From: a virus
Length of the DNA stretch: 64,000 nucleotides
IMG/VR virus record: IMGVR_UViG_3300042402_003740
Span: 1 to 64,000 of that record
Direction: 5' to 3' (one strand)
Shown: in pieces, positions 1 through 64,000 of the stretch
How positions within the stretch are numbered: the stretch's first letter is position 1
Layout of the letters: each line of letters opens with the position of its first letter
Notes under the pieces: model-generated
What the model was told of the DNA's origin: nothing
The model's database searches: none
Seen by the model: only the letters and a program-made list of their open reading frames with translations
Made by a program: the position numbers and the translations under genes

Positions 1-1020
1 AAGGAGCCACTGGTGCTACAGGTGCTACAGGATCTCAAGGTATTCAAGGAGTAACAGGAGCCACTGGTGCTACAGGTGCTACAGGTGCTACAGGATCTCA
101 AGGCATCCAAGGTTCAACAGGTGCTACAGGATCTCAAGGTATTCAAGGAGTAACAGGAGCCACTGGTCTGGTAGGTGCAACAGGACCTGTTTCTTCTGTT
201 AATTCATTAACTGGCTCTATTCAGATACTTGCAGGAAGCAATATAAGCATAACAAGTAGCGTATCTGGTATAACTATTTCTTCTTTGGGTGGAGCGGGTT
301 CTGTTGGACCGACTGGTCCAACAGGTGCTACAGGATCTCAAGGCGTTCAAGGTATCACTGGTGCTACAGGTGCTACAGGATCTCAAGGTATCCAAGGAGT
401 AACAGGTGCTACAGGAGCCACTGGTGCTACAGGTGCTACAGGATCTCAAGGTATTCAAGGAGTAACAGGAGCCACTGGTGCTACAGGTGCTACAGGTGCT
501 ACAGGATCTCAAGGTATTCAAGGAGTAACAGGAGCCACAGGAGCCACTGGTGCTACAGGATCTCAAGGAGTACAAGGTATCACTGGTGCTACAGGAGCCA
601 CTGGTGCTACAGGTGCTACAGGATCTCAAGGTATTCAAGGAGTAACAGGAGACACTGGTGCTACAGGATCTCAAGGTATTCAAGGAGTAACAGGAGCCAC
701 TGGTGCTACAGGATCTCAAGGTATTCAAGGTTCAACAGGTGCTACAGGAGCCACTGGTGCTACAGGTGCTACAGGATCTCAAGGTATTCAAGGAGTAACA
801 GGAGCCACTGGTGCTACAGGTGCTACAGGATCTCAAGGTATTCAAGGAGTAACAGGAGCCACAGGAGCCACTGGTGCTACAGGATCTCAAGGTATTCAAG
901 GAGTAACAGGAGCCACAGGTGCTACAGGATCTCAAGGTATTCAAGGAGTAACAGGAGACACTGGTGCTACAGGATCTCAAGGTATTCAAGGAGTAACAGG
1001 AGCCACTGGAGTCACGGGTC
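1..1020 (+). repeat. Collagen-like Gly-X-Y coding repeat
   Basis: Degenerate tandem units of 9 to 36 bases, such as GGTGCTACAGGA and TCTCAAGGTATTCAAGGA, encode the triple-helical rod. Many units are identical at the DNA level, so slippage or recombination could change rod length between relatives. The opposite strand is stop-poor here only because of the repeat. Confidence 0.9.
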
Positions 1021-1571
1021 CTGTTGGAGACTATGTTATTTCTATAAACGGACAGACAGGCGCAGTGAGTATTTCTAATCTGTTGACACCAACACAAACA
1101 ATCGGAATATTCAATGCGTTGGATTCGCAGCCCCCTTCAACCAATTATGCAACAATTGACACAAGAAATTCTGTTCCAGTGTTGGATTTTGATGCAACGG
1201 TCGCAGAATCAACTGTATTCTCTGGAATAGTTCCCAGCAACTTCGGAATTACTGCTAGTCTGTGGCTGTACTTGCATTTCTCTGCAACAACTGCAACTGG
1301 CTCTACGGTTGCATGGCTTGCTCAAATGGAAAGAATGTCAGGAGTAAGCGGATTCTCTTCAGACGCATTTACTACAGGAACAACATTCAATGGTGTGCTT
1401 GGAAATACACTTGGATTTGTTGCAGTAGTAGGAACAACCATAGGAGTTCCATCGGGACTGACCCAAGGTGATGCATATAGACTAAAGATAACAAGAAATG
1501 CAGCAGATGCGGTGAATGATACAGCAATAGGAGACGCAGAACTCATAGCAACAGAATTGAGGAACGCCTGA
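1..1571 (+). CDS. Collagen-like tail-fibre protein (5' end outside window)
   Basis: The frame is already open at the first base (codons run from base 3), so the gene begins outside the window and 522 codons are visible. Up to about base 1020 it is almost entirely Gly-X-Y triplets built from units such as [10 protein letters not shown] and VTGATGATG, a collagen-like rod. One non-collagenous insert ([10 protein letters not shown], about bases 190-300) breaks the rod and a similar motif ([10 protein letters not shown]) ends it. A globular C-terminus of about 170 residues follows; I do not recognise its family, and it may trimerise the rod or bind receptor. Such rods are common in phage tail fibres. 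The stop shares one base with the next start, and the next two genes also look like fibre parts. A TTG at 285 is not the start, because the repeat continues upstream of it. Confidence 0.85.
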
Positions 1572-2548
1572 TGTCCTACTATTTTAGTGGTCCTTGGGGA
1601 GATCAATCAACAGGTGTTGCAGGAACAACAGCAAATCCTATAAGGTCTAGAATATCTGTTAAACAAAAGGACAGAGTTCAAGGCTATGAGGGTACTATTG
1701 ATACACTAGCAATAAATAGAATATCTGCGACAGGGGGAATAGGAGTTGTTACTGGTGCACCACTAACAATGTCTTGTTGGGTAATGCCAGACGGCTTTAT
1801 TTCTACTTCATTTGGTTCTGTTATTACCGTGAATTTTGAGCCAAATAGTGCTCCAAGTACTACTACAGCACAATATTTCTTTTATGAATTGGGATTTGTT
1901 GGGGATAATAGAACTCCACCAGGTGCGATTGTTTTTAGACCAAGAGTTCGCTTCAGAAGAGTCAATGCCCAAAACACAACAAGCACTATTGCTGGTGTGT
2001 CTGCATGGTATGGTCCAACTGGTGGAGGATCACTACAGAAGGGTCAGTGGGTTCATCTTGTTGGGCTTGTTGGTATCACCACAGGAAATCAAAGAACTCT
2101 ACAGTTGTATGTTAATGGAGTGCTCAGCAACACTACGGTCACAGTTTCTGTCGCAAATACTCCAGAATTGGCTGGAAACACATTCAATCGAACAACTATA
2201 GGTGGGCTAAAGGTTTCTTCTTCTTCTGCTGGGGGAATGGCAGGATGCGAAAACAATTTCAAGGGATATATTGCCGAGGTTGCTCTTTGGGGTGCAACGC
2301 TATCGGCTGAAGAGATACAGTCTCTCTACTCCGGTGTTCCAGCAGACAGAATAAGGCCGCAGAATTTGGCATTTTACGCTCCGCTTATTCGTGATCTAAA
2401 TACTGTTGTTGGAGACTACACACTCTCTCCAGAGAGTGGAACAACATTCACATCATTACCTGTAAGCGGATTGACATTCGTTTCTCCTCTATACTCTGGT
2501 CATCCGCAAACAGGAATAACAGAAACACATCCAAGGAGATACGGATGA
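1571..2548 (+). CDS. LamG/concanavalin-like lectin-fold fibre protein
   Basis: A 325-residue protein whose second half has the hallmarks of a LamG/concanavalin-A-like jelly roll: GQWVHLVGLVG, then LQLYVNGVL, then FKGYIAEVALWGATLS followed by AEEIQSLYSG. In phages such domains usually sit at fibre or baseplate tips and bind glycans. It starts on the last base of the collagen-like gene and its stop overlaps the next start (ATGA), so the three are probably translationally coupled parts of one fibre. I infer host-surface glycan binding; the ligand cannot be read. The first ~60 residues, rich in Gly, Thr and Ser, may attach to the rod. Confidence 0.75.
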   Translation: MSYYFSGPWGDQSTGVAGTTANPIRSRISVKQKDRVQGYEGTIDTLAINRISATGGIGVVTGAPLTMSCWVMPDGFISTSFGSVITVNFEPNSAPSTTTAQYFFYELGFVGDNRTPPGAIVFRPRVRFRRVNAQNTTSTIAGVSAWYGPTGGGSLQKGQWVHLVGLVGITTGNQRTLQLYVNGVLSNTTVTVSVANTPELAGNTFNRTTIGGLKVSSSSAGGMAGCENNFKGYIAEVALWGATLSAEEIQSLYSGVPADRIRPQNLAFYAPLIRDLNTVVGDYTLSPESGTTFTSLPVSGLTFVSPLYSGHPQTGITETHPRRYG

Positions 2549-3018
2549 GCAAGTATGCACTAGTTGTAGGAGGTTCAATACAAAACATAATTGACCTTGA
2601 CGACGCTTGGTATGAGTCTGCTGTTGCTAGTGGGAATCCTAAAGCACAGTACTACTATCCTGTTGTTGATGGTTCTTTGCCCAATTATGACCCTTCTTTG
2701 GAAATATTAGAAGAGAGCCTTACTCTACGAGGAAACACTGTTGTTCGGTCTTGGAATAAGAGACAAAAAACAGCAGAGGAACTCCTACCAGAACCAAAGG
2801 CATATACCTCTTATGAATTTTTTCTTCGTTTCACTCCTCAAGAGAGATCGGCATTTCGAAATGCTGCTAAGACAGATGATACGGTGGCTGATTTTATGCA
2901 ATTGGCACAAGCAGCACAAGAGATTTGGACAAATGACGAGACAACAATCGCTGGTATGAATTACCTTGTCTCTCAAGGACTATTGACATCAGAGAGAAAG
3001 TATGAGATAATGTCGTGA
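2545..3018 (+). CDS. Small fibre-associated protein, unknown
   Basis: A 157-residue protein with a four-base ATGA overlap with the LamG gene and a clear AAGGAG ribosome site. The C-terminal half (FLRFTPQERSAFRNAAKTDD to GMNYLVSQGLLTSERKYEI) is helical and resembles small proteins encoded beside tail fibres in marine phages, with the pattern of an Arg/Ala-rich helix, then a T-I-A-G-x-N-Y-L motif, then L-T-x-E-R. Position and coupling suggest a fibre cap, attachment or assembly role. I cannot assign a family with certainty. Confidence 0.6.
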   Translation: MSKYALVVGGSIQNIIDLDDAWYESAVASGNPKAQYYYPVVDGSLPNYDPSLEILEESLTLRGNTVVRSWNKRQKTAEELLPEPKAYTSYEFFLRFTPQERSAFRNAAKTDDTVADFMQLAQAAQEIWTNDETTIAGMNYLVSQGLLTSERKYEIMS

Positions 3019-3040
3019 TCTAATTTAGAAAGGATATATT

Positions 3041-3574
3041 ATGAATCTTCGTGTTTTTAAATTGAGTAGCCTCACGCCAGAAATAGGATATGGAACGCAG
3101 AGTTCTGCTTGTTTTGATCTATCTGCCTGTCTAGCAGATCGACCCTCTATAAAGGGATTCTATGGAAACAATGAACCTGTTATCTTTATTTGCGTTAATG
3201 ATGATAGTGGAATTTGGATAAAAATCCCTTCAAAGGCAAGAGTGCTTGTTCCAACAGGAATGATCTTGGATATACCCGAAAATCATTGTGTAAAGGTATA
3301 TCCCCGTTCAGGGCTTTCGGTAAAGCAAGGATTGGGTCTTTGTAACAGTGTAGGTGTTGTTGATTCTGATTATGTCGAAGAATTGTTTATTCCTGTTATA
3401 AACCATTCCGAAAAAGAATTGATAATAAAGCATGGAGACAGAATAGCGCAAGCAGAATTAGTTTTGAGCAACCAATGCTCTATTGGCTACATAGACGAAA
3501 GACCAAAGACAAAGACAGATCGTGTTGGAGGATTTGGTTCTACAGGAACAGACAGTTTAAAGTCAACCATTTGA
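3041..3574 (+). CDS. dut: dUTPase (dUTP diphosphatase)
   Basis: Hydrolyses dUTP to dUMP and pyrophosphate, keeping uracil out of phage DNA and feeding dUMP to thymidylate synthesis. The 177-residue protein has the trimeric dUTPase motifs in order: ACFDLSA near residue 25, YPRSGLSVKQGLGL (motif 2), GVVDSDYVEEL (motif 3, catalytic Asp), GDRIAQAEL (motif 4) and the C-terminal Gly-rich RVGGFGSTG (motif 5, which closes over the substrate). It is slightly longer than a typical ~150-residue enzyme because of an insert near residues 40-60. It has its own AAAGGA site and starts the nucleotide-metabolism part of the strand; ThyX and ribonucleotide reductase lie 10 kb downstream. Confidence 0.93.
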   Translation: MNLRVFKLSSLTPEIGYGTQSSACFDLSACLADRPSIKGFYGNNEPVIFICVNDDSGIWIKIPSKARVLVPTGMILDIPENHCVKVYPRSGLSVKQGLGLCNSVGVVDSDYVEELFIPVINHSEKELIIKHGDRIAQAELVLSNQCSIGYIDERPKTKTDRVGGFGSTGTDSLKSTI

Positions 3575-3584
3575 GGATTTTACT

Positions 3585-3908
3585 ATGAACAGACAAGAAT
3601 TGTTTCAACACCATCAGCAATTGTGCACTTCTGCTCTTGAACTAATGAAGAAAAAGAATCACGATTACGCTGGCAACAGCGGAGAAACACCATTCGCTAA
3701 TTTTGAAAGATGCGAAGCAATGGGAATTTGCTCTACAGAAGCAGGATTTCTTGTTCGATTAACAGACAAGTTGTCTCGTCTTTCTACATTTAGTTCTGCT
3801 GGAAAACTAACTGTAGACAATGAGAGTTATGAAGACGCAATAATCGACATTATAAATTACTGTGTATTGTTTTCTGCCTTTACTAAAGGAAAGTCTGAAA
3901 AGAAGTGA
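3585..3908 (+). CDS. DUF1599/Nmad1-like protein
   Basis: A 107-residue all-alpha protein with the pattern LMKKKNHDYAG, FANFERCEAMGI, GFLVRLTDKLSRLSTF and ESYEDAIIDIINYC. This resembles the DUF1599/nucleotide-modification-associated domain 1 group found in many phages near DNA-modification and dNTP genes, which is distantly MazG-like. The conserved Asp, Glu and Lys positions suggest nucleotide binding, but the reaction is unknown. The stop overlaps the GTG start of the glycosyltransferase gene (GTGA). With dUTPase upstream and a DNA methyltransferase downstream, a role in the nucleotide pool or in base modification is plausible. Confidence 0.65.
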   Translation: MNRQELFQHHQQLCTSALELMKKKNHDYAGNSGETPFANFERCEAMGICSTEAGFLVRLTDKLSRLSTFSSAGKLTVDNESYEDAIIDIINYCVLFSAFTKGKSEKK

Positions 3909-4816
3909 GTTGCTGTGGGAGACAATCTCCTTGTTGTCAGGCTCAAGTGTTAAAGAACCATTCTTTTTCAGAAAAGGCACTACTAACAGTTGGTATGCCT
4001 TGCTATGATGATTTTGATGGTGTCTTTTTCAGTACACAAGCACTCTTGATGTATCACAAAGATGCAATGCCATATGTCAAAATTATGGTATTGGACAACA
4101 ACCCTGATAGCAGACAGGGTAAAGAAACAGAAGAATACTGTAAGCAACTAGGAATAACTTATCTTCCTTTTAACCAATACCAAGCAACAACTGTCAAGGG
4201 GTTGATTTTTGAAAGTGCAGAGACTCCATTTATTCTCTGTATGGATTCTCATGTTTTTATTGAACCTGGCGCACTAACAAAACTATTGATGTACTATCAG
4301 TGCAACGAGAACACAGAAGACCTCTTGCATGGACCTCTTCTATCAGAAGAACCAAACAGGGCAACAGTTTGGACTCATATGGAGCCAAGGTGGAGAAATC
4401 AAATGTATGGAATATGGGCAGCAGATGAGAGAGGACAGAATCCATCTGATAAACCATTTGAAATTCCAATGCAAGGCATGGGTTTGTTTTCATGTAGACG
4501 AGAGGCATGGGTAGGATTCAATAAAAACTTCCGTGGCTTTGGTGGAGAAGAGTGGTACATACATGAGAAATTTAGGAAGAAAGGAGCAAAGGTGATGTGT
4601 TTGCCTTTTCTTCGATGGTCACATCGGTTCCGAAGACCCCGTGGTGTTCCTTATCGTCTATTCTATGAAGATAAAATTAAAAATTACTACATTGGTTTTC
4701 TAGAGTTAGGATTAGATGTATCCCCAATCACAAATCATTTTAAGCATGAGCATGGATTTTCTGATGAGGATCTAGACCACCTGTTGTTTGAGGCAAAATG
4801 CCTACAGACTTCTTGA
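3905..4816 (+). CDS. Family 2-type glycosyltransferase
   Basis: A 303-residue protein with a GT-A fold signature: LLTVGMPCYDD at the N-terminus, ILCMDSHVFIEPGAL (the DxH metal/nucleotide-sugar site, near residues 110-125) and the acceptor-side motif FRGFGGEEWYIHEKFRKKGA near residues 205-225. The E-E-W version is typical of polypeptide-GalNAc-transferase-like and phage GT2 enzymes. The start is GTG overlapping the preceding stop. The N-terminal CCGRQSPCC is cysteine-rich and may bind metal. Possible targets are modified bases in DNA, virion proteins or host surface sugars; with a DNA methyltransferase next door, DNA or virion decoration is my guess. The -35 box of the next promoter overlaps its stop codon. 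Confidence 0.75.
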   Translation: MSCCGRQSPCCQAQVLKNHSFSEKALLTVGMPCYDDFDGVFFSTQALLMYHKDAMPYVKIMVLDNNPDSRQGKETEEYCKQLGITYLPFNQYQATTVKGLIFESAETPFILCMDSHVFIEPGALTKLLMYYQCNENTEDLLHGPLLSEEPNRATVWTHMEPRWRNQMYGIWAADERGQNPSDKPFEIPMQGMGLFSCRREAWVGFNKNFRGFGGEEWYIHEKFRKKGAKVMCLPFLRWSHRFRRPRGVPYRLFYEDKIKNYYIGFLELGLDVSPITNHFKHEHGFSDEDLDHLLFEAKCLQTS

Positions 4817-4841
4817 CTTGTAGAACAGAAAGAGTTATACT
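4813..4841 (+). promoter_or_regulatory. Sigma70-like promoter TTGACT-N17-TATACT
   Basis: TTGACT at 4813-4818 and TATACT at 4836-4841 are separated by exactly 17 bases. The TGA stop of the glycosyltransferase lies inside the -35 box. The expected start site (about 4848) coincides with the ATG of the methyltransferase, so this transcript may be nearly leaderless. Confidence 0.7.
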
Positions 4842-4847
4842 TTGGCT

Positions 4848-6140
4848 ATGAAAGACACACGATACCAAATCATTCAGGGTGATTGCATCAAGTCTCTAAA
4901 GACGCTGCCTGAAAACAGCGTTCATACCTGTGTTACTTCTCCTCCGTACTTTGGACTCCGAAATTACAATGGAGGAGAAGATGAAATCGGTCAAGAGGAG
5001 ACTGTAGAAGACTATGTAGAGAAGATGGTCGAGGTTTTCCGTGAGGTACGCCGTGTCCTGCGTCCTGATGGAACTCTATGGCTCAATCTTGGCGATTCTT
5101 ACATGGCACAGAAGAATGTTGCTCCTCCTCCACAGACAATCGGTGGGCAGCGTGGGATGCCTAGTGATTTTATTCCAAGCAATCGTAGGGATCAGAAGGG
5201 ATTGAAGCACAAGGATCTTATTGGAATTCCTTGGCGTGTGGCTCTTGCTCTGCAAGCAGACGGGTGGTGGCTGCGTCAAGACATCATCTGGTCAAAGCCC
5301 AATCCGATGCCTGAATCTGTGCAAGACCGTTGTACCCGTGCACATGAGTACATCTTTATGTTCTCAAAGAAGCCCCATTACTATTACGACCACGATGCAA
5401 TCAAGGAACCAGCCCAGAATTGGGGAACCCGTGATCGCTCGGAGATGCGTGAAGGGACAACTGATCCAAAGTTGAAGCATCATGGTTTGAAGGGCAAGGA
5501 ATGGGAAGAGAATCCCATGAAGAACAAACGGTCTGTTTGGACTGTCAATACCAAAGGATACAAGGGTGCACACTTTGCTGTGTATCCAGAAGATCTCGTT
5601 CGTCCTTGCATTCGTGCAGGAACAAGCGAAGGAGGCTGCTGCTCACATTGCGGTTCTCCTTTTGAAAGACAGACAAGCAATCCTACAGAAGCACTAAAGC
5701 CTACTGAAGCAATTGAACGAAAGGGAATCATGTTGACTCCCGAAGATTCTGCTCTGGTGCAATGGCTTGAGGAGAATGGCGGTGACTACCGTATTTCAGT
5801 TGAAGGGGAGAAACACGCAGAGAATTGGGAAGAAGTTCCTATTTCCAACGGTCGCAGAGGAGAACTAAAGCGAAAGGGTTATACGCTTTTGCATTGGGGT
5901 GTGAATCCTGTTCAAGAGGGATGGCAATCTAGTTGCACTTGTTCTTTGAAGAAAGAAGGAATCAAGTCTGTTCCTTGTACTGTTCTTGATCCATTCAATG
6001 GATCTGCAACTACTGGTGTTGTTGCCTTGAAAGAAGGAAGGCACTATATTGGTTTGGAGTTGAATCCCGACTATATCAAATTATCTGAAGAAAGAATCGC
6101 AGAAAATATTCCAATGAGTCTACAGGAGATCATGCAATGA
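4848..6140 (+). CDS. Beta-class DNA methyltransferase (N4-cytosine or N6-adenine)
   Basis: Transfers a methyl group from S-adenosylmethionine to an exocyclic amino group in DNA. The catalytic motif IV (TSPPYFGLRNY, about residues 30-40) precedes the AdoMet-binding motif I (DPFNGSATTG, about residues 381-390, followed by GLELNPDY). This order defines the beta class; the SPPY form occurs in N4-cytosine and some N6-adenine enzymes. The target-recognition region lies between them and contains a CSHCGSPF and CTC cysteine cluster that could bind zinc. I chose ATG 4848 over the in-frame TTG at 4842 because the predicted promoter places the start site near 4848. No restriction partner is adjacent, so self-protection against host restriction is likely. 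Confidence 0.87.
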   Translation: MKDTRYQIIQGDCIKSLKTLPENSVHTCVTSPPYFGLRNYNGGEDEIGQEETVEDYVEKMVEVFREVRRVLRPDGTLWLNLGDSYMAQKNVAPPPQTIGGQRGMPSDFIPSNRRDQKGLKHKDLIGIPWRVALALQADGWWLRQDIIWSKPNPMPESVQDRCTRAHEYIFMFSKKPHYYYDHDAIKEPAQNWGTRDRSEMREGTTDPKLKHHGLKGKEWEENPMKNKRSVWTVNTKGYKGAHFAVYPEDLVRPCIRAGTSEGGCCSHCGSPFERQTSNPTEALKPTEAIERKGIMLTPEDSALVQWLEENGGDYRISVEGEKHAENWEEVPISNGRRGELKRKGYTLLHWGVNPVQEGWQSSCTCSLKKEGIKSVPCTVLDPFNGSATTGVVALKEGRHYIGLELNPDYIKLSEERIAENIPMSLQEIMQ

Positions 6141-6418
6141 AAAAGAAGTCTGAATTTCAACCCTTGGGTAGGTGGATCGCAGTTACTACAGATAAAGCAA
6201 AGAAAGAGAAGACTACTGATGCTGGTATTATCTACTCTGAAAGGGATAGCACAGGACAATATGTTAAGAGTGTGATAAAGATGGTTGGTCCTGGTGTAGA
6301 AGAGAGACTGAATGTAGGAGATGTGGTATACTGGGACTCAAAGAAGTTCACAGGGAACGAAGTAGACGGTATGCATATTATCCATGAGTCATGGATTGCC
6401 GTTGTTGTAGAAGAGTGA
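6137..6418 (+). CDS. GroES/gp31-like co-chaperonin
   Basis: A 93-residue Cpn10-type protein with the opening FQPLGRWIAVTTDKAK, a mobile-loop region (KEKTTDAGIIYSE) and the barrel motif VGDVVYWDSKKF. These correspond to the GroES patterns R-P-L-x-D-R-V, K-x-x-G-G-I and the G-D-x-V strand. T4 encodes gp31, a GroES substitute that lets host GroEL fold the major capsid protein; I infer the same job here. The start overlaps the methyltransferase stop (ATGA) and the DNA polymerase gene follows after ten bases. Confidence 0.85.
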   Translation: MKKKSEFQPLGRWIAVTTDKAKKEKTTDAGIIYSERDSTGQYVKSVIKMVGPGVEERLNVGDVVYWDSKKFTGNEVDGMHIIHESWIAVVVEE

Positions 6419-6428
6419 AAGGAATAGA

Positions 6429-8954
6429 GTGGATCAATATACAAGCATAGGGATTCGTGGAAATCGAATCCTGTTTCGTGGTTACAAGAGCGTTGGTGGT
6501 CGAAAGCAAAGGGTTCATTATGCGAATCCAGACTTTCGACCAACCATCTTTTTGAAGGCAAACAAGCCGAGCGAGTGGAAAACACTTGACGGTATTCCTG
6601 TTGAGCCTATGCAACCAGGCACAATCTTGGATTGCAGAGCATTCATCGACCAATACAAAGATGTTGGTGGATTGAGTGTGTATGGAAATACTGATTATAT
6701 TGCTCAATTCATTGCAGAGAACTATCAGGAGATTGAGTATGATTTCTCTGATTTGAAGGTCTGTTATTTGGATATTGAAACAGAATGCGAGAACGGCTTT
6801 CCCGATCCAAACAGGGCAGAAGAGCGAGTCATAGTCATAACTCTTGGCTGTGGTGGGATTTACCACTCTCTTGTCTTGGGTAAGGCTGTTTCACCACAGC
6901 CAAATGCCAAAGTGTATGAATATGACAATGAAGAGGAATTGCTACAGGCTTTCATTGAGTTGTGGAGAGCCGAAGATTATGATATTGTGACGGGATGGAA
7001 CACTCAACTCTTCGACATTCCCTATCTTGTAAACAGAATAGGAAGACTTATTGGAGAAGACGGTGTGAAGCGTCTGTCTCCGTGGAATGATGTAAAGACC
7101 CGTAATGTTTCCATGAAGGGAAAGATGTACGAAGTCTTTGATATTGTGGGAATCTCTTCGCTAGACTATCTTGACCTATATCGCAAGTTTACATTTGTCA
7201 ATCAGGAGTCCTACAAGTTGGATAACATTGCATTTGTAGAGTTGGGCGAACGCAAGGCATCCTATGCTGAATATGACAAGATGTCTGACTTCTACAAGCA
7301 GAATTTCCAGGCATTTCTTGAGTATAATATTAAAGATGTTCATCTTGTACAGAGGCTTGAGGAGAAACTGAAACTCCTTGAACTTGCTGTGGCTCTTGCC
7401 TATTCTGCAAAGGTCAATTTCTCTGATGTCTTCTCACAGGTTCGCACTTGGGATTCCATCATCTATCACCATCTAAACGAGCAGAAGATTGCCATTCCTC
7501 CAAAGAAAGAGGGAGACAAGTCCGAGCAGTTTGCTGGTGCTTATGTCAAAGACCCTCTCGTTGGAATGCACAAGTGGGTGGTGTCTTTTGATTTGGATTC
7601 GCTGTATCCCCATCTTATCATGCAGTACAACATTTCACCAGAGACAAAGGTGAAAGGCAAGTCAAAGCGCAGGATTCCTGTAGAGGATCTGTTGGCTTCC
7701 CTGAAGTCTGGAGCATACGAAACAGATGAACACAGCACTGCTGCCAACGGGGTTTCTTTTGTGAAGGGTGTTCGTGGGTTCCTTCCTGCCCTTATGGATA
7801 CGATGTATCAGGAGCGCAAGGTCTACAAGCAGAAGATGCTTGAGTCCAAGCGTAGACTGAAGGAACAGAAAGATTCTCTCTCAAAGTTGGACAAGCGTCA
7901 ATTGGAGAATGAAATCTCCAAGTATCATAACTTTCAGTTGGTTCGTAAGATTCAGTTGAATTCTGCATTCGGTGCTGTGGGCAACGAATACTTCCGTTAT
8001 TATGATTTGGATCTTGCAGAAGCGATCACCGTATCAGGTCAGTTGTCTATTCGTTGGATTGAAGAGCAGTTGAACAGTTTTCTCAATTCTTCATTCAAGA
8101 CCGAAGACTATGACTATGTTATCGCAAGTGATACGGATTCCATTTATCTCCGATTGGACAATCTTGTTCAGCGAGTCATGCCAACAGAAACAGATAATGC
8201 AAAGATTGCAAAGTATCTGGAGCGGGTTTCCTCTGAACTGATACAGCCATTCATTGATAAGAAATACGATGAACTCTCCCGCAAGATGAATGCATATGAA
8301 AACAAGATGCACATGAAGCGTGAGGCTATTGCAAACAAGGGGATTTGGACTGCAAAGAAGCGGTATATGCTCAATGTTATGATTGGAGAGGATGGGGTTC
8401 TTCTGAAGATCCCTGAAATGAAGATCATGGGTATTGAAACCACTCGCTCTTCGACTCCCCGTGTTGTCCGTGATGCACTCACAGAGAGCATCTCTATCAT
8501 AATGAACGGGACACAAGACGATATTATCGGATACATTGCCGACTTCAAGAAGCGTTTCAAGACATTGAAGGCAGAGGAAATCAGTTTCCCCCGTTCTTGC
8601 AATGGTTTGAAAGAGTATCACGAACCAACAACAATCTATCGAAAGTCCACTCCTATTGCGGTTCGTGGTTCTCTGCTATACAATCACCACTTGCGTAGAC
8701 TAAAGATAGACAAGAAGTATCCTGTCATCAACGAAGGCGACAAGATCAAGTATTGCTATCTAAAGAAACCAAACCCATTGGGTGAGAATGTTCTGGCATT
8801 TGTCAGCACTATCCCTTCCGAATTACAATTGCAGAAATACATTGACCATGACACCCAATTTGAAAAGGCATATCTTGAGCCTCTGAAGGCAATATTGGAT
8901 TGCTTGGGTTGGCAGACAGAAAAAACAAACAGCCTTGAGTCTCTCTTTGGCTGA
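6429..8954 (+). CDS. gp43: Family B replicative DNA polymerase (gp43-like)
   Basis: An 841-residue polymerase with intact 3'-5' proofreading motifs, Exo I CYLDIETE (~111-118), Exo II DIVTGWNTQLFDIP (~187-200) and Exo III YNIKDVHLVQRL (~299-310), followed by polymerase motif A FDLDSLYPHLI (~386), motif B QLNSAFGAVGNEY (~508) and motif C SDTDSIYL (~567, metal-binding DTD). It is slightly shorter than T4 gp43 (about 900 residues). The start is GTG 6429, well placed after AAAGGAA. It would act with the recombinase, helicase, primase and gp32 encoded in this window; the sliding clamp and clamp loader are not in the window. Confidence 0.96.
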   Translation: MDQYTSIGIRGNRILFRGYKSVGGRKQRVHYANPDFRPTIFLKANKPSEWKTLDGIPVEPMQPGTILDCRAFIDQYKDVGGLSVYGNTDYIAQFIAENYQEIEYDFSDLKVCYLDIETECENGFPDPNRAEERVIVITLGCGGIYHSLVLGKAVSPQPNAKVYEYDNEEELLQAFIELWRAEDYDIVTGWNTQLFDIPYLVNRIGRLIGEDGVKRLSPWNDVKTRNVSMKGKMYEVFDIVGISSLDYLDLYRKFTFVNQESYKLDNIAFVELGERKASYAEYDKMSDFYKQNFQAFLEYNIKDVHLVQRLEEKLKLLELAVALAYSAKVNFSDVFSQVRTWDSIIYHHLNEQKIAIPPKKEGDKSEQFAGAYVKDPLVGMHKWVVSFDLDSLYPHLIMQYNISPETKVKGKSKRRIPVEDLLASLKSGAYETDEHSTAANGVSFVKGVRGFLPALMDTMYQERKVYKQKMLESKRRLKEQKDSLSKLDKRQLENEISKYHNFQLVRKIQLNSAFGAVGNEYFRYYDLDLAEAITVSGQLSIRWIEEQLNSFLNSSFKTEDYDYVIASDTDSIYLRLDNLVQRVMPTETDNAKIAKYLERVSSELIQPFIDKKYDELSRKMNAYENKMHMKREAIANKGIWTAKKRYMLNVMIGEDGVLLKIPEMKIMGIETTRSSTPRVVRDALTESISIIMNGTQDDIIGYIADFKKRFKTLKAEEISFPRSCNGLKEYHEPTTIYRKSTPIAVRGSLLYNHHLRRLKIDKKYPVINEGDKIKYCYLKKPNPLGENVLAFVSTIPSELQLQKYIDHDTQFEKAYLEPLKAILDCLGWQTEKTNSLESLFG

Positions 8955-8992
8955 TCCCGACTATATACAGTAATACCATGAAAGGAAATACT

Positions 8993-9340
8993 ATGGCTAA
9001 AGATAATGTTCGTATTGTTCGTTTGACTACAGGTGAAGAGATTATTTGCAAGGCCGATGCGGCTGAAGACGGGGGCTGGTTCATCAAGGATGCTCTGCTT
9101 CTTGTGCCAGTGAGTCTACAGAATCTCTCAATGCTTCCTTGGCTTGCATATGCAGATGCACCAGAAGATGGAATTCATATTCCAGAGAAGATTGTTGCTT
9201 TCACTGTTCTTCCTCAAAAGCGTCTGAAGGCAGAATACGAGAAGGCTTTCTCCAAGATTATTGCACCTGATGCTGGAGATATTATTGGTGGTGCTGATAT
9301 GGCTGCGCTTGGCAGCAAACTTCGGTTGTCCACAGAATGA
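8993..9340 (+). CDS. Sm-like small phage protein
   Basis: A 115-residue protein whose first ~75 residues (VRIVRLTTGEEIICKADA to GIHIPEKIVAFTV) look like the Sm-fold small proteins of T4-like cyanophages: a strand, T-G-E-E-I turn, strand, and a closing E-K-I-V-A-F strand. Whether it binds RNA is unknown. I place the start at ATG 8993, six bases after AAAGGA, not at the ATG at 8978. The stop overlaps the next start (ATGA). It lies between polymerase and recombinase genes, so a replication or RNA-related role is possible. Confidence 0.6.
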   Translation: MAKDNVRIVRLTTGEEIICKADAAEDGGWFIKDALLLVPVSLQNLSMLPWLAYADAPEDGIHIPEKIVAFTVLPQKRLKAEYEKAFSKIIAPDAGDIIGGADMAALGSKLRLSTE

Positions 9341-9552
9341 ATAATGAACAAATAGACTACTTGCTTGATCTTCTAGAAGAGAAGAAAAAGCATATCAATA
9401 ATCAATACCAAGTCGTATTGAAGTCTAAGTCCTTTGGGATGTCTCATGTAAATACCATCCTTGAAGGAATGGAGTTCAACAACAGTATAATTGTGGCATT
9501 AGAAAGAATGAAGAAAGAGGTAGACAATGGGGTACTTGGACTCAATAATTAA
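9337..9552 (+). CDS. Small helical protein, unknown
   Basis: A 71-residue, highly charged and probably helical protein ([17 protein letters not shown], then [14 protein letters not shown]). It overlaps the preceding gene by four bases and the recombinase gene by 26 bases, so it is part of this operon. In T4 the recombinase mediator UvsY is a small helical protein, but I see no specific match and assign no function. Confidence 0.6.
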
Positions 9553-10594
9553 GAATTCAGGAAACAAGTATGCAAGCGTTGTTGAAAAGGGAGTAGAAGC
9601 AGATGTCAATGGTTTTGTTGACACGGGAAGTTATGCACTCAATGCATTGCTTTCGGGTAGTCTTTATGGTGGGATTGCAAGCAATAAAATTCTTGCTCTT
9701 GCAGGAGAGTCTGCAACAGGCAAAACATACTTTGCTATCGGAATTGTGTCAAAGTTCTTGCAAGACAATAAAGAAGGTGTTGTTCTCTACTTTGATTCAG
9801 AGCAAGCCGTTACATCAGAGATGTTCCACTCCCGTGGAGTGGACCCAAAGCGTGTTGCGGTATTCCCTGTTGCTACAATTGAAGATTTCCGCCATCAGGC
9901 TATTTCTATCGTAGATAAGATTCTTGAAGAGCCTGTAGAAAAGCGAAAGCCTGTAATGATTGTACTTGACTCGCTTGGTATGCTTTCAACAAGTAAAGAG
10001 ATGCGTGACACCAGTGAGGGTAAAGAGGTTCGTGATATGACCCGTTCACAGGCTATCCGTTCCACTTTCCGTACTCTTACTCTCAAGTTAGGAAAAGCCA
10101 ATATTCCTATGATTATGACAAACCATACTTATAGCGTTATTGGTGCTTATGTTCCTACAAGAGAGATGAGTGGTGGTGACGGTTTGAAATACGCTGCATC
10201 AACAATCGTATACTTGAGTAAAAAGAAAGACAAGAATGCAGAAGGGGATGTTGTAGGAAACATCATCCATTGCAAACTGTACAAGTCTCGTTTGACCAAA
10301 GAGAATCAGCAGATTGATGTTCAGTTGAATTATGATAGTGGCTTGAACAAGTACTATGGGCTTCTTGATGTTGCTCTAAAGTATGGTATTTTCAAGAAGG
10401 TTTCAACCAGAATTGAACTACCAGATGGCAAGACTGCATTTGAGAAGAATATCAACGAGAATCCAGAGAAGTACTTTACTACAGATGTGATGAAGCGACT
10501 TGAAGAAGCAGTCGCAAAAGAGTTCAAGTACGGTGGTGGGCTTTCGGAAGAAGGAGAAACCACAGAGAAGGTTCTTCTGAACGAAGAGGCATAA
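9527..10594 (+). CDS. uvsX: UvsX/RecA-type recombinase
   Basis: ATP-dependent strand-exchange protein for recombination-dependent replication and repair. The 355-residue protein has Walker A GESATGKT (~60-67), the catalytic segment YFDSEQAV (~95), Walker [12 protein letters not shown] (~145-155) and a RecA-like loop 2 region around [16 protein letters not shown] (~208-223). Length and the [10 protein letters not shown] strand fit T4-like UvsX proteins more than bacterial RecA. The acidic C-terminus ([15 protein letters not shown]) is usual for this family. It overlaps the small gene upstream and sits directly before the helicase-primase genes. Confidence 0.92.
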
Positions 10595-10595
10595 A

Positions 10596-10910
10596 ATGGA
10601 TTGCCTTGAAAAGGAAACTTTAGACTTTGATATTGTGCCGAACGATTCCTTCGGGTATGCTATCCGTATGAGAGGTAGTATATTCGAAGGAATCGAATAT
10701 CGGTACACTGTCTTCAAGTTTGAAGATAGACCTTTAGGTGGCAGACTCTATTTTGACTACGAGATAATCAAAAATCCAAATGGAGTCCCACTCACAGATG
10801 AGTTGAGAAACTTCGTATCGTTTATTTCTGAAAGACTTGTTCGTTCTGGATTAGTGAAAGTAGCAAATGAAGCGAATAGAAACAATAATCTTGGAAGGAC
10901 TTCTGTATAA
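10596..10910 (+). CDS. Unknown protein before the helicase gene
   Basis: A 104-residue protein that starts one base after the recombinase stop and overlaps the helicase start by 44 bases. It has a beta-rich middle (YRYTVFKFEDRPLGG, LYFDYEIIKNPNG) and a C-terminal helix (LRNFVSFISERLV). Similar small proteins occur at this spot in T4-like phages, but I do not know their role. The coupling suggests a function linked to recombination or helicase loading. Confidence 0.6.
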   Translation: MDCLEKETLDFDIVPNDSFGYAIRMRGSIFEGIEYRYTVFKFEDRPLGGRLYFDYEIIKNPNGVPLTDELRNFVSFISERLVRSGLVKVANEANRNNNLGRTSV

Positions 10911-12273
10911 TGAAGAGTATGCCAGAAAGGTATTGCCCTTCATTGCAACAGACTATTTTCAAGACTCTAACGAAAAGATTGTCTTTGGTGCAATCTCCGA
11001 ATTCATCGGGAAATATTCAGCCCTGCCTACCAAAGAGGCAGTAGGAATTCTAGTCAAAGAAAGCAAGATCCTTACGGAAGAGCAGTTCAAGAAGTGCCGT
11101 GAGATCGTGGAGGCACTATCAGATGAAAAGCAAAATCAAGATTGGCTCGTCAACGAAACAGAAAAGTTCTGCAAAGACCGAAGCCTATACAACGCCGTCC
11201 TTGAATCAATTCATATCATCGAAGGTAAGTCCAAGAACAAAACTGCCGCTGCACTTCCTGATATCCTCTCAAAGGCACTTGCAGTATCCTTCGACACGCA
11301 CATCGGACACGATTACATCGAAGACTCCGATTCACGATACGATTTCTACCACAAGAAAGAGTCAAGAATCCCCTTCGACCTTGAATACTTCAACACCATT
11401 ACGAATGGTGGCGTCCCACAAAAGACGCTGAATATTATCCTTGCAGGAACTGGTGTTGGTAAGTCGTTGTTCATGTGCCACCATGCTGCAAACTGCCTGT
11501 CATTGGGCAAGAGTGTTCTGTATATCACCTGTGAGATGGCAGAGGAGCGTATTGCAGAGCGTATTGATGCGAATCTCATGGACACCAGTCTAGATGACCT
11601 GAAGTCCCTCCCAAAGGATGTCTATGACAAGAAGATGGATAGAATCCGACAGAAGACACAGGGTAAACTCATTGTCAAAGAGTATCCAACTGCATCGGCT
11701 AATGTTAATCACTTTCGTATCTTGCTTGAAGAACTGAAACTAAAAAAGCGATTCAAGCCCGATGTTATCTTTATCGACTATCTTAATATTTGTGCATCTG
11801 CTCGTATAAAGATGACAGGTTCTGTTGGTTCGTATTCGTATATCAAGTCTATTGCAGAGGAGTTGCGTGGCTTGGCTGTAGAGCAGAGTGTTCCTATATT
11901 CTCTGCAACACAGACGAACCGAACAGGCTTCACTAATACTGATGTTGGTCTTGAAGACACATCAGAATCGTTTGGTCTTCCTGCAACTGCTGATTTTATG
12001 TTTGCAATCATCGCTACTGAAGAGATGGATAAACTCAATCAGGTTCTTGTAAAGCAGTTGAAGAACCGCTACAACGATATTGCATCAAACAAGCGGTTTG
12101 TAGTCGGAATCAACCGAGCAAAAATGAAACTGTTTGATGTGGAGGAATCTGCACAGAAAGATTTGGTGGACACAACACCAGCACCTCAAGCAACAGTAAA
12201 GGCTTTCAAGCCTTCTGTTGGAAGAAAGCCCGAGTTTAATAAGGATTCAAAGTTCAAAGGTTGGAAAGTATAA
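10867..12273 (+). CDS. gp41: DnaB/gp41-like replicative helicase
   Basis: A 468-residue hexameric 5'-3' helicase. The N-terminal ~150 residues are the helical DnaB-N-like domain; the RecA-fold motor has Walker A GTGVGKSLF (~194-202), H1a-type CEMAEERIAERIDANL (~225-240), Walker B DVIFIDYLNI (~298-307) and a sensor ATQTNRTG. The C-terminal tail is basic and disordered (PSVGRKPEFNKDSKFKGWKV). It would partner with the primase two genes downstream and be loaded by the gp59-like protein at 37.8-38.5 kb. Confidence 0.93.
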   Translation: MKRIETIILEGLLYNEEYARKVLPFIATDYFQDSNEKIVFGAISEFIGKYSALPTKEAVGILVKESKILTEEQFKKCREIVEALSDEKQNQDWLVNETEKFCKDRSLYNAVLESIHIIEGKSKNKTAAALPDILSKALAVSFDTHIGHDYIEDSDSRYDFYHKKESRIPFDLEYFNTITNGGVPQKTLNIILAGTGVGKSLFMCHHAANCLSLGKSVLYITCEMAEERIAERIDANLMDTSLDDLKSLPKDVYDKKMDRIRQKTQGKLIVKEYPTASANVNHFRILLEELKLKKRFKPDVIFIDYLNICASARIKMTGSVGSYSYIKSIAEELRGLAVEQSVPIFSATQTNRTGFTNTDVGLEDTSESFGLPATADFMFAIIATEEMDKLNQVLVKQLKNRYNDIASNKRFVVGINRAKMKLFDVEESAQKDLVDTTPAPQATVKAFKPSVGRKPEFNKDSKFKGWKV

Positions 12274-12283
12274 AGGAGGCAAT

Positions 12284-12436
12284 ATGCCAGAAGAGAAGAA
12301 AGAAGAGAAGAAGATTAAGAGCGTAATTATTGATGCAGAACTAAAGGAATGGGAAGATTGGGGAAACAAATGGTTTGGTCACGACCAACCAACAGATGAC
12401 CTGTATCACAAGGAAGATTTCAAGAAGAGGAAGTAA
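12284..12436 (+). CDS. 50-residue charged protein, unknown
   Basis: The start at 12284 is fixed by a strong AAAGGAGG site just after the helicase stop; the frame is open further upstream but without a comparable site. The product is very charged (MPEEKKEEKKIKS, then ELKEWEDWGNKWFG, then EDFKKRK) and may be a small adaptor. Its stop is immediately followed by the primase ATG. No family recognised. Confidence 0.65.
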   Translation: MPEEKKEEKKIKSVIIDAELKEWEDWGNKWFGHDQPTDDLYHKEDFKKRK

Positions 12437-13450
12437 ATGTCAACCTATATCGACAAGAAATACATTGACCTTGTTAGTTCTCAACTCCGCAATTTCAAGT
12501 GGAAGAAGGCTACACTAGCAAATTGTTCTTGTCCAGTTTGTGGAGATTCAAGCAAGAATAAGCGTAAGGCACGGGGATTTTTCTTTCAGAAGAAGGGAGA
12601 CTTCTTCTATATGTGCCACAATTGTGGATTTTCCACTACGCTTTACAACTTCTTGTCTCAAGTTGCTCCATCCTATGCAAAGGAATATGCTCTAGAGCGT
12701 TGGAAGAACGGAGAGTCTGGTCATTCTAATTATCAAAAGCCAGATCTGTCTGTTCCTTCTCCAGTGTTTGTCAAACCTGGTGAGTTGCAGAAGATATCGG
12801 ATATGTCTTCAGATCATCCTGCTGTCCTCTTTTGTAAGAAGAGAAAGATTCCAAAGGAAAGATGGAACAGATTGTATTATACAGATGACTTTGCAAAGTA
12901 TGCAATGTCTCTAGATGAAACACTAGATTTGAAGAAGAAAGAGCCAAGAATCGTCATCCCATTTTTTGATATGGGTGGAAATACTATTGGTGCTCAGGGA
13001 AGACTCTTGGAGGTCAAGAGTGATAGAGATATCAGATACATGACAATCAAGGCAGACAAAGCCATTGATCGCTTGTGGTATGGTATAGGAGACTGCGATT
13101 CTTCAAAGCGTGTTTATGTTGTTGAAGGACCGATTGATTCTCTATTTTTACCTAATTGTGTGGCGATGGTTGGAGCATCGGGTGTAAATCTTCACCCAAA
13201 GATTGCATCTTCGGATGTTATTGTTGTATTGGATAATGAACCAAGAAATGCTGAAATAGTCTCTCTCATGGAAAGGTTTATTGAGAGTGGAGTATCGGTT
13301 TGCATTTGGAAAGAGGATATTCAAGAAAAAGACATAAACGACATGGTTCTTGCTGGTCGAACAGGAGATGAAATTACTCATCTTATTGATGAATGTGTCT
13401 GTCGTGGAATTGAGGCAAAACTAAAACTCAACTATTGGAAGAAGGTTTAG
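12437..13450 (+). CDS. gp61: DNA primase (gp61/DnaG-like)
   Basis: Makes RNA primers for lagging-strand synthesis. The 337-residue protein starts with a zinc-binding domain (CPVC at 32-35 and CHNC at 60-63), followed by the catalytic core with a TOPRIM signature: RVYVVEGPIDSLFLP (~224-238, catalytic Glu) and DVIVVLDNEPRN (~255-266, metal-binding Asp). The size matches T4 gp61. It lies downstream of the helicase, as expected for a primosome pair. There is no gap between the upstream stop and this ATG; the ribosome site GAGGAA is inside the previous gene. Confidence 0.92.
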   Translation: MSTYIDKKYIDLVSSQLRNFKWKKATLANCSCPVCGDSSKNKRKARGFFFQKKGDFFYMCHNCGFSTTLYNFLSQVAPSYAKEYALERWKNGESGHSNYQKPDLSVPSPVFVKPGELQKISDMSSDHPAVLFCKKRKIPKERWNRLYYTDDFAKYAMSLDETLDLKKKEPRIVIPFFDMGGNTIGAQGRLLEVKSDRDIRYMTIKADKAIDRLWYGIGDCDSSKRVYVVEGPIDSLFLPNCVAMVGASGVNLHPKIASSDVIVVLDNEPRNAEIVSLMERFIESGVSVCIWKEDIQEKDINDMVLAGRTGDEITHLIDECVCRGIEAKLKLNYWKKV

Positions 13451-13454
13451 TCAC

Positions 13455-13652
13455 ATGAATGAAGAGGAAAAAGCCCGCCTAACTACAACTGCCATCATAG
13501 AGTTTGGATTCAAGTTTGCAGAATATGTGAAAGAGATGGATCCAGATCTTTGGAAAAGAGCGGTTGATTATGCAAAGGATTGGACTGAAGTGGATGGTGT
13601 TTCTTTTTACTATGTGAAGGACAAAGAAGATGAAGATAGAAGTTCTGAATGA
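13455..13652 (+). CDS. 65-residue protein, unknown
   Basis: A small acidic, probably helical protein (EFGFKFAEYVKEMDPDLWKR) between primase and thyX, overlapping thyX by 23 bases. No family recognised. The tight packing and a start four bases after the primase stop make it a credible gene. Confidence 0.55.
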   Translation: MNEEEKARLTTTAIIEFGFKFAEYVKEMDPDLWKRAVDYAKDWTEVDGVSFYYVKDKEDEDRSSE

Positions 13653-14295
13653 AGGTTTTGTTGAACTCGTAGACCATATGGGCGATGACCTTACGGTGGT
13701 CAATGCAGCCCGTGTCTCTTTCAACAAAGAAGCAAACGAGTTCACAGATCGTGATGAAAAATTGCTTCAGTATTTGGCAAAGCACAACCACTGGACTCCA
13801 TTTGCCCATCCGCAGATTACCCTGCGGATCAAGGCTCCTATTTCTATTCGTACACAGTTTTTCAAACACAAGCAAGGTTTCGTAGAGAATGAAATCTCAC
13901 GCAGATATGTTTCTTATGAGCCTGATATATACCATCCACGGTGGAGAACCAAACCCACAAATGGAGCGAAGCAAGGCTCTGAAACATTTATGGAATATGG
14001 GGATCAATGGAATTCTTGTAATATTCTATACAGTCTTGCTGTCGAGCAGTGTCTTTCTGCATACAATACACTCCTAGAGAAGGGTGTAGCACCCGAACAG
14101 GCACGGTTTGTCCTTCCACAGGGAGTCTACACCGAATGGTGGTGGACAGGCTCTCTGGCGGCTTATGCACGGTTCTATGGACAAAGAACCGATCCTCATG
14201 CCCAATGGGAAATACAAGAATATGCTAGGGTTATTGGCAATATCATTTCTAATATTTTCCCAAAATCTTGGATCGCACTAACCCAAACCAACTAA
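13630..14295 (+). CDS. thyX: Flavin-dependent thymidylate synthase ThyX
   Basis: Makes dTMP from dUMP using FAD, NADPH and methylene-tetrahydrofolate. The 221-residue protein carries a phage version of the ThyX signature, RTQFFKHKQGFVENEISRRY (~78-97), with the Arg/His-rich flavin-binding stretch and the N-E-I-S-R-R-Y segment, preceded by HNHWTPFAHPQ (substrate-binding region) and followed by ARFVLPQGVYTEWWWTG (~157-173). Together with dUTPase and ribonucleotide reductase it gives the phage a complete route to dTTP. A ThyA-type enzyme is excluded by the motif set. Confidence 0.92.
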   Translation: MKIEVLNEGFVELVDHMGDDLTVVNAARVSFNKEANEFTDRDEKLLQYLAKHNHWTPFAHPQITLRIKAPISIRTQFFKHKQGFVENEISRRYVSYEPDIYHPRWRTKPTNGAKQGSETFMEYGDQWNSCNILYSLAVEQCLSAYNTLLEKGVAPEQARFVLPQGVYTEWWWTGSLAAYARFYGQRTDPHAQWEIQEYARVIGNIISNIFPKSWIALTQTN

Positions 14296-14372
14296 TCATT
14301 ATTATCTCGGAGTTGAATCCGAACAACAATTTGGACGATAGATATCTGTCCGCACATACATTGGAGTACTTT

Positions 14373-16298
14373 ATGTCAAAGAATTTACCTACGCTTTATC
14401 AAGATTTCATTCACCTCTCTCGCTATTCTCGTTGGCTTGAAAAGGAAGGAAGACGGGAACATTGGGATGAAACTGTGAAGCGTTATTTTAATTTCTTTGA
14501 AGAGCATCTACAAGAGAATCAGAAGCACAAGATTTCACCAGCAGTTCGTCAAGAACTGGAACAGGCTGTCCTCAACCTTGAGATCATGCCTTCCATGCGT
14601 GCTCTGATGACGGCAGGAGAGGCATTAAAGCGTGACAACACTGCTGGCTACAACTGTTCATATGTTGCCGTAAACCGTGTTCGTGCATTTGATGAGATTC
14701 TCTATATTCTCATGTGCGGAACAGGTGTAGGCTTTTCTGTGGAGCGTCAATATGTTGAAAAACTTCCTACAATCGCTGAAGCATTTACTGATTCGGATAC
14801 GACAATTATCGTACAGGATTCCAAGGCTGGTTGGGCTAAGGCTTACAAGGAACTTGTCTCCCTACTCATTGGAGGTCAGATACCAAAATGGGACTTATCT
14901 AAGGTACGACCTGCTGGGGCAAGACTTAAGACATTTGGCGGGAGAGCCTCTGGACCAAAGCCTCTTGAAGATCTTTTCCGATTCACCTGTGATACTTTTA
15001 AGAGAGCGGCAGGACGCAAACTTACATCAATCGAATGTCACGACATCGTATGCAAAATTGCAGAAATTGTCGTGGTCGGAGGAGTCCGTCGATCTGCTCT
15101 TATTAGCCTATCGAATCTCACAGATGAGCGGATGCGTGAGGCAAAGACAGGAGCATGGTGGGAAGCAAATCCACAACGGGCTTTAGCGAACAACTCTGTG
15201 GCTTACAAAGAGAAGCCCGAGATCGGCGTGTTCATGGACGAGTGGGTTTCTCTCTACAAGTCTAAGAGTGGAGAGCGTGGAATCTTCAATCGTTCAGCCG
15301 CACAGAAGACTGTGGCAAAGTTGGGAGATCGCCGTGACCCTTCGTATGAATTCGGAACCAATCCGTGCTCAGAGATTATTCTTCGTGACCGTGAGTTCTG
15401 CAATCTTACAGAAGTTATTGTTCGTGCAGACGACACCCCAGAGACTCTGAAGCGCAAGGTTCAACTTGCTGCTATTCTTGGCACATGGCAAGCCTCTCTA
15501 ACCTACTTCCCCTACCTTTCGAGTGATTGGGGAAAGAACTGCGAGGAAGAGGCACTGCTTGGTGTTTCTCTTACAGGAATTCTTGACAACAAGATGATGC
15601 GTACACAGGGAGAAGATCTCAATGCTCTTCTTGAGACGCTGAAGGCGGATGCAGTAGCAACAAACAAAGAGTGGGCAAAGAAAATCCACATCAATCCTGC
15701 TGCTGCTATCACTTGTGTAAAGCCCAGTGGAACGGTATCACAGTTGACAGATGCTGCATCTGGAATTCATCCTCGCCACAACGAGTACTACATCCGCACC
15801 GTTCGTGCGGATCGTAAAGATCCGCTGTGTCAGATGATGATTGATCTTGGCTTCCCTGTGGAGCCTTGTGTGATGAAGCCTGATAGCGTTATGGTGTTCT
15901 CTTTCCCAATGAAAGCAGAGGGTTCGATCACACGAAACGATATCTCTGCAATTGAGCACCTTGAATTGTGGTTGGCCTATCAGCGTTATTGGTGTGAACA
16001 CAAGCCTTCGATTACAATCACTGTGCGAGAGCATGAGTGGGTGGATGTTGGAGCATGGGTGTATAGGCACTTTGATGAAATCAGTGGAATCTCTTTCCTT
16101 CCGCATTCGGACCACTCCTATCGTCAGGCTCCCTATCAGGATTGCACCAAGACTGCATATACTGCTTTGGCTGTAGAAATGCCTAAAAATGTAGATTGGT
16201 CGCTTTTAGAAAAGTATGAAAAAGAAGACAAGACTACAGGAACACAGACCTTTGCTTGCAGCGGAGATAAGTGCGAGATTGTAGATCTAACCTCTTGA
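14373..16298 (+). CDS. nrdJ: Class II (B12-dependent) ribonucleotide reductase
   Basis: Reduces ribonucleotides to deoxyribonucleotides using adenosylcobalamin. The 641-residue chain has NTAGYNCSYVAV (first redox Cys ~95), MCGTGVGFSVE, NPCSEIILRDREFCNL (~330-345, containing the radical Cys region), KPSGTVSQLTDAASG (~450) and a C-terminal redox pair CSGDKC (~629-634). No small subunit gene or glycine-radical motif is visible, and the length fits the monomeric B12 type. Start: ATG 14373, six bases after GGAG; the frame extends upstream to a TTG at 14268 inside thyX but has no ribosome site there. The stop codon TGA lies inside the -35 box of the next promoter. Confidence 0.9.
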   Translation: MSKNLPTLYQDFIHLSRYSRWLEKEGRREHWDETVKRYFNFFEEHLQENQKHKISPAVRQELEQAVLNLEIMPSMRALMTAGEALKRDNTAGYNCSYVAVNRVRAFDEILYILMCGTGVGFSVERQYVEKLPTIAEAFTDSDTTIIVQDSKAGWAKAYKELVSLLIGGQIPKWDLSKVRPAGARLKTFGGRASGPKPLEDLFRFTCDTFKRAAGRKLTSIECHDIVCKIAEIVVVGGVRRSALISLSNLTDERMREAKTGAWWEANPQRALANNSVAYKEKPEIGVFMDEWVSLYKSKSGERGIFNRSAAQKTVAKLGDRRDPSYEFGTNPCSEIILRDREFCNLTEVIVRADDTPETLKRKVQLAAILGTWQASLTYFPYLSSDWGKNCEEEALLGVSLTGILDNKMMRTQGEDLNALLETLKADAVATNKEWAKKIHINPAAAITCVKPSGTVSQLTDAASGIHPRHNEYYIRTVRADRKDPLCQMMIDLGFPVEPCVMKPDSVMVFSFPMKAEGSITRNDISAIEHLELWLAYQRYWCEHKPSITITVREHEWVDVGAWVYRHFDEISGISFLPHSDHSYRQAPYQDCTKTAYTALAVEMPKNVDWSLLEKYEKEDKTTGTQTFACSGDKCEIVDLTS

Positions 16299-16322
16299 CA
16301 GGCTAAATAGACTTGTTAGTAT
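16295..16322 (+). promoter_or_regulatory. Promoter TTGACA-N16-TAGTAT
   Basis: TTGACA at 16295-16300 contains the TGA stop of the reductase gene. A TAGTAT box follows at 16317-16322 with 16-base spacing (TATATG with 19 is an alternative). A CTAAATA element at 16303-16309 may be a late promoter in the same place. It drives the PEP-CTERM gene. Confidence 0.55.
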
Positions 16323-16335
16323 ATGTCCATAACGA

Positions 16336-16376
16336 TCTCCGCAGACTCTCTTCAATGGTGAAGGATAAAGCGGGGA
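16336..16376 (+). promoter_or_regulatory. Structured 5' leader of the PEP-CTERM gene
   Basis: TCTCCGC (16336-16342) can pair with GCGGGGA (16370-16376), with one G-U pair, enclosing a second hairpin CTTCA/TGAAG with the four-base loop ATGG (16550-free region at 16350-16363). This nested structure lies between the promoter and the ribosome site (AAAGGAGA at 16384). I do not recognise a known riboswitch class. It could stabilise the mRNA or bind a ligand or protein. Confidence 0.4.
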
Positions 16377-16398
16377 CAAAATAAAGGAGAGTGTATTG

Positions 16399-17067
16399 AT
16401 GAATAAGTGCTTAATGTCGGGAATTGTAGCAGCCGTGTCGTGTGGCTCAGTAGCAAATGCAGAGTTCATAGTAGTCAACAATCCAGTTGTTGACACGGTT
16501 GGCTTCTACTCTGATGCATATAAGTCAAGTGGCTCATACACTTATGCACAAAGTGGAGCGCAAGGTTTTGATCTTGAGGATTCATACACAACTTCTTCAT
16601 TGAAGTGGTGGGGTTCATCCAACGGATTCAATGGTCAAGGTATTGGAAACATTACTGGATTCCAAGTTATTGTGTGGAGTTCAGACTTTAGTTCGCCAGT
16701 TAGTTCAACCAATATCAACATCAGCAACATTTCTGTTGTCGATACAGGCGAATTCAACTTCTTTGGTGAACCAGTTTATGAATTTTATGTACCATTTGTG
16801 ACTCAACTCGCCGCTGGTTCATATTACATGAATATTGGTGCTTACCTCAATGACTCTGCTGGCGATCAATTTGTTTGGTCACAAGGTCAGAATGTTCAAG
16901 ACTTCTGGTATACTGATGATAATGGACAGTATAATTGGGGAGATTGGCGACAACTTCCTACATTCATTGGCAACACAGCGGGTGGAGCATTTGTTCTCTC
17001 TGCTCCTACTCCTGGAGCAATTGCTCTTCTTGGTATGGCGGGTCTGATGAGTCGCCGCCGTCGTTAA
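16399..17067 (+). CDS. Secreted PEP-CTERM-type sorted protein
   Basis: A 222-residue exported protein: N-terminal signal peptide (MNKCLMSGIVAAVSCG, cleavage likely after VANA), a Ser/Gly/Asn/aromatic-rich beta-type body with no catalytic motif I recognise, and a C-terminal tripartite sorting signal PTPGAIALLGMAGLMSRRRR (Pro-rich motif, short hydrophobic helix, Arg cluster). Such tails are processed by exosortase-type enzymes and anchor or export surface and matrix proteins; this Pro-x-Pro-Gly...Arg4 style is one I associate with Planctomycetota. A phage carrying it implies use of the host sorting machinery. It has its own promoter and a strong terminator, so it is a separate unit and may be host-derived. 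Start ATG 16399 follows AAAGGAGA; a TTG at 16396 is adjacent but weaker. Confidence 0.75.
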   Translation: MNKCLMSGIVAAVSCGSVANAEFIVVNNPVVDTVGFYSDAYKSSGSYTYAQSGAQGFDLEDSYTTSSLKWWGSSNGFNGQGIGNITGFQVIVWSSDFSSPVSSTNINISNISVVDTGEFNFFGEPVYEFYVPFVTQLAAGSYYMNIGAYLNDSAGDQFVWSQGQNVQDFWYTDDNGQYNWGDWRQLPTFIGNTAGGAFVLSAPTPGAIALLGMAGLMSRRRR

Positions 17068-17097
17068 TTTTACTAAAATAGTTTGATGAATTTGATG

Positions 17098-17127
17098 AAA
17101 CACCCCTGAGTAGTTTGGGGGTGTTTT
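17098..17127 (+). terminator. Rho-independent terminator
   Basis: AAACACCCC pairs with GGGGTGTTT around a ten-to-eleven-base loop and is followed by a T-run (GTGTTTTTCT). It ends the PEP-CTERM transcript. Confidence 0.85.
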
Positions 17128-17156
17128 TCTATACATAAAGATAAGGAGGTTCTAAT

Positions 17157-17282
17157 ATGGAACTATTATTTTCATCAACTCTTGGCACTATTTTCTACAC
17201 TATTGTTGTATTTACAGCAGGGGCACTAATCGGTGTTCCACTTTGGAATTGGTTAAATAAGAAATTACCTTGGAACAACTGA
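17157..17282 (+). CDS. 41-residue membrane peptide
   Basis: A very strong AAGGAGG site lies seven bases before ATG 17157. The product starts MELLFSSTLGTIFYTIVVF, has one hydrophobic helix (about residues 8-30) and ends in a short amphipathic basic tail (WNWLNKKLPWNN). It sits alone between two hairpin terminators, so it is probably transcribed as a unit of its own or by read-through. Function unknown; a small lysis modulator, antiholin or superinfection protein is possible, but nothing proves it. Confidence 0.7.
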   Translation: MELLFSSTLGTIFYTIVVFTAGALIGVPLWNWLNKKLPWNN

Positions 17283-17304
17283 TAAGACAACAAAATAAAT
17301 AATA

Positions 17305-17329
17305 AGAAAGCCCCCTTGTGGGGCTTTCT
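17305..17329 (+). terminator. Hairpin terminator after the membrane peptide
   Basis: AGAAAGCCCC and GGGGCTTTCT form a perfect ten-base stem with loop CTTGT. The U residues are inside the 3' arm, as in many phage terminators. Confidence 0.7.
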
Positions 17330-17343
17330 GCATAAATAAAGGT

Positions 17344-17913
17344 ATGAGAGTAGTTGGTATTGATTACAGTATCCGATGTCCTGCTGTGTGCATCTTTGAG
17401 ACAAATGAAGCACAGCCTGTCTGGTATCACGAAAATTGCCAGATACACTTTCTCACCGAGAAGAAAAAGCACTGCTACCGGATCACTCCAAATGTGACAG
17501 GACACTATATGCCCCTGTATCGTGAACAGGATGATATAGACCGATTCAACAAGATATCTGATTGGGCATTAGGTTTGCTCAAAGAGGGAGATACCATAGG
17601 GATAGAAGACTATGCATTTTCTGCACAAGGAATGGTATATAAGATCGGTGAGAATACTGGTTTGCTCAAATATAAGATGTGGAATTATGGTTATAATTTT
17701 GAACTCGTATCCAACAGTAAGCCAAAGAAACTAGCCACAGGAAAGGGCAATGCAGACAAGCAGGGAGTCTGGGAGGCGTTTGTAGCCGAGACAGGGTGGA
17801 ATATTGACCACCATATCAAACAACGCTCACGAAAAATAACAAGTCCGCTATCGGATATAGCGGACTCGTATTGGATTTGCAAATGGCTATTTGAGAAGAA
17901 ATCTATTTCTTAG
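17344..17913 (+). CDS. RuvC-like Holliday-junction/RNase H-fold nuclease
   Basis: A 189-residue protein with the RuvC-type arrangement of acidic residues: GIDYSIRCPAV (first Asp, ~5), TIGIEDYAFSAQG (Glu, ~87) and SPLSDIADSYWICKW (last Asp pair, ~170-180), with a TGKGNADKQG loop between them. Such proteins resolve recombination intermediates before packaging; T4 uses the unrelated endonuclease VII. The motif CATAAATA (17331-17338), resembling a T4-like late promoter, is directly upstream, with AAAGG. Its 3' end overlaps the convergent lipoprotein gene by 11 bases. Confidence 0.75.
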   Translation: MRVVGIDYSIRCPAVCIFETNEAQPVWYHENCQIHFLTEKKKHCYRITPNVTGHYMPLYREQDDIDRFNKISDWALGLLKEGDTIGIEDYAFSAQGMVYKIGENTGLLKYKMWNYGYNFELVSNSKPKKLATGKGNADKQGVWEAFVAETGWNIDHHIKQRSRKITSPLSDIADSYWICKWLFEKKSIS

Positions 17914-18514
17914 TCTTTTGTTTCTCCGAAAATTTCTTCTTTGCCACTACTTTGTCATCATCAACAAATCCATCACCATTCTGGTCTTCAGGTTGCTTCC
18001 GACCTTGAAGGTAGTACCAGGCAAGCCCTACAACAACTAGTGAATAGAATAGCACAGCATACCAATTAATTTTGGTAATAGAAATCTCCGTGCCTATTGG
18101 TAGAGTGACTTCAGAACCAGCCTCTAGAACAACAGCAACAGAATCCGAAGTCTGCAAATAAGTATTTCCTGGTAGTATGACCTCTGTGCTCTTTGGTAGG
18201 ATAATCTCTTGTGGTTTGACTGTATCCAATTGCTTTGGTGAAAGATCAGCCACTTCAGAATTTGCTGGTTGTGGTTTGATAAAAGCAACTGTATCTTCTT
18301 CAAGAAGAACAGTTGTCTTTTCATCTGGATCAGTCTTTACCCAAGATCCCTTTGCAATTTCGGACTTTGTATCTTTAGGTACAACCGTAACTGTGGGTTT
18401 GTTTAGGGTATCTGGACTCTTTTCCATTGTTGGAACACTTTGAAAAAGAGAAGCCTTGCACGAAGCAAGAAAAAACAAGAGAGAAACACCTAATACTATA
18501 GCAAATGATTTCAT
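17903..18514 (-). CDS. Candidate unimolecular spanin (lipoprotein with C-terminal TM)
   Basis: A 203-residue protein starting at ATG 18514, six bases after AAGGAG. It has a lipoprotein signal with lipobox L-A-S-C (Cys19), a ~130-residue Pro/Thr/Val-rich extended region, a membrane helix at ~151-169 (WYAVLFYSLVVVGLAWYYL) and a basic C-terminal tail. A lipid anchor for the outer membrane plus an inner-membrane helix is the architecture of u-spanins (such as phage T1 gp11), which fuse the two membranes in the last step of lysis. The neighbouring gene looks like a holin, which supports this. Unusual are the long cytoplasmic tail and an EF-hand-like loop DQNGDGFVDD (~177-186) that could bind calcium. 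It could also be an unrelated envelope lipoprotein. Confidence 0.6.
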   Translation of the reverse strand: MKSFAIVLGVSLLFFLASCKASLFQSVPTMEKSPDTLNKPTVTVVPKDTKSEIAKGSWVKTDPDEKTTVLLEEDTVAFIKPQPANSEVADLSPKQLDTVKPQEIILPKSTEVILPGNTYLQTSDSVAVVLEAGSEVTLPIGTEISITKINWYAVLFYSLVVVGLAWYYLQGRKQPEDQNGDGFVDDDKVVAKKKFSEKQKTKK

Positions 18515-18524
18515 ATAGAACTCC

Positions 18525-18962
18525 TTATGATTTATTTCCTGCGGCGGCTGAACCAAAGTAGAAACCGATAATACTCAATAGAATTTGTCTGTTTTCTTGT
18601 GTGAACAGGTATCCATTAACTGTTTGGAATGCCACCTCTGTTGATTCTGGAATCAGACCAAACACCCATTCGGGATTTGTCTTTTCTACTTCTACAACCG
18701 TTGGTATGCCAAAGAATGGCAAGACAAAAGGTGCTGCAATAGTCCCAAACAGAACCATCAGCACTATGAGTTGTCTGACAGTTTTTCCTGCATCAACAGG
18801 TACTCGCTTTACGGCAGCATTTTGATTGTCATTTGTTCGCTTATTAGCAGTCAACAGACGATCAAACGCTTCTTTTTCGGCCTGACGCTTCTCAGCCATG
18901 TGACGGAAGATAAATCCCGTCGCACTTCCACCAATGAGTGTTATCAGTTCGGTTGGTATCAT
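18525..18962 (-). CDS. Putative holin (3-TM, GTA-holin-like)
   Basis: A 145-residue protein with a hydrophobic N-terminus (ELITLIGGSATGFIF), a charged amphipathic region (MAEKRQAEKEAFDRLL), a long membrane segment (QLIVLMVLFGTIAAPFVLPF) and a C-terminal one ending FYFGSAAAGN. This order and the F-x-F-G-S ending resemble the 3-TM holin family of gene-transfer agents and marine phages. It starts on the last base of the FtsZ-like gene stop (TAATG) and is followed by the candidate spanin, forming a lysis pair. The endolysin is not adjacent; a lysozyme-like gene lies at 62.4 kb. Confidence 0.6.
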   Translation of the reverse strand: MIPTELITLIGGSATGFIFRHMAEKRQAEKEAFDRLLTANKRTNDNQNAAVKRVPVDAGKTVRQLIVLMVLFGTIAAPFVLPFFGIPTVVEVEKTNPEWVFGLIPESTEVAFQTVNGYLFTQENRQILLSIIGFYFGSAAAGNKS

Positions 18963-20185
18963 TAGTTTGCCTCCTTGAATGGGTCTTTTGCGTTGAACCC
19001 ATCAAGTTCTTCCTTACGAATATTTGCTGCAAACTGTTCTAGACGATTCTTTGGAATCTTCAGACCGGAGATAAGCGTGTAAAGACGAAGTGTGGGCTTT
19101 TCGTCTTCGTAGATGCCACGGTGCAGAGTTGCACTCGGACATAGTGAAGACAGTGTATCGAATCCATAGGAAAGACTGTCCATCAATCCTGGTGTATTCT
19201 CCATTATTTCCTTGCCACCAACGGCGCAACAAGCAGCATAGGTTGCTTCTGAAATATCTAATTCTGCAAGCAAGGTCTTGTCTACATTAGACTTGATTGC
19301 TCCAGAAATCTTTGTTTCGTGTGCTGGTTCTTTTTTGTCACCATCACTTTTAACAGGATCGAGTTTAGAAACACCCATGACCATTGTTCCACCACAGCGA
19401 AGCACGGTTGCATAGTCTGTTGGGTCGAAAGAGGTATATGGGGAAGCGTGTTTAGAAAGCACATTGAAGATATGGAATAGTCCTGATACAGTATTGTTTA
19501 TAGTTGACCAGAACTCTTTGACTGTAAGATTCTTGTACATCTTTTCAATCTTTGAGTTATCAAGAATGATAAGAGGAGAGATCTCTTTCCGTTCTGCTTG
19601 TCCACCGACTTGCTTCAACACACGATATGCATTGAAGGAAACCTTTGGAGAGGCTGCTTCACCACGGGTGGGAAGAGACATCACAACACCTACACGCTCT
19701 TCTGGTTTGTCATGTCCGATGAACTTCATGTACTTCTTTGCAATGTCGATAAGCACAAGTGAAGATCCGCTACCGCTACCGCCTCCTGCACCAATGCAAA
19801 CCATAATGTGGTCAACTTTTGTTCCATATGTTTTACGCATAAGATCAAAAATCTGCTGCTTGTATTTCATAGCAGCAGATGCACCACGCTCCATGTCTTT
19901 TCCTGCTCCCTCTTCACCGATATCCAAGAGCATTTTCTGTGCAGCAGGAATGTCCAAGCGGTCTAGATCTTGTCTTGAAGTATTTACGGCAATGCACTTC
20001 TTGTAGCCACGGTCATAGAAAGCCTTTGCAAGACGACCTCCACCTTGACCTGAACCAATCCATGCAAACACATGGGAACCACCGCTTTGGTCTTCAACGC
20101 ATTGTTCCGTTGAATCTGGTTCCTTGTAGTCTTCTAACTCAAGATCGGGTATCTCTAGATCTGGTACATCTGGTAACTCATCCAT
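18962..20185 (-). CDS. FtsZ/tubulin-like GTPase
   Basis: A 407-residue protein of the tubulin/FtsZ superfamily. After a very acidic ~35-residue N-terminal tail come the phosphate loop WIGSGQGGGRLAK (~42-54), the ribose/sugar-contact strand CIAVNTSRQDLDRL (~64-77), GEEGAGKDMERG (~90-101), the tubulin signature GAGGGSGSG (~132-140), a guanine-contact segment PLIILDNSKIE (~204-214; compare FtsZ IPNDRLL) and a T7-loop candidate FDPTDYATVLRCGG (~253-266) that keeps the D-x-x-D pair for GTP hydrolysis. Overall it is closer to FtsZ than to the tubulin-like PhuZ of jumbo phages, as far as can be judged by eye. It is coupled to the holin gene downstream. Possible roles are a phage spindle or DNA-positioning filament, or interference with host division. 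Confidence 0.8.
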   Translation of the reverse strand: MDELPDVPDLEIPDLELEDYKEPDSTEQCVEDQSGGSHVFAWIGSGQGGGRLAKAFYDRGYKKCIAVNTSRQDLDRLDIPAAQKMLLDIGEEGAGKDMERGASAAMKYKQQIFDLMRKTYGTKVDHIMVCIGAGGGSGSGSSLVLIDIAKKYMKFIGHDKPEERVGVVMSLPTRGEAASPKVSFNAYRVLKQVGGQAERKEISPLIILDNSKIEKMYKNLTVKEFWSTINNTVSGLFHIFNVLSKHASPYTSFDPTDYATVLRCGGTMVMGVSKLDPVKSDGDKKEPAHETKISGAIKSNVDKTLLAELDISEATYAACCAVGGKEIMENTPGLMDSLSYGFDTLSSLCPSATLHRGIYEDEKPTLRLYTLISGLKIPKNRLEQFAANIRKEELDGFNAKDPFKEAN

Positions 20186-20197
20186 TTTTATCTCCTT

Positions 20198-21454
20198 TTA
20201 CCATGAATATGATATTTCTGTAGTTTCTAATCCGAAAAATTCAAGCACGGCTGCGATACCTTTTGCAAACAGGCGAGCAATCATACTTAAAACTGCCTTT
20301 ACGACACTTATGAACTGTTTGTATGCATTAGCAACAGCACTTCCTGCCGATTTGATAAGACTTACGGTTGTATCCAAAACACCTTCTGTAAGGCAAGCAT
20401 ACTCAAAATCTTGGTGCAAAGCCTTCTCAATAATCATAAAAGCCGAGTATTGCTGTGGAGAGAGTTCCCATGTTTCTCTTATGTCCACACGGAGCGATCC
20501 ACCGCCTTCTTCTCCACGATCACGGATGTTCATACGAAATGCACTAAAATGCGAGTCAATGAATTCATCAATGTCCAATATGCGAAGGTTGCCCTTTTCA
20601 TTCCATATCATAAACCAGTCAGCACTTCTATCTTTTTCTGATGGGATGTACCGTTTTTCTCCTGAAGCAAACTCTTTGAAGATTTTCTTCCTGATAGGGG
20701 ATGATGCCATGAAGTTTGTGATATTTTGAGTTATTGCTGGTCTTATACCAGACATCTGTAGGAATTTCTGAACAGCCCTCATTTGAGCAACAGAAGGAAT
20801 ACCCGATCCTGCTTTCAGTCCTAGTAGAGCAGAAAGAGAGGAGTCGAAGTCCTTTTGTCCGTATTTACTACGAAGGGTGTAATAGTTTTCTTTTGATAAT
20901 ACAGAAGATATGACCTTACGAACGGCTTTGACCGCTTCATTGTTTTGACCGAGGGCAGCAGAGATAACAGCATTGGCTTCTCCTGCTTTTGCCGATGCAA
21001 CCTGTGCATCTCCCTCTTTTTTCATGCTTACACGCATTTTTCCATTTAGTTGGGAAGAAATCACAATATCTGATTTAGGATCTCCATTGCACTTTCCATC
21101 ATCACACATATAGGTCTTGTATATGGGAGAGAGTACACTTGCCCCATCACTAGTTTTTTTGTTTTGGTGTACTTTTGCTCCCTTGACTGCGCCAGATACT
21201 AGTTCAATATTCTCTGCACACTTCTGTGCAACCGCCATTGCAGCGGATGATTGATAACTGGATATGTCTGTCTTTTTTAGAAGAGCAGCAACCAAATCAG
21301 ATTCAAATCTGGTTGGATTAATAACAGAACTGCTCTGCTTTGCAGAGTCAGATTGTGCTTTTAGTCTTGACGCTATGTCGGATATTCTGCTCAATCGTTC
21401 TTGCTCCGAGGCTTGAAGTACACCATTTCTTGAGACATGGTGTTTCTTAAGCAT
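20198..21454 (-). CDS. Virion-type protein with degenerate nuclease-like core
   Basis: A 418-residue protein of unknown function. The segment SDIVISSQLNGKMRVSMKKE (~128-147), followed by GDAQVASAKAGEA, aligns by eye with the D...E-x-K core of the two nuclease-like proteins at 49.2-51.2 kb (INGQ...MEIKM..NAQMGG), but with Ser in place of Glu. Near the C-terminus is CLTEGVL (~350), a possible prohead-protease site, followed by a hydrophobic/amphipathic tail. I infer a structural or internal head protein. It overlaps the next upstream gene by 64 bases and precedes the FtsZ-like gene by 12. Confidence 0.5.
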   Translation of the reverse strand: MLKKHHVSRNGVLQASEQERLSRISDIASRLKAQSDSAKQSSSVINPTRFESDLVAALLKKTDISSYQSSAAMAVAQKCAENIELVSGAVKGAKVHQNKKTSDGASVLSPIYKTYMCDDGKCNGDPKSDIVISSQLNGKMRVSMKKEGDAQVASAKAGEANAVISAALGQNNEAVKAVRKVISSVLSKENYYTLRSKYGQKDFDSSLSALLGLKAGSGIPSVAQMRAVQKFLQMSGIRPAITQNITNFMASSPIRKKIFKEFASGEKRYIPSEKDRSADWFMIWNEKGNLRILDIDEFIDSHFSAFRMNIRDRGEEGGGSLRVDIRETWELSPQQYSAFMIIEKALHQDFEYACLTEGVLDTTVSLIKSAGSAVANAYKQFISVVKAVLSMIARLFAKGIAAVLEFFGLETTEISYSW

Positions 21455-21702
21455 ATTGTCTTTGAGGGATTCTTATAGAGATATCTTCTTATCTTGTGAG
21501 AGGTTGTACCCTTTTCCGTTGCGTCAAAGTATTTCCCCCATCTTTCCCATTTTTTGGTTCCACGCATGAGTTTTGTATACTCATCATTTGCCACATCAAA
21601 GACACGACAACCTCCAAAGTACTCTGGCTTTTGGGGTGGTATTGTTGGTTCCTGTGTTGTTGGGAATCCGGTGGTGTTTGTTACTGGTAAAGAGCCTTCC
21701 AT
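21391..21702 (-). CDS. Unknown small virion-type protein
   Basis: A 103-residue protein with a Pro/Thr-rich N-terminus (TTQEPTIPPQKPEYFGG) and a basic, aromatic second half (LMRGTKKWERWGKYFD, KIRRYLYKNPSK). A GGAGG site lies before ATG 21702. It overlaps the following gene by 64 bases. No family recognised; the context is virion genes. Confidence 0.55.
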   Translation of the reverse strand: MEGSLPVTNTTGFPTTQEPTIPPQKPEYFGGCRVFDVANDEYTKLMRGTKKWERWGKYFDATEKGTTSHKIRRYLYKNPSKTICLRNTMSQEMVYFKPRSKND

Positions 21703-21740
21703 ATTTCCTCCATTCTTTTGTATGTATGGAGCGGACTGGG

Positions 21741-22133
21741 TTAGGCTTTACCTAGATTTCTTAAAATGGAGACTACCTTCTGATCTAGAGGGATAGACAT
21801 GATATCTGCTTCTGGTATTTCGGATTGTGGTAGTGTATTCAGAAAAACCAAGAATGTCTTCAAAACAGAGTGCATTTGTGTAGGAAGCCTGTGAAACAGT
21901 ATCCTGCTTGAGCACTCTATTCCGAAGACATTCTGTAAGATAATTATATGGTTGAGTATGAGTCTTTCTTTTAAAACATCAGTATTGAGATATACCTGAA
22001 ACAGTTTTTTAATGTATTTGAGTCTATTCATGTCTTCGTGAAACTCTTCAATGCCTGTACAAGCAGGATTGGTATAGTGCTTCATGGCATACATGATATA
22101 GTTCTCATTCGTCAAAGACTCAAATTTCATCAT
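21741..22133 (-). CDS. Conserved T4-like phage protein, unknown
   Basis: A 130-residue protein, MMKFESLTNENYIMYAMKHY onward, with IEEFHEDMNRLKYIKKLFQ and LILNHIIILQNVFG. This pattern (acidic start, M-Y-A-x-K-H-Y-x-N-P, then R-x-K-Y-I-K-R/K-L-F and L-N-H-x-I-x-L-x-N-V-F) is familiar from a short helical protein in many T4-like marine phages near virion genes, without known function. I chose ATG 22133 (six bases after AGGA), not the in-frame TTG at 22148. Confidence 0.6.
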   Translation of the reverse strand: MMKFESLTNENYIMYAMKHYTNPACTGIEEFHEDMNRLKYIKKLFQVYLNTDVLKERLILNHIIILQNVFGIECSSRILFHRLPTQMHSVLKTFLVFLNTLPQSEIPEADIMSIPLDQKVVSILRNLGKA

Positions 22134-22144
22134 AAACTGTCCTA

Positions 22145-22681
22145 TCAATCGTCTTGTGGTATTATCTCTCCATCTAGAATTTTGCTTGAAAATTCAATGT
22201 TTGAAGAAGGATCAGCAAAAACAGAAGGGGTTACATGGATTCTTATGGTCAACTTGTATCCTAGTTTTGATTGGATTCCATCGTCTTCGACACGATAACC
22301 AGGATAGGTTTGGTCTATCTGATAAGGATACAGGGGGGATGTTCGGGCGAATAGGGGAAAATCAACATATCCTGATTCCATAGATTTAAGGGCTTGGATA
22401 CGGTCACTGCTCAAATCAATATCATATCCTGCTCGGTTGAGAGCAATTTTTAGATATGAAAGAGCAGAAAGAGGAGCAACAGGATTTGCATATTCAATCA
22501 GAGAACTCTGTAGAACCTGTCCAAGCAACTCTATTGTCTTTGGAGAAGAGATGTCGTAAATTCTAAACATATCCTCTTCAGAATAGAGAGCATCAAGATT
22601 CATCTTTGGGATAGAACCTTTGTTTATGTTTACAGGAAGCATGGCTCCCCAAGAATCGTTGGCTTCTTTGAGTTTTTTCAT
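22145..22681 (-). CDS. Unknown virion-type protein
   Basis: A 178-residue protein starting MKKLKEANDSWGAMLPVNIN. It has a beta-rich C-terminal half (LGYKLTIRIHVTPSVF) and no motif I recognise. It overlaps the 3' end of no gene but begins eight bases after the polyprotein-like gene ends, using GGTGAG as ribosome site; an in-frame TTG at 22693 is less likely. Tight linkage suggests a structural or assembly role. Confidence 0.55.
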   Translation of the reverse strand: MKKLKEANDSWGAMLPVNINKGSIPKMNLDALYSEEDMFRIYDISSPKTIELLGQVLQSSLIEYANPVAPLSALSYLKIALNRAGYDIDLSSDRIQALKSMESGYVDFPLFARTSPLYPYQIDQTYPGYRVEDDGIQSKLGYKLTIRIHVTPSVFADPSSNIEFSSKILDGEIIPQDD

Positions 22682-22686
22682 TTTTC

Positions 22687-25365
22687 TCACCAAGTTGCGT
22701 CGTTACCCTTATCTAGTAGAATCTTTTTGGTCTTAACATCTATGACTTGTAATCCAGCAGAAGTTGGACGAAGTTCAACAAATCTTCCACTAGACTTCAC
22801 AACAAATACTTCATCCCCCTGATACAACCTCTTCAAGACAACCATTTCGTATTCATCTCTCTTGCCCCATTTCTTTCCGTATATGGTGATAGGGGTCTTC
22901 ATGGGCTTACGATCAAAGATATCAAGGATTTCCTCTGCATTCTTTGTGTTTGCAGCCATAGCCTTTTCGGTCTTCTTCTCGGCTCCCTTTGCTGGAGTCT
23001 TCATTATGTTGCCAAAGCGGTCAGTCTTGCGCTTCTTCATGGGGTCGGCTGCACGGTCGTAGAATCCAGGAACCTCATCCTCTGGTACTTCTTCCTCATG
23101 CCAACCGTCTTCATCGTTCCACTTGAGGGTAACAGTCTTTTCTTCTTTGTTTCTGTCTACAATTTGTGCATCACGGGGAATTGTGGCTTCATCCAAGTCA
23201 AGGGACTCTTTCATGCCCTTCAGTTGCTCTTCGGCATCGGCAAGATTGTCCTGCCAGAACTGTATATCGTCTTCAGCCTTTTTTATGCTCTCTTTGCTCA
23301 AGCCAGCCTTTTTCAACATCTTCAGTTTCATCGTAAGAGACTTTATCTCTTCCTTTGAACCCTTTATGGCGGCTTTGAGTTCTGCACTCGAATGGACATA
23401 AGAGCCTTCGTCCAGTTCAACGGACTCCTTTACAAACTTTTTACCACGGCTGCTCTTGATGAATTTAGAGAACCAGGAGTATACATCTCCTCTTGGTGGA
23501 TATTCGTATTCCTTAAATAATTTCCTTCCGTGCAATTCTCCAGAAAGAGATCCATAACGATCTTCGTATTTAAGATATCCTACTTTCTTGCCATTCTTTA
23601 GTATAGGATACACACTTATGGTTTGTGTGCCTACTGTGCTGATTCGATCAAGTCCTTGTCTTTCGATATATTCGTGTCGTATTTCTGGCAAAGACAATTC
23701 ATATCTTGCAGTACCTTCATTCAGTTCAACGGACTCTTTCAAATCTCCATGAAAGGAGTGAAATGACACAAGAAGTTCCGAGGCTCCCTGATGGTGTTTT
23801 TTGTCACCATCAAAAAGTGGATTCACATTATTTTTAACTAAGATTGCTTGGATGCCTTTGATGGTTTGTTGATCTCTGATAGATGAACCGTATTCATTAT
23901 ACGCCTTGAGTTCTTTCCCAAACTTCTTCTTGAGTTCGGCTACAACATTCTTTGGAAGACTCTCTATCCAATCTTCGATAGATGCTTTAACTGCACCTTC
24001 ATTAATTGTTGCTTCATCCAAGTCTCCGTGGAAAGTATGGAAAGACATGATGATTGCCGAAGTTCCCTCGGCATGGTTCTTGTCTCCAAGGAGAGGCTTC
24101 ACCCTGTTGCGAACAAGAATTTGGCGAATCTTTTCACGGGTTGGATCGTCAATAACAATTGATCCACCCATGTCAGCCGCCTTCAATTTCTTTCCAAACT
24201 TGTTCTTTATCTCGGCTATGACTTTCTTTGGAAGATCGTAGAGCCAATCTTCTAGTGCTCCCTTCATTCCACCTTCGTTGAGTGCATCAACACCTTCCGC
24301 TAGACCGATCCCCATTGCTTTCTTGTAATGCCTTTCTGCCTCACTCATCAGGTGTCCAGTATCTTTAACAAACTTGTGGTATTGGGACTTGGGATTGAAC
24401 GACAACGCAAAGACATATTCAAGTGATGTCTCTGCCTGATTCTGATCGAACGGCAACTTCTTATTCTTTAGTATCTTGAAAAAATCATTGTAATCATACT
24501 TTGATGGTATGAACTGGGGTTCATCTTTTGCTTTGGAAAAGTAGGCTTCGCTGATAGGTTCACCCAAGCGGGTCTTTGTCCTGATGCCGTGACGCTTGTT
24601 GTACTGTTTCCATGCCACGCCATAGAGATAGGAAGCCCAATCATCACCGTAACGATCCTTGAAACTAGCCTTGGCTTTCTTCACTAGACGCTCGGACTTC
24701 TCGTCAGGAGGAGTTACTTCGTTTAGGAGTTCTTCGTTCACTTTGGCTTTCTTGGATTTCTTCTCTGGTTTCATTGGTCTTTCCAGTCCTTTTCTTATTG
24801 CATCAAATAGTTCTCTTGCTCCAGAGAACCCTGACGGCATACCCTTTTTGAATAGTTTGAAATCATTCTCGGCGGCGGCGGCACGGAGTTTTGATGCACT
24901 CATGCCCTCTACGCCCTCGGCTTCGGGATCACGCTTTCCTGCACTCACAACCTTGAAGTCCTCAAAGTTCAATCCTGTCTCGGGATCATCGCTGCCCAAA
25001 TACTGCTTGACAGTTTTTGTTATCTCTGGAACACGATCATCGCCTACAACTATATGAACGGTGGTGTATTTTTCTTTCTGAAGTTGATACAGGACACGCA
25101 TAAAGGTGTTTGTATCATTGTCTCCCATGACAATGTTTGCCTTTGGGAACATCTTTCGCATAAACTTGATCTTGTCACTGTACTGTAGTGGATTCTTTAT
25201 CGCTGCTTTTGGACGATTACCGTCGAATGATTGTGAGGCATAAATGCGGTGTTCTGCCCCCATCTTTTGGGCATGAGCGATCACGGCATTGATAAGTTTT
25301 TCATGCCCTATGGTTGGGGGCTGAAAGCGTCCAAATGTAATTACAACTGCTCTTTTTTTAGCCAT
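22687..25365 (-). CDS. 892-residue multi-domain head protein with N-terminal nucleotidyltransferase
   Basis: Residues 1-190 form a cytidylyltransferase-like (NMN adenylyltransferase type) domain: FGRFQPPTIGHEKL (T-x-G-H site, ~11-24) and GMSASKLRAA (~154-163, the S-x-T/S-K-x-R motif). A series of modules follows. Residues ~365-449 and ~457-540 are a tandem duplication (each with xEDW..LPKxVxAEx and SFHxFHGDL). Residues ~551-645 are a module repeated in the 324-residue protein at 56 kb. A coiled coil (~660-715) and a KOW/SH3-like end follow. L/I-x-E sites occur between modules at E216, E273, E364, E451/456, E550, E653 and E726, so I read it as a polyprotein cut by the prohead protease. Each module may be an internal head protein. 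SD GAGGT; own promoter. Confidence 0.7.
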   Translation of the reverse strand: MAKKRAVVITFGRFQPPTIGHEKLINAVIAHAQKMGAEHRIYASQSFDGNRPKAAIKNPLQYSDKIKFMRKMFPKANIVMGDNDTNTFMRVLYQLQKEKYTTVHIVVGDDRVPEITKTVKQYLGSDDPETGLNFEDFKVVSAGKRDPEAEGVEGMSASKLRAAAAENDFKLFKKGMPSGFSGARELFDAIRKGLERPMKPEKKSKKAKVNEELLNEVTPPDEKSERLVKKAKASFKDRYGDDWASYLYGVAWKQYNKRHGIRTKTRLGEPISEAYFSKAKDEPQFIPSKYDYNDFFKILKNKKLPFDQNQAETSLEYVFALSFNPKSQYHKFVKDTGHLMSEAERHYKKAMGIGLAEGVDALNEGGMKGALEDWLYDLPKKVIAEIKNKFGKKLKAADMGGSIVIDDPTREKIRQILVRNRVKPLLGDKNHAEGTSAIIMSFHTFHGDLDEATINEGAVKASIEDWIESLPKNVVAELKKKFGKELKAYNEYGSSIRDQQTIKGIQAILVKNNVNPLFDGDKKHHQGASELLVSFHSFHGDLKESVELNEGTARYELSLPEIRHEYIERQGLDRISTVGTQTISVYPILKNGKKVGYLKYEDRYGSLSGELHGRKLFKEYEYPPRGDVYSWFSKFIKSSRGKKFVKESVELDEGSYVHSSAELKAAIKGSKEEIKSLTMKLKMLKKAGLSKESIKKAEDDIQFWQDNLADAEEQLKGMKESLDLDEATIPRDAQIVDRNKEEKTVTLKWNDEDGWHEEEVPEDEVPGFYDRAADPMKKRKTDRFGNIMKTPAKGAEKKTEKAMAANTKNAEEILDIFDRKPMKTPITIYGKKWGKRDEYEMVVLKRLYQGDEVFVVKSSGRFVELRPTSAGLQVIDVKTKKILLDKGNDATW

Positions 25366-25388
25366 AAGATAACCTCGGTATTTCTTAT

Positions 25389-25417
25389 CGTATATAGTAA
25401 ATAAGAAGGGGAGTCGA
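25389..25417 (-). promoter_or_regulatory. Promoter TCGACT-N17-TATACG
   Basis: Minus-strand -35 TCGACT (25417-25412) and -10 TATACG (25394-25389), spacer 17, one mismatch each to the TTGACT/TATACT pattern seen elsewhere. The -35 box lies in the 3' arm of a terminator hairpin. It would drive the 892-residue gene. Confidence 0.5.
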
Positions 25418-25435
25418 TTTTTACTTCGACTCCCC
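25408..25435 (-). terminator. Rho-independent terminator
   Basis: On the minus strand GGGGAGTCGA and TCGACTCCCC form a perfect ten-base stem with an eight-base loop, followed by TTCTTATTT. It ends the ligase-fold gene transcript. Confidence 0.7.
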
Positions 25436-25491
25436 GCCTCGGGCTTTCCCCTTTTTCTAATTCTGTTTCCCCATCACCGAGGTAGGGATAT

Positions 25492-26745
25492 CTATACTTT
25501 CCAGTTTTTCGGCAAATTGAAATTCTTTCTTGAGAAATCTAGTCGATCTACGAGTTTATATGCACGGTTGTTCATTCGGTTCACCACCACGAACCCTTCG
25601 GGGGGTGACGCTGTATATGTTCCGTTTTCTTGTGTAAATGAATCTAAACGCATCTTGGTCCGGCGGAGCCTGTCTATAACCAAAAGTTTGGCTTGTGAAA
25701 TGAGGAGGTGCAAGGCAAAGAGGCTGTCGTATTTGTTAGAATTTGACTCTATAGAGTCTAGCAAGGCTTTGGCGGCGGCAGTTCTTGCTTGTCTTGCATC
25801 ATCCTTTTTCACACCAACAGCGGTCTTTTCTATCTTTTCTTTCATATAGGAAAGAAATCCGCTACTGGAGCCTTGTGCAACTCCCTGTCGCACATTCGAA
25901 TTTATGTATATCATTAGATCGTCCACAAGACCCTTACTTTTCTGTAAAGAGTCCAAGAATTTTGCAGATTTCGCTCCTGTTCTTTCTATTTTTGCAAGTA
26001 GTATCTGTATTTCTTTCTTTTCTAAGGGATTCGCAGGGAGAGAGCAGGAACCTGTACCATCAGATCCCCCCTGTAGATTTGCATCAATAATCCACGCAGA
26101 AGCATTAGACTTCAAGTATGATATGTCAGGAGCAAAAGAAGGCGATAGGCTTGCAATCGTATCACCAGTGTACTTTGTATGAAAAACAACACCCATTTTT
26201 GCCTTTGCTATCTCTTTACCGATAGAGGAGTCGGCAGGAATGGCATAGGTAAGGGTGTTTGGGCGAAATGTAAGGTATTTTACTCCGTGTATCTCTTCGG
26301 TTTTGAGATCCTCATTTGTGAAGAGCATATCTCCCTGAAGAATTCCACGAATTCCAGAGTTTTTTAAATTTTTCAGAGCAATCTTTAGTTTTTCATTTAG
26401 ACCAGGAACAGGGTGGTTTTGGTCTATGTCTTTTGGTGTATAATTTATCTTTGGAGTTTTATTGAAAAGAGACTTTGTGGCAACAAAAAACTTACCATTT
26501 TCAGGATTTATTCCAACAATAATGGCAGGAGCACCGTCAAATTTTGTTGTAACACAAAAAGAAGCCTCTGCTTCATCCGAAAGTTCCAATACTTGTCGTA
26601 AGTAATCTGTCGCTGTCTTTATGCCAGAGGAACCCTGTAAGAGTATTGTGTCTTCGATGTGGGTAAGATGGGTAACACCACCAGAAGCCTTGTCTTCGGC
26701 TTCCTGTAATAGCAGCGTTTCCCCAAATTTAGTAAATGATAGCAT
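25492..26745 (-). CDS. DUF6267-like protein, nucleotidyltransferase/ligase fold
   Basis: A 417-residue protein resembling a family of T4-like phages annotated as DUF6267. It has THIEDTILLQGSSG near residue 27, then VTTKFDGAPAIIVGINPENG (~66-85), the K-x-D-G site of the covalent nucleotidyltransferase (DNA/RNA ligase, capping enzyme) superfamily, then FFVATKSLFNK and GIRGILQGDMLFTNEDL (~132-148). The lysine may be adenylated, but I do not know any substrate. The N-terminus MLSFTKFGETLLLQEAEDKA has a leader-like start and an L-Q-E-A site, suggesting a packaged head protein. A TAAATA-type late promoter lies ~20 bases upstream of the ATG. Confidence 0.7.
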   Translation of the reverse strand: MLSFTKFGETLLLQEAEDKASGGVTHLTHIEDTILLQGSSGIKTATDYLRQVLELSDEAEASFCVTTKFDGAPAIIVGINPENGKFFVATKSLFNKTPKINYTPKDIDQNHPVPGLNEKLKIALKNLKNSGIRGILQGDMLFTNEDLKTEEIHGVKYLTFRPNTLTYAIPADSSIGKEIAKAKMGVVFHTKYTGDTIASLSPSFAPDISYLKSNASAWIIDANLQGGSDGTGSCSLPANPLEKKEIQILLAKIERTGAKSAKFLDSLQKSKGLVDDLMIYINSNVRQGVAQGSSSGFLSYMKEKIEKTAVGVKKDDARQARTAAAKALLDSIESNSNKYDSLFALHLLISQAKLLVIDRLRRTKMRLDSFTQENGTYTASPPEGFVVVNRMNNRAYKLVDRLDFSRKNFNLPKNWKV

Positions 26746-26765
26746 ACGGTTCTCCTTGTATGCTT

Positions 26766-26774
26766 GTATTTAGT
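26766..26774 (-). promoter_or_regulatory. Possible T4-like late promoter (ACTAAATAC)
   Basis: ACTAAATAC lies about 20 bases before the start of the ligase-fold gene, the usual position of a TATAAATA-type late box. It lies just downstream of the tRNA 3' end. Confidence 0.4.
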
Positions 26775-26776
26775 AA

Positions 26777-26849
26777 TGCACTTGATAGGACTCGAACCTA
26801 CACTAAGTAGAACCTAAATCTACCGCCTCTGCCATTGGGCTACAAGTGC
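26777..26849 (-). tRNA. tRNA with anticodon UAG (Leu CUA), short variable loop
   Basis: A cloverleaf can be drawn: acceptor GCACTTG/CAAGTGC, D arm GCC/GGC, anticodon stem GTAGA/TCTAC with loop TTTAGGT (anticodon TAG), five-base variable loop, T arm with loop TTCGAGT, discriminator A, no encoded CCA. UAG reads leucine CUA, yet leucine tRNAs normally have a long variable arm; this one is class I. The loop differs by one base from a typical proline loop (TTTGGGT), so the true amino acid is uncertain. Confidence 0.8.
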
Positions 26850-26854
26850 TCAAG

Positions 26855-26928
26855 CGTCCCCGAGTGGATTCGAACCACTAACCTACGACTTAGAAGGTCG
26901 TTGCAATATCCTATTATGCTACGAGGAC
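26855..26928 (-). tRNA. tRNA-Arg (UCU)
   Basis: Acceptor GTCCTCG/CGGGGAC, D arm GCA/TGC, anticodon stem ACGAC/GTCGT with loop CTTCTAA (anticodon TCT), T loop TTCGAAT, discriminator G, no encoded CCA. It reads AGA, a codon frequent in the AT-rich fibre genes. Confidence 0.93.
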
Positions 26929-26945
26929 TTTATGTGTTGAACAAG

Positions 26946-26974
26946 AGTATACACTATCACTGCACACAAGTCAA
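26946..26974 (-). promoter_or_regulatory. Promoter TTGACT-N17-TATACT for the two tRNAs
   Basis: Minus strand: -35 TTGACT (26974-26969), -10 TATACT (26951-26946), spacer 17. The TGA stop of the 47-residue gene is inside the -35 box. The first tRNA begins ~18 bases downstream of the -10. Confidence 0.75.
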
Positions 26975-27114
26975 GCCTTTTTGGTTTTCTTCTTTTTTAC
27001 AGGCTTCTTTTTTGGGGATTTCTTACCAAATATGGCATCCCAATTTTCCGACCACTTTTGGTAATCCACAGGGCGATATTGGTCGCCCTTTCCTGCTCCA
27101 TGATTTCCTTCCAT
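26971..27114 (-). CDS. 47-residue GKGD-type small phage protein
   Basis: MEGNHGAGKGDQYRPVDYQK followed by WSENWDAIFGKK and a Lys-rich tail. The G-K-G-D-x-x-R-P-x-D start and the W-D-A-I-F-G-K motif occur in a small family found in many tailed phages, function unknown. AGGAG lies nine bases before the ATG. Its stop overlaps the tRNA promoter. Confidence 0.7.
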   Translation of the reverse strand: MEGNHGAGKGDQYRPVDYQKWSENWDAIFGKKSPKKKPVKKKKTKKA

Positions 27115-27174
27115 TAGCGGTTTCTCCTAATATATACAATTAGCACAAGGTATCTATGCACCGAAGGAAATTCT

Positions 27175-30100
27175 ATGAGTAATTCTCTAAAAGTAAATTT
27201 GCAAGCATCACAAGGATTTAGTCCTTTTCCTAGATCTGTTCTAACTTCTGAATTTGCTCTATTTAGTGACAAATTTGGTGTAACTGAAATGGTTGATCTC
27301 ATCCAAGATCGAGCGATAGTTGCTTATCAATTTGACTCTCTTGACCAGAGTGGAGTTCCTGGATACCGTGGAATTAATTTTGGTCCTGGTATTGATCCAG
27401 GATTTCGTTGGTTATCATTTATAACAGGATATAGTGGAGGATTTACAGCCAATAATAATTGGGAATACCGATCAGCAGCAGCAGCAGCAGGAGTAACACC
27501 AGGAAGTCCAAATTGGAATACCGATTTCGGATGGGATCTTTGGCAAAAGGAAACAAGCATCAGCGAATGGTATAAGTGGGGAATTCGCAAATTTCACATA
27601 CACCAACCTTTCGGAAAAGTCACAAGAGGTGTATACGGTCAAACATCAGGCAGTAATCAGGCAACAATTAATGCACTTATTTCTGCTGGCAACACGCTAA
27701 CACCAGAAGCATCTGTTTATCAGATAGATTCATACCAATTGTGTCGTGATGGGTTTATTCATCCTGAAACAGGACACACTGGTAATATTCCTATGCCTTG
27801 GCTTACAAACGATGTTGTTGATGGAATAACACAAGGATTTGTTCCTCTTTTCAAGGCTCTTATAACAGGAACAGCAGGAGATCTTTCACAAGACACATGG
27901 ACACGGCTCACAGGAATTGGGGGTGCTTCTGCCTGGTACAATCCTGAAGATCCTATTGAGATTATAGCATACAATGGTGGTTTGAACTATGAGACTTATG
28001 AGAGGTGGAAAGCATACTTTGAGTCAGATCCTGAAACCGCTAGACGAAGACTTCGTGAATCATACGAACCTTTCGCAAGAGCAGGAATGCGTCTTGCAAT
28101 AGATGCACTTGTTGTTTCTCCTGGACCAGTTGTTGGTGAAAATGACTTGATGAGCGATGAGTACAAGTTTGTTTTCAGAGGAAGTGATAGTGATGACTGG
28201 AAACTAGTCAATAAACTAACAGGGGAAGAGGAACCAATACCACCAAGTGGGCTTGAGTTTCCAACTCCAATTTGGCGCACGACAGATTTCGCAAATAAAA
28301 AGATCTATGCACCTCCACTTGACTATAATGGTAATCCAATAGGAAAAGCAAGAGGTGAGACACTTGGTGGACAATTAGACCAAGAGTGGTGGTCGTTCTT
28401 CTCTGGACACATTGTTCCTACTTTTGGACAACATCGCATATATTCTGAAGCAATTCCTGATACTTCTATCATCAATGGTGTAGGAAAACCAAATCCATAC
28501 ATTGGTTTTAATACTATGGGATTTTCTGAATTTATCCGTGCAGGATTTGGAGGAAGAACAAGCGATACCCCATCAACTCCATATCCAACAGATCGTACTC
28601 GTTTCCATTATCTACGAGAACTTGGAGAAGTAGAAGTCGTTCACTCCCTTTCATTTGGTGAAGTTCCTTGGGTTGGTATAAGCGGTCCTAATGGGTTTAA
28701 ACCGGGATACTATTGGTTCTTGGAGAGATTTGGAAAAACAGAATCAACATCTGGTTCTGGTCTTCCTCCTCTAGGAGCAGGAGAAGTGTATCTTCGGACA
28801 ACTGTCACTCCAGGCTATGGAGAACAGATGTATATGGGTTATGTTGTTGCAGACCATTTACAAAAGTACTATACACATAATAATGATCCTACAAAAGTAA
28901 ACGAAAATAAAACCAAACACATGGTTATGTTTGCAGCACCAACAAAGAGAAAATTACCAGATGACATACTTGAAGCAGAAAGAGTCAAATATGGAGTGAC
29001 TCTTGACTTTAACCGCAGATTTCCAACAATAACTGAATATGCTAATTATATTGGTGCACTGAAGAACACCACACAGTCTCCTGATCCTGCAAATCCAAAC
29101 TATGGAATACCATCAAGAATTATAGACATAGAACCTATTGCTAAAGAATTTGCAGCAGAAGTAAGAGGTATGGAAACGGTTGATGGAATCGGAGGATCTA
29201 TACTGCTCTATGTTCAGTCATGGGACGCCTTTGCTGGTACCAAACTTTTTGGAATATCTGATGGACAGTTCTATGTTCCACAAGAAGATGTGGACATGGA
29301 AGAGACAAAGTTTAGAGATTGGATGGATACTGTTATCGCTTCTTGGATAGAGAGGTATGGAACCTATCCAAAGCATATAATATGGAATCTCACAGAATAT
29401 GGATTCTCTGGAAAAACTGGACCTCTGTATAACCGAGAGCCTATTGGATTTGAGATGGAGCGATACTTCTTTGATCCAGCAACACTTCCTTTTATTGCAT
29501 CAGATGAAGGTCGTGGAGAGATAAACTCCTATAGCACCAGAGGACTTCCCTACTATGGTTTGGATGGTCCTGGAATAACATGGGATTCCAGTCAAAATTC
29601 CGAGCGTTTCTACAGCAGAGGATATGATATTGCAAGGCTTGAAACAGCGGGAAAAGATCCTGTCGTACCAGCAAATCCACTCTATACAAGATCAAAAGAC
29701 ATTATTCTTGATATGATTGCAAAACTAAAGAGGTGGAGAACGGACCGTGGGATTCCCGCAAAGGTTGGAGTGTACCATGTACCTTTCATGCCTCGCTATC
29801 CATATAATGTGTATAAAGTGGAAGGAGTAAAGGAGAATTCACAAGCAGTCGTCTATGCTGCTGGTGGGTGGAATGATCTTGTCTGGCCAAAGCAGAGTAC
29901 AGTACATCCTTATGGTGTTGGTGGGTGGTATACGCCACAAGAAACAAGCGAACTAAAGAAAGTAGTCAATCTAGAATTTAGAAAAAGATGGGAACCGATT
30001 GTTAAAGAGTCTGAAGTGCTTTTTCCTGAATTGTACAATGACAGTTGCAGAGAGAACATATTTGAAGATGGTAATGTTGAGGGTTGGATAGAGACTCACA

Positions 30101-33100
30101 GAAAAGTAGTAGATCTTGCAAATGAATTCAAGACAATTCCTGCATGGTCAACAGAAGATCCAAATAAGGACAGCAACACAGAGGCTCCAGCAGGAGTGAC
30201 TGTCGATATTATACCTCTTACTGCCTATTCTGTTGTAAGACCTAACTGCGGTAGACTAGGAGAAGACGATCCTGTTGTAAAGAAAAACGGATCTCTCTAT
30301 GCACACGAAAACCAAGAGTATACTCTTACAGATTGGCTCCGTGACGAATATCTAAGACCAAAATTCAGAAGACCAGCAAAGGTTCAGGGACTCTCAATGT
30401 GGAGAGGGTTTGAATATAATGCAACAAATGCACTGTACACATCTTCTTATACTGGAAAAGAAGAAGACCGTGAATGGGTATTGAAATATATTCAGGCAGA
30501 AGACGGAAAGGGAGTAACAATTGACTGGAATAATCCTGTTGATGTGGACATAAAGTTTAGACGATATCTCCAAATAATCAATGGGCTAACCAGAAGATAT
30601 CTACACCGCTTTGACAGAGGAATTCCTCGTCGTGATATCCACCGACCATACTACCATGCTCCTTTTGCAGCAGGATGGAATCCTGGTATTTCCGCAGATG
30701 GATCTATGGCTAAACGATATCCAGAATCCATAGGTGGAATGCCAATACCTGATGTTGTTCCTCTCCTTTGGGTAGGCTATGGTCCATCAGGTCAGACTTT
30801 TAGAAATGCATCAAATACTGGTGGTGTCTCTAATGAGATACTTGCAGATGTTCGTGAAAGAGCAAGTCTTATACCACCAGGAAAAAGAGTCATTATGCCT
30901 TGGTATTGGCAAATCGAATCTCCTGCTGGTCAGCGTCCAATGATTGACTACTATGAGAATACAACAGATGGAATGGTTTATGGTGGTACAAAATACCGAG
31001 CACACGAAACACCAGGTGGCGTTACATTCCTCTCTCCTTGGGCTTACAATAATACAAGAGATGCAAAGAGTTCTATAACTGCTTTTCTACAACAGTGTGG
31101 TCAAACTGGCATATCTTTTGATGCGATTGGTTCTGATTTTGAGAATTGGGGTTGGCTAGGACTTTCTTCCGTTAATCAATCTTTTGATGGTCCTTGGGGT
31201 CCAACAGGAGAACCAGCAGCACAAAAAACGGTGACAATTGATGGCATTGATCGTAGTGTTGTTGTTCCTTGGAATGAATTGTACTCTTACTTGCAAGAAC
31301 CAGATAATCGAATAGCATCAACAATTGTAAAAGATTCAAGATTTGCAGGACTGACAAACTACACAACAGGTCTGTCAATGGGTGGTGCTATAGAGAAAGT
31401 CTATAATCAAATTAGACCATTTATGTCTACACTTGTTAATGGGTATGGTTATTCTAATCCTGGTAATGAAGATAATGGTTTGACTGCTAGTCAGATAATG
31501 ACATATTTTATCGTGGAAGGACCAACAGGAATTTCAGCAGCAACTGGTCCAGCATCAGTTGATGCTTATTATAATCCTGCGCTTCAAAACTGGCAAGCAG
31601 CAACAAGAGACAGAGGTCGTGAAATAGGAAATCCTTGGAGGCCACCATATACAAACAGCACATATCCTTTGGCTGCTGGTAAATCTGTCTCAATAAAACT
31701 TGCCTGGTTTGCATGGCAAAGAGCACTAGAATCTTTAGTACACGAAGACCACACACAGAGAAAGTGGGTTGACACTCTTCGTGGTAGTACAAGTAAAGAG
31801 ATGAGAAATGTGGAATTTGCAGAATATGATGCATTCCCTCTATCAGTTGGGGAAGGTGTATTCATTAGAGATCCGTATACGCATCCATTCTTGGCTTTAG
31901 GTGAGCAAGAGAACAGCGAGTACATTAACCCAAGTCCAGAACAGTATGGATCTATTTTAGCAGACAGTATAAAGACGGCGGTTTACTATACAAATCCAAC
32001 AACAGATGAACAAAAGTATATTATTACTATTTGTGATGCAGGGCAAAATCCACCAGCAGGAACTGTAAGATTCGCCCCATCTTTTGATATTACAGCAGCC
32101 AGAAGTTGGATTTCATTGCTCATGGAAGTACAGTTGATGAGAGGAATTCTTCGTACTGATCCTAGTGCGTGGTTGAACTATACTCCTTGGGTAAATACTC
32201 CTTGGGATAATCCTGATTACAATGGATTCTATCATACAATAGATCCTGTGAACACACCAGACATAGAAAGACGAACCTATTCGATTCAGTACTTTAGAGA
32301 ATTGGTTTTCCATGCTCTACTCCACGGAGCAAAGTGGTTCCATCTTTTCAATGACATTCCCGGTAATGGTGGACTTGGCCTCTCTGCAAGATATCAAAAC
32401 TTCTTGCAGGGAGTAACACTCATGCAGGGTATTTTCAATGAATGGAATTCTCTTACAAACTATAACCGTGTTCGTCCAGCATCGAATCCAACAGGAAACT
32501 ACAATGCTCTTGTTGAAAGGGTGAATCTTTCAGACGCAGGAGCAAATCACGAAGGAGCAACAGGAACACTTATAAGCGGTGCTCGTGTTCTGTCCGCAGA
32601 TTCTTTCGGACTGACAAGTAGTGTGCCATTCGGAGCAAATCCAAATGAAACCTACATCTGGAGAATATCTGTTCCTCCACAAGGAGTCGGTTGTACATAT
32701 GATCGTGTTGATATTCCAGGATTTGGATCAGCAACACAGGATCTTCCTCTAACTGTTTATGTGCCAGCAAATGAAACAGGATTCTGGATCAAGAGAACAG
32801 GAAATCCATATAAACCCCAATACCGTTGGAGAAAACCAACAACCGATGGAATGGGCACAGTACTGAAGAACAGGGACTCTAGTGCCATAGGTTTCCCCTC
32901 AACAAATCCTAACAGTGTGTTTACTGGTGGTGATAGTGATGCAACAATTGGAAGCGGTGCTAACTCTGATATTCGTGTCATTGCTGCATGGAAGAGCGAT
33001 CCAATACCCTTTGATAAGAGTACAGAAACAACAGTAACTATATGTGCCTACCATCCATCGGGTATACAGCGTGTAGAGGCTTCTCTTAATGGAGGATTAA

Positions 33101-35784
33101 CCGCATCAATTGTAGGAAACTCTCCTATAAATGATCGGTATCAGGAATTCACATTTGGTATTCCCCAAAATCTTCCGCAAACAACAGGGTTCCCAACAGG
33201 AACTCTCCATGAGATCCGTGCAAAGATATTCCCTGTTGAAGGAAAGCCCCGTATACTTGGAGGTCAACCGACAGACGCTTCGGTCTACTATACAGCGGCA
33301 ACATCTCTTATGAGAGTCGCTCCAACAAAAGAACAGGCAAATGAAACTTCATATTTCTTGTGCAATGAAAATCCACATGAAGTATCAGTTCTTAATAATT
33401 CTTGGGTAGTGAATATGGGAACTTCTCAGTATAGTGATTTGAGAAATGCAATACTTTTTGAATTAGGAAATCGCACAGGTTCCGATGTGTTAACAGAAGG
33501 TTCTGGAGGCAATAATTCCAATGGAAACTGGACTCCTTTCAACAGAAAGTTTGTAAAGATAAAAGTAAAAAATCAAACGAACTCAAATTTAAATATCCTT
33601 GGAGATCCTGGAACAGTTTCTGTTGGTGGATTTCTCTTTGTTGTGGATAGAAACGGTGCTCCAACTGGTTTATTTGATCCAACATGGAATCTGCTTGCAT
33701 CTTCATTTGATTTCTCGGGTAAGGCTCTAGTAATAGAGAGGGACTCTGGATCATCAACAACTCCAACAATGAAGGCGAGCACAACAGGAAACACAAATCC
33801 TCCTCCTCGTCCAGCAGGATTTTCCACAGCAGTTCCTGGTGCAAATCAACCGTTTAGCAATCCCAATTCTGTATATGCCATACCTCTAGGATTGTTTAAT
33901 CCTGGAAGTTTCGATGCATATTGCACATTTCAAAATAGAATATACAGATTAAATAAGAGCCTTGCGGATAGGAGTGGTTCATTTGAATTTGGTGGAGCAG
34001 GATTCACTCCTAATGAATTGTCTGCTCCAAGCGGGACAGACACAAGTAATTCCACATGGATATTTGAATCAGGTACAGGAGATTACGAAACAGCAGTTGG
34101 AACATCCAGAAGTGTTAATTGTCTAGGAGTAGGAAGAATTAAGTTCAAGAATGTTATAGTAGACCGTGGATCAGTATTGGAATTCTCTGGAAATAACAGG
34201 CTTCAATTCGATGGTGTAACTTTTACCTCATCACTACAGCCTCCAACAGAATCCAGAGTTATTGCAACAACACATATGGCTTCATTCACAGGATGTAACA
34301 TTGATGCTGATAATCCCACACGACATGGATTCAATGGAGCCAGAAGAGTATACGGTTGCAATGCGGCAAATATCTACACTGGAGCATTTATTGATAATCT
34401 CATGGTGCAGTCTTCTAGTGCAACAGGAGCACAACAAAAAGACAACAAGTCTGCTAATCCAATACTAAAGAGTAATTTCTCTCTCAAGAATGCAATCTAT
34501 AGTGATATCACAATTTCTGGATCTTCAGGGGAAAAACTACAAGAAGGTGTCTTGATAGGAACAGGTGGTGGGATAATATCTGGTGTACAGGGTGCTTGTG
34601 CAGACCATGAGGGATTGGTGTTCCGAAACATCTCTCTTGATTATGGGGCAATAAATGTTAGTCTTGATAAAAAGGGAATTCTTATAAACGGAAATGCCCA
34701 TCAAGTTTTCCTTGATGGATTGAGTTTCTCTACAGAATCGGTAAATATTGATAACTCCTACAAAGTGGTTGCCGATGCTCTGCGTACAGGTACTCCTCCT
34801 ATTAGTGGTTTTGGAGCAAAACCACAAAGAGTCTCTAGTATAGGAGGCACAAGAACTGCCGTGATCTTTGATGATCCTTCTATTCTGCTAAGACCGATTA
34901 TATTCGGACCAGAAGGCTCAACATTCTCTTCACGAAATTTTGCTGTTGGGGTCAATTACAACACTAATTTTGGAATAACCATGAGTTCTGTTCAAGAGAG
35001 TGTTCCGAATATTTCTGAAGCAAGAGCATATATCAGAGGAATACCACAAGTTACTGGAACAGGAGTTATTTCTAACAATAATTTTTCACTCTATATCTCC
35101 GGAATGGAGAGCAATGCTGCTAAAATTGGAGGAGTTGTTGGTTGGACTGCACCGTTTATCCAATCAACACTTTCTAACGGGACTGTTCTTGTAAATGTGA
35201 GTAGTGGACTAAATCCTGGAAATGTAATCACTGTTGGAGTAACTCTAAGCACATTCTATACACAGAGGTACATTAGTGCAGGACTAACAATTGAACCTGT
35301 ATCAGGAGCAACATTCCATGTCATGCCATCAGTATTTGATTCTACTGGCGTTTGGAGTGTGAGTAATGGAAATATTCCTATATCGCATTGGTTGAAAGTA
35401 GGAAATAATGGTGTTTCGTGGATTACAAATCCAACTACAACTGCCTCAATAAGACTAAAAATACGATCTCCTTTTTCTACAACGCTTACTGGAGATATCG
35501 GAAATCTAGTTGTGGGTCCGATACCAACTAGTAATACTTTGTTTATATTAGATTGGAATAGTCCAGGAAAAACAGGAGCGATTGTTGTTGGAGGAGAGAC
35601 ATACGGTCTTGGTACTGCTGCTGCCGCTCAAGAGAATGCAACAACCATAGCAAAAATACCAATACTCTGGACAACAGGACCGTCAGCAGGACAACCAATA
35701 TGGCCTGGTTCCACGGCAAATTTCCCTGATTTTAGCCGTGGATCTTGGAAAATCATCTATCCACAAGGTAGTCCTGTAGGATAA
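27175..35784 (+). CDS. Giant (2869-residue) fibre/adhesin protein
   Basis: The largest gene in the window, with AAGGAAA before ATG 27175. The first ~1900 residues contain repeated W/Y/P-rich segments reminiscent of TIM-barrel glycoside hydrolases, e.g. WGIRKFHIHQPFGKV (~140), MRLAIDALVVSPGPVV (~303), HIIWNLTEYGFSGKTG (~735) and ISFDAIGSDFENWGWLG (~1312-1328, with a D/E pair). A beta-sandwich-like part follows near residue 1950 (IQRVEASLNGGLTASIVG), then a beta-helix-like stretch near 2330 (GSVLEFSGNNRLQFDG). Such architecture suggests a long fibre or an enzyme-bearing spike that degrades host glycans. I cannot name a family or prove catalysis. It has a gene of its own orientation flanked by minus-strand tRNA operons. 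Codon use is AT-rich with many AGA codons. Confidence 0.75.
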   Translation: MSNSLKVNLQASQGFSPFPRSVLTSEFALFSDKFGVTEMVDLIQDRAIVAYQFDSLDQSGVPGYRGINFGPGIDPGFRWLSFITGYSGGFTANNNWEYRSAAAAAGVTPGSPNWNTDFGWDLWQKETSISEWYKWGIRKFHIHQPFGKVTRGVYGQTSGSNQATINALISAGNTLTPEASVYQIDSYQLCRDGFIHPETGHTGNIPMPWLTNDVVDGITQGFVPLFKALITGTAGDLSQDTWTRLTGIGGASAWYNPEDPIEIIAYNGGLNYETYERWKAYFESDPETARRRLRESYEPFARAGMRLAIDALVVSPGPVVGENDLMSDEYKFVFRGSDSDDWKLVNKLTGEEEPIPPSGLEFPTPIWRTTDFANKKIYAPPLDYNGNPIGKARGETLGGQLDQEWWSFFSGHIVPTFGQHRIYSEAIPDTSIINGVGKPNPYIGFNTMGFSEFIRAGFGGRTSDTPSTPYPTDRTRFHYLRELGEVEVVHSLSFGEVPWVGISGPNGFKPGYYWFLERFGKTESTSGSGLPPLGAGEVYLRTTVTPGYGEQMYMGYVVADHLQKYYTHNNDPTKVNENKTKHMVMFAAPTKRKLPDDILEAERVKYGVTLDFNRRFPTITEYANYIGALKNTTQSPDPANPNYGIPSRIIDIEPIAKEFAAEVRGMETVDGIGGSILLYVQSWDAFAGTKLFGISDGQFYVPQEDVDMEETKFRDWMDTVIASWIERYGTYPKHIIWNLTEYGFSGKTGPLYNREPIGFEMERYFFDPATLPFIASDEGRGEINSYSTRGLPYYGLDGPGITWDSSQNSERFYSRGYDIARLETAGKDPVVPANPLYTRSKDIILDMIAKLKRWRTDRGIPAKVGVYHVPFMPRYPYNVYKVEGVKENSQAVVYAAGGWNDLVWPKQSTVHPYGVGGWYTPQETSELKKVVNLEFRKRWEPIVKESEVLFPELYNDSCRENIFEDGNVEGWIETHRKVVDLANEFKTIPAWSTEDPNKDSNTEAPAGVTVDIIPLTAYSVVRPNCGRLGEDDPVVKKNGSLYAHENQEYTLTDWLRDEYLRPKFRRPAKVQGLSMWRGFEYNATNALYTSSYTGKEEDREWVLKYIQAEDGKGVTIDWNNPVDVDIKFRRYLQIINGLTRRYLHRFDRGIPRRDIHRPYYHAPFAAGWNPGISADGSMAKRYPESIGGMPIPDVVPLLWVGYGPSGQTFRNASNTGGVSNEILADVRERASLIPPGKRVIMPWYWQIESPAGQRPMIDYYENTTDGMVYGGTKYRAHETPGGVTFLSPWAYNNTRDAKSSITAFLQQCGQTGISFDAIGSDFENWGWLGLSSVNQSFDGPWGPTGEPAAQKTVTIDGIDRSVVVPWNELYSYLQEPDNRIASTIVKDSRFAGLTNYTTGLSMGGAIEKVYNQIRPFMSTLVNGYGYSNPGNEDNGLTASQIMTYFIVEGPTGISAATGPASVDAYYNPALQNWQAATRDRGREIGNPWRPPYTNSTYPLAAGKSVSIKLAWFAWQRALESLVHEDHTQRKWVDTLRGSTSKEMRNVEFAEYDAFPLSVGEGVFIRDPYTHPFLALGEQENSEYINPSPEQYGSILADSIKTAVYYTNPTTDEQKYIITICDAGQNPPAGTVRFAPSFDITAARSWISLLMEVQLMRGILRTDPSAWLNYTPWVNTPWDNPDYNGFYHTIDPVNTPDIERRTYSIQYFRELVFHALLHGAKWFHLFNDIPGNGGLGLSARYQNFLQGVTLMQGIFNEWNSLTNYNRVRPASNPTGNYNALVERVNLSDAGANHEGATGTLISGARVLSADSFGLTSSVPFGANPNETYIWRISVPPQGVGCTYDRVDIPGFGSATQDLPLTVYVPANETGFWIKRTGNPYKPQYRWRKPTTDGMGTVLKNRDSSAIGFPSTNPNSVFTGGDSDATIGSGANSDIRVIAAWKSDPIPFDKSTETTVTICAYHPSGIQRVEASLNGGLTASIVGNSPINDRYQEFTFGIPQNLPQTTGFPTGTLHEIRAKIFPVEGKPRILGGQPTDASVYYTAATSLMRVAPTKEQANETSYFLCNENPHEVSVLNNSWVVNMGTSQYSDLRNAILFELGNRTGSDVLTEGSGGNNSNGNWTPFNRKFVKIKVKNQTNSNLNILGDPGTVSVGGFLFVVDRNGAPTGLFDPTWNLLASSFDFSGKALVIERDSGSSTTPTMKASTTGNTNPPPRPAGFSTAVPGANQPFSNPNSVYAIPLGLFNPGSFDAYCTFQNRIYRLNKSLADRSGSFEFGGAGFTPNELSAPSGTDTSNSTWIFESGTGDYETAVGTSRSVNCLGVGRIKFKNVIVDRGSVLEFSGNNRLQFDGVTFTSSLQPPTESRVIATTHMASFTGCNIDADNPTRHGFNGARRVYGCNAANIYTGAFIDNLMVQSSSATGAQQKDNKSANPILKSNFSLKNAIYSDITISGSSGEKLQEGVLIGTGGGIISGVQGACADHEGLVFRNISLDYGAINVSLDKKGILINGNAHQVFLDGLSFSTESVNIDNSYKVVADALRTGTPPISGFGAKPQRVSSIGGTRTAVIFDDPSILLRPIIFGPEGSTFSSRNFAVGVNYNTNFGITMSSVQESVPNISEARAYIRGIPQVTGTGVISNNNFSLYISGMESNAAKIGGVVGWTAPFIQSTLSNGTVLVNVSSGLNPGNVITVGVTLSTFYTQRYISAGLTIEPVSGATFHVMPSVFDSTGVWSVSNGNIPISHWLKVGNNGVSWITNPTTTASIRLKIRSPFSTTLTGDIGNLVVGPIPTSNTLFILDWNSPGKTGAIVVGGETYGLGTAAAAQENATTIAKIPILWTTGPSAGQPIWPGSTANFPDFSRGSWKIIYPQGSPVG

Positions 35785-35788
35785 ATAC
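35780..35788 (+). promoter_or_regulatory. Possible late promoter GATAAATAC
   Basis: GATAAATAC overlaps the stop codon of the giant fibre gene, 28 bases before the next ATG; it resembles the T4-like NATAAATA late box. Confidence 0.35.
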
Positions 35789-35815
35789 ATAGAAATAAGA
35801 TAAAAGGAGAAAATA

Positions 35816-36169
35816 ATGCCATTCAGAACAACTAATAGTAACCCCAATCCACCCCTGTTTTTGGGAAATATCACTCCAGGAGTTGGAGGAACAGCACTAG
35901 GTGCTGCATTAAGAAATTTGGGGATAACAACAGCCAATTTCTTTGGACAAACTAGCAGTAATCCCTCACTCGGGGAAGGACTGTACTTCTCTGTACATGG
36001 ATCACAGACTTTTAAAGTATTTGGTAATTCTGGAGAGTGTGCAGCAAATGCCAATAGACATTTCACTCTGCTTCCAAACTCTTACGAGTTTATGCCTATA
36101 AAGAATCCAGAAAATTTATGGATTGTTGGATCTGCTGCTGGAGCCACTCTATCCGTTCGTGGACACTAA
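35816..36169 (+). CDS. Small fibre partner protein
   Basis: A 117-residue protein with AAAAGGAG before its ATG. Gly/Asn/Pro-rich start (MPFRTTNSNPNPPLFLGNIT) and beta-type remainder (GLYFSVHGSQTFKVFG, LWIVGSAAGATLSVRGH). Its C-terminal hydrophobic-R-G-H ending resembles the end of the 1527-residue fibre (RIWGH). I infer a small fibre or fibre-tip component. It ends one base before the 3' end of the convergent tRNA-Gln. Confidence 0.6.
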   Translation: MPFRTTNSNPNPPLFLGNITPGVGGTALGAALRNLGITTANFFGQTSSNPSLGEGLYFSVHGSQTFKVFGNSGECAANANRHFTLLPNSYEFMPIKNPENLWIVGSAAGATLSVRGH

Positions 36170-36170
36170 A

Positions 36171-36241
36171 TTCCCTTGCTTGGATTCGAACCAAGAAAAA
36201 GAGATCCAAAGTCTCTCGTGTTACCGTTACACTACAAGGGA
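36171..36241 (-). tRNA. tRNA-Gln (UUG)
   Basis: Acceptor TCCCTTG/CAAGGGA, D arm GTG/CAC, anticodon stem AGAGA/TCTCT with loop CTTTGGA (anticodon TTG), T loop TTCGAAT, discriminator A, no encoded CCA. One base separates it from tRNA-Ser. Confidence 0.93.
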
Positions 36242-36242
36242 A

Positions 36243-36332
36243 AGGAAGAAGTGGGATTCGAACCCACGGTAGACATCGAATGCCTACGCCGGTTTTCAAG
36301 ACCAGTGCCTTTAACCACTCAGCCATTCTTCC
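36243..36332 (-). tRNA. tRNA-Ser (UGA)
   Basis: Acceptor GGAAGAA/TTCTTCC, anticodon stem CTGGT/ACCGG with loop CTTGAAA (anticodon TGA), long variable arm (GTAGGCATTCGATGTCTAC), T loop TTCGAAT. The base after the acceptor is T, whereas serine tRNAs normally have G. Confidence 0.93.
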
Positions 36333-36337
36333 ATCAG

Positions 36338-36410
36338 TGGACTGAGGGGGACTTGAACCCCCAACCTCTGCCTTGCAAAGGCAGCGTTCCCCCAGTTGAA
36401 CTATCAGCCC
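36338..36410 (-). tRNA. tRNA-Ala (UGC)
   Basis: Acceptor GGGCTGA/TCAGTCC with one G-U pair, anticodon stem CTGCC/GGCAG with loop TTTGCAA (anticodon TGC), T loop TTCAAGT, discriminator A. Alanyl-tRNA is also what charges tmRNA, but this is an ordinary elongator. Confidence 0.93.
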
Positions 36411-36414
36411 AGAA

Positions 36415-36496
36415 TCCGAGAGGCGGGACTCGAACCCGCAAGCCGAAAGGCAGCAGATTTTAAGTCTGCCGTGTATGCCAATTCCACCACTCTCAG
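36415..36496 (-). tRNA. tRNA-Leu (UAA)
   Basis: Acceptor CTGAGAG/CTCTCGG, anticodon stem GCAGA/TCTGC with loop CTTAAAA (anticodon TAA), long variable arm (TGCCTTTCGGCTT), T loop TTCGAGT, discriminator A. This is a normal class II leucine tRNA, unlike the one at 26.8 kb. Three bases separate it from the tmRNA. Confidence 0.93.
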
Positions 36497-36499
36497 TCA

Positions 36500-36827
36500 T
36501 GGAGTCGGGGGGATTTGCACCCCCGTCCAGAACCACATCAAAGACAAACTTCTACGGAACCTAGTCCGTGTTCTGTACAGCATCGGGACACGGACATCCC
36601 TTTGCAGTTTGCGAATCGTTTAGTTCAACAGCCTTACGATTCCTATGGCAGTCTATCCGATGGTTTGGGAGGGGTAGATATCGGAGTCTCTACCCCTCCC
36701 TTGCCGCTTCAAGCAGCGAGACGAACTGTGTTAGCAGTTATTGTGTGGTCGATTTTATACAGAGCCGTTCGACCAACTCTGGTGCGCCGTTTGTCTCCTA
36801 CTTAGCCTGTCGAATCTACTCGACCCC
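36500..36827 (-). ncRNA. ssrA: tmRNA (ssrA) with tag ANTVRLAA
   Basis: A 328-base transfer-messenger RNA that would free stalled ribosomes and tag their products. The 5' end GGGGTCG pairs with CGACTCC at the 3' end (one G-U), followed by discriminator A; the 5' part contains the conserved GATTCGACAGGC. Pseudoknot 1 is visible: CAGAG/CTCTG interleaved with TGGTCG/CGACCA. The tag frame at 36735-36709 follows AATAACT and reads GCT AAC ACA GTT CGT CTC GCT GCT TGA, giving ANTVRLAA, which ends in the usual LAA degron. A GC-rich hairpin with arms GGGAGGGGTAGA and TCTACCCCTCCC forms part of the later pseudoknot region. The T loop is TGCAAAT, not the usual TTC type. The 5' end is the base directly after the gp32 stop codon, so maturation must depend on cleavage of a shared transcript. 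Confidence 0.92.
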
Positions 36828-37748
36828 TTACTCATCATTTCGGGCAAGACGCTCAAAGTATGACATGGCATCTCCCGAAAACTCGTCTTCTTCATTCTCA
36901 CGCTTGATTTCCTTTGCCGAACGGGACTTTGGAGAGGAACCAAACTGCTCCGCTGCCTGTTCAACCTCATCGTCAAGGTCTTCTGCCCGCTTTGGAGCAG
37001 ACACAGATCCACCAATGACCGAATCAAACTTACGCTTGAGTTCATCATATCCCTTGAACTCCTTTGGATTGGTGAAATCCTTCAGCGAATACTGACTCTT
37101 CCACAGAGCCTCCAACTTCGCATCGTCGCCACCAAAGAGAGCCGCAGGATTGGCAAACTCCGACTTGTCGTAGTTGATGTAGCCATCCACCTTGCGAACC
37201 TTCAGTTTAAAATCCGCTCCCTTCCAAAAGTCGAAGGGATTCACAGCCTCTTCATCTTGGAACTGTGGGTGCATCTTCTCTTCAATCTTCTCAAAGATCT
37301 TCTTCCCATACTTGTATAGGAATACCTTGCCCTCGTTCTGTGGTGCAGAGGGATCGGAAATGACAAGAATATTGGAGACATACGCCAACTTGCGCTTGCG
37401 GTCACGGGCAATAGACTTGTCCGACTCCACTCCGCTGTTCCACAACTCGTTGTTTGCCTCGCAGACTGGACACTTCTGACCAATCGTGGTTGGACAATTC
37501 TCAATGAACCATCCACCCTTGCCTTGGAATCCGTGCGAGAACTGGCGCACCCACGGCAGATCCTCTCCATCGCTTGGAGGGAGGAAACGGATTACTGCAT
37601 AGCCGTTGCTGGACTTGTCAAGGGTGGGCTTCCAAATGCGGTTGTCCTCATAGGACGATTCCCCGCCACCCTTCTTCAATTTCTCTGCCTCATTGAGCAG
37701 ACGCTTCATGCTGTCGTTTGAATTCTTCTTTAGATCTTTAAAACTCAT
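36828..37748 (-). CDS. gp32: gp32-like single-stranded DNA-binding protein
   Basis: A 306-residue protein coating single-stranded DNA during replication and recombination. MSFKDLKKNSNDSMKRLLNE is the basic N-terminal cooperative domain. The zinc site H72-x12-C85-x7-C93-x2-C96 closely matches T4 gp32 (H-x12-C-x9-C-x2-C). The C-terminus is acidic (EDLDDEVEQAAEQ, ENEEDEFSGD), the usual partner-binding tail. Start: ATG 37748, seven bases after AAGGAG; the in-frame GTG at 37754 is too close to that site. gp59 lies upstream, the tmRNA starts on the base after the stop codon. Confidence 0.95.
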   Translation of the reverse strand: MSFKDLKKNSNDSMKRLLNEAEKLKKGGGESSYEDNRIWKPTLDKSSNGYAVIRFLPPSDGEDLPWVRQFSHGFQGKGGWFIENCPTTIGQKCPVCEANNELWNSGVESDKSIARDRKRKLAYVSNILVISDPSAPQNEGKVFLYKYGKKIFEKIEEKMHPQFQDEEAVNPFDFWKGADFKLKVRKVDGYINYDKSEFANPAALFGGDDAKLEALWKSQYSLKDFTNPKEFKGYDELKRKFDSVIGGSVSAPKRAEDLDDEVEQAAEQFGSSPKSRSAKEIKRENEEDEFSGDAMSYFERLARNDE

Positions 37749-37764
37749 ATTCACGCTCCTTTGT

Positions 37765-37800
37765 TGTGTACGATGTGTACGGTGTGTTCGATGTGTAGAA
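37765..37800 (-). repeat. Four tandem 9-base repeats in the gp32 leader
   Basis: On the plus strand TGTGTACGA, TGTGTACGG, TGTGTTCGA, TGTGTAGAA follow each other without gaps; on the mRNA they read ACACATCGT-like. They fill the leader between the predicted start site (~37793) and the ribosome site. They look unable to fold strongly, so they could be an autoregulatory gp32-binding array like the unstructured operator of T4 gene 32. Confidence 0.65.
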
Positions 37801-37827
37801 GTATATAGCGTCGAAACGGAAAGTCAA
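37800..37827 (-). promoter_or_regulatory. Promoter TTGACT-N16-TATACT for gp32
   Basis: Minus strand: -35 TTGACT (37827-37822), -10 TATACT (37805-37800), spacer 16. The TGA stop of the gp59-like gene lies in the -35 box. Confidence 0.75.
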
Positions 37828-38450
37828 GCACCAATCCCGGAATCTGCCAACTTTTCTCGGAGTACCTTGCGGTGCTTGAGGGTATTTGAAAGAACACCTT
37901 TCGACCGTAGAAAGGGACGGTACTTATCACAACGCTTTCGTAGAGATTCCCAAAGCGGATCTCCGTCTAGGGCTTTTGTGAAATGGGGAAAGAATCCAAG
38001 CATTTCATCCAGTGTTATAAGAGATTCTGGTGAAATATCTCCACGGACAACGGCTTGTAGTAGGGGAGGATGCCCACCGTCAAGCGGTTTGAAAAGCCAA
38101 TCAAATCCCTTATCTCCTGCAATGCTACAGAGGGTTCCCATGTCCTCCCCAAATTCTTCGGAATAGTTTTGCATACGCCTCTGCCATTGGGAATAGACTT
38201 CTTCGTGTCCTCCCTCCATGACTTCTCCGATCCACTGGTTGGGGTTGTGGGCAAGCAGGGCAAAGAAGAAGTCTACAGGATCACCTTTAAAGGTACGAGA
38301 CAACCGCTCAAACCAATACTTGTCTTTTCGCTTAAGATAGGATTCAAAAGAGGTGTTGGTCTTTCCCCGAAAACGGAAGAAATCATATGAATCAGAGGTG
38401 AAATGTAGTTTCACTCCAAGATAGATTTGGAAAAGATCGTAGCCCTTCAT
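37824..38450 (-). CDS. gp59: gp59-like helicase loader
   Basis: A 208-residue protein. The N-terminal FQIYLGVKLHFTSDSYDFFR and KRKDKYWFERLSRTFKGD, then FFFALLAHNPNQWIGEV, align by eye with T4 gp59 (LYLMIKQHMN..., KRRDKYFFQKLSEKY, LVANQDAWIGD). gp59 loads the gp41 helicase onto gp32-coated forks. Placement directly upstream of gp32 fits this role. The start overlaps the end of the gp33-like gene by four bases. Confidence 0.85.
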   Translation of the reverse strand: MKGYDLFQIYLGVKLHFTSDSYDFFRFRGKTNTSFESYLKRKDKYWFERLSRTFKGDPVDFFFALLAHNPNQWIGEVMEGGHEEVYSQWQRRMQNYSEEFGEDMGTLCSIAGDKGFDWLFKPLDGGHPPLLQAVVRGDISPESLITLDEMLGFFPHFTKALDGDPLWESLRKRCDKYRPFLRSKGVLSNTLKHRKVLREKLADSGIGA

Positions 38451-38680
38451 AGGGGTAGTTGTGTGGACTTGCCCTTTGGTTTTCCTGGTAGTCGAAAGTG
38501 TCTAGTGTCTGCTTCCGCTTTGATTTTAGCAATCATGGGTTTTGTAAGATATCTGGCAATAGCCGCAGGCTCTATTTCAAATTGTTCACAAATCTCCATG
38601 ACCGCATCAATATATGAAGAATTCTTTGTTTTTGTTCTCTTCTCTATCTCTGCTGCAAAGTCTACAGATCCATCAAACAT
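38447..38680 (-). CDS. gp33: gp33-like late-transcription co-activator
   Basis: A 77-residue protein with SSYIDAVMEICEQFEIEPAA and IARYLTKPMIAKIKAEAD, ending QLPL. This matches the small gp33 proteins of T4-like phages, which bridge RNA polymerase to the sliding clamp through a hydrophobic C-terminal end. If right, the phage uses gp55/gp33-type late transcription; gp55 is not in the window. It is the first gene of the gp33-gp59-gp32-tmRNA-tRNA operon and has its own promoter. Confidence 0.7.
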   Translation of the reverse strand: MFDGSVDFAAEIEKRTKTKNSSYIDAVMEICEQFEIEPAAIARYLTKPMIAKIKAEADTRHFRLPGKPKGKSTQLPL

Positions 38681-38707
38681 GGTTTATGCTTCCTTTCTGA
38701 TGGGTAA

Positions 38708-38735
38708 AGTATACCCTGTTCATGGTTAAAGTCAA
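38708..38735 (-). promoter_or_regulatory. Promoter TTGACT-N16-TATACT for gp33-gp59
   Basis: Minus strand: -35 TTGACT (38735-38730), -10 TATACT (38713-38708), spacer 16; the start codon is ~28 bases downstream. Here no upstream stop codon is involved because the neighbouring gene is divergent. Confidence 0.75.
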
Positions 38736-38811
38736 GCCCCAATGTGGTAGTTGTTTATACATATGATAGCAATCGCCATATTCAAGCCTAAACGGATAAA
38801 TGGGAGCAATT

Positions 38812-41800
38812 ATGTCATCATCTTCAGGACAGGGATTCACAGGCAGTATAGTAAACGGTTTACCCAATTATGTTCTTGCAGACCGCTCTACCATAGGTAT
38901 GGGCGATGGCGTGACAGGAGCAATACAGTATGTGAAAATTCTTTGGGGAGGCAGCGGAGAAGCCAATCTTGTAAGCGATAGCGCATCTGATCCTAGTGCA
39001 TTGCCTGTCAGTCTCAATACTCCTGAAAATTATTTCTTAACCGATGCTCTGATTAACGGTATGACCTATACCAATGGTGTGACTGCATTTGCGGTAAAAA
39101 TACTTGATGCAGCGGGATTGTGTCTAGGAAGTGTAAGTATAAGCCTTGGAGCAGGGTTTACTCTTGAGGCTGTTCGGAGCGGTCTTACTCTTGGGGTGAC
39201 ATTTGGAGCAATCACTGCTCCTGCTGCTGGTATTGCAATAAAGAACGCTGTTGTTGGTGGAGCGACACAAGCACTAGGAATCACAGGTTCTGTTTATGTT
39301 TTGGGTGGAACTGTTGCTGTAAGTGGATTAGACCTTAGTTCTTTGAGTTTTAGTAGTGGGTTAACTATTGCTGGTATATCAGCAGGGGTGACTCTACCTG
39401 TTCTCTTTTCTGGAGGAACTCTTGACGGTATATCAAATACAGTAGGAACTAGAATTAAAGGTATTGATGGGGGGGTTACATTTGCCGCTGTTCTGTACTC
39501 ACCTGGTGGTACATTCTTGGGAAGTGGTCTATGTGGATCACTGCTTGTATCTGGTGTGACAGGGGCAATCCCTGTCGGTGTGACTTTTGGAACCTTGACA
39601 AGTTTAACAGGTTCTATTAATATTCTAAACACTCCCACCGTAAAGATAGACTCTACTGATAATACGGTAAAGATAGCCTCTACTGATAATACGGTAAAGA
39701 TAGCCTCTAGTGATAATACGGTAAAGATAGCCTCTACTGATAATACGGTAAAGATAGCCTCTAGTGATAATACGGTAAAGATAGCCTCTACTGATAATAC
39801 GGTAAAAATCCAACCAACTTTGACCAGCACAGGCACAGCAGGACAGGCTGGTGGAGGAACAACATTTAACTCTGTATTGACAAATTTCAATGGTGTTCCG
39901 ATTGGCTATGATGTGTCTGGTGGAGTTGCAACATTCCGTGGATTCCCTGTGCATGGAGTATCTGGTGCAACTGCCATCCCTGTCCAAATAGTTGGCGGCT
40001 TGAGTGGTATTACTATTACGGGATTGGCATTCCCATCGTCATTTGCTGTGTCAGGTGGAACCTTAGCCGTATCTGGTGGAACACTAGGCTTTGTTCAGAT
40101 TGGCTCTATCTCTGGTGGAACAGTAAACATTGGAAATACTGTAACTGTCGCAGGAAGCGTGTCATTTAGCAATACTTCTCTTGATGTCAATGTGAGTAAC
40201 ACTGATGACGCAAATGCAATTGCAGTAGCACCTGTTTCTGGCTGGAAAGACTCTTCGAATACATCTCTCAAAAGCCATCTAGATGGTCTTACCGTTGCTG
40301 TAAGCGGTTTGAACTTTAGTGGCGGTCTTTCAATTGTTGGAGCAACGGCCATTCCTGTAGGAATTACAGTTGGATCAGGTGCAAGTGCATATGCCTTGGG
40401 AGGACTAGGAGTAACATTTGCCTCTATAACCATCTCTGGTACTCCACAAGTCTCTTTGAGTGCGGCTTCATCAATTGAGGTTGAAGGTTCCAGTAATTCT
40501 AGATTTACGGCTCCTGTTGGGGTTACGCTTAATGCTTTGCCGTTAGGTATTACAGCGGTCGGAATTTCTGGAGCAACAAGCAGTACTGTTCTTGGAGTTG
40601 GATTATACGGAAGAGGTATAAGTGGCTTTGTTCCTATTGGAGCGTCTGGTAATGCGCTAAATGTAACAGTTGTTGGCGGCTTAAGTGGAATCACTATTAC
40701 CGGTTTTGCATTCCCATCATCATTTGCTGTGTCAGGTGGAACCCTAGCCGTATCTGGTGGAACACTAGGCTTTGTTCAGATTGGCTCTATCTCTGGTGGA
40801 ACAGTAAACATTGGAAATACGGTAAATGTGGGCGGAAGCGTAACTGCTTCTATTAGCAATACCCGTGTTCCAGTATTCCTTGCCGATTCAAGCGGCACGG
40901 CGATCAGCAGTATAGATGCAGTTCCTGTGTTTGGATATGCAGGGGCGACTGCCTTGAGAGTTGTACTATCAGACCAACTTGGAACTCCTCTTGCTTTTGG
41001 AGCAAGTGGTGCTTCAGGAACAATCATTGGTGTTCCTGTTGTGGGAATCTCTGGAGCAACAGCAGTAGGCGTAACAATAGGGGGACCAATCGGTCTACGG
41101 GGAATATCTTTTGGAATGACATCAGGTGTAACCTCTATTGGTGTCCTCTTTACAAATAACTTTGGGGTTCCTCTTGGCCTATCGGGAGCAACTGTTGTTG
41201 GTATGCCTGTGTTTGGAATCTCTGGAGCAACTGCAATTGATGTGCGAATTGTTGCAGGAACATTCGGAGTAACTCTTAATGCAACTATCAACACTTCAGT
41301 AACTTTTGGTGCAACTCTTGGTGTTCGTATCACAGAGGGTTTCTCAACTGGCGCAACATCAGGTGTAACAGGGATTGGTGTACTCTTCGTGAACAACTTT
41401 GGGGTTCCTCTTGGCCTATCGGGAGCAACTGTTGTTGGGCTTCCAGTGTTTGGAGTCTCTGGAGCAACAGCAATAGGAGTAACTTTTAGCGGTGTAAGCA
41501 TCAGACCAGTGCTTGGAAGTAGTGGTATTGGAGGTTTGAGTGGTGGAGGAACTACATTCAATACAGTGCTTACAACTGTTGCAGGAGTTCCTATCGGTTA
41601 TGAGTTAACAGGTGGAGCCGCAATATTCCGTGGATTACCTGTACACGGAGTATCTGGTGCAACAGCAATTCCTGTTGAAGTTACTGGTGCAGGACTGAAA
41701 TTCTTTGACGGTATAACTTATAACAATGATGGTGAGGCTTTTATTGGAATATGGAACACAGTAAAGATCACAGGCGATTCTTCATTAAGAATAGGTGTGA

Positions 41801-43395
41801 CTTTTGAAGGAACTGTAAGACTAGAAGCACAGTTCTCAACAGGAGGCCAAGCCTTCGTGAGAGTCGGAACTACAGACGGTGTCTTTGTAGGAGTTACAGG
41901 TACTGTTGCACTACAGACATTAGCAAATGGCATCACAAGAGGTGCAACAGGAGTAGCAGTACTCTTCGCAAACAACTTTGGTGTTCCTCTTGGCCTATCG
42001 GGAGCAACTGTTGTTGGGCTTCCAGTGTTTGGAGTCTCTGGAGCAACAGCGATAGGAGTGACCTTTGGTGCTATTACCTTTGGTGCTGCTGGAATGGGCG
42101 TGACCTTTGGAGGTATAACATTCAGCACAACAAGAACCGTTATCGTTGGGACATCGTTTGCTGGAGGCGGTGGCAATCTAGGACTACCTGTATTTGGAGT
42201 CGCTGGTGCGACGGCTGTCCAGGTCAGTGTTGTTGGAGGAACAGTTAGTGGAATCTTTACAACAGAACCAGGTGGAATAACAGTAACAGCCGTACCAACA
42301 GGTATTCCTGTCTTTGGTGTATCTGGTGCAACAGCAATGGGTGTCACCTTTGCAGGAAGAGTAACGGTTACAGGTGGTGTATATCTCCTTGGAACCGCAG
42401 GAATAACATTTGGAGGAATCACAGGTTCTGTAAGTATTGTTGGCACTCCTAGTGTTAGTATACCCAGTGCTGTAAGTGTACAAAACACCAGCGGTGGTTC
42501 CCTAAAGGTAGAACCTTCATCGGCATACAGTTCCAATAAAATTGTTTCGGGAAGCACAGCAGACACAGGCTTTATTGTTGTACAAAAGCCTGGAGTAAAG
42601 TTTGCCCGTGGTCTGACCCTGAGTACAGATTTTATCAATGTAACTGTTGTTGGCGGTATAACCGCAGTGTCGATCAATACCTCTCCTGTTTGTGTAACAA
42701 AGAACTACACTGGAGAGATAGATGGTGTAATCAACGGAGAGATCTCTGTTCCTCTAAAGCACGGCTTGTATGTACAGATGACAAAGTGGGATCTTCTTTC
42801 CCATGTCTATGTTGGATACACAGCAGCATCTCTTTCAGAATTTGATAGACACGCACAGGTTCTGTACCGAGAGTACCAGGTTGCGCCAATCTGGGGAAAT
42901 GCTATGGAGCAGTTCCGTCAGTTTGCAGGAAATAGTGGAAACTCTTCTGCATTTGCTAACAACACTATGGCAGATGGGTCAGATCTGTCGGCTAATGTCG
43001 AGACACACCCTGTCCAGAAGCAGTTTGTTGGTGTAATTGAAAAGCCCACACGCATCTTTATACCGTGCCGAAACGCAGGAGAAGTGTACATCAAGGTCGT
43101 GGGAGACTACACCAATCACACAATCGGATCAGGCTTCTGGAATTTCGAAGGAGGAACGGCAGAATGGTCTGCACACACACTCTATGAGCGTGGCTTCTAT
43201 GCATCAGATATGAGTGCAATCAATGCTTTCATAGGAGGAGATACCGATGGAGGAAATCCTGCTTTGAATACAGACGGTAGTCTTGTAGAAGGTCTTCCTG
43301 GAATAGTAGTTGCTCAACCTGGTTCAGGTATAGCAATACAGAAGATACTAGATTCGTATCAGAACAATCCGTTCATACGAATTTGGGGACACTAA
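38812..43395 (+). CDS. Repetitive 1527-residue fibre protein
   Basis: A Gly/Val/Thr/Ser-rich beta-type protein. ATG 38812 has GGGAG five bases upstream and is preferred over ATG 38800. The body consists of degenerate ~35-residue strands-and-turns ending in motifs such as LPVFGVSGATAIGVTF, repeated more than ten times, plus a 9-residue repeat (TVKIASTDN) at residues ~276-330. The last ~230 residues are different (KNYTGEIDGVINGEISVPLK, then YREYQVAPIWGNAMEQF, ending NPFIRIWGH) and may be the tip or a chaperone-like domain. The composition fits a long shaft for host recognition. Cysteine is almost absent. No family is certain. Confidence 0.75.
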   Translation: MSSSSGQGFTGSIVNGLPNYVLADRSTIGMGDGVTGAIQYVKILWGGSGEANLVSDSASDPSALPVSLNTPENYFLTDALINGMTYTNGVTAFAVKILDAAGLCLGSVSISLGAGFTLEAVRSGLTLGVTFGAITAPAAGIAIKNAVVGGATQALGITGSVYVLGGTVAVSGLDLSSLSFSSGLTIAGISAGVTLPVLFSGGTLDGISNTVGTRIKGIDGGVTFAAVLYSPGGTFLGSGLCGSLLVSGVTGAIPVGVTFGTLTSLTGSINILNTPTVKIDSTDNTVKIASTDNTVKIASSDNTVKIASTDNTVKIASSDNTVKIASTDNTVKIQPTLTSTGTAGQAGGGTTFNSVLTNFNGVPIGYDVSGGVATFRGFPVHGVSGATAIPVQIVGGLSGITITGLAFPSSFAVSGGTLAVSGGTLGFVQIGSISGGTVNIGNTVTVAGSVSFSNTSLDVNVSNTDDANAIAVAPVSGWKDSSNTSLKSHLDGLTVAVSGLNFSGGLSIVGATAIPVGITVGSGASAYALGGLGVTFASITISGTPQVSLSAASSIEVEGSSNSRFTAPVGVTLNALPLGITAVGISGATSSTVLGVGLYGRGISGFVPIGASGNALNVTVVGGLSGITITGFAFPSSFAVSGGTLAVSGGTLGFVQIGSISGGTVNIGNTVNVGGSVTASISNTRVPVFLADSSGTAISSIDAVPVFGYAGATALRVVLSDQLGTPLAFGASGASGTIIGVPVVGISGATAVGVTIGGPIGLRGISFGMTSGVTSIGVLFTNNFGVPLGLSGATVVGMPVFGISGATAIDVRIVAGTFGVTLNATINTSVTFGATLGVRITEGFSTGATSGVTGIGVLFVNNFGVPLGLSGATVVGLPVFGVSGATAIGVTFSGVSIRPVLGSSGIGGLSGGGTTFNTVLTTVAGVPIGYELTGGAAIFRGLPVHGVSGATAIPVEVTGAGLKFFDGITYNNDGEAFIGIWNTVKITGDSSLRIGVTFEGTVRLEAQFSTGGQAFVRVGTTDGVFVGVTGTVALQTLANGITRGATGVAVLFANNFGVPLGLSGATVVGLPVFGVSGATAIGVTFGAITFGAAGMGVTFGGITFSTTRTVIVGTSFAGGGGNLGLPVFGVAGATAVQVSVVGGTVSGIFTTEPGGITVTAVPTGIPVFGVSGATAMGVTFAGRVTVTGGVYLLGTAGITFGGITGSVSIVGTPSVSIPSAVSVQNTSGGSLKVEPSSAYSSNKIVSGSTADTGFIVVQKPGVKFARGLTLSTDFINVTVVGGITAVSINTSPVCVTKNYTGEIDGVINGEISVPLKHGLYVQMTKWDLLSHVYVGYTAASLSEFDRHAQVLYREYQVAPIWGNAMEQFRQFAGNSGNSSAFANNTMADGSDLSANVETHPVQKQFVGVIEKPTRIFIPCRNAGEVYIKVVGDYTNHTIGSGFWNFEGGTAEWSAHTLYERGFYASDMSAINAFIGGDTDGGNPALNTDGSLVEGLPGIVVAQPGSGIAIQKILDSYQNNPFIRIWGH
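39637..39798 (+). repeat. Six tandem 27-base repeats (TVKIASTDN)
   Basis: Six nearly identical 27-base units (ACGGTAAAGATAGCCTCTAC and the following seven bases) encode TVKI-A/D-S-T/S-DN with alternating T and S; a partial seventh follows. In-frame expansion or loss of units would lengthen or shorten the fibre. Confidence 0.9.
39991..40820 (+). repeat. Direct repeat pair of ~149 bases inside the fibre gene
   Basis: 39991-40140 and 40672-40820 are almost identical (starting GTTGGCGGC, ending ACATTGGAAATAC), 681 bases apart and in frame. A shorter unit (AACAACTTTGGGGTTCCTCT) recurs near 41156, 41393 and 41972. Recombination between copies could delete or duplicate shaft segments. Confidence 0.85.
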
Positions 43396-43406
43396 ACGCT
43401 AACCCT

Positions 43407-43844
43407 TTAGGCTTGGGGAGGCGGGGAGGGCGGCGACTTCTTTGGGGTCAGTCGCCCTTCTGCTATACCCTTCTGTATGTTGGCAAGCAGTTCTTCAATC
43501 TGAATCTTACGAGGTTCAGAGTTATTTCCAGCCTCATAGTTGGAGAATCCAGGCATCTTTCGTGGACAGAGGAGAACAGGGTAGTCAATCTTGGTGTATT
43601 CGCCCTCTTTGCCGTTGAGCCACTTGCCGGGCTTGTCTCCACAACCGCAGTCATTGCAGTAGAACCGACCGTCTTCAACCTTGCTTGGACGAAGGGCAGG
43701 ACACACAGGAATAGAGTGACCGTCTCCAAAGCACGAAAGCATACGAACATCTTTGATTGAAGGATCTGCTCGTTTATCATCAAGACCACGAGAAAAACGA
43801 GCACGAAGATAAGCCGCCATTTGTCCAAAAGTAGGAACTGTCAT
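43407..43844 (-). CDS. Cysteine-rich putative zinc protein, unknown
   Basis: A 145-residue protein with a cysteine cluster (VCPALRPSK, FYCNDCGCGDK, VLLCPRKMPG) that probably binds zinc, and a Pro-rich end (KKSPPSPPPQA). AAAGGAG precedes ATG 43844. It converges with the fibre gene, 11 bases apart, and follows the exonuclease gene. I do not recognise the family. Confidence 0.65.
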   Translation of the reverse strand: MTVPTFGQMAAYLRARFSRGLDDKRADPSIKDVRMLSCFGDGHSIPVCPALRPSKVEDGRFYCNDCGCGDKPGKWLNGKEGEYTKIDYPVLLCPRKMPGFSNYEAGNNSEPRKIQIEELLANIQKGIAEGRLTPKKSPPSPPPQA

Positions 43845-43846
43845 CT

Positions 43847-44488
43847 TTAACTCCTTTGCTTTTGTGTACGGTCGTAGTGGTCAATAGCCATTTTCAACCT
43901 TGGAACATAGTCATTAGTATTGCGAATAATCTCCTGCACAATGCCGTCTTCACAGGAGATAAGTATGACAATCTGGGGAACAGCCATTCCTGTGCGCTCT
44001 TGCCACATGATTGCATAGGCAGTTGCTTGGAGGAAATAGTTCTCAATGTCTTCGATACGCTTGGCTTTGGTTGAACCCTTGAAGTCCACCACCGAGAGTT
44101 TGCCACGGTATTCCGAAATACAATCGGTACGCCCTGCAAGACGCAGTAGATCGCTCCACAGGGGAACCTCTTGCCCCCATATTCTGCCAAAGTTCTTTAG
44201 ATAGGGCTGTAACTGTAGAGCAAGATAGGTTTCGTCCCGCTGTTCAAGCGTTCCTTTGGAGAGCCAATCTTCCATCAATTTATGAAAATTAGTTCCACGG
44301 CGAGTGACCCGTAGGCTCTCTTGTGGATTCTCTTCTCTCCACTTGGCGAAGAACTTGTTCTTTTCCCATCCAACAACAGTAGTAACAGAAGGATACACCG
44401 CACCGCTAGGCGTGGTATACTGTCGTTTTCCATTCTCTTCTGTTGTGGATTGTATATCCCAATCTATGGGCAGCGGGTCATAATGCAT
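43847..44488 (-). CDS. PD-(D/E)XK exonuclease (RecB/Cas4/MGME1-like)
   Basis: A 213-residue nuclease with the RecB-family layout: GTNFHKLMEDWL (His69), GRTDCISEYRGKLSVVDFKG (D122, D135-x-K137) and YFLQATAYAIMW (Q154, the QhxxY-type motif). It would degrade or trim DNA ends during recombination or host-DNA breakdown. MGME1 and related single-domain exonucleases have this size. CATAAATA just upstream (44518-44511) may be a late promoter. The gene is two bases from the next one. Confidence 0.85.
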   Translation of the reverse strand: MHYDPLPIDWDIQSTTEENGKRQYTTPSGAVYPSVTTVVGWEKNKFFAKWREENPQESLRVTRRGTNFHKLMEDWLSKGTLEQRDETYLALQLQPYLKNFGRIWGQEVPLWSDLLRLAGRTDCISEYRGKLSVVDFKGSTKAKRIEDIENYFLQATAYAIMWQERTGMAVPQIVILISCEDGIVQEIIRNTNDYVPRLKMAIDHYDRTQKQRS

Positions 44489-44509
44489 GATTCACGGTAT
44501 CCTCCGCAG

Positions 44510-44650
44510 TTATTTATGGCGCAAATTTTTGACTGCTTTGCGTACAAGACTCTCCGTTAGTTCTGCCTTCTTCTGAAGTCCTATTTCGAATTGACGGTCT
44601 TCGTTTGTCTTGTTATTTTCTTTTGTTGGCTTTGGTTGATTCTTCTGCAT
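44510..44650 (-). CDS. 46-residue Lys-rich protein, unknown
   Basis: MQKNQPKPTKENNKTNEDRQ onward, ending KNLRHK; hydrophilic and helical in its second half. It starts three bases after the upstream gene ends. It is credible only from tight packing with its neighbours; function unknown. Confidence 0.5.
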   Translation of the reverse strand: MQKNQPKPTKENNKTNEDRQFEIGLQKKAELTESLVRKAVKNLRHK

Positions 44651-44653
44651 GGC

Positions 44654-44827
44654 TTAATCCTTCTTACCTTTGGCTCGGCTCTTGCTTTTCTTTGGTTCAG
44701 GTGGAAGGGTAGTTACAGGAGCCTCTGCCTTTGGTGCAGGGGTTGTAACAGTTGCCACAGTGTGTGGCTTTTGCCCAAAACCAAAGAGCGACTTTACCCA
44801 TTCTATTGCTTTTCCTATGAATGCCAT
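44654..44827 (-). CDS. 57-residue protein, unknown
   Basis: An N-terminal amphipathic helix (MAFIGKAIEWVKSLFGFG) followed by a Pro/Thr/Lys-rich tail (PKAEAPVTTLPPEPKKSKSR). TAAGGAAAC before the ATG includes the stop of the upstream gene. A membrane-touching or virion-associated peptide is possible. No family recognised. Confidence 0.55.
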   Translation of the reverse strand: MAFIGKAIEWVKSLFGFGQKPHTVATVTTPAPKAEAPVTTLPPEPKKSKSRAKGKKD

Positions 44828-44836
44828 GTTGTTTCC

Positions 44837-44950
44837 TTATGGTAATGACTTGATCCTCTTCAACTGGTCTTGGAGTTCTTTTACCTGTGCCTCAAGCCTT
44901 TCAATTCTCTTGAGCAATTCCTGTACCAGTTCGTTTTCACCATTTTCCAT
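44837..44950 (-). CDS. 37-residue coiled-coil peptide
   Basis: MENGENELVQELLKRIERLE onward is a clear heptad coiled coil with leucine at regular spacing. GGAGA precedes the ATG, and a CCTAAATAC late-promoter-like box is 12 bases upstream (44970-44962). It may oligomerise with a virion or regulatory partner. Confidence 0.55.
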   Translation of the reverse strand: MENGENELVQELLKRIERLEAQVKELQDQLKRIKSLP

Positions 44951-44965
44951 AACAATCTCCAGTAT

Positions 44966-45478
44966 TTAGGAGATGAGCAACCTTGCCCACCTCTCCCAGT
45001 CCTTCTTTCCCTCAAGAGCCGCATACATTATTGCATTTCTTGTGGGAGCAACAGGTCTTTTATGTAGGTGCATTCCTGCTTCTTCGGGTGTGCGATTAGA
45101 CTTTCTGCGGTTGCAGGGCTTGCAAGCCGATACGATGTTATCCCAAGAGTTGTCTCCTCCTCGGGATCGTGGCATCACATGGTCAAGGGATGCATTCTTT
45201 GAATTGAGATGGCATCCACAGTACTGGCAACGGTTGCCGTCCCTGCGGTACACATTCCGCTTTGATGGGGACTTTGAGCGGAAAAACGGAACCCGCACAT
45301 ATTCACGAAGAATAATGACCGATGGCAACTCAAAGTCGCCACTGGTCGTTTTTATCTTATAGCAGTCGTTGTGGTTGTAGGGTTTTTCTGCTTTTTGGGC
45401 AAAAAGCAGTTTGACTGCCTTTACCCAATCAATGATATCCAAGACTTCTTCCGAAGCGTTCAGTAGCAATACATCCAT
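44966..45478 (-). CDS. HNH endonuclease
   Basis: A 170-residue protein. The HNH domain spans NRCQYCGCHL (zinc Cys pair), SLDHVMPRSRGG (catalytic His), WDNIVSACKPCN (Asn/second Cys pair) and RRKSNRTPEEAG. An N-terminal ~75-residue region (VLLLNASEEVLDIIDWVKAV) precedes it, typical of a bacterial/phage family with this arrangement. ATG 45478 follows AGAGG; the GTG at 45484 is too close to that site. It may be a free-standing homing-type or host-DNA-degrading nuclease. It has its own promoter. Confidence 0.87.
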   Translation of the reverse strand: MDVLLLNASEEVLDIIDWVKAVKLLFAQKAEKPYNHNDCYKIKTTSGDFELPSVIILREYVRVPFFRSKSPSKRNVYRRDGNRCQYCGCHLNSKNASLDHVMPRSRGGDNSWDNIVSACKPCNRRKSNRTPEEAGMHLHKRPVAPTRNAIMYAALEGKKDWERWARLLIS

Positions 45479-45506
45479 AAGCACCTCTTTCAGAGTAGTT
45501 AGGGAT

Positions 45507-45535
45507 ACTCTATCTCAAGAACTACATGAAGTCAA
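45507..45535 (-). promoter_or_regulatory. Promoter TTGACT-N17-TAGAGT
   Basis: Minus strand: -35 TTGACT (45535-45530), -10 TAGAGT (45512-45507), spacer 17. It starts the HNH gene transcript. Confidence 0.6.
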
Positions 45536-45547
45536 GATAATAGGTTT

Positions 45548-45904
45548 CTAGAATCTTCTTCTTTTTATTCTCTTGCCTATTCTTCGTGACCTTGCTGTTT
45601 TTCTGTTTATTGAGGCTTGCTTTCCTCTTCGCTTTCTAGCAGCCCTACGGAGTTTCATTTTCTTTCTACGAAGAACAGCGGCAGGAATACGACGAATTTT
45701 GCCTTTTACAAGAGTGTACCCTTTTCTTCCTGCGGTCTTGCCTCTCTTTATCTTTCCACCACGAACACGAATAATTCTTCGGACTCTCTCTAGAAGATAC
45801 TCACAATCTGCCTCTGCTGCTTCTAGAGTATCTTCAATGATACATTCATCATCTTTTTGAAGAATTTCTGCCTGTTCGAAAATGAAACTCTTGTATGATT
45901 TCAT
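45548..45904 (-). CDS. Basic, protamine-like head protein with leader
   Basis: A 118-residue protein in two parts. The N-terminus MKSYKSFIFEQAEILQKDDE matches the leader shared by the operon (M-K-x-Y-K-x-F-I-x-E). After ~45 acidic residues the second half is extremely basic (KIKRGKTAGRKGY, RRKKMKLRRAARKRRGK, ending RRIGKRIKRRRF). Cleavage after the leader or near LERVRR would free a DNA-condensing basic peptide. I infer a packaged DNA-binding internal protein. It overlaps the next upstream gene by four bases. Confidence 0.65.
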   Translation of the reverse strand: MKSYKSFIFEQAEILQKDDECIIEDTLEAAEADCEYLLERVRRIIRVRGGKIKRGKTAGRKGYTLVKGKIRRIPAAVLRRKKMKLRRAARKRRGKQASINRKTARSRRIGKRIKRRRF

Positions 45905-48198
45905 CTTTTCAACCGTTTTTCCACTATAGATGAAGCGAGTTTTGAGACTTGTTCATTCGTACTACTCTTCTTTCTCCACCCTCCACCTAGCCGTTTGTAC
46001 AGTTTGGAAGCCCATGCGTTGGAATATGCTGATGGGTGGACATCAAAGCCCTTGCCATCGTTTGGACCTGTGATGGTTTCTCCACCGTGTTCCATAGAGG
46101 ATATGCGTCCCGCCACAAGGTCTTGCACTTTGCCCCATAACTCTGGATTTGTTGGCTCGTTTTCTGATGCCTCTCCGAGGATATCGTTAACACTCTTGTC
46201 CGAACGCCACATCTGGCAAGACCAGTATCGTGCCTTCCACTTTGGACCAACATCATCATCACAAGAGTGACGAGAACGGAAAGCCTTTAGACGGTCGGGA
46301 TCATCACGCTTGATGCTCATGTTAGGATCACCAAACCGAACTTTAACAATATTTCCATTGTCGTTCTTTGTATATACAGCAAACTTCTTCTTTTCTCCTG
46401 GTGTACGGAAAGGCTTGTTTAGTGGCTTGCCCTCACCGTCCTCTTCAGTTATTGTCAATCCTGTTTTATTGTCACGAAGAGCACGCTTTATCATGTCTTG
46501 TACAGTTTTGATATCAGCAGAGAACTCCGCAACAATTCCTCGTTGCTTGTTGTGTTCTTTTTTGTCTCCTGCTTTCTTTGCTTCGTAGGCTAACTTTTCG
46601 TGTTTCTTGATGAGGTCTATAAGGTCTTTGATTGCTTGTTTCATTTCATCAACGGAAACCTCTTTGCCCTCTTGAACCTTGTTAACACCTGTGGATACAC
46701 GAACTGGCTCTGCTCCACCACCTGGTTTTCCTTCTCCTTTTTTGCCCATTCCTGCCTCCCTTTGTGCAGAACGCTTGCGACGAACAAACGATGCTATGCC
46801 TTCTTTGCCTAATTTTTGTGCTTTTTCGGGAGATAGGCAAGCGGCATATGCTTCCCCTTCATCCGCATCTCCGCATTTTCCTATTCTTTCACCCTTGCTG
46901 TTGTAACGATCCCAACCTGGTGTACCATCGGCACTCTGTCGGAACCATTTACCTAGACCAGAGTCACGATAGGTTTCTTCAATCTCTTTTCCTCTGCAAT
47001 GAGCACGCTGCGAGAAGCCTTTTGGATTTTCACAATCAATAGAATCCTTGTACTTCTGTGACCACTTTTCATTCAGAACCTTGTCAACAATGGTCTTGAC
47101 AGTTTCCACGACCGCAGGATTTTTAGGAGTTTTCTTTGTGGGTTTCTGCTGTGGTTTCTTCTCTACAGGTTTTCTGTCAGGATTTCTTCTTCTTGGTTGT
47201 TCTTGTGTTCCTATACCAGAGAATACCTTTGCGTCTTGTTCGCTCTTAAAATATCTTACGCCTTTGACATTACCCACAGATCCAGATTGGTTCTTTGCAC
47301 CAAATCCTGTTTTTGTTTGCCAAACATCGCCTGGTTTTGCTTGCATTGCAACCGTTGCCATTCCCTTTTTCTCTTTGTCTGTTGGAGTAGGCGCAGCCGC
47401 TCCTGTTGCATCTGTTGCTTTTTTGGTTTTAGTCGCCCCTGTTACACCTGTGGTTGGTGCAGCGGCTCCGGTACCACCTGAAGGCGATGTAGCCGCCCCT
47501 GTAACACCAGTTGTACCAGAGGTGGATTTGTCGGTTGTAGGAGCGACAGGCTTGCCTTTACCTTTTTTAGCACCGCTAGATTCCTGTTCTGCTGCGGCCT
47601 TTGCCCGGTCACGCATTCCTACCCAACCTTTGTCGTTTGCTTCAAGCCATGTTCTGCTCTCTTTTTGAGCGGTATCAACTCTCGCAAGGCGACGATCAAG
47701 TGCTTCGATTCTGTCGTAGTCTGGCATGGACGATGATTCTGCTTCTGCTTTTCTTGCTTGAAGTCTTTGTCTTGATTGTTCCAAGAACATTGCATGGGCA
47801 CGCTGATCGTATTTGTTTTCCGATGGCTTGAACTTTGCAGCATAGTCGGACTCTATGGACTCAAGTTTGCTCATGTTTTCGACGGCAATTTTGCGACGCT
47901 CTTTTTGCATATTAAAGCGTGCTTCCAGTTCTGTTGTGTCTCCCCCTGCTTGCTTTGTCAATTCTATGTCAGAACGAAGAGTCTCCATTTCTGAACGAAT
48001 CTCTTTTTCATTCGATGCAGCGATCTCATGTGCCATTGAGAATCTTTCACGGGCAGCACTAGGGCAATTCTTGTCCAATTGAACACCTGTGACTCTACCA
48101 GAGGCATCGCCAACAATCTTTTCTACGATAGGCGTTCTTAATAGTCTGCCTACTAGAAACTCTATTTCCTCTATGAGTTCAAGAATTTGTGGTTTCAC
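45901..48198 (-). CDS. 765-residue multi-domain head protein (DUF6321/DUF5872-like parts)
   Basis: Order of parts: helical coiled N-terminus (1-215), Gly/Thr/Ala linker with GTTGVTGAAT-type repeats (~220-275), a short globular part (GVRYFKSEQDAKVF), basic linker, then VLNEKWSQKYKDSIDCENPK (~L-N-E site) leading into GLGKWFRQSADG..GWDRYNSKGERIGKCGD (DUF6321-like), a helical part, then FAVYTKNDNGNIVKVRFGDP with SCDDDVGPKWKARYWSCQMW and finally SKLYKRLGGGWRKK (DUF5872-like). These pieces recur in phage head and prohead-core proteins. It looks like a second polyprotein with internal L-N-E and I-T-E sites. Confidence 0.65.
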   Translation of the reverse strand: MKPQILELIEEIEFLVGRLLRTPIVEKIVGDASGRVTGVQLDKNCPSAARERFSMAHEIAASNEKEIRSEMETLRSDIELTKQAGGDTTELEARFNMQKERRKIAVENMSKLESIESDYAAKFKPSENKYDQRAHAMFLEQSRQRLQARKAEAESSSMPDYDRIEALDRRLARVDTAQKESRTWLEANDKGWVGMRDRAKAAAEQESSGAKKGKGKPVAPTTDKSTSGTTGVTGAATSPSGGTGAAAPTTGVTGATKTKKATDATGAAAPTPTDKEKKGMATVAMQAKPGDVWQTKTGFGAKNQSGSVGNVKGVRYFKSEQDAKVFSGIGTQEQPRRRNPDRKPVEKKPQQKPTKKTPKNPAVVETVKTIVDKVLNEKWSQKYKDSIDCENPKGFSQRAHCRGKEIEETYRDSGLGKWFRQSADGTPGWDRYNSKGERIGKCGDADEGEAYAACLSPEKAQKLGKEGIASFVRRKRSAQREAGMGKKGEGKPGGGAEPVRVSTGVNKVQEGKEVSVDEMKQAIKDLIDLIKKHEKLAYEAKKAGDKKEHNKQRGIVAEFSADIKTVQDMIKRALRDNKTGLTITEEDGEGKPLNKPFRTPGEKKKFAVYTKNDNGNIVKVRFGDPNMSIKRDDPDRLKAFRSRHSCDDDVGPKWKARYWSCQMWRSDKSVNDILGEASENEPTNPELWGKVQDLVAGRISSMEHGGETITGPNDGKGFDVHPSAYSNAWASKLYKRLGGGWRKKSSTNEQVSKLASSIVEKRLKR

Positions 48199-48449
48199 TG
48201 TCTTCCTTTCAAGTAGTTATGCACAGAGGAAAGATAATCTGCTGCCTTGGTGATCTTGGACTGTACCCATGCCTCAAGTTCCATATCTGAAGAGAGCATA
48301 TCCGATATAATACTGGCATGGTCAGAGATGTTCTTTAGTTCTCCCTTTGCCATATCTACTTCATCTCCAGGTGCATCACCTGTGGTGCTTGGATTTTCAG
48401 TCAGTATTTTGATAATTTGCTCTTGCAGCCGCTTGTTCTCATCTTGCAT
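48195..48449 (-). CDS. 84-residue helical virion protein
   Basis: MQDENKRLQEQIIKILTENP is a coiled coil ending in an L-T-E site. The rest (DMAKGELKNISDHASIISDM, then LEAWVQSKITKAADYLSSVHNYLK) matches a short domain common in phage head and core proteins (E-L/M-E-x-W-V-Q-x-K-I-T-x-A-x-D-Y). It overlaps the 765-residue gene by four bases. A CCTAAATA box lies ~22 bases upstream. Confidence 0.6.
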   Translation of the reverse strand: MQDENKRLQEQIIKILTENPSTTGDAPGDEVDMAKGELKNISDHASIISDMLSSDMELEAWVQSKITKAADYLSSVHNYLKGRQ

Positions 48450-48528
48450 AGGAAGCCCTCCGTGTATGTTTATTTAGGCTTTTTGCTAGTGAGGCGAGTT
48501 CTGTAATGTATTGGTGAAATGTTTTCAT
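48439..48528 (-). CDS. 29-residue leader-only mini-gene
   Basis: ATG 48528 overlaps the stop of the upstream gene (ATGA) and its own TGA overlaps the start of the next gene, so it fills the operon gap exactly. The product begins MKTFHQYITELASLAKSLNK, matching the M-K-x-F-x-x-Y-I-T-E leader of its neighbours, with a short basic tail ending RRASYAR. It may be a packaged peptide, a decoy substrate for the prohead protease or a remnant of a lost cargo gene. Confidence 0.6.
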   Translation of the reverse strand: MKTFHQYITELASLAKSLNKHTRRASYAR

Positions 48529-49202
48529 ACTGCTACTTGATCCATTAACCATTGCGTGATGATTCTATCATCGCCGCCAAATTCATCTTTATTGCAAAAT
48601 ATAGTCTTTAGCATTTTAACTGGCTTATAGGAGATTATCTCTCTTTGATATGAAAATTGCCCTGCGAGTCTTGGTATGTTTGTATATTTGTCTGGATTCA
48701 TAAAGAATGAGTTCCGAGAGCGTTCAAGGTCAGCAATAGCAAGAATATGATAAGACTCTTTGTTTCTGCGATACATCTTACCACCAAAATCTTCCACAAG
48801 TTTGGGAAGAGCAGCGAGGTCTACAGTCCATGAAGAAACTACATTCCTTATGTTCGTATATGTGCCTCCACGGACTATTCCCCTATTTCCGCTAACAGAT
48901 ATATTAAAGTTGCTCTTCATTATGTCCACAGGTAAATCAGACATCAAGCGATATGCATATTTGTATGATTTTGGCACACGAAGAATATCAGCGTGTTTTC
49001 CTGCTTTTTGTGCTGCAATTAATTTTGGTAGTTCTTTAACCAAAGCAGCATCTCGCCCTCCAAAGTAGTGCTTTTGGAAAGCCTCCCAAGCATCTTCTTC
49101 ATCCTTTGTGTTTTTCTCTGGTGGTTGTACAACATCTGTTCGCTCTGGAGCGAACAGCACATTTCCATAGTCTTCTTTCAACCATCGTTTAAGAGATTTC
49201 AT
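48525..49202 (-). CDS. ADP-ribosyltransferase-like head protein (third)
   Basis: A 225-residue protein starting MKSLKRWLKEDYGNV. The R-S-E motif set can be seen: KYAYRLMSD (R85), NVVSSWTVDLAALPKLVEDF (S124-W-T) and FSYQREIISYKP (Q186-R-E188). The Q-x-E form is that of arginine-specific enzymes. T4 packages the ADP-ribosyltransferase Alt, which modifies host RNA polymerase on entry; I infer a similar injected effector. It overlaps the nuclease-like gene by 14 bases. Confidence 0.55.
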   Translation of the reverse strand: MKSLKRWLKEDYGNVLFAPERTDVVQPPEKNTKDEEDAWEAFQKHYFGGRDAALVKELPKLIAAQKAGKHADILRVPKSYKYAYRLMSDLPVDIMKSNFNISVSGNRGIVRGGTYTNIRNVVSSWTVDLAALPKLVEDFGGKMYRRNKESYHILAIADLERSRNSFFMNPDKYTNIPRLAGQFSYQREIISYKPVKMLKTIFCNKDEFGGDDRIITQWLMDQVAV

Positions 49203-50232
49203 CTTTTTCCTTATTTTCGTGCATTAGGTTCGCATATTTTCCCTGATCTGCGATCCAGTCTTCAATGTCACCCATCTGCTGTCCTGCATCTTTCAGTTTT
49301 TTCTTCAACTTTTTCTTTGTCTTTGCTATTATTCTAGAAACAGCAGATGCTCCACTTCCAACAAGTTTCTTTACACCCTTGACCAAAGCCGTACTCTCTT
49401 CCATAGAGTTTTGTCCATTTAGTGCTTTGGATAGACCATTAACAGCAGACTCATAATTATCAAGAGAAATAGAAGACTTTGCTCCTGCAAGTTTTAGTCT
49501 CCCCTGTACACGATATCCAACAGAACGATAGGGCTTACCGCCAGATCCTGCTGGTCCTGGACGCATCTCTATGTCGATGTCTCCCTCAAGCATGGGAACC
49601 CCAAGACCCAACACATCATTGCCTGTATGGAAGAGTCCCATTCCTCCAATTTGAATGTAATCCACATTCTTCTTCTGATAGTGTTGACGAATCCATTGTG
49701 CATTGTATCGTATCTTCTTGTTTGTTGGAATAATAAGTCCCGCTTTCTTGGCGGCTTCCCAATCCTTGTTCTTTACCTTTAGTGGGAAGCCCAATCCTTC
49801 TTCAGTATCGTAAAAAGGATCGCCAAGAGAAGAGAAGTGGTCCAGGAGTTTGTCAAGATACTTTACAACAGGGATAAGAGCATTAGAGAACATCTTCACA
49901 TCTTCTTCTTTGATTTTGGTAAAATCAAAACGGTCTACAAGACGATCAGGGAATGACCCAACGAACCCGTCTGCATCTCGTTCATAGTTAATAGATGTAC
50001 CGCCCATCTGTGCGTTTCCGTCCATCTTGATCTCCATGTTAATGGTTTGACCATTGATGGTAAAAGAAGCATCTCCGGATCCAGCAGATGAAAATGCTCC
50101 ACCAGCACTCTCTATTCTCTTGAAATTAGGATACTCTTTGGCGAGTCTGTCCATGACAGCCTCTACCTTTTTCTCATAATTCACTCCACCCATTCCTACA
50201 GTTTCTGTGATATATTCTTTGAAAAGTTTCAT
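49189..50232 (-). CDS. PD-(D/E)XK nuclease-like head protein A
   Basis: A 347-residue protein with leader MKLFKEYITETVGMGG (I-T-E site). GGAFSSAGSGDASFTINGQT then INMEIKMDGNAQMGG place D54, E67 and K69 in a PD-(D/E)XK pattern. Later VDYIQIGGMGLFHTGND and a C-terminal KKLKKKLKDAG follow. Its paralogue lies just upstream (50369-51160). I infer a nuclease-type internal head protein, perhaps acting on host DNA after injection. Its ribosome site (AGGAG) is in the 3' arm of a hairpin. Confidence 0.65.
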   Translation of the reverse strand: MKLFKEYITETVGMGGVNYEKKVEAVMDRLAKEYPNFKRIESAGGAFSSAGSGDASFTINGQTINMEIKMDGNAQMGGTSINYERDADGFVGSFPDRLVDRFDFTKIKEEDVKMFSNALIPVVKYLDKLLDHFSSLGDPFYDTEEGLGFPLKVKNKDWEAAKKAGLIIPTNKKIRYNAQWIRQHYQKKNVDYIQIGGMGLFHTGNDVLGLGVPMLEGDIDIEMRPGPAGSGGKPYRSVGYRVQGRLKLAGAKSSISLDNYESAVNGLSKALNGQNSMEESTALVKGVKKLVGSGASAVSRIIAKTKKKLKKKLKDAGQQMGDIEDWIADQGKYANLMHENKEKDEIS

Positions 50233-50238
50233 CTGTTG

Positions 50239-50264
50239 CTCCTGAATTGATGTTTATTCAGGAG
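50239..50264 (-). promoter_or_regulatory. Hairpin sequestering the ribosome site
   Basis: On the mRNA CTCCTGAAT pairs perfectly with ATTCAGGAG (nine bases, eight-base loop), burying the AGGAG that serves the ATG at 50232. This could switch translation of the nuclease-like protein A. Confidence 0.65.
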
Positions 50265-50278
50265 TATGTAGGCTTGGG

Positions 50279-50305
50279 CTATTCTATAAAAGGAGGAGAT
50301 TGCAT
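50279..50305 (-). CDS. Possible 8-codon leader peptide MQSPPFIE
   Basis: A GGGAGG site (50317-50312) is placed six bases before ATG 50305; the frame MQSPPFIE ends in TAG at 50279, just upstream of the hairpin. It may be a translated uORF that controls opening of the hairpin. The 136-base gap also contains the TAAATCC...GGATTTA inverted repeat (50331-50364). Confidence 0.35.
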   Translation of the reverse strand: MQSPPFIE

Positions 50306-50368
50306 ACCATACCTCCCTGTATGTGTTTTCTAAATCCTATAATATCTAGGATTATTTGGATTTAGAGA

Positions 50369-51160
50369 TCATTTTATAAGATGAGAGAGTGTTTTCACCG
50401 CTGATTCGTAGTCATCAAGAGTGTGTTCCATTTGCACCATGCTGAACTGTATTCTTCCTTGTACTCTTAATCCAACACCACGAACCAAACCATATCTTGA
50501 AGGCTTTGATCCAGAAGCACCTGCTCTGATTTCAACACGAATATTTCCATTCAAAAGAGGAACAGGAAGATGTAGTGGATTTTTACCAGTATGAAACAAT
50601 CCACATCCTCCTATCTGAATATAGTCTACACCTTTTGAAAGATAGTGGTTTCTTATAAAACTAGCGTTTTCTTCAATAAAAGCATTTATTGGTTTTATTA
50701 GACCTCTAGAAGTAGCAATGCTCCATGCCTCTTTTCCCACTACCATTGGAAACCCTTCTATGTTCTGATGGACCTCAAATGGATAAGATGCTTTTAGTTC
50801 TCCAATTAGTTTTTCTATTGCGTCTGATTTTGAATTCAAGACTGCACGATATATGTCTATCATTTCTGGTTCTATTCCCTCTGACTTTAGGAAAGAAAAT
50901 CTTTCTTCCTTGGGAAGGGAAGAACGATATCTCACAGAGGTTCCTCCCATCTGTGCCTTTTTGTTCATTTTTATTTCAATATAATATTTCTGCCCATTTA
51001 TTTTTAGAGTGAGATCTCCTGATCCTGCACTAGAAAAACCTCCACCCACATCCTCTAGAACAGAAAGTTTTGGAAAGTTTTCTGACACCTTTTCACATAC
51101 GGATCTAACATCTTTTTCATACGCTAAAGATTTTTGTGTTTGTTTTGTTTTCTCTTCCAT
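50369..51160 (-). CDS. PD-(D/E)XK nuclease-like head protein B
   Basis: A 263-residue paralogue of protein A: GGGFSSAGSGDLTLKINGQK (D49), IEIKMNKKAQMGGTSVRYR (E62, K64) and VDYIQIGGCGLFHTGKNPLH are shared, as is the C-terminal DDYESAVKTLS region. It lacks the leader; its N-terminus MEEKTKQTQKSLAYEKD is basic. Gene duplication and divergence are evident. If A is packaged, B may be an intracellular partner or inhibitor. Confidence 0.65.
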   Translation of the reverse strand: MEEKTKQTQKSLAYEKDVRSVCEKVSENFPKLSVLEDVGGGFSSAGSGDLTLKINGQKYYIEIKMNKKAQMGGTSVRYRSSLPKEERFSFLKSEGIEPEMIDIYRAVLNSKSDAIEKLIGELKASYPFEVHQNIEGFPMVVGKEAWSIATSRGLIKPINAFIEENASFIRNHYLSKGVDYIQIGGCGLFHTGKNPLHLPVPLLNGNIRVEIRAGASGSKPSRYGLVRGVGLRVQGRIQFSMVQMEHTLDDYESAVKTLSHLIK

Positions 51161-51166
51161 TTTGTT

Positions 51167-52792
51167 TCATCCATTTGGATTTCCAAGCATTTGCTTTAGG
51201 TGTTTCTTTCCACCTATTGCCCGAACATATTGTCCGTTGCCTTTCCACTCTATTTCTTTTCCACGAAGTACTCTACGAACAATAGACTCATCGTCTACGA
51301 CTGGCGCACCACGGGATATAAGTATGTCGAGTATTTTTCCGCTTGCTTCGCCATAACTCCCCTGTGTCTTGAGAATGTCTACGGCTTTCTTCAGCACCTG
51401 TCGCTTGGCTTCGGCTCCACCATCGGAACCAATTGTTGTCATCTTCTTGCCGAAAAGTGTGGTCTTTGAGAGTATAGCCGCATCCACATCATCGGGTTCG
51501 TCTGTGTCTATGACATCGGTGATATTGTTGTCCGCAGGAACAGAGTCGGCATTGGGAAAATCAGGATGACCACCGACAGGAGCATAGGCGGCATTGACGA
51601 TATCAAAGATGTCTCGCTGAACATCAGTGTTCTTACGAACCTCTGCGGTTGCCAGAGATTTCCACTGGTCTTTATTTCGCACAACACCACGCCCTGCCTC
51701 TGCAATGAAAGTCTTGAATGAAACGATGCTCTCGCCTATGACATCATAGATGCGGTAGCCCGGATACTTGCGCTTTAGTTCTGCAAATATTCTGTCAAGT
51801 CCACTACTAGAGAATTTTGCCCCGTCTTCGCTTGTGGCACTAATGACCTTGCGCTGGTGGTCAATTCTTCCCTGCACAACAGGAGTAACAGAGCGTTCAA
51901 TCTTCAGCAACTCTGGAAAGACATCCTCATGGGTATCACGAACAGGGTCTTTTGGACTGCGTATTGTTACACGGGTCATGCCTTTTGATGGCTTTATTTC
52001 TGATGAAGCAATCCACAGTTCAGGAATCTTGCCCCCTGTTGATACTCCCCATACCTTTTGACGGATACGCTCCATCTCCTGCTCTTGGTCTTTTTCATAT
52101 GGTGAAACGGAGTGTCCGTAGTCAAGATATGCACCCGCAGTATCAACCATGTCTCCAACAATATCAGGGTGCATTTTCAATACATCACGCACCACTTGTT
52201 CTGTTTCCCGTTTTGTCTTCTTTACTGTATCCCTAGTGGATTTCTTGCGGGCTTCGCTCTCACGACTCCATCCAAGCGCATCGGTAATAATATCCTTGTG
52301 ATCGAATGCAAGGCGTGGAAGACGCTTCACAGAAATCCACTTTGCATCAACAGCATCATCCTGTCCACGCACACGCTGACCCATCTCTGCGGGAAGAGTG
52401 ATGGTGTATGCATACGAGATTGACCATGCTGTTTTCGTATCACGGGGATCTCGACCGCCTCCCTTGTATATTCCAACCGAACGCAATTTCGAGCGCATCT
52501 CTGCTGGAATCTTCAACCCTGTCTCTTCCTCTAGTTCACGGAGTGCAGCATCGGCAATGGATTCTGTCTGTCCTGCCTTCCACTCTCCTCCTGCCTTTGC
52601 GGTGGTGTTTACGAATCCACCTGGTATTGCCCACTTTCCGCCTTCGGTCTTGCCAGGTTTACGCTTGATGAGCAGTACCTCAAGTCCTCCATCTTTTGCA
52701 GGACGGAATACCACAAGATCTACCGTTGGATTTGCTCCTGTATAGCGGTAGCCCTCTTTGGCTTCGGTGATGAAGTGTCTAAAGTCTATCAT
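51167..52792 (-). CDS. Nudix hydrolase fused to a second leader-cargo unit
   Basis: A 541-residue protein. Start ATG 52792 (ATGA overlap with the gene upstream) gives leader MIDFRHFITEAKEG. Residues ~20-170 are a Nudix hydrolase with WAIPGGFVN and the box core ESIADAALRELEEETGLKI; substrates might be nucleoside-diphosphate derivatives such as ADP-ribose or NAD(H). A second part follows (~170-350). At ~356-367 VSFKTFIAEAGRG repeats the leader motif inside the chain, and the last 174 residues are homologous to the 185-residue protein next door. So it is a fusion of two leader-plus-cargo units, likely cut at I-A-E/A. Confidence 0.75.
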   Translation of the reverse strand: MIDFRHFITEAKEGYRYTGANPTVDLVVFRPAKDGGLEVLLIKRKPGKTEGGKWAIPGGFVNTTAKAGGEWKAGQTESIADAALRELEEETGLKIPAEMRSKLRSVGIYKGGGRDPRDTKTAWSISYAYTITLPAEMGQRVRGQDDAVDAKWISVKRLPRLAFDHKDIITDALGWSRESEARKKSTRDTVKKTKRETEQVVRDVLKMHPDIVGDMVDTAGAYLDYGHSVSPYEKDQEQEMERIRQKVWGVSTGGKIPELWIASSEIKPSKGMTRVTIRSPKDPVRDTHEDVFPELLKIERSVTPVVQGRIDHQRKVISATSEDGAKFSSSGLDRIFAELKRKYPGYRIYDVIGESIVSFKTFIAEAGRGVVRNKDQWKSLATAEVRKNTDVQRDIFDIVNAAYAPVGGHPDFPNADSVPADNNITDVIDTDEPDDVDAAILSKTTLFGKKMTTIGSDGGAEAKRQVLKKAVDILKTQGSYGEASGKILDILISRGAPVVDDESIVRRVLRGKEIEWKGNGQYVRAIGGKKHLKQMLGNPNG

Positions 52793-53346
52793 AGTGGGTT
52801 TCCTACCATCATCTTTGTCATCCGTTTTCCACCAGAGAAGGTTCGGGTATACCAGCCATCGCCTTCCCATCCATCCATCTTGCCGTGCCATTCGAACTCT
52901 ACCTTTGGGTCACTCTTGACGATCTTCTCTACACGCTTTGGATCGTTGATAGGCTTTACTCCCATGCCCATGAGTATCTGTGCGGGTCTTCCTGATATTT
53001 CGGTATAGTTCCCACGAACAGAGAGTATATCCTTTACCCGCTTCATCATCTGACGCTTCGCTTCCTGCGAACCGTCTGTTCCCATGCCGTGTATAATTCT
53101 ACCTTTACCCCTTTGCTGTGTGAGTATGACAGCATCAATGGCAGAATCATCATCGGTATCTATGACATCAACATCATCGGTTCCCACAGGATCAGAAGAG
53201 GTAAACTGCCTATGTCCCGTAGGAAACTGTGAGTATACAGACTGTAGAATCTCTCCAATCTGCTTGGCAACATCGGTGTTTCCCTTTACCTCGTTGTTCG
53301 AAAGGGTAGACCATTTTCCCTTGATGTAGCCTTTAAAACTCTTCAT
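52789..53346 (-). CDS. 185-residue head protein, paralogue of the Nudix fusion C-terminus
   Basis: MKSFKGYIKGKWSTLSNNEV, then DVDVIDTDDDSAIDAVIL, GMGTDGSQEAKRQMMKRVKDIL and a W-rich end (WHGKMDGWEGDGWYTRTF). The same order occurs in the last 174 residues of the neighbour (VIDTDEPDDVDAAIL, GSDGGAEAKRQVLKKAVDIL, GKEIEWKGNGQYVR). Leader M-K-S-F-K-x-Y-I is present, but without the usual Glu. Function unknown. Confidence 0.65.
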   Translation of the reverse strand: MKSFKGYIKGKWSTLSNNEVKGNTDVAKQIGEILQSVYSQFPTGHRQFTSSDPVGTDDVDVIDTDDDSAIDAVILTQQRGKGRIIHGMGTDGSQEAKRQMMKRVKDILSVRGNYTEISGRPAQILMGMGVKPINDPKRVEKIVKSDPKVEFEWHGKMDGWEGDGWYTRTFSGGKRMTKMMVGNPL

Positions 53347-54749
53347 TCAATTCTTTCCATTTTTTCAGGCATATCCGAACCCAAGATGTCTTGTAGTTCA
53401 TCAAATACCTCGTTGTACTTCTTTACAAGTTCAACCCATGTTTGGTTTACATATGCCTTTGCAGGAGTTTTTGTACCGATCTTTACAACCCGTGTAACTT
53501 CTGTTTCTCTTCCAACAGAGTTTTTTGTTCCTAATTTGTTTGCAAACCATTCAGAAAAGATACAGCCATCATCTGTAGGCATGGTGTAAACAATGGGTAC
53601 ATTCATGCCCTCCATTATTTCTTTGTATGCATAATCCATTGTTCTAAGTATGGAGCGGACGATACTCTTTTTCTCGGATTTTGATGCGGCTTTGAAACCA
53701 TTTGCCTGTTTGAGAATGAACTTAAGTTCTGGTGATGGGAGTACCGATACCGATCCACCAAACAAACCTTCTTGTGTTGCGAAATTGGCTGCTACTGCTG
53801 GTTCTGCTGCCCAACTCTGTATGGCTCTGTTCGCCTTGTACTCTACAGGAACACCAACATATGTTTTTGCCTTCTTTCCACTACCGATTTCCAATAGGTC
53901 TTTGGATTTTAGCAATCTATCCAAGGGTAGGATTCTTTTTGCAACACTACCGTCAACTCCTATTCCACGCCATACCACACTAACAGTTGGTTCGAATTCG
54001 TTTGGATAGTCTTTGACACATTTCTTGATAAACTCGAAATCTGCAACCATCTTGTTGTCGGCGTGTCCATCACTGTACATTGCATCTCCACCTACCCAGT
54101 CGCTAACACTCATCTCTATTTCGTCTTCTCTTTTGGTGTTCTGTTCACGGCTTCTGTATTTTCCCTGCTCTATTCCAAATACTAGACGCTGAAACACCTT
54201 TGTGCATGGGTTTTTGTTGAATTCTTTTTCCTTCTCTCTTTTCTCTTTGATTTTACCCTTTTGGCCTTCAAGTTTCTCAATCGAAGTCTCTATGGACTTT
54301 CTCATCTTTGTATTCTCTTTTTGCCACTTGGCTAGACCTGTCTTTTTTATCTGATTGACTCTGCTTGCAGGAAAGTCCAGAAGAGATCCAGACCTGTCGT
54401 CAAATCCCAACTGGCGCACATTATCCTTAAAGTTGCCAATAAGCGGATAGACTGCTGGTTCCAATCCAATTCCTTCATCAAAGAACAGTCTCACGAGGTC
54501 TAGTCCTGACTTCATTACACCTCTAAACCACTTACGCTCTTCCTCCTTGGTCATGTCAGAGAACCAAGGAGGAAGATCTCCAATCTTTTTGGATGCCTCT
54601 TGGAGTTCTCCAATGGCTTCACGAAGAGAGCCGCTCCGCTCCCCTGGCGGTTCGCAACCGCAACGGGCAATGGCATCCCGCACGGATTCTCCCGTGTCGG
54701 TATCCACTCCACGAAGAACATCAAGAACTATGGCTCTCCATGACCGCAT
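53343..54749 (-). CDS. Alt-like ADP-ribosyltransferase head protein (first)
   Basis: A 468-residue protein, start MRSWRAIVLDVLRGVDTD. The C-terminal half shows the R-S-E transferase triad: SVVWRGIGVDG (R261), AIQSWAAEPAVAANFA (S312-W) and GRETEVTRVV (E415-x-E417). Between lies a helical and basic region (KGKIKEKREKEKEFNKN). This is the layout of mono-ADP-ribosyltransferases such as T4 Alt, a packaged enzyme that modifies host RNA polymerase. GGAGG precedes the ATG; SpeD is the neighbour. NAD+-dependent modification of a host protein after injection is inferred. Confidence 0.7.
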   Translation of the reverse strand: MRSWRAIVLDVLRGVDTDTGESVRDAIARCGCEPPGERSGSLREAIGELQEASKKIGDLPPWFSDMTKEEERKWFRGVMKSGLDLVRLFFDEGIGLEPAVYPLIGNFKDNVRQLGFDDRSGSLLDFPASRVNQIKKTGLAKWQKENTKMRKSIETSIEKLEGQKGKIKEKREKEKEFNKNPCTKVFQRLVFGIEQGKYRSREQNTKREDEIEMSVSDWVGGDAMYSDGHADNKMVADFEFIKKCVKDYPNEFEPTVSVVWRGIGVDGSVAKRILPLDRLLKSKDLLEIGSGKKAKTYVGVPVEYKANRAIQSWAAEPAVAANFATQEGLFGGSVSVLPSPELKFILKQANGFKAASKSEKKSIVRSILRTMDYAYKEIMEGMNVPIVYTMPTDDGCIFSEWFANKLGTKNSVGRETEVTRVVKIGTKTPAKAYVNQTWVELVKKYNEVFDELQDILGSDMPEKMERIE

Positions 54750-54752
54750 GGG

Positions 54753-55142
54753 TTATCCTCCGTAGGCTACGCCCCGCACAAAGAAGTGGTCTTCGTGACT
54801 GGTGAATCCAAAGCACTCCCGTGCATACTCTATGACAACTGCTGGATCAAACTTCTTGCAGGAGTACAGGTCGAGGGTAATGAAATGGGTGGGTTCAATC
54901 GAATGGATCTGTATGCCACTCTCTATGAGGGGAACCCATCCGCTCACTCCTGCCTTCTCGGGATACACTTCAACACCGTTTTGTGTTGGTGCATGGATAA
55001 CCACAGGCTGACTCATGCGTGTCATGCCGATTCGGTCCACCAGACGCTCAAGAAAGCGATAGGTCAACTCCATGTCATCGGCTGTGCCGGGCTTGCACCC
55101 GTACATATCAAGGTAATATGAATACCCGAAAGGTTTTTTCAT
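54753..55142 (-). CDS. speD: S-adenosylmethionine decarboxylase proenzyme
   Basis: A 129-residue protein of class 1B size. LIESGIQIHSIEPTHFITLD gives the autocleavage Ser75 (E-S, pyruvoyl precursor), His80 five residues later and YSC Cys95 twenty residues after the Ser, the same spacing as the Ser63/His68/Cys83 set of the bacterial enzyme. YYLDMYGCKPG is the N-terminal part. It supplies decarboxylated AdoMet for spermidine synthesis; polyamines can neutralise packaged DNA. The ATG overlaps the upstream stop (ATGA). ES-H of the family is ES-G here. Confidence 0.8.
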   Translation of the reverse strand: MKKPFGYSYYLDMYGCKPGTADDMELTYRFLERLVDRIGMTRMSQPVVIHAPTQNGVEVYPEKAGVSGWVPLIESGIQIHSIEPTHFITLDLYSCKKFDPAVVIEYARECFGFTSHEDHFFVRGVAYGG

Positions 55143-55972
55143 TCGAGTGGACTCCCATCCATGTAGAGGTTTCTACAGACCCAGCCGTAGTCGCCTTCTT
55201 CCATCTTCTTCTGGGCAGTGTTCATTCTGTCTTTCATCATTCCGAGACGCTTGTCCTGTAGGAACTTGATGTGGTCTTCAACCATTTTGATGCTTTTCTT
55301 CCAACTGTTCATGCATTGGATTGCCTCACGCTTTTCGGATGCGCTTTCGTGCATAGTCTCCTCGTATCCCATAAAGGGTCTTGGCTTCTTGTTGCAATCC
55401 TTGCCTTTGCATGGCTTTGGCTTTGGTTTGCCCTTTCCACCCTTCATAGGCTCGACCACGGCATCGTCACCGTACATACGGGAATCTGTTTCGTGGAGAG
55501 GGGCTTCTGATTCTTTCAGGGAGTTTCCTTCCTGAACGGCACGGTATGCCCTTGCCAGTGATTCCAAAAGGTCGGCTTCGGTGCGGTCGGTCTGTACAGA
55601 ATTTGCAGGAGCGGGTGGAACCCCGCCTCCAAGAATGGTCTGCACCATCTGTGCTGTTTCGCTCTTTGCTATGCGCTCAAATTCGTTGTTTGTCTCCATC
55701 GCTCTACCTTCCTTTATTCCTAGTTTATTTAGTGCTGCTTCCCGTTGTCCTATCCCTGCGAGTGCCTCTCTTGGCGACTTGAAGTGTCCTACAGGGACCT
55801 GTGAATCGTCTGGAACTCCACGCCCACTGGTGTCGCCCTTGTAGAGCAGGAACGCTCCAGGACTAGGCTCATGGAGAAAGTACCAGTTCTTCCCAGAACG
55901 GGTCTTCCAGCCCATAACAACACCCATGCCCTGGTTTAGTCCTGCAATAACTGATTTTTGCCATTTATTCAT
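55139..55972 (-). CDS. 277-residue head protein, unknown
   Basis: MNKWQKSVIAGLNQGMGVVM, then GKNWYFLHEPSPGAFLLYKG, an Arg/Ala middle, a Cys-rich basic segment (KPKPKPCKGKDCNKKPRP) and a C-terminal helical part ending YGWVCRNLYMDGSP. Possible protease sites are NKLGIKEG, APLHETD and TMHESAS. It is coupled to SpeD by ATGA overlap. I recognise no family; the operon suggests a packaged protein. Confidence 0.55.
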   Translation of the reverse strand: MNKWQKSVIAGLNQGMGVVMGWKTRSGKNWYFLHEPSPGAFLLYKGDTSGRGVPDDSQVPVGHFKSPREALAGIGQREAALNKLGIKEGRAMETNNEFERIAKSETAQMVQTILGGGVPPAPANSVQTDRTEADLLESLARAYRAVQEGNSLKESEAPLHETDSRMYGDDAVVEPMKGGKGKPKPKPCKGKDCNKKPRPFMGYEETMHESASEKREAIQCMNSWKKSIKMVEDHIKFLQDKRLGMMKDRMNTAQKKMEEGDYGWVCRNLYMDGSPLE

Positions 55973-55973
55973 T

Positions 55974-56948
55974 TCATTTTACTCCGTATTGCTTGTCTAT
56001 TGATGCCCATTCACCCTTGCAGAAGTCTACGACTGCCTGTATGTAGGCGGTAATCTCGTTCGGGGTGATCTTGCCCATAGAGGGGTTGAAGCCGCTGCCT
56101 TTGCCCAGGCGACCCACACGCTCCATCTTGCCGATGCTCTTCTTGAAAGCCCTGGCAATGGCATCAACACGGGCAGGATCGAATTGCTCAGAAGTGCCGT
56201 CGTTCCTGCCGTAGTACTGGTTTGACCCGTTCTGTAGACCCGAGAGCACGGACATGACCATCTCTAGGCGGCTCATTGCCATGTCGCCGCTCTTCCAGTC
56301 TTTCAAGACCTCTTGTGCATAGACAAGCCACTCCTTGCGGTTCCTGAAACTCTCTGGCATCATGCGAAAGTGCTTCTGTGCCATTGTCTCGGGCTTGCCT
56401 GGTTTCTTCTCGTTTCCCCCAGCCTCGTCCAGTTCGACCGATTCTCCTACAAACTTCTTGCCCCGACCGCTCTTGAGGAATCCGTGTAGCCATGCCTGTG
56501 GATCTTTGCTGCCTGGATAGGTCTGTGGCAGTGGTTTACCGTGCAGTTCTCCGGTGATGCCCCCAAAGTAGTCTTCGTATTCCATAAAACCCACCTTTTT
56601 GCCACCCTTCAGGATGTCATAGTGGGTTGTGGACTGTGTGCCGTCCTCTGTTTTTTTCTTTTCCACCTTGGTTTTCTTTAGAGAATACTCCCCGACACCT
56701 TCGTGCAACCCAAGGGATTCCTTCACCACCTGTATCCCCTTGTAACGGCTCCGCACCAATTCTGCACCTGTAAGAACATCCACAAGATCCTCATAGTGGT
56801 AGTCTGTTGCAACAGCCTCGCTTGAATAGGGTCCCGCTACCTTCATCTTGCCACCAGACTTGTACACGGCATAGTACCCTTCAGGGTCAACCTTGCCTAT
56901 TCCTCTGGCGGCTTCGTCTAATCTTCTAATATCCTTGAATCGCTTCAT
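55974..56948 (-). CDS. 324-residue leader head protein with module shared with the polyprotein
   Basis: Leader MKRFKDIRRLDEAARG ends in an L-D-E/A site; a second, SLGLHEG, follows at ~90. Residues ~95-180 (YDILKGGKKVGFMEYEDYFG, GITGELHGKPLPQTY, SGRGKKFVGESVELDEAGG) repeat the module at ~551-653 of the 892-residue protein. A helical domain follows to the end. It overlaps the next upstream gene by four bases. Predicted products are two or three small head peptides. Confidence 0.65.
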   Translation of the reverse strand: MKRFKDIRRLDEAARGIGKVDPEGYYAVYKSGGKMKVAGPYSSEAVATDYHYEDLVDVLTGAELVRSRYKGIQVVKESLGLHEGVGEYSLKKTKVEKKKTEDGTQSTTHYDILKGGKKVGFMEYEDYFGGITGELHGKPLPQTYPGSKDPQAWLHGFLKSGRGKKFVGESVELDEAGGNEKKPGKPETMAQKHFRMMPESFRNRKEWLVYAQEVLKDWKSGDMAMSRLEMVMSVLSGLQNGSNQYYGRNDGTSEQFDPARVDAIARAFKKSIGKMERVGRLGKGSGFNPSMGKITPNEITAYIQAVVDFCKGEWASIDKQYGVK

Positions 56949-57814
56949 CTCTGCTTCTCCTCTAAATATTGGCTGTTGTAATCTTCGAATTTACGCAGTA
57001 CCGCCTCTCTGCCGTCAAAAACCTGTAGTTTTTGCTCTGGTGTAAGCAGCCGCCAGGCACCTGGTGACATTAGTGTTTCCCTACCATCGGTTGTTTTTTC
57101 TGCTAGTGGAACATAGCAGCGGCACTGTATTGGGGTCTTCTCTAATCTTACAATTTCAGACTCTGCGGGGTTTCCAAAGTGGACAAGATTAAGGCTTTCG
57201 TCCGGGGATATCTTGTACTCTAGAACAAAGTGTATGCGTTGCTGTTTCATCTGGTCAGACCACCAACTGTCTGTGACCCCTGTAAAGTCGCCTGTTGCAA
57301 ATCCTAGTGCCACTCTCTGTTCTGTCGTCCATGACTGTGCAACCGACCGGGCCTCGTAGCGTAGGGTTCCCTCTGCACACTGTAGTGGTCTTTTGCCCCT
57401 GTACAGGGTTGTGATTCTTTCAAATTTGAATGCATTGGCAAATCTCTTCACTCCAAACCCTTCGCCACGGTACACATTCCCGCTGTATCGTAGCCACGAT
57501 CCAGTCTTTCCACACCCCTGTATCATTCTCTTTATACGAAGAACAAGATCTTCAGGGGTGTAGTCCCGTTGAGCCTTGAATCCCATCATCCACTTGTTCA
57601 TGGTGTCTGCAAGCCCTGCAATCTCTTCGTTCTTTGCCTCTTTTGCTGCCCTCTCTATCCATTGCCAGCCTTTGCCTCTAAAATGGTCAATAGGAGAACC
57701 CTGAAACAGAGGAGGATTTGACCCGCCCAAGAGATGACACAACCCACGGGAGAAATCTATCTCTCCTCCACTCTTTGACTCTAGTATCTCTATGAATTGG
57801 CGGTAGCGTTTCAT
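56945..57814 (-). CDS. Alt-like ADP-ribosyltransferase head protein (second)
   Basis: A 289-residue protein with leader MKRYRQFIEILESKSGGE (I-L-E site). Triad: SGNVYRGEGFGVKRF (R116), RSVAQSWTTEQRVALGFA (S161-W-T) and GNPAESEIVRLEKT (E218-x-E220). Its order and spacing match the 468-residue protein at 53.3 kb, so two transferases of different size sit in one operon. NAD+ and an arginine or other host residue are the inferred substrates. Confidence 0.72.
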   Translation of the reverse strand: MKRYRQFIEILESKSGGEIDFSRGLCHLLGGSNPPLFQGSPIDHFRGKGWQWIERAAKEAKNEEIAGLADTMNKWMMGFKAQRDYTPEDLVLRIKRMIQGCGKTGSWLRYSGNVYRGEGFGVKRFANAFKFERITTLYRGKRPLQCAEGTLRYEARSVAQSWTTEQRVALGFATGDFTGVTDSWWSDQMKQQRIHFVLEYKISPDESLNLVHFGNPAESEIVRLEKTPIQCRCYVPLAEKTTDGRETLMSPGAWRLLTPEQKLQVFDGREAVLRKFEDYNSQYLEEKQR

Positions 57815-57815
57815 A

Positions 57816-58265
57816 TTAGTCGTCTACAGGTTCGTCGTGACCAGAGTGTGGATTGTACCGGGTCAGAGGGGTTCTGCGCCGTGACCGCTCACGCTCACGC
57901 TCGTCTCTTTCCCGCTCCCGCTGCCCCCGATCCCGCTCCTCGGCATCACGGCGGCTCTGGGCTTCACGCCCTGGTCGCTTCTTTCCCTCTACCCAATCGC
58001 TTGCATCGCTCCAGTTATCGAAATAGCGGAATTCGTCCTCCCACCGTGCACGGTATCGGGTTCCCCCACCTGTCTCTACCTCGTCAACCGAGCCGCTTCT
58101 CTGCCTTTCCTTCCCCTGGCGGTCTGCTGACTCCTCACCAGAGGTCTGTGCCCTCTTTGCCTTTTCGATTCCTAACTTGCGTCCAACCCGTATGGCTGTG
58201 TCACGGACTATGCCCTCTTTCAGAGTCTTGTCTACAGTTCTTCTAAATTCGGTGTAGTCTTTCAT
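57816..58265 (-). CDS. 149-residue leader protein with Arg/Asp/Glu-rich tail
   Basis: ATG 58265 follows AGGAG and gives MKDYTEFRRTVDKTLKEG, a leader variant with an L-K-E/G site. The C-terminal third is a charged repeat (RDAEERDRGQRERERDERER), probably a long helix. The middle (WEDEFRYFDNWSDASDWVEG) is aromatic. It is the first gene of the leader operon and may be a packaged protein. Confidence 0.6.
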   Translation of the reverse strand: MKDYTEFRRTVDKTLKEGIVRDTAIRVGRKLGIEKAKRAQTSGEESADRQGKERQRSGSVDEVETGGGTRYRARWEDEFRYFDNWSDASDWVEGKKRPGREAQSRRDAEERDRGQRERERDERERERSRRRTPLTRYNPHSGHDEPVDD

Positions 58266-58389
58266 CCCGATCTCCTGTGTGTATTGCAGCCTTTTCCTAT
58301 ATGTATGAATACCCATTTTCTCCTCCAGAAACGGTTAGGGTTCCATTAGGAGGGTTAAAAAAGGCTTAAAAAAGGGGGTTGAGCGTGCA

Positions 58390-58701
58390 CTAACGGGGGG
58401 AAGGGGGATTGAATCCACCAGTACCGCTGTTGTATTCGATTCCTTCAAGTGATTTGCGGAATTCAACGGCTCTTTTCTCGGATTCGATCATCGGTGGTGG
58501 TTTGGGTGGGACGAATGGGAATCCCATGCGGGTGAGTGCGGGAGGCATACGGACACGGGGACGCTGCTGCCCCCAGCCACCCCAGACAGCGGGAGGCGGG
58601 GGATTCATATTAATAGGAAGATGGGGCTGCACTGCACCATTAAGATGCGCCTTCCGAGCCTCTTCACTCTGTAGCCATTCGTTGTATTTACTGCGGTCCA
58701 C
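58390..58701 (-). CDS. 103-residue Pro-rich protein, unknown
   Basis: GTG 58701 follows AAAGGGGAA and overlaps the upstream FmdB-like gene end by 14 bases; longer starts would run through that gene in another frame. The product has an N-terminal helix (DRSKYNEWLQSEEARKAHL) and a Pro-rich part (PPKPPPMIESEKRAVEFRK). No family recognised. Confidence 0.5.
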   Translation of the reverse strand: MDRSKYNEWLQSEEARKAHLNGAVQPHLPINMNPPPPAVWGGWGQQRPRVRMPPALTRMGFPFVPPKPPPMIESEKRAVEFRKSLEGIEYNSGTGGFNPPSPR

Positions 58702-58984
58702 TTCGGGTTCCCCTTTGCGAAAGCGAGCGGTCAATGTTCTCACGGACTCGGGGGTTGTACTTTCCGAGTTTGGAGCGCATGGCTTCCATTCTCTCTTTAA
58801 AAGCACCCGAGGGTTTAACGCTGCCATCCACACCCATAGTGGGGGAGTGTGACCACCCACGGACCACTTGGGGCTTGCCGCATTGGGGGCAGGGTTCACC
58901 GCAGGGCTTCTCTCGGTTTGCTATGGTTTGGATATCGTCCCACTGGTGGGCGCAATGGCGGCACTCGTATTCATAATTAGGCAT
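58688..58984 (-). CDS. FmdB-type zinc-ribbon protein
   Basis: A 98-residue protein, MPNYEYECRHCAHQWDDIQT, with a second pair CPQCGKPQVVRGWSHSP, typical of the small FmdB-like zinc ribbons. ATG 58984 is preferred; the frame is open upstream but a GAGGAG site lies just before this ATG. Such proteins are often regulatory or of unknown role in phages. It may head the 58.9-57.8 kb transcript. Confidence 0.7.
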   Translation of the reverse strand: MPNYEYECRHCAHQWDDIQTIANREKPCGEPCPQCGKPQVVRGWSHSPTMGVDGSVKPSGAFKERMEAMRSKLGKYNPRVRENIDRSLSQRGTRSGPQ

Positions 58985-59454
58985 AGGCTTTTGCTCCTCT
59001 ACGGGTATATAGTGGGGAATGGGGAGGGGGTAAATTCTCCAGAGTGGGGGGTAAATTGTGGGGGGCAGGGTATTCATAGGTTTTGTGTAGTGTGTGCAGG
59101 CTGAACTATTCCGAATGGGATCGAAAGGGGCAAATGCGGGTGGTTTTGAACCAAAATCACCAGATTCTGGTAAAATCAGCCAAAATTCTTCATTTTTACC
59201 ATTTCAGGCGTCCTGGGGTGACCAGGCACGCCCGGTGAGCCCGGTGAGCCCGGTGAACCTGGTCCAGCGATTTTCGAAATATTGGAATTTCGGCTAAAGT
59301 CTGCATTCCGTCCAGTCGATACCAGTAGAGCGAAGGCAAGAGATAGGGGAGGAATTCCACAGAATCTCGGATACGGATATCCGTGATTACCTGACAGAAC
59401 CCTAACAGGAGGGGCATTGGGGGTCCGATAATATCGCCCGCCCCGCCGTTTGCT
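58985..59454. other. Gene-free stretch with weak promoter and 9-base repeats
   Basis: No convincing gene. Contents: a weak minus-strand promoter (TTTACC-N17-TATATA, 59034-59006) for the zinc-ribbon gene, and three 9-base repeats CCCGGTGAG (59231-59257) that would read P-G-E in one frame and S-P-G on the other strand, like a remnant of a collagen-type gene. A short 67-codon frame at 59094-59297 has no ribosome site and no family match. Confidence 0.5.
59006..59034 (-). promoter_or_regulatory. Weak promoter TTTACC-N17-TATATA
   Basis: -35 TTTACC (59034-59029), -10 TATATA (59011-59006), spacer 17. It would start the zinc-ribbon gene transcript, ~22 bases upstream of its ATG. A GAGGAG site lies in between. 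Confidence 0.35.
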
Positions 59455-59528
59455 GTAAGTCCTTATAAGACAGAGATTTACGCTGTTTTAGGGGTTGGGC
59501 TTGCATCCTGCGCCCGTTCGGGTATACT
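59455..59528 (+). promoter_or_regulatory. Promoter with upstream element (GTAAGT...TTTACG)
   Basis: TTGCAT at 59501-59506 and TATACT at 59523-59528 (spacer 16). Upstream lies GTAAGTCCTTATA (59455-59467), nine bases, and TTTACG (59477-59482). The same GTAAGT-x-CTT-x-TA-N9-TTT-x-CG layout occurs before the gene at 62971. It drives the CobT-like gene. Confidence 0.6.
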
Positions 59529-59610
59529 TGTGGGACGGGAATTCTACGCCCAGAGGGCATAATTCCTAAAAACTGCCGAATTCTGACTTTTTCTCAAAAA
59601 GACCAAAACC

Positions 59611-61956
59611 ATGCGAAACACGAAGAATACCGTTAATACCGTCCGTGAGGCTACCGCTCGACTTCTCGCCACCGAGAACATCACGGTCATCGAAGACCCG
59701 AAGGCTCCTTCGGCGTACTTCGACCTCAAGTCTCGTACCCTTGGCCTTCCTGTGTGGAAGGACATCACGCAGGAAATGTACGATATGCTTGTTGGTCACG
59801 AAGTCGGCCATGCCCTCTTCACGCCGAACGGAAACGGCGGTTGGGTTGAGTCTGCAAAGCGCATCGCTGCGGATGCGGGTTTCGCTGGCGACCGTGAGGC
59901 GGAAGCCGCTGCACAGTCGTTCCTCAATGTTGTTGAGGATGCCCGTATCGAGCGTCTCATCAAGGAACGCTACCCCGGTCTGCGTCGTGACTTCTTCACT
60001 GCGTACACGGAGTTTGCGAAGCGTGACATCTTCAAGATTGGTGGCCGTCCCCTCAGCGGTCTTGGTCTTGCCGACCGCCTGAACATCCACTTCAAGATCG
60101 GCTTTACGCAGCCTGTGCCGTTCTCCCCTTCGGAGCGCCAGTTCGTGGAGCGCATGGAGACGGCTGTGACTTGGGAAGAGGTTGTTGCGATTGCGAACGA
60201 TCTTTTCGAGTTTGAGTCGAATCCGCAGGGCAATCAGGGACAGGGCAGCACCCCGTCGAACCCCGGCGAGGGTGAAGAGGGCGAAGAGGGTTCGGCTTCG
60301 GCTTCGGGTAAGGGTGAGGGCAACGAGATGGGTCAGTCGGGCAAGGGCAAGGCTGACGACCAGACCAGTGGCGAGTCGGGTACTGGTGATGCTGATGGCG
60401 AGGGCGAATCGCAGGGCGAATCGCAGGGCGAATCGCAGTCTGAGGGTACGGACGCTTCGGGTAATGATGGCGACTCGGAGTCGCAGTCGGATGGTGACAC
60501 TGACATCAACGATACCCGTGATGGTTCAACCACGGAGCGCACTCGGGGTCATGGCGTGAACACGGCCCCCGTGAAGCCCCGTACCGCACAGACTGCGGGT
60601 TCGCTTGACAAGGCTTCGTCTGATCTTCGTGACCAGAATGCCCGTGGTCGCAACTACCTCTACATTCCTCGGGCGGTGAAGCCTGAAGGCTTCGTCATCC
60701 CGTTCGGGGAATTCATTGGTGCGTGTCGCCAGTGGGAAGCAAGCGGTCTGAAGAATCCTACCTACGGCAGCGACCCGAAGATCCGCAAGCGTTCGATTGA
60801 GGCGGTGGACAAGCAGATTCGTGACCTGGTCGAGGACACCCGTGGTTCGATCCAGGCGTTTGTCCGTGAGTTTGAGATGCTGAAGACTGCGGACGAACAC
60901 CGCCGCACTGTGGAGTCGAAGAGCGGTCGCCTTGACATGGATCAGGCGTGGAAGTACCGCATCTCGGAAGACCTCTTCAAGGTTGCTACGACGATGCGTG
61001 ACGGCAAGAACCACGGCTTTGTTATGTTTATTGACTGGTCGGGTTCGATGCAGCCGAACATGGAGCAGACGATGCGCCAGTTGTACATCCTCTTCCAGTT
61101 CTGCAAGAAGGTTGGCATCCCGTTTGATGTCTACGCCTTCGGTATCGGCCTCACGGATCGCTCGATGTTCCCGTCGCTTGAAGAGACGGGACGCAAGGCG
61201 AATCGCCTGGTGCTTGACGACAAGCGCAACGAAGTTCAGCCTGATGTGGAACTCCTCCACATCATGTCGAGCCGTGCGAACGCTCGGGATCTTCAGGATG
61301 CGTTCCGCTACTGCCTCTGCGCTACGAGTTACGGATACGGCGACTACCCGCCCGTGACCCTTGGCGGCTCGACTCCGCTTGACTCGACCGTTGTTGTCGC
61401 TCGGGACATTGTGAACGAGTTCCGCAAGGGGACGAAGGTGCAGATCGTCAACACCGTGTTCCTCACGGACGGCGATGCGACCGATGGCCTCTGCAACTAC
61501 GGAACGAAGGGACACCAGCACTACGCTGGTCCGACGATTCTTCGTGACGGCCACCGTGAGTGGGCTTCGGAGAATGCAATGTACAGCGGTGGTACTGCTC
61601 TCCTGCTCCAGTGGTTCAAGGCGAACACGGGAGCAAATCTTGTGGGCATCTTTGTGGCGGGTCGCTTCGGTCATGCGACTCACCACTTCGACCCGTCGAT
61701 GAAGCAGGAAGACCGTGCGCTTGCGGAGAAGCAGTTCAAGAGCGACGGTTGGTGTTCGGTGAAGGGTCTTGGGTTTGACCAGTACTTTGTCCTCCGTGGC
61801 AATGTGGTCGATACCGAGAAGGCGATGGACGAATTCGAGCAGCGTGACGGTGGCACGATGACCGCCACGCAGATCAAGAATGCGTACATGAAGGCGGTCG
61901 AGAGCCGTAATGGTGCCCGTGGCATGATCCACCGTTTCGTCAAGACGGTGGCCTAA
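59611..61956 (+). CDS. CobT-like VWA protein with HExxH metalloprotease motif
   Basis: A 781-residue protein. N-terminal HEVGH (63-67) is a zinc-protease motif in the VGHEVGHALFTPNGNGG context, as in the CobT-like/peptidase proteins of T4-like phages. A Gly/Ser/Asp/Glu-rich linker spans ~205-310 (GEGEEGEEGSASASGKGEG). A VWA domain follows with MIDAS motif FIDWSGSM (~474-481). CobT is the VWA subunit of cobaltochelatase and usually works with a CobS-type AAA ATPase, not seen here. It precedes another HExxH gene by 13 bases. No Shine-Dalgarno is visible before the ATG. The gene is visibly GC-richer, with many TCG and CGC codons. Confidence 0.8.
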   Translation: MRNTKNTVNTVREATARLLATENITVIEDPKAPSAYFDLKSRTLGLPVWKDITQEMYDMLVGHEVGHALFTPNGNGGWVESAKRIAADAGFAGDREAEAAAQSFLNVVEDARIERLIKERYPGLRRDFFTAYTEFAKRDIFKIGGRPLSGLGLADRLNIHFKIGFTQPVPFSPSERQFVERMETAVTWEEVVAIANDLFEFESNPQGNQGQGSTPSNPGEGEEGEEGSASASGKGEGNEMGQSGKGKADDQTSGESGTGDADGEGESQGESQGESQSEGTDASGNDGDSESQSDGDTDINDTRDGSTTERTRGHGVNTAPVKPRTAQTAGSLDKASSDLRDQNARGRNYLYIPRAVKPEGFVIPFGEFIGACRQWEASGLKNPTYGSDPKIRKRSIEAVDKQIRDLVEDTRGSIQAFVREFEMLKTADEHRRTVESKSGRLDMDQAWKYRISEDLFKVATTMRDGKNHGFVMFIDWSGSMQPNMEQTMRQLYILFQFCKKVGIPFDVYAFGIGLTDRSMFPSLEETGRKANRLVLDDKRNEVQPDVELLHIMSSRANARDLQDAFRYCLCATSYGYGDYPPVTLGGSTPLDSTVVVARDIVNEFRKGTKVQIVNTVFLTDGDATDGLCNYGTKGHQHYAGPTILRDGHREWASENAMYSGGTALLLQWFKANTGANLVGIFVAGRFGHATHHFDPSMKQEDRALAEKQFKSDGWCSVKGLGFDQYFVLRGNVVDTEKAMDEFEQRDGGTMTATQIKNAYMKAVESRNGARGMIHRFVKTVA

Positions 61957-61969
61957 AAGGAGGAATCGC

Positions 61970-62425
61970 ATGGCGCAATCAGGACAGGCTCTGTTGGAGA
62001 ACGCACGGGTGCAAGAGTTCCTGTCCCTGGTGCGTTCACAGTGCCGCAAGTGTAATGTCAAATTCGTGCTTGCCGATGCGGAGTTTGTCGGCAGCAAGAA
62101 GCAAGGGGAGCAACTGCTTGGGTTCTTTTGGGAACCCTCGCTACACCGCAGGGCACCAGGCGAACTGCGTGTGGCAACAAAGAACCTGCCTGTAAGCGAG
62201 TGGATCGTTACCCTCGCACATGAGTACGCACACTTTCTACAGTGGTTCCGAGATGATCCTGTTTACCATTGTGACTCTTATCTGGAGATGGAGATCGCAA
62301 CAGAGCGTGAAGCATTCGAGATCCTGAAGCGTTTCAAGATCCCCATCAACTACGAAACGGCGAAGCGCAAGTCAAAGAAGTACATTGCGAAGATTCGTCG
62401 TGAGGAAAAGGAAAACACCCTATGA
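61970..62425 (+). CDS. Zinc metalloprotease-like protein (HEYAH)
   Basis: A 151-residue protein with TLAHEYAHFLQWF (HExxH, 84-88) and EREAFEILKRF, a possible third ligand. AAAGGAGG precedes ATG 61970. Family could be ImmA/IrrE-like or SprT-like; the length is short. It overlaps the lysozyme-like gene by four bases. Substrate unknown. Confidence 0.7.
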   Translation: MAQSGQALLENARVQEFLSLVRSQCRKCNVKFVLADAEFVGSKKQGEQLLGFFWEPSLHRRAPGELRVATKNLPVSEWIVTLAHEYAHFLQWFRDDPVYHCDSYLEMEIATEREAFEILKRFKIPINYETAKRKSKKYIAKIRREEKENTL

Positions 62426-62850
62426 ACAAGCGCAACATCACCATCATTACTCTCATCGTCCTCGGCATCCTCGCCTCGCTTGCTGCTGCGGTTCCCCCGC
62501 CCTCGGGCTACGACACAGATCGGATTCTCCATGCCATTCGTCTGACAGAGACTGGTGGTGAGCGTGACCCGGCGAATGCAGTGGGCGACGGTGGACGGGC
62601 GATTGGACCTTTCCAGATCCACCGTGGTTACTGGCAGGATGCACTTGAGCATGACCCGAGCATTGGTGGCGTGTATGCCGATTGCAAGAACGAAGAGTAT
62701 GCTCGTCGGGTCGTGCTGGCGTATATGTCCCGCTACTGCAAGGTGTGGACGGATGAGCGTGTTGCTCGTATCCACAATGGTGGTCCGGCGGGATGGAAGC
62801 GAGAGTCAACGCTAGGGTATTGGTCAAAGGTGCAGCGGCATCTTGACTAA
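62422..62850 (+). CDS. Lysozyme/transglycosylase-like protein with signal anchor
   Basis: A 142-residue protein: N-terminal membrane or signal-anchor helix (ITIITLIVLGILASLAAAVP), then a domain with HAIRLTETGGERDP (catalytic Glu candidate), GGRAIGPFQIHRGYWQDA and CKNEEYARRVVLAYMSRYC. This resembles destabilase/i-type lysozyme or SLT-type folds (G-P-F-Q-I-x-x-x-Y-W). As the only lysozyme-like gene in the window it may be the endolysin, released by a SAR mechanism, though the holin-spanin pair is 44 kb away. It is translationally coupled to the upstream protease gene. Confidence 0.7.
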   Translation: MNKRNITIITLIVLGILASLAAAVPPPSGYDTDRILHAIRLTETGGERDPANAVGDGGRAIGPFQIHRGYWQDALEHDPSIGGVYADCKNEEYARRVVLAYMSRYCKVWTDERVARIHNGGPAGWKRESTLGYWSKVQRHLD

Positions 62851-62900
62851 ACAGGGCGTGGCGGGGGGGCGGGGGCTGCCGTTATTATCGGACCCTTGGC

Positions 62901-62963
62901 GTAAGTGCTTGTAGTGTAAGGGTTTGCGTGGGACTTGACATAATCGCCCTTTTTTGGGACAAT
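62901..62963 (+). promoter_or_regulatory. Promoter with the same upstream element
   Basis: TTGACA at 62935-62940 and GACAAT at 62958-62963 (spacer 17); the -10 is weak. Upstream GTAAGTGCTTGTA (62901-62913), nine bases, TTTGCG (62923-62928). The predicted start (~62970) coincides with the ATG, suggesting a leaderless mRNA. Confidence 0.55.
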
Positions 62964-62970
62964 CTTCGAT

Positions 62971-64000
62971 ATGCCTTGGAATAATCACCGCAACCGCTGG
63001 AATCATTCATCCGCCTTCTCTTCCGCTTACACTTCCGCTTACAATGCGGTTGCTGCTGCGGCTACCGCTGCGCTCTCTGGTTTTCCTCCCGCCGATCTGG
63101 TGGCTCGGCGTGTGATCCAGTGTCCCCACTCGACCCCGTTCAAGGGACTCGACTCCCGCTCTGATGCCGTGGTGCTTGATGTGCCGTTCGGCAAGCGTGG
63201 CTCGATTGAGATCCGCCAGTGGGTGAAGCACATCGGCGGTCGTTGGGACAAGGCGACGAAGCAGTGGACGCTCTCCCGTGCGAAGTGCACGCCTGATGCG
63301 ATCAAGATCATCAACGAACTGCGCCTGTACACGGGCAAGACGGTTGCTGCGCCGAAGGCGGCGTTCCTCCCCCGCATCGCCCGAGCGGGTTCCCGCATCA
63401 TCCTCAAGGTTCCCTACGAGAGCCGCCATGAGGCGAAGTCGGCGGGTGCGGCTTGGAGCGTGTCGGATCAATACTGGTATTTCACCGTTCCGCAGACCCT
63501 TGACCAGAAGTTCTCCGAGAAGGTTGCAGACTTTGAGGTGAAGGGATGGGTTTCGATTGAGCACACCGAGCGTGAGATCATCGAAGTTCTGAAGCGGGTT
63601 CACGGTATTCGTGCACCGTACACCACTACGGCGCAACTCCAGTTTGCTGTGCCGAAGGATGAGGCGGAAGCCCGTTCCAAGTGCTTTGCCGATCCCCTGC
63701 CGTTGATTGTCTCTCCTAGCAGGGTGCAGCACCAGATTCTCGCTGACGAGAAGCAGTTCATCGAGCAGGTGCTCCAAACGGAGTTTGCACAGGGTGGGCT
63801 GCATGACAGCGTGGCTACCCGCTATGCTCTGAAGAACAGTCATGGCTTGTACCACATTCTCACGCTCGGTCGTGGCGACCGAGTTCGTGTTTCGTTCGTG
63901 AAGGGTGTCGGCAGTGCAGACCACTCCTATATGCCGAAGGAAGACGGTCGGCGTGTGTGGGATGTGCTGGTGAAGCAGGGCTACGAGATGGTCGAGCGGA
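62971..64000 (+). CDS. DUF5710-like repeat protein (3' end outside window)
   Basis: The frame is open from ATG 62971 to the window edge (343 codons). It starts MPWNNHRNRWNHSSAFSSAY and contains two similar units: LDVPFGKRGSIEIRQWVKHI then GGRWDKATKQWTL, and LKVPYESRHEAKSAGAAW then SVSDQYWYF. The V-P-x-x-x-K/R-x-x-A-K-x-x-G-A-x-W-x-x-x-x-x-x-W-Y pattern is the DUF5710-like motif found in phage primases and DNA-handling proteins. Function unknown. GC-rich codon use as in its upstream neighbours. Confidence 0.7.
   Translation, partial: MPWNNHRNRWNHSSAFSSAYTSAYNAVAAAATAALSGFPPADLVARRVIQCPHSTPFKGLDSRSDAVVLDVPFGKRGSIEIRQWVKHIGGRWDKATKQWTLSRAKCTPDAIKIINELRLYTGKTVAAPKAAFLPRIARAGSRIILKVPYESRHEAKSAGAAWSVSDQYWYFTVPQTLDQKFSEKVADFEVKGWVSIEHTEREIIEVLKRVHGIRAPYTTTAQLQFAVPKDEAEARSKCFADPLPLIVSPSRVQHQILADEKQFIEQVLQTEFAQGGLHDSVATRYALKNSHGLYHILTLGRGDRVRVSFVKGVGSADHSYMPKEDGRRVWDVLVKQGYEMVER

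Follow-up and report, generated by a model that had tools for sequence, protein, structure and literature searches.

To our knowledge, roles have so far been assigned to two kinds of phage tubulin: PhuZ, from jumbo phages that form a nucleus, and TubZ, from partition systems. A prophage partition system with TubZ and the PhuZ of jumbo phages are cited in PMC8597652, PMC5322520 and PMC8314001, and tubulin/FtsZ protein clusters are mentioned for mitomycin-induced hot-spring viromes (PMC8597652). It has also been shown that the C-terminal tail of TubZ is the site bound by TubR and TubY (PMC5322520), and that another superfamily member, FtsZl-1, occurs in planctomycetes (PMC2875224). In the open-access literature, we found no description of the present tubulin clade in T4-like phages or planctomycetes. 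Here, we describe a third, abundant phage tubulin group, encoded by T4-like marine viruses. These tubulins are better conserved than the packaging motor and are thus probably important for infection.

A TubZ-proximal tubulin clade in T4-like viruses

The stretch of DNA analysed (the window) comprises 64 kb out of a 92,327-bp IMG/VR virus record. The genes it carries are those of a T4-like myovirus, with a gp43-type polymerase, UvsX, a gp41-type helicase, a primase, a gp32-type SSB, a helicase loader, a baseplate hub, RNR, a ThyX-type thymidylate synthase and GroES. The window also carries a phage-encoded tmRNA (tag ANTVRLAA) together with a cluster of four tRNA genes (36170-36827) and two more tRNAs (26777-26928). 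At record positions 64001-80000, coding appears to be broken up into short ORFs on both strands, unlike in the remaining record, and frameshifts or assembly trouble are possible there.

The tubulin gene lies on the minus strand at 18962-20185, with its ATG at 20185 and the stop codon ending at 18962, and encodes 407 aa behind a strong ribosome-binding site (SD AAAGGAGA). The protein scored 44.5 bits against Pfam Tubulin PF00091 (cut-off 33), which excludes chance as an explanation of the ORF; together with the T4 signature GGGxGxG and the acidic T7 residues, this score places it in the tubulin/FtsZ superfamily. All loops could be located on the minus strand: the T1 nucleotide-binding loop GSGQGGGR (residues 44-51; 20033-20056), the T3 loop GEEGAGKD (residues 90-97; 19895-19918), the T4 signature GAGGGSGSG (residues 132-140; 19766-19792) and the T7 loop SFDPTDY (residues 252-258; 19412-19432) with the catalytic-type D254 and D257. 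They are preceded by an acidic N-terminal tail (residues 1-38; 20072-20185, minus strand), which includes the conserved motif PDLEIPDLELEDY and is predicted to be disordered over residues 1-26 (AlphaFold2 pLDDT <50).

Relatives were collected in three steps, a single sequence retrieving 18 close viral loci, their alignment 91, and a deeper alignment 169. At least 169 viral contigs encode relatives (80 of the 169 are listed), with identities from 49 to 100%. Three contigs of 172-191 kb from one large clade (clade B, about 50% identical to the window protein) are near full T4-like size (L034, L060, L073). Motif counts, tail lengths and charges were taken from 85 unique full-length viral proteins. 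The T7 pattern was found in all 85, T1 in 84 and T4 in 82; D254, D257 and the GQGGGR of T1 are invariant, GAGGGSGSG is invariant within the close group, and the PLIILDNSKIE region (residues 204-214) is mostly invariant, its remaining variation being conservative. The N-terminal tails measure 31-78 residues with net charges of -3 to -22, and 84 of the 85 contain the pattern [IL]Px[IL]x[IL]E[DA][YFE]. As judged from sequence, a conserved motif inside a disordered tail suggests a putative binding site. The initial annotation had reported exactly this ORF position, GTPase motifs from the nucleotide loop to T7 including D254/D257, and an acidic N-terminal tail; each holds, the motifs and the acidity across the family. 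In comparisons with 93-97% identical relatives, dN/dS was about 0.01-0.03 with dS near saturation, and dN was 0.02-0.06 while dS had already reached about 2, which points to strong purifying selection on the gene.

By its sequence, profile matches, fold and phylogeny, the protein goes with TubZ. In a phmmer search against the PDB, TubZ/RepX 4ei7 came first (2e-17, residues 30-380), followed by CetZ and FtsZ, and a profile search again returned 4ei7 (E=5e-22). The viral profile scored plasmid TubZ with 112-76 bits and phage G gp138 with 87, as against at most 62 for archaeal FtsZ, at most 52 for CetZ, 22 for E. coli FtsZ and at most 13 for PhuZ. The AlphaFold2 model (pLDDT 84, pTM 0.85) predicts a complete two-domain tubulin/FtsZ fold with a long H7 helix (222-243) and a C-terminal sheet. 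With this model, Foldseek ranked TubZ structures 1-8 (best 4ei7, E 6e-22, TM 0.70/0.74), then CetZ, then FtsZ; in the viral library, the closest entries were one protein of an uncultured phage with the machine-made label FtsZ and another labelled 'cell division protein', with PhuZ-like proteins next and distant. In the IQ-TREE phylogeny, the viral clade (100/99) joined TubZ and phage G with 99/97 support as the sister of TubZ, not nested among its members, and FtsZ (99/97), CetZ (100/100) and PhuZ (100/100) formed separate groups. The protein is thus a TubZ-class member of the tubulin/FtsZ superfamily belonging to a distinct, TubZ-proximal viral clade, neither FtsZ nor PhuZ.

Three other assignments were rejected. 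For FtsZ, the NCBIfam model TIGR00065 gave 48.9 bits against a cut-off of 295.2; for PhuZ, phrog_4733 gave 14.8 bits (E 0.02) and tblastn between the viral tubulin group and PhuZ yielded no mutual matches; for FtsZl-1/Tubulin_2, PF13809 gave 19 bits against a cut-off of 27. Of the label 'FtsZ-like GTPase' originally given to the protein, the superfamily GTPase part stands and the FtsZ part does not. Its distinction from PhuZ was borne out by the phylogeny that had been proposed as a check, in which the protein did not nest within PhuZ.

Chromosomal relatives in planctomycetes

How division and chromosome organisation are achieved in planctomycetes lacking FtsZ is an open question. PF00091 proteins were present in three of 294 Planctomycetota genomes, and all three belong to the present family (527-530 bits with the viral profile). 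In the order to which these three belong, 28 of 161 genomes carry a member (up to 557 bits), and a sample of 397 genomes of the class revealed no further order with one, every match being already in the known set. A control with 399 genomes from the phylum of a SAR92 genome reached at most 42 bits, which corresponds to ordinary FtsZ. Canonical FtsZ was above cut-off in 0 of 159 genomes of the order, in agreement with the lack of FtsZ reported for planctomycetes (PMC5147048); with a GC content of 45-54%, our guess is that the order would fit Sedimentisphaerales as in PMC11266412. The initial annotation had envisaged an imported FtsZ-like filament in such a host, a view that does not survive, the order without canonical FtsZ having its own chromosomal members of this tubulin family.

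These proteins are the closest cellular relatives, about 53% identical to the viral protein over 365 residues. Their genes belong to chromosomes: one is found on a contig of 2.96 Mb, and others adjoin apparent ilvC, lepB, pst, pheT, cysS, his and ruvC genes, as judged by translation. Many copies start with an H1-like tail that is rich in Lys/Arg, about 65-180 residues long and of net charge +21 to +65, and others have short, mildly acidic tails. The motif [IL]Px[IL]x[IL]E..Y is common to viral and planctomycete proteins, following the basic tails in the latter. In several genomes the gene is paired in tandem with a second copy whose nucleotide pocket is degraded (pairs L280/L301, L283 and L285/L303; for example T3 GEDGNDS and T4 GAGGAAGSG), reminiscent, by its sequence, of a regulatory or heterodimer partner. 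Separately, a 211-219 aa protein is encoded directly upstream of the tubulin in two genomes (L301:9870-10505, L302:8563-9222) and is a possible partner. In the tree, the planctomycete proteins form a clade (100/100) that branches within or next to the viral ones; since the AU test did not reject viral monophyly (p 0.20), transfer may have gone in either direction. No mention of a chromosomal planctomycete tubulin with histone-like tails was found in the open-access literature searched; with such a protein in an order lacking FtsZ, part of the organisation question becomes directly testable.

A planctomycete had been considered as a possible host in the initial annotation, and for the window lineage this is plausible. 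A window protein (16399-17067) ends in APTPGAIALLGMAGLMSRRRR, a PEP-CTERM-type sorting tail, and close relatives of the window virus encode dockerin-type secreted proteins instead of or besides it; the PEP-CTERM protein matched weakly in 6 of 294 planctomycete genomes, and three others gave no match. Two further markers were discarded. RNR, tried as a host marker, gave 32 matches in MAGs from a wide range of phyla, a Phycisphaerales and a Blastopirellula genome among them, but most of these are probably viral contigs that ended up in bins. The hydrazine-synthase domain, tried as an anammox test, is shared by numerous paralogues and so does not single out Brocadiales. The RNRs of two planctomycete-MAG contigs (L258:1983-4652, L262:1977-4829) have 889-950 aa, about 210-270 aa more than the phage RNR; the extra length is possibly an intein, and those contigs look viral.

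The cellular homologues allow two related proposals on what the phage protein does. The broader one, which we hold tentatively and regard as unlikely, is that this undescribed family forms a chromosomal, DNA-binding (histone-H1-tailed) cytoskeleton in FtsZ-less planctomycetes, and that the tail-stripped phage versions co-assemble or compete with the host filament; if true, the family would replace part of the FtsZ/Par machinery and be common to the host order and its viruses. The narrower one, somewhat less probable still, is that the phage protein would co-polymerise with or poison a related host tubulin, its acidic tail taking the place of the DNA-binding-like basic one and so freeing or redirecting the host chromosome machinery. 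The shared motif, the 53% identity, the opposite charges of the tails and the PEP-CTERM and dockerin-type proteins are consistent with such interference. However, the homologue is confined to 28 of 161 genomes of one order among the Planctomycetota sampled, the hosts of these phages are not known members of that order, clade-B viruses carry no planctomycete signal, and short acidic tails are also found on some cellular copies.

Gene order around the tubulin

In the window, the tubulin gene is followed by a gene for a 145-aa membrane protein of holin-like topology (18525-18962, minus strand), to which it is translationally coupled at TAATG; the GGAGG...TAATG junction is a 1-base overlap, as initially reported. 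The 145-aa protein is conserved in the group of 90-100% identity and matches only PHROGs of unknown function (phrog_38283), and its 'holin' label is a guess from topology. Next comes a 203-aa protein (17903-18514, minus strand) with a lipobox (LASC), a second hydrophobic segment and no Pfam match, a possible lysis or envelope partner. The order tubulin, holin-like gene, lipobox gene is that of the window group. Upstream by 12 nt and co-directional, a 418-aa protein of unknown function (20198-21454, minus strand) is conserved mainly among close relatives.

Clade B shows a different arrangement. There, a gene for a 61-aa TM protein comes first, then one for a 104-aa protein with an N-terminal TM segment, which is separated from the tubulin by 10-13 nt; 1 nt after the tubulin stands the gene for a 126-aa signal-peptide/TM protein, followed by those for a 137-aa Cys-rich protein, a gp16-like protein, the gp17-type terminase and the portal. 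The tubulin is recurrently co-oriented with late genes in this clade, and in about 49 of 54 loci it lies in a fixed operon with gp16, gp17 and portal. Within this operon it is the most conserved protein (92.5%, versus 79.6% for the terminase and 74.4% for the portal), a pattern expected of a polymer-forming protein. As a ranking derived from a tubulin-based search is biased, it was rechecked on loci selected by terminase and held there too, the tubulin being, for example, 93-95% identical at terminase identities of 76-84%. The upstream gaps showed no enrichment of a T4-type late-promoter motif, the forward motif occurring in 2 of 153.

Loci selected by terminase, independently of the tubulin, gave a sharp contrast. 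With terminase identity of at least 70% and enough upstream sequence, the tubulin was at the locus in 15 of 15 viruses, versus 0 of 26 sister viruses with terminase identity of 61-67%. The sisters retain the 61-aa gene, the Cys-rich gene and, at the place of the tubulin insertion, two genes for membrane proteins, in most cases with an 11-nt overlap; by hhalign, the second product is a homologue of the 126-aa protein (P 1e-7), and the first matches in position and topology only. Since these membrane genes are kept without the tubulin, the late cassette existed independently of it, and the tubulin was either inserted there or lost; and since 26 sisters do without it, T4-like packaging as such does not require it. 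The idea that the membrane proteins are dedicated tubulin anchors is correspondingly weakened.

In other relatives, the tubulin adjoins a DUF6267, cytidylyltransferase or RuvC-like gene. The family has at least five genomic contexts, two of them with a lysis-gene link, which is therefore lineage-specific. The initial description of the gene as coupled to lysis genes is right for the holin-like and lipoprotein-like neighbours seen here but does not extend to the family as a whole. We consider it improbable that the neighbouring membrane proteins anchor a tubulin that shapes the envelope or times lysis. The TAATG coupling and the lysis-like cassette of clade B, where the tubulin sits between genes for an N-terminal-TM and a signal-peptide/TM protein, would agree with such a role, but membrane genes that persist in the sisters do not exist for the tubulin, and other tubulin-bearing relatives have no lysis-like neighbour.

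Proposed function and comparison with known systems

The reading we favour, with middling confidence, is that of a late, GTP-driven cytomotive filament of the TubZ type that positions phage DNA or capsids. Monomers would polymerise head to tail, each subunit using its T7 aspartates to trigger GTP hydrolysis in the adjoining one. The filament would treadmill or show dynamic instability, as TubZ and PhuZ do. It would be made late, as gene order suggests: alongside the packaging genes in one clade, and alongside lysis-like genes in two lineages. Cargo or an anchor may be recruited through the conserved N-terminal motif and not through a C-terminal tail, and the filament would then move or position its load, either phage DNA under replication or procapsids, inside the infected cell. 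Since chimallin, PhuZ and the phiKZ RNAP subunit tested were not detected in the stretches examined, which are partial genomes, the PhuZ-spindle model is not simply transferable.

A type III partition system (TubZRC) of a plasmid-like prophage, already disfavoured, is very improbable, even though plasmid and prophage TubZ are the closest characterised relatives. No TubR was found among 1,523 viral ORFs in a search in which the plasmid TubRs of Pontibacillus, Planococcus and Lysinibacillus find each other at about 1e-14 or better, nor were any iterons (tubC) found; moreover, the TubR-binding C-terminal tail (PMC5322520) is absent in several members, and the gene set is that of a T4-like phage. 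Lacking TubR and iterons, the locus is not filed as TubZRC. That the protein is a diverged FtsZ, building or blocking a division ring, hardly comes into question: the 48.9 bits with TIGR00065 and the IPx[L] core of the tail, faintly like the FtsZ C-terminal peptide DIPxFL, are set against a score far under the cut-off, a position outside FtsZ in the tree, 22 bits for E. coli FtsZ versus 75-112 for TubZ with the viral profile, and a tail without the basic end of the FtsZ peptide.

The cytomotive filament proposed here can be compared with several known systems. FtsZl-1/Tubulin_2 (PF13809) shares the superfamily and also occurs in Planctomycetes, but the viral protein has no coiled-coil extension of the kind described for it. 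Bacterial and archaeal FtsZ and archaeal CetZ share superfamily and fold and form separate clades. PhuZ of phiKZ-like jumbo phages is likewise a phage-encoded tubulin of lytic phages; however, it forms its own clade, and the viral loci have no chimallin nearby. Bacillus phage G gp138, annotated as 'putative FtsZ-like cell division protein', was the only match in 50,697 phage records (23% over 87%, 5e-9). Like the viral clade, it groups with TubZ, but it has a very long branch, begins at the GTPase domain without an N-terminal tail, and belongs to another phage type and gene context. The best match by sequence, profile, fold and tree is TubZ/RepX of Bacillaceae plasmids (B. cereus 4EI7; B. thuringiensis 2XKA), which shares the T1-T7 layout and has a GTPase and a C-terminal domain of equal length. 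It differs in being only about 28% identical to the viral protein and in being accompanied by TubR and tubC. In the alignment, many family members end a few residues past the fold, so that the long, flexible C-terminal tail of TubZ is missing and a conserved N-terminal motif stands in its place. Finally, TubZ/RepX resides on plasmids, whereas the present family is found in T4-like phages and on planctomycete chromosomes.

Follow-up and report, generated by a model that had tools for sequence, protein, structure and literature searches.

The question raised by this locus is whether one long open reading frame (ORF) of a marine T4-like phage encodes a single protein or a precursor that is cut into several head proteins. 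The ORF was analyzed in a window of 64,000 nucleotides (positions 1 to 64,000 of IMG/VR record IMGVR_UViG_3300042402_003740), and the source record is a 92-kb fragment, which is incomplete. In T4, the cleavage consensus of the prohead protease gp21 is L/I-x-E, and a first-pass annotation had proposed that sites of this type divide the ORF product into modules. Our analysis makes it likely that the ORF encodes a modular polyprotein, the precursor of cargo carried inside the virion head, with predicted cuts at the joints between modules. The ORF, its modules (M1-M8) and other relevant genes of the window are listed in Table 1.

Table 1. Coordinates in the window of the ORF, its modules and other relevant genes; a slash marks a predicted cut.
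Feature	Coordinates	Strand	Description
Candidate head polyprotein, modular ORF	22687..25365	(-)	892 aa; ATG start
M1, residues 1-216	24718..25365	(-)	NMNAT/cytidylyltransferase-like; GRFQPPTIGH and MSASKLR motifs; ends LNE/V
M2, residues 217-273	24547..24717	(-)	FK.RYG..W module; ends ISE/A
M3, residues 274-364	24274..24546	(-)	LAE/G inside at 357; ends LNE/G
M4, residues 365-456	23998..24273	(-)	Tandem copy 1; LDE/A at 451, INE/G at 456
M5, residues 457-550	23716..23997	(-)	Tandem copy 2, 51% identical to M4; ends ESVELNE/G
M6, residues 551-653	23407..23715	(-)	Ends ESVELDE/G; absent from strain L006; paralogue in P0002
M7, residues 654-726	23188..23406	(-)	Predicted long helices; ends ESLDLDE/A; insertion joint in L006
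M8, residues 727-892	22690..23187	(-)	N-terminal part beta-rich, plus C-terminal domain
DUF6267 neighbor	25492..26745	(-)	N-terminus MLSFTKFGETLLLQE/A
Nudix protein	51167..52792	(-)	N-terminal MIDFRHFITE/A; second, internal SFKTFIAE/A
Stand-alone paralogue of the Nudix protein's C-terminal module	52789..53346	(-)	185 aa; starts MKSFKGYI
P0002	55974..56948	(-)	324 aa; starts MKRFKDIRRLDE/A, then LHE/G, M6 paralogue, ESVELDE/A
Protein starting MKRYRQFIEILE/S	56945..57814	(-)	YRG, SWTT and ESE residues

The sites reported in the first-pass annotation were all present in the ORF product (216 LNE/V, 273 ISE/A, 364 LNE/G, 451 LDE/A, 456 INE/G, 550 LNE/G, 653 LDE/G and 726 LDE/A, each with the predicted cut after E), and two more were recognized, 357 LAE/G and 544 LKE/S. 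The nine that conform to [LI]xE[GAV] all lie past residue 215, in the tail behind the NMN-adenylyltransferase-like domain. By composition-preserving shuffles, 2.05 such sites would be expected over the full length (p=0.0008) and 1.70 over residues 201-892 (p=0.0002, the lowest value this test can return), against the nine observed in each case; for the narrower pattern [LI][DN]E[GAV], seven were observed and 0.2 expected (p=0.0002). The density of [LI]xE[GAS] was about 13 per 1000 residues in the tail and 3.0 per 1000 genome-wide. Eight of the nine site glutamates were in predicted coil compared to 41% of all tail glutamates, in a model whose confidence is mostly low in the tail. The ORF has L/I-x-E and a small residue at its predicted processing points, as in substrates of T4-type gp21 (S77) proteases. 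It also has a feature that characterizes a polyprotein, namely separate modules with sites for a single protease at their boundaries, as the strain and breakpoint comparisons below show.

The proposed domain content was borne out. M1 matched PF01467 above cut-off and phrog_3041 (9e-52), with matches also to phrog_395 and phrog_455, and the best Foldseek matches of its model were NadD structures (E 4e-5), in agreement with the NMN adenylyltransferase-like domain noted earlier. Its TIGH (residues 18-21) and SASKLR (residues 156-161) motifs, mostly near-invariant among relatives, are of the HxGH and SxSxxR types and, together with a Rossmann fold, place M1 in the NMNAT/cytidylyltransferase-like superfamily with a putative activity of that kind. 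The tandem duplication noted before corresponds to M4 and M5, and the coiled coil to M7, in which residues 660-721 were predicted as two long helices. No nameable fold was obtained for M2-M8 from the AlphaFold model, where the tail has low confidence (whole-model mean pLDDT, 51.8), and M2-M8 and P0002 gave zero matches among 50,697 phage records.

Comparison of strains showed that the joints are the points at which the ORF changes. Near-identical versions of the ORF are present on two IMG/VR contigs, L005 and L006, both incomplete, and L006 is 97-98% identical in DNA to this record over nearly all of its 59.8 kb. M6 is absent in L006, with boundaries exactly at ESVELNE/G and ESVELDE/G, and the same contig carries a new module of about 96 residues at the 726 joint, where LDE/A is replaced by LEE/V. 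In L005, the 550 joint is changed from LNE/G to LDE/G, so the site is retained. The joint DNA at residues 550 and 653 is near-identical (GAGTCCGTTGAACTG at both), and because of this the loss of M6 in L006 looks like joint-to-joint recombination. The M6 paralogue in P0002, encoded in the same genome, is 42-50% identical to M6 and likewise ends in ESVELDE/A. Near-identical DNA repeats at the joints and strain indels that fall at them also fit a different reading, in which the tail is a hypervariable recombination mosaic of a cytoplasmic early protein and the joints are DNA-level seams without proteolysis. Three results argue against that reading and make it quite improbable: homologues of the N-terminal domain occur in virions, one joint peptide recurs across very divergent ORFs, and the S77 protease is encoded by nearly all long genomes that carry the joint; each is described below.

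An exact scan with the back-translated joint KExVELDE[GA] retrieved at least 119 IMG/VR viral stretches, whereas a permuted pattern of equal degeneracy gave 4 viral matches. Cellular genomes gave 16 matches in 257 Gb. The matches listed contained 118 motif ORFs, in which the number of sites reached 12, and splitting these ORFs at the sites yielded 80 multi-member module clusters (single-linkage and therefore approximate) in 88 distinct orders; each of the five commonest clusters occurred in 16-31 orders. When sites were masked in non-redundant ORFs, 51% of homology breakpoints were within 10 residues of a site compared to 18-22% with random masks. Three ORFs among the matches listed, retrieved by the joint alone, open with an M1-type cytidylyltransferase domain. 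The motif ORFs had no convincing match in Pfam. The joint peptide is common to very divergent ORFs and is conserved past the minimal LxE, as K-E-S-V-E-L-D-E. Glutamate and leucine are common residues, and about two sites would be expected in the ORF by chance, which would suit E-rich, low-complexity sequence or an annotation artefact as the source of the pattern. The shuffles and the permuted-pattern control refute a chance or low-complexity origin of the sites, and with the exact module indels they leave this explanation with almost no probability.

Among the matches listed, 11 carriers of the motif were 86 kb or longer, and 10 of these encoded the S77 prohead protease (gp21), which is predicted to act at the joints; gp23 was nearby in those long carriers examined for it. 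In two carriers, the gene order was gp21, a multi-site ORF in the gp22 position, and gp23. Neither an S77 protease nor gp23 was found on the 92-kb fragment that carries the ORF or on L006, and no S77 protease was found on L005, all three being incomplete contigs. We infer that both genes are present in this phage because it has T4-like replication genes.

Published virion proteomes contain homologues of M1. The S-SM1 (PMC3037559) and S-SCSM1 (PMC9602691) homologues were found in virions by mass spectrometry, and S-CREM2 gp154 was detected in virions in a study whose authors themselves note a CsCl co-purification caveat (PMC10665884). T4 internal proteins are targeted by N-terminal propeptides of 10-19 residues, which gp21 removes (PMC9026906). 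S-CREM2 gp154, which has 286 residues and lacks the modular tail, starts with MKNFSSFLTE/A, and other non-structural S-CREM2 virion proteins start similarly. Melnitz is a cultured OM43 phage of the Kyanoviridae that has gp21; its 650-residue homologue (_18) starts with MKKFSEIIE/A, and the adjoining genes include others with similar starts. M1 homologues in related viral contigs were 44-55% identical, and most relatives have a short tail behind this domain. The Melnitz and S-CREM2 homologues thus begin with a capsid-targeting sequence; the 892-residue ORF does not, and upstream of it there was neither an in-frame start codon nor a targeting sequence.

Targeting-type starts were also evaluated more broadly. 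The motif ORFs as a group were not enriched in N-terminal targeting sequences (6 of 65 vs. 41 of 493), and a first N-terminal regular expression gave no significant difference when applied to the virion proteins of S-CREM2 (p=0.23). The T4-form expression [FLY]xx[FYI][LIM]xE matched 5 of 18 virion proteins vs. 1 of 60 others (p=0.002), a post hoc result in that the expression was written after the S-CREM2 sequences had been viewed and the test spans 78 of about 220 genes. S-CREM2 gp12 (L253:4705-7314), detected in virions and annotated as a Cas9-like nuclease, has FASFMAE/A near its N-terminus, and this peptide is likely a capsid-targeting sequence. S-CREM2 gp160 has LSE/A and ISE/G sites. In the genome studied here, targeting-type starts were present at 25492-26745, 49189-50232, 51167-52792, 55974-56948 and G000:86656-87243.

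In phrog_455 (764 residues), the first half matches the DUF6267 neighbor of the ORF and the second half matches M1; because phrog_455 spans both, the two appear as one protein in other phages. In the DUF6267 protein, the sequences KFDGAP and ILQGDMLF recall ligase/nucleotidyltransferase motifs. The Nudix protein is a relative of bifunctional NMNAT/Nudix enzymes, specifically of their Nudix half. Its internal SFKTFIAE/A precedes a C-terminal module that is 36% identical to the product of the next gene, and the Nudix protein is a visible fusion of two putative cargo genes in which a second predicted targeting and cleavage signal was retained. Together, M1 and the Nudix protein suggest NAD-related cargo; a link of such cargo to NAD-depleting defenses is speculation. 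By its YRG, SWTT and ESE residues, the protein encoded at 56945-57814 may, as judged by eye, be a T4 Alt-like ADP-ribosyltransferase, but it had no supporting HMM match, no match among PDB sequences and an unusable model.

Other features of the window were a phage tmRNA (36500-36827 (-); tag ANTVRLAA) that adjoins four tRNAs, with a tmRNA present in Melnitz too; a tubulin/FtsZ-family protein (18962-20185 (-); PF00091, 2.8e-11) that matches PhuZ weakly, in a T4-like phage; a 2869-residue ORF (27175-35784 (+)) that had no PHROG or Pfam match and varies between strains; and an S-adenosylmethionine decarboxylase-like gene (54753-55142 (-); phrog_3125).

The modules may be head proteins even if some of the L-x-E joints are not cut during maturation. 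In that case, the ORF product could act in the virion or core as a single flexible protein of several domains that is trimmed at few sites at most, with each joint serving as a linker or core-binding tag. The conservation of the joint, K-E-S-V-E-L-D-E, exceeds what the protease should need, and SPN3US mostly loses N-terminal propeptides by several cuts, with 42 of its head proteins uncut (PMC10052503). Yet the part of the joint that never varies is the gp21 consensus followed by G, A or S, and the sites survive changes in their flanks (LNE/G to LDE/G, and LDE/A to LEE/V). The full second capsid-targeting sequence inside the Nudix chain would serve a purpose chiefly in a chain that is cut at that point. 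With this evidence, we regard the uncut or little-cut chain as unlikely, and cleavage at the joints as the preferred reading.

Under a model of cleavage at the joints, a single chain with the NMNAT-like enzyme and seven small modules would be made and would enter the prohead, where a gp21-type (S77) protease would cut each joint after its L/I-x-E. Enzyme and modules would be freed into the head, would remain there as cargo, and probably would be ejected along with the DNA. The joints would double as recombination seams that allow in-frame addition, loss and shuffling of modules. A candidate function of the cargo is, for example, to top up NAD early in infection. Many cleavages in T4 and SPN3US yield propeptides that exit the head, and because such propeptides often depart, the modules, once released, might not stay in it. 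Of the polyprotein proposed at the outset, one part is well supported, namely that its units are strung together with prohead-protease-type sites between them, on the grounds of module gain and loss at the joints, paralogy, a joint motif that recurs across phages and the presence of the protease in nearly all long carriers. The word peptides is too modest for the predicted products, the units being modules of 57-166 residues plus an enzyme domain and not small propeptides.

In its mode of action the ORF probably resembles the T4 internal-head-protein system, of which it would be a modular polyprotein version seen repeatedly among marine T4-like phages. T4 IPI-IPIII and Alt have capsid-targeting sequences and are processed by gp21 (PMC9026906). 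They share the L/I-x-E consensus with the ORF product and are virion cargo, as is predicted for it, and [FY]xxF[IL]xE/A targeting peptides like theirs are found here in neighboring, Melnitz and S-CREM2 genes. Each T4 internal protein, however, has a gene of its own and is cut near the N-terminus, to which Alt adds a C-terminal cut, whereas the ORF combines at least seven modules, every joint bearing a site, and is without an N-terminal targeting peptide. The T4 scaffold/core proteins gp22 and gp67 are also single precursors cut by gp21, and some small fragments of them stay in the head (PMC9026906), as predicted for the ORF product. These two proteins are mostly degraded, in contrast to the distinct modules of the ORF, which recur in other orders and are joined to an enzyme domain. 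Cyanophage cytidylyltransferase/NMNAT-like proteins that are associated with virions (T4-GC190; S-SM1, S-SCSM1 and S-CREM2 gp154) have a homologous N-terminal domain but mostly a short tail, and M2-M8 are unmatched in the phage records searched. In phiKZ and SPN3US, prohead-protease substrates receive several cuts per protein after x-x-E, as predicted for the ORF, but those cuts strip long propeptides, and an exchangeable set of mature products was not reported there (PMC10052503). No precedent for a phage polyprotein cut by a prohead protease was found in the open-access papers searched, a body of work that leaves out most subscription journals.

There is perhaps an even chance that marine T4-like phages share a general cargo system in which polyproteins of interchangeable modules, recombined at K-E-x-V-E-L-D-E/G or /A joints and cut in the head, supply a strain-specific injected set. 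If the polyprotein reading is true, tailed phages would load many small head proteins from one gene by means of genuine polyproteins, and recombination at the protease joints would give each strain a fresh mix of cargo. This would account for many of the long, unannotated, fast-changing ORFs of marine T4-like phages, and the joint would be a sequence rule for finding virion cargo in metagenomes. The NMNAT-like proteins that recur in cyanophage virions would gain a defined loading route.

Follow-up and report, generated by a model that had tools for sequence, protein, structure and literature searches.

A T4 internal-protein-type leader on unrelated, fast-changing proteins of a distant T4-like virus

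Introduction

Why should genes that encode completely different proteins begin with the same ten or so residues? The question is raised by an operon at 45.5-58.3 kb of the window, the 64,000-nucleotide stretch analysed here (positions 1 to 64,000 of the 92-kb IMG/VR record IMGVR_UViG_3300042402_003740). A first-pass annotation of the letters alone read the repeated start as a leader of the kind that targets T4 internal proteins to the capsid, cut by the prohead protease from a set of packaged and injected proteins. The present analysis supports that reading, with the provisos that some of the listed genes lack an intact leader and that cleavage and injection are inferred for this virus. It is highly probable that the repeated start serves as a T4 internal-protein-type capsid-targeting leader, whose cargo is packaged, cut by a gp21-type protease and injected.

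The leader and its position in the record

The leader has aromatic residues at positions 4 and 7, a hydrophobic residue at 8 and a glutamate at 10, and most leaders close with an (L/I)xE site (a bar in the sequences below marks the predicted cut). This layout is that of the T4 capsid-targeting sequence, and the retrieved sequences of T4 IPI, IPII and IPIII carry the same leader. The likeness to T4 extends to the residues that have been mapped by experiment: mutations of the T4 leader show that targeting depends on residues 4 and 7, and processing on residues 8 and 10 (PMC9026906).

The 2592 candidate starts in the record were scored with a position-specific profile whose training set drew on T4 internal proteins, cyanophage proteins and relatives but excluded this record. 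Seven score 8 or more. (One of these, at 14475, is a chance GTG within ribonucleotide reductase and is not a leader.) The other six are 50232 (21.1), 86656 (18.9), 45904 (18.6), 52792 (10.8), 57814 (10.5) and 53346 (8.9); five lie inside the operon and the sixth is at record position 86,656, while the next score below the threshold is 7.0, at 49202. Within the record the profile returns few high starts, nearly all in the operon. Starts 50232, 86656, 45904 and 52792 carry the full layout of about 10 residues, the rest being partial. The simpler pattern of aromatics at 4 and 7 is found at 11 of 100 predicted gene starts versus 10 of 450 internal ATGs, and when T4 stretches are scored with the profile, only the three internal proteins are marked.

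Genes with leaders and genes without

All of the genes described here from the window lie on the minus strand. The gene at 45548..45904 (leader MKSYKSFIFE) encodes an acidic N-terminal stretch followed by a very basic, Lys/Arg-rich C-terminal domain that is core- or DNA-binding-like; in relative L113 a similar basic protein stands behind MKSFKQYLSE. The adjoining gene, 45901..48198, specifies a leaderless 765-residue multidomain protein whose C-terminal phrog_7595 domain sits behind the leader MKTFKDFADE in relative G008. At 48439..48528 the leader MKTFHQYITE heads an orphan ORF of 29 codons, and the same slot in a sister phage (97.5-97.8% identical) holds a complete leader gene, MKTYRRFITE, of about 255 residues; judged from the sequence, MKTFHQYITE (start 48528) is a leader whose cargo gene has been lost. 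A candidate cargo follows MKSLKRWLKE at 48525..49202.

The cargo behind MKLFKEYITE|T (49189..50232) matches no Pfam family above the cut-off, and a GD...EIK pattern seen by eye makes it a possible PD-(D/E)XK nuclease-like protein. A paralogue 42% identical to this cargo, at 50369..51160, is leaderless. (A structure prediction of the pair, with a pLDDT of 38, was set aside.) The gene at 51167..52792 (MIDFRHFITE|A) fuses a Nudix hydrolase (PF00293, E=6e-16) to another domain, paralogous to the protein at 52789..53346, which itself has the leader-like start MKSFKGYIKG. Between the two domains of the fusion, at 51698..51724, lies an internal second leader, VSFKTFIAE|A; relative G001 also has it, as LFKDFLVE|A.

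Farther along, 53343..54749 starts with the weak leader MRSWRAIVLD, and 54753..55142 is a leaderless homologue of S-adenosylmethionine decarboxylase (PF02675, E=7e-17). The protein at 55139..55972 has a C-terminal part that starts PLHE|TDSRMYGDD; in G001 this part directly follows a leader (MKTYSQLIAE|TDSRMYGDD), whereas in the window an internal LxE precedes it. The gene at 55974..56948 carries the degenerate leader MKRFKDIRRLDE|A, that at 56945..57814 carries MKRYRQFIEILE|S, and that at 57816..58265 has the degenerate MKDYTEFRRT, with its first LxE|G at residue 17 and a charged, low-complexity cargo. By eye, 53343..54749 and 56945..57814 are possible ADP-ribosyltransferases; neither has a match in Pfam or PHROG, and a PDB sequence search gave chance matches only. 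(A fold model of 56945..57814, with a pLDDT of 36, was unusable.) A search of isolate phages with three cargos and two modules gave no match, and PADLOC returned only weak hits without meaning.

The nine leaders that had been listed are all present in the sequence, but the list needs corrections: the profile gives five high-scoring operon starts, the others are degenerate, and MKTFHQYITE belongs to the orphan ORF. The list also overlooked MKSLKRWLKE, the leader inside the Nudix ORF, the weak MRSWRAIVLD, and MDTFKSFISE at record position 86656. Among the degenerate leaders, MKRFKDIRRLDE, MKDYTEFRRT and MLSFTKFGET retain LxE|[A/G] between residues 12 and 17; MKSFKGYIKG has neither such a site nor a cleavage glutamate. 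That every gene of the operon bears a leader is ruled out, as at least four (45901, 48195, 50369 and 54753) are leaderless. The several degenerate leaders, the start of MKSFKGYIKG and the leaderless 892-residue protein described below are points against the capsid-leader explanation.

Two related genes lie elsewhere in the record. A DUF6267 protein at 25492..26745 (PF19782, E=4e-98) has the degenerate leader MLSFTKFGETLLLQE|A, and its homologues bear clear ones (MLQYQNYLTE|S and MKSFKQYLSE|A). MDTFKSFISE stands on a SAM-lyase homologue (PF23780), whose mature start is kept in four further phages behind spacers of differing length.

A protein built of modules

The 892-residue protein at 22687..25365, leaderless here, consists of a cytidylyltransferase/NMNAT-like domain (PF01467), a variable array of small modules and a conserved C-terminal domain. 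One of its modules recurs in 55974..56948, with GLHE|G and VELDE|A as its flanks. The protein contains nine (L/I)xE|[A/G/S] junctions versus 1.9 expected, the strongest excess in the record, and when proteins of relatives are ranked in the same way, known gp21 substrates come high. The median distance from a module edge to an L/IxE site is 3 residues, versus 20 expected, although many of the compared edges are not independent. Moreover, whole modules are present or missing at such sites when near-identical phages (about 97% identical) are compared, and the same cargo start is found behind a leader in one phage and behind an internal LxE in another. These features suggest, with roughly even confidence, that such proteins are cassette polyproteins, in which several small modules in one chain have prohead-protease sites at every junction, are cut apart inside the prohead, and are gained, lost or swapped at those sites even between strains that are about 97% identical. 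A substantial minority of our belief stays with another reading, that the L/I-x-E junctions are no more than acidic linkers in a chain that remains intact, with cutting confined to N-terminal leaders; the motif is short, the protein has no leader here, and its cleavage is a prediction. The excess of sites, their nearness to module edges, the whole-module differences and the shared cargo start all speak against simple linkers.

Spread of the leader and turnover of its cargo

At least 120 viral-contig stretches contain the exact leader consensus, versus none for a codon-scrambled control. The 79 leader cargos fall into 22 unrelated clusters, and in the window, in G001 and in G014 one leader likewise precedes unrelated cargos, as the first-pass annotation had noticed for the operon; in G014 near-identical leader DNA stands ahead of them. 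(Invariance of the leader residues in 21 cargo representatives was not counted in favour, since the pattern used in the search had already fixed them.)

The leader could be a capsid signal while most of its bearers act as core or scaffold components, comparable to T4 gp67 and gp68, that help to assemble the prohead and are mostly discarded rather than injected as effectors. The T4 core proteins are likewise gp21 substrates. Small size and a strongly basic character mark the protein at 45548..45904 and those of relatives L113 and L175, and 48 small proteins in a single cluster make up the largest share of the exact-consensus sample. However, other cargos are homologues of enzymes (Nudix, SAM lyase, GNAT, HAD-like, HD domain and cytidylyltransferase), and cargo content turns over fast among relatives whose replication genes are 74-89% identical, which is unexpected of essential head parts. 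We regard a mainly scaffolding role as unlikely.

Leader proteins in cyanophage virions

Published virion proteomes allow the leader to be compared with the content of particles. With a profile trained without S-CREM2, the 219 proteins of that phage were scored against its virion proteome (PMC10665884). The top five scores all belong to virion proteins detected by mass spectrometry (p=6.5e-4; p=4.4e-5 when the test is restricted to proteins outside the annotated structural genes): a cytidylyltransferase (MKNFSSFLTE), gp13, a SAM hydrolase (MKDFDSFLEE), an APH-like kinase (MKRFDAFLTE) and gp136. (It should be noted that the authors caution that such detection may include co-purifying protein; PMC10665884.) In S-SM1 the virion-detected cytidylyltransferase (PMC3037559) starts MKKFSAFLNE|A, and in S-SZBM1 the corresponding virion protein has a shifted leader, MRFRQFIIE|A. 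As a replicate of the S-CREM2 test S-SZBM1 gave a mixed outcome, its two best leader genes, gp191 and gp192, being absent from its 30 detected virion proteins. Thus the motif is not equally common in non-virion genes of S-CREM2, a frequency that had been named as evidence against a packaging role; S-SZBM1 is less clean on this point.

Neither the gp21 (S77) prohead protease nor the gp23 major capsid protein was found in the 92-kb record, because the record is a fragment. Relatives G006, G008 and G014 encode gp21, and gp23 is also encoded by relatives; in G008, G006 and S-CREM2 the gp23 propeptide region contains an LxE|A site, and the major capsid protein of G014 has no LxE[AGS] site near its start. 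Further points against the capsid-leader explanation are the lack of such a site in G014, the undetected gp191 and gp192, the possible co-purification in mass-spectrometry data, and a record that holds neither gp23 nor protease.

Short amphipathic N-terminal motifs can have other sorting roles, and since packaging here is a prediction, the shared start might be a signal for another destination or complex (a membrane, cytosolic docking or degradation). This is very unlikely, given the agreement with T4 at the experimentally mapped residues, the specific association with S-CREM2 virion proteins and the match of the leader-end LxE|[A/G/S] to the site in the gp23 propeptide of relatives. A chance resemblance, or a bias of translation initiation in which many MK starts are followed by hydrophobic residues, could account for some listed leaders that are degenerate and not callable alone, but the spread of the consensus against its scrambled control, the G014 leader DNA and the few high scores in the record make it negligible.

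A proposed route from prohead to host

Taken together, the T4 layout, the spread of the consensus relative to the scrambled control and the association with S-CREM2 virion proteins strongly support a predicted capsid-targeting leader that would be cut off by the prohead protease. What was computed directly is the presence and specificity of the leader, how it spreads over unrelated cargos and goes with S-CREM2 virion proteins, and how modules turn over at L/IxE junctions; because the record is without head genes, we infer packaging, cleavage and injection in this virus, as we do the functions of the cargos. Late in infection, the aromatic residues at 4 and 7 would bring the cargo into the prohead's scaffolding core, where a gp21-type protease would cut after (L/I)-x-E at the leader's end. 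The freed cargo would remain in the head beside the DNA and, by analogy with T4, enter the host cell with it. The operon would then be a quickly changing magazine of cargo, with a Nudix hydrolase, a basic DNA-binding-like protein and many uncharacterised proteins; the SAM-lyase homologue would be expected to blunt restriction-modification, and proteins in which modules are joined through such protease sites would probably be cut into separate pieces in the prohead. As a large, fast-changing set of unrelated proteins carries the T4 head-packing tag, a whole toolkit is probably injected at the moment of infection.

The motif would give a sequence-only predictor, ten residues long, of head-carried proteins that reach the host as infection begins, and it points to uncharacterised proteins for early defence against the host's immunity and for takeover in uncultivated T4-like phages. 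It may also explain cyanophage virion enzymes (cytidylyltransferase/NMNAT, SAM hydrolase and kinase) whose location in the particle was left undecided, and it suggests a route by which phages shuffle cargo as protease-separated cassettes.

Comparison with known systems

The closest parallel is with T4 IPI, IPII and IPIII (PMC9026906), which share the aromatics at 4 and 7, the L/IxE site, one leader for unrelated cargos and a fast-turnover accessory hot-spot; IP1-3 are inhibitors of GmrSD type IV restriction (PMC12373910). In the present phage, a distant, uncultivated T4-like virus, the magazine comprises about ten genes and leaders also occur inside fused proteins. Its cargo is larger and partly enzymatic (Nudix, and SAM lyase elsewhere in the record), and such large, partly enzymatic, fast-changing cargo is new beyond T4. 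Also new, some proteins look like cassette polyproteins with modules gained and lost at L/I-x-E|[A/G/S] junctions. T4 Alt, a packaged ADP-ribosyltransferase, is likewise a large head-carried protein that is trimmed by gp21 and injected, and two cargos here may by eye be ADP-ribosyltransferases. However, Alt has a short propeptide, MELITELFDE, without the aromatic leader, and the sequences of the cargos here match none of the Alt families.

Virion-associated proteins of cyanophages S-CREM2, S-SZBM1, S-SM1 and S-SCSM1 (kinase, SAM hydrolase and cytidylyltransferase/NMNAT) have cytidylyltransferase and SAM-lyase domains homologous to those of the present record. In their accessible text, two of the papers leave undecided whether the proteins are virion-carried or co-purified, and no targeting signal is named there; the leaders on the S-CREM2, S-SM1 and S-SZBM1 proteins were identified here. 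Finally, polyvalent proteins (PMC5512222) are multidomain and predicted to be injected with the DNA, and the 892-residue protein, known from sequence alone, is similarly a chain of several modules. Polyvalent proteins are single polypeptides, some with a built-in self-processing peptidase, whereas here a distinct enzyme, the prohead protease, is predicted to cut between the small modules, which are gained or lost singly.

T4-type leaders in a T4-like phage

The 92,327-base record, whose bases 1-64000 form the window, encodes a T4-type DNA polymerase, UvsX, helicase, primase, tail tube, baseplate hub and DNA end protector, and thus belongs to a T4-like phage. The prohead protease and major capsid protein were both searched for and not found in the record, which is a fragment; a gp21-type protease and gp23 are present in three more distant relatives found via polymerase (G006, G008, G014). 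The window also carries a Tubulin/FtsZ-family GTPase (18962-20185; PF00091, E=3e-11; 93% identical in the relative G001), a tmRNA gene (36500-36827; tag ANTVRLAA) adjoining a four-tRNA cluster, and a destabilase-type lysozyme homologue (62422-62850; PF05497, E=1e-9). From window 56-64 kb to record ~74 kb, G+C is 0.52-0.58, with few clear long genes, returning to 0.43 near record 76 kb.

In the T4 leader, targeting is governed by residues 4 and 7 and processing by 8 and 10, and gp21 cleaves after L/I-x-E (PMC9026906). The retrieved T4 internal proteins begin MKTYQEFIAE (IPII, IPIII) or MKTFKEF (IPI), and the leaders of the minus-strand operon (45.5-58.3 kb) share their layout, as the first-pass annotation had proposed. 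Near its start, gp23 has LxE↓A (arrow, proposed cut) in G008, in G006 and in cyanophage S-CREM2; in G014 no such site was found there.

A profile was built from residues 2-10 of T4 internal proteins, S-CREM2 and S-SZBM1 proteins and relatives, with the record kept out of training to avoid circularity. Seven of 2592 candidate starts in the record reach at least 8 bits: five within the operon (50232, 45904, 52792, 57814, 53346), one beyond the window (86656) and a chance GTG within ribonucleotide reductase; 49202 ranks next (7.0 bits). All nine leaders originally listed are present, but several score low, and four operon genes have none. MKRFKDIRRLDE, MKDYTEFRRT and MLSFTKFGET score lower, yet their residues 12-17 still include an LxE↓[A/G] site. 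MKTFHQYITE (48528) is the start of an ORF that is just 29 codons long; in a sister phage, this slot holds a complete leader gene (~255 aa) in a region of 97.5-97.8% DNA identity.

Leaders and measured virions

The S-CREM2 virion proteome comprises 52 proteins, from 219 genes (PMC10665884). With S-CREM2 excluded from training, the five top-scoring of the 219 (cytidylyltransferase, gp13, SAM hydrolase, APH-like kinase, gp136) are all virion-detected (p=6.5e-4; p=4.4e-5 outside the annotated structural set), which associates the leader with virion proteins in this phage. S-CREM2 gp12 (OR473000 7704-10313), a virion protein annotated Cas9-like, has a leader-like LRFASFMAE↓A at residues 17-25 and no match in a Pfam search. 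The cytidylyltransferase of cyanophage S-SM1, detected in its virion (PMC3037559), starts MKKFSAFLNE↓A. The S-SZBM1 outcome is mixed: its virion-detected cytidylyltransferase has a leader one residue shorter (MRFRQFIIE↓A), but the two genes with its best leaders, gp191 and gp192, are missing from the 30 detected virion proteins. In the T4 stretches that were scored, the profile picks out the three internal proteins and nothing else.

Cargos behind the leader

At least 120 viral-contig stretches match the exact leader consensus (degenerate DNA pattern), and a control with the same codons in scrambled order matches none. Taken from these matches, 79 leader proteins form 22 unrelated cargo clusters, in a sample dominated by one cluster of small proteins (48 of 79). 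In G014, near-identical leader DNA precedes differing cargos, as if cargo genes had been swapped behind a shared leader. Replication genes are 74-89% identical to those of G001, the next relative, in which counterparts of seven operon genes (45548, 48525, 53343, 54753, 55974, 56945, 57816) are absent.

Family support exists for a Nudix hydrolase in the operon, for DUF6267, and for a SAM-lyase homologue outside the window (record 86656-87243; MDTFKSFISE; PF23780, E=3e-9). The SAM-lyase homologue is related to the SAM hydrolase of S-CREM2 virions, and in Campylobacter phage CP220 and two marine viruses the same cargo stands behind leader-like starts, with a constant mature start (SSLSR or SSLAR) and a spacer of varying length. 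Elsewhere in the record from the SAM lyase, a leaderless S-adenosylmethionine decarboxylase homologue lies within the operon (54753-55142). Leader cargos in relatives include GNAT, HAD-like, HD-domain and transglycosylase-like proteins. By eye, two operon proteins are possible ADP-ribosyltransferases (53343-54749, 56945-57814) and two a possible PD-(D/E)XK-like nuclease pair (49189-50232, 50369-51160); database searches supported neither assignment, and structure models of candidate cargos were too poor for use. Of these two paralogues, 49189-50232 bears a leader; 50369-51160 has none and could function inside the cell that produces the phage.

A possible cassette protein with candidate internal protease sites

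The 892-aa protein (22687-25365, minus strand) has nine [LI]xE[AGS] sites where 1.9 would be expected, an excess that no other protein in the record matches, and known gp21 substrates in relatives rank high by the same measure. Its versions across relatives (434, 575, 627, 882 and 892 residues) have both end domains in common and differ in the modules between. The median distance from a module edge to such a site is 3 residues, versus 20 for random positions, although edges are not independent and some arise where unrelated modules were forced into alignment. The sister phage offers the clearest example: amid ~97% identical DNA, one module is missing and another present, both at such junctions. 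Leader gene 55974-56948 also contains one of the modules, and TDSRMYGDD lies directly behind a leader in G001 and behind an internal PLHE in the window.

Proposed mechanism and comparison with known systems

The best explanation is that the leader would package cargo into the head, the prohead protease would trim it off, and the trimmed cargo would be injected into the host; we infer all three steps for the record's virus. This mechanism does not account for how the 892-aa protein, which has no leader, would enter the head. The leader principle is already known in T-even phages (PMC9026906; PMC12373910). In the open-access literature searched, a single paper combines the terms 'capsid targeting' and 'cyanophage', and there the second term occurs just once, in the title of a cited work. 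Extending the principle to a large cargo magazine that is partly enzymatic, and to cassettes that the protease would separate, appears to be new; polyvalent proteins (PMC5512222) are the nearest comparison.
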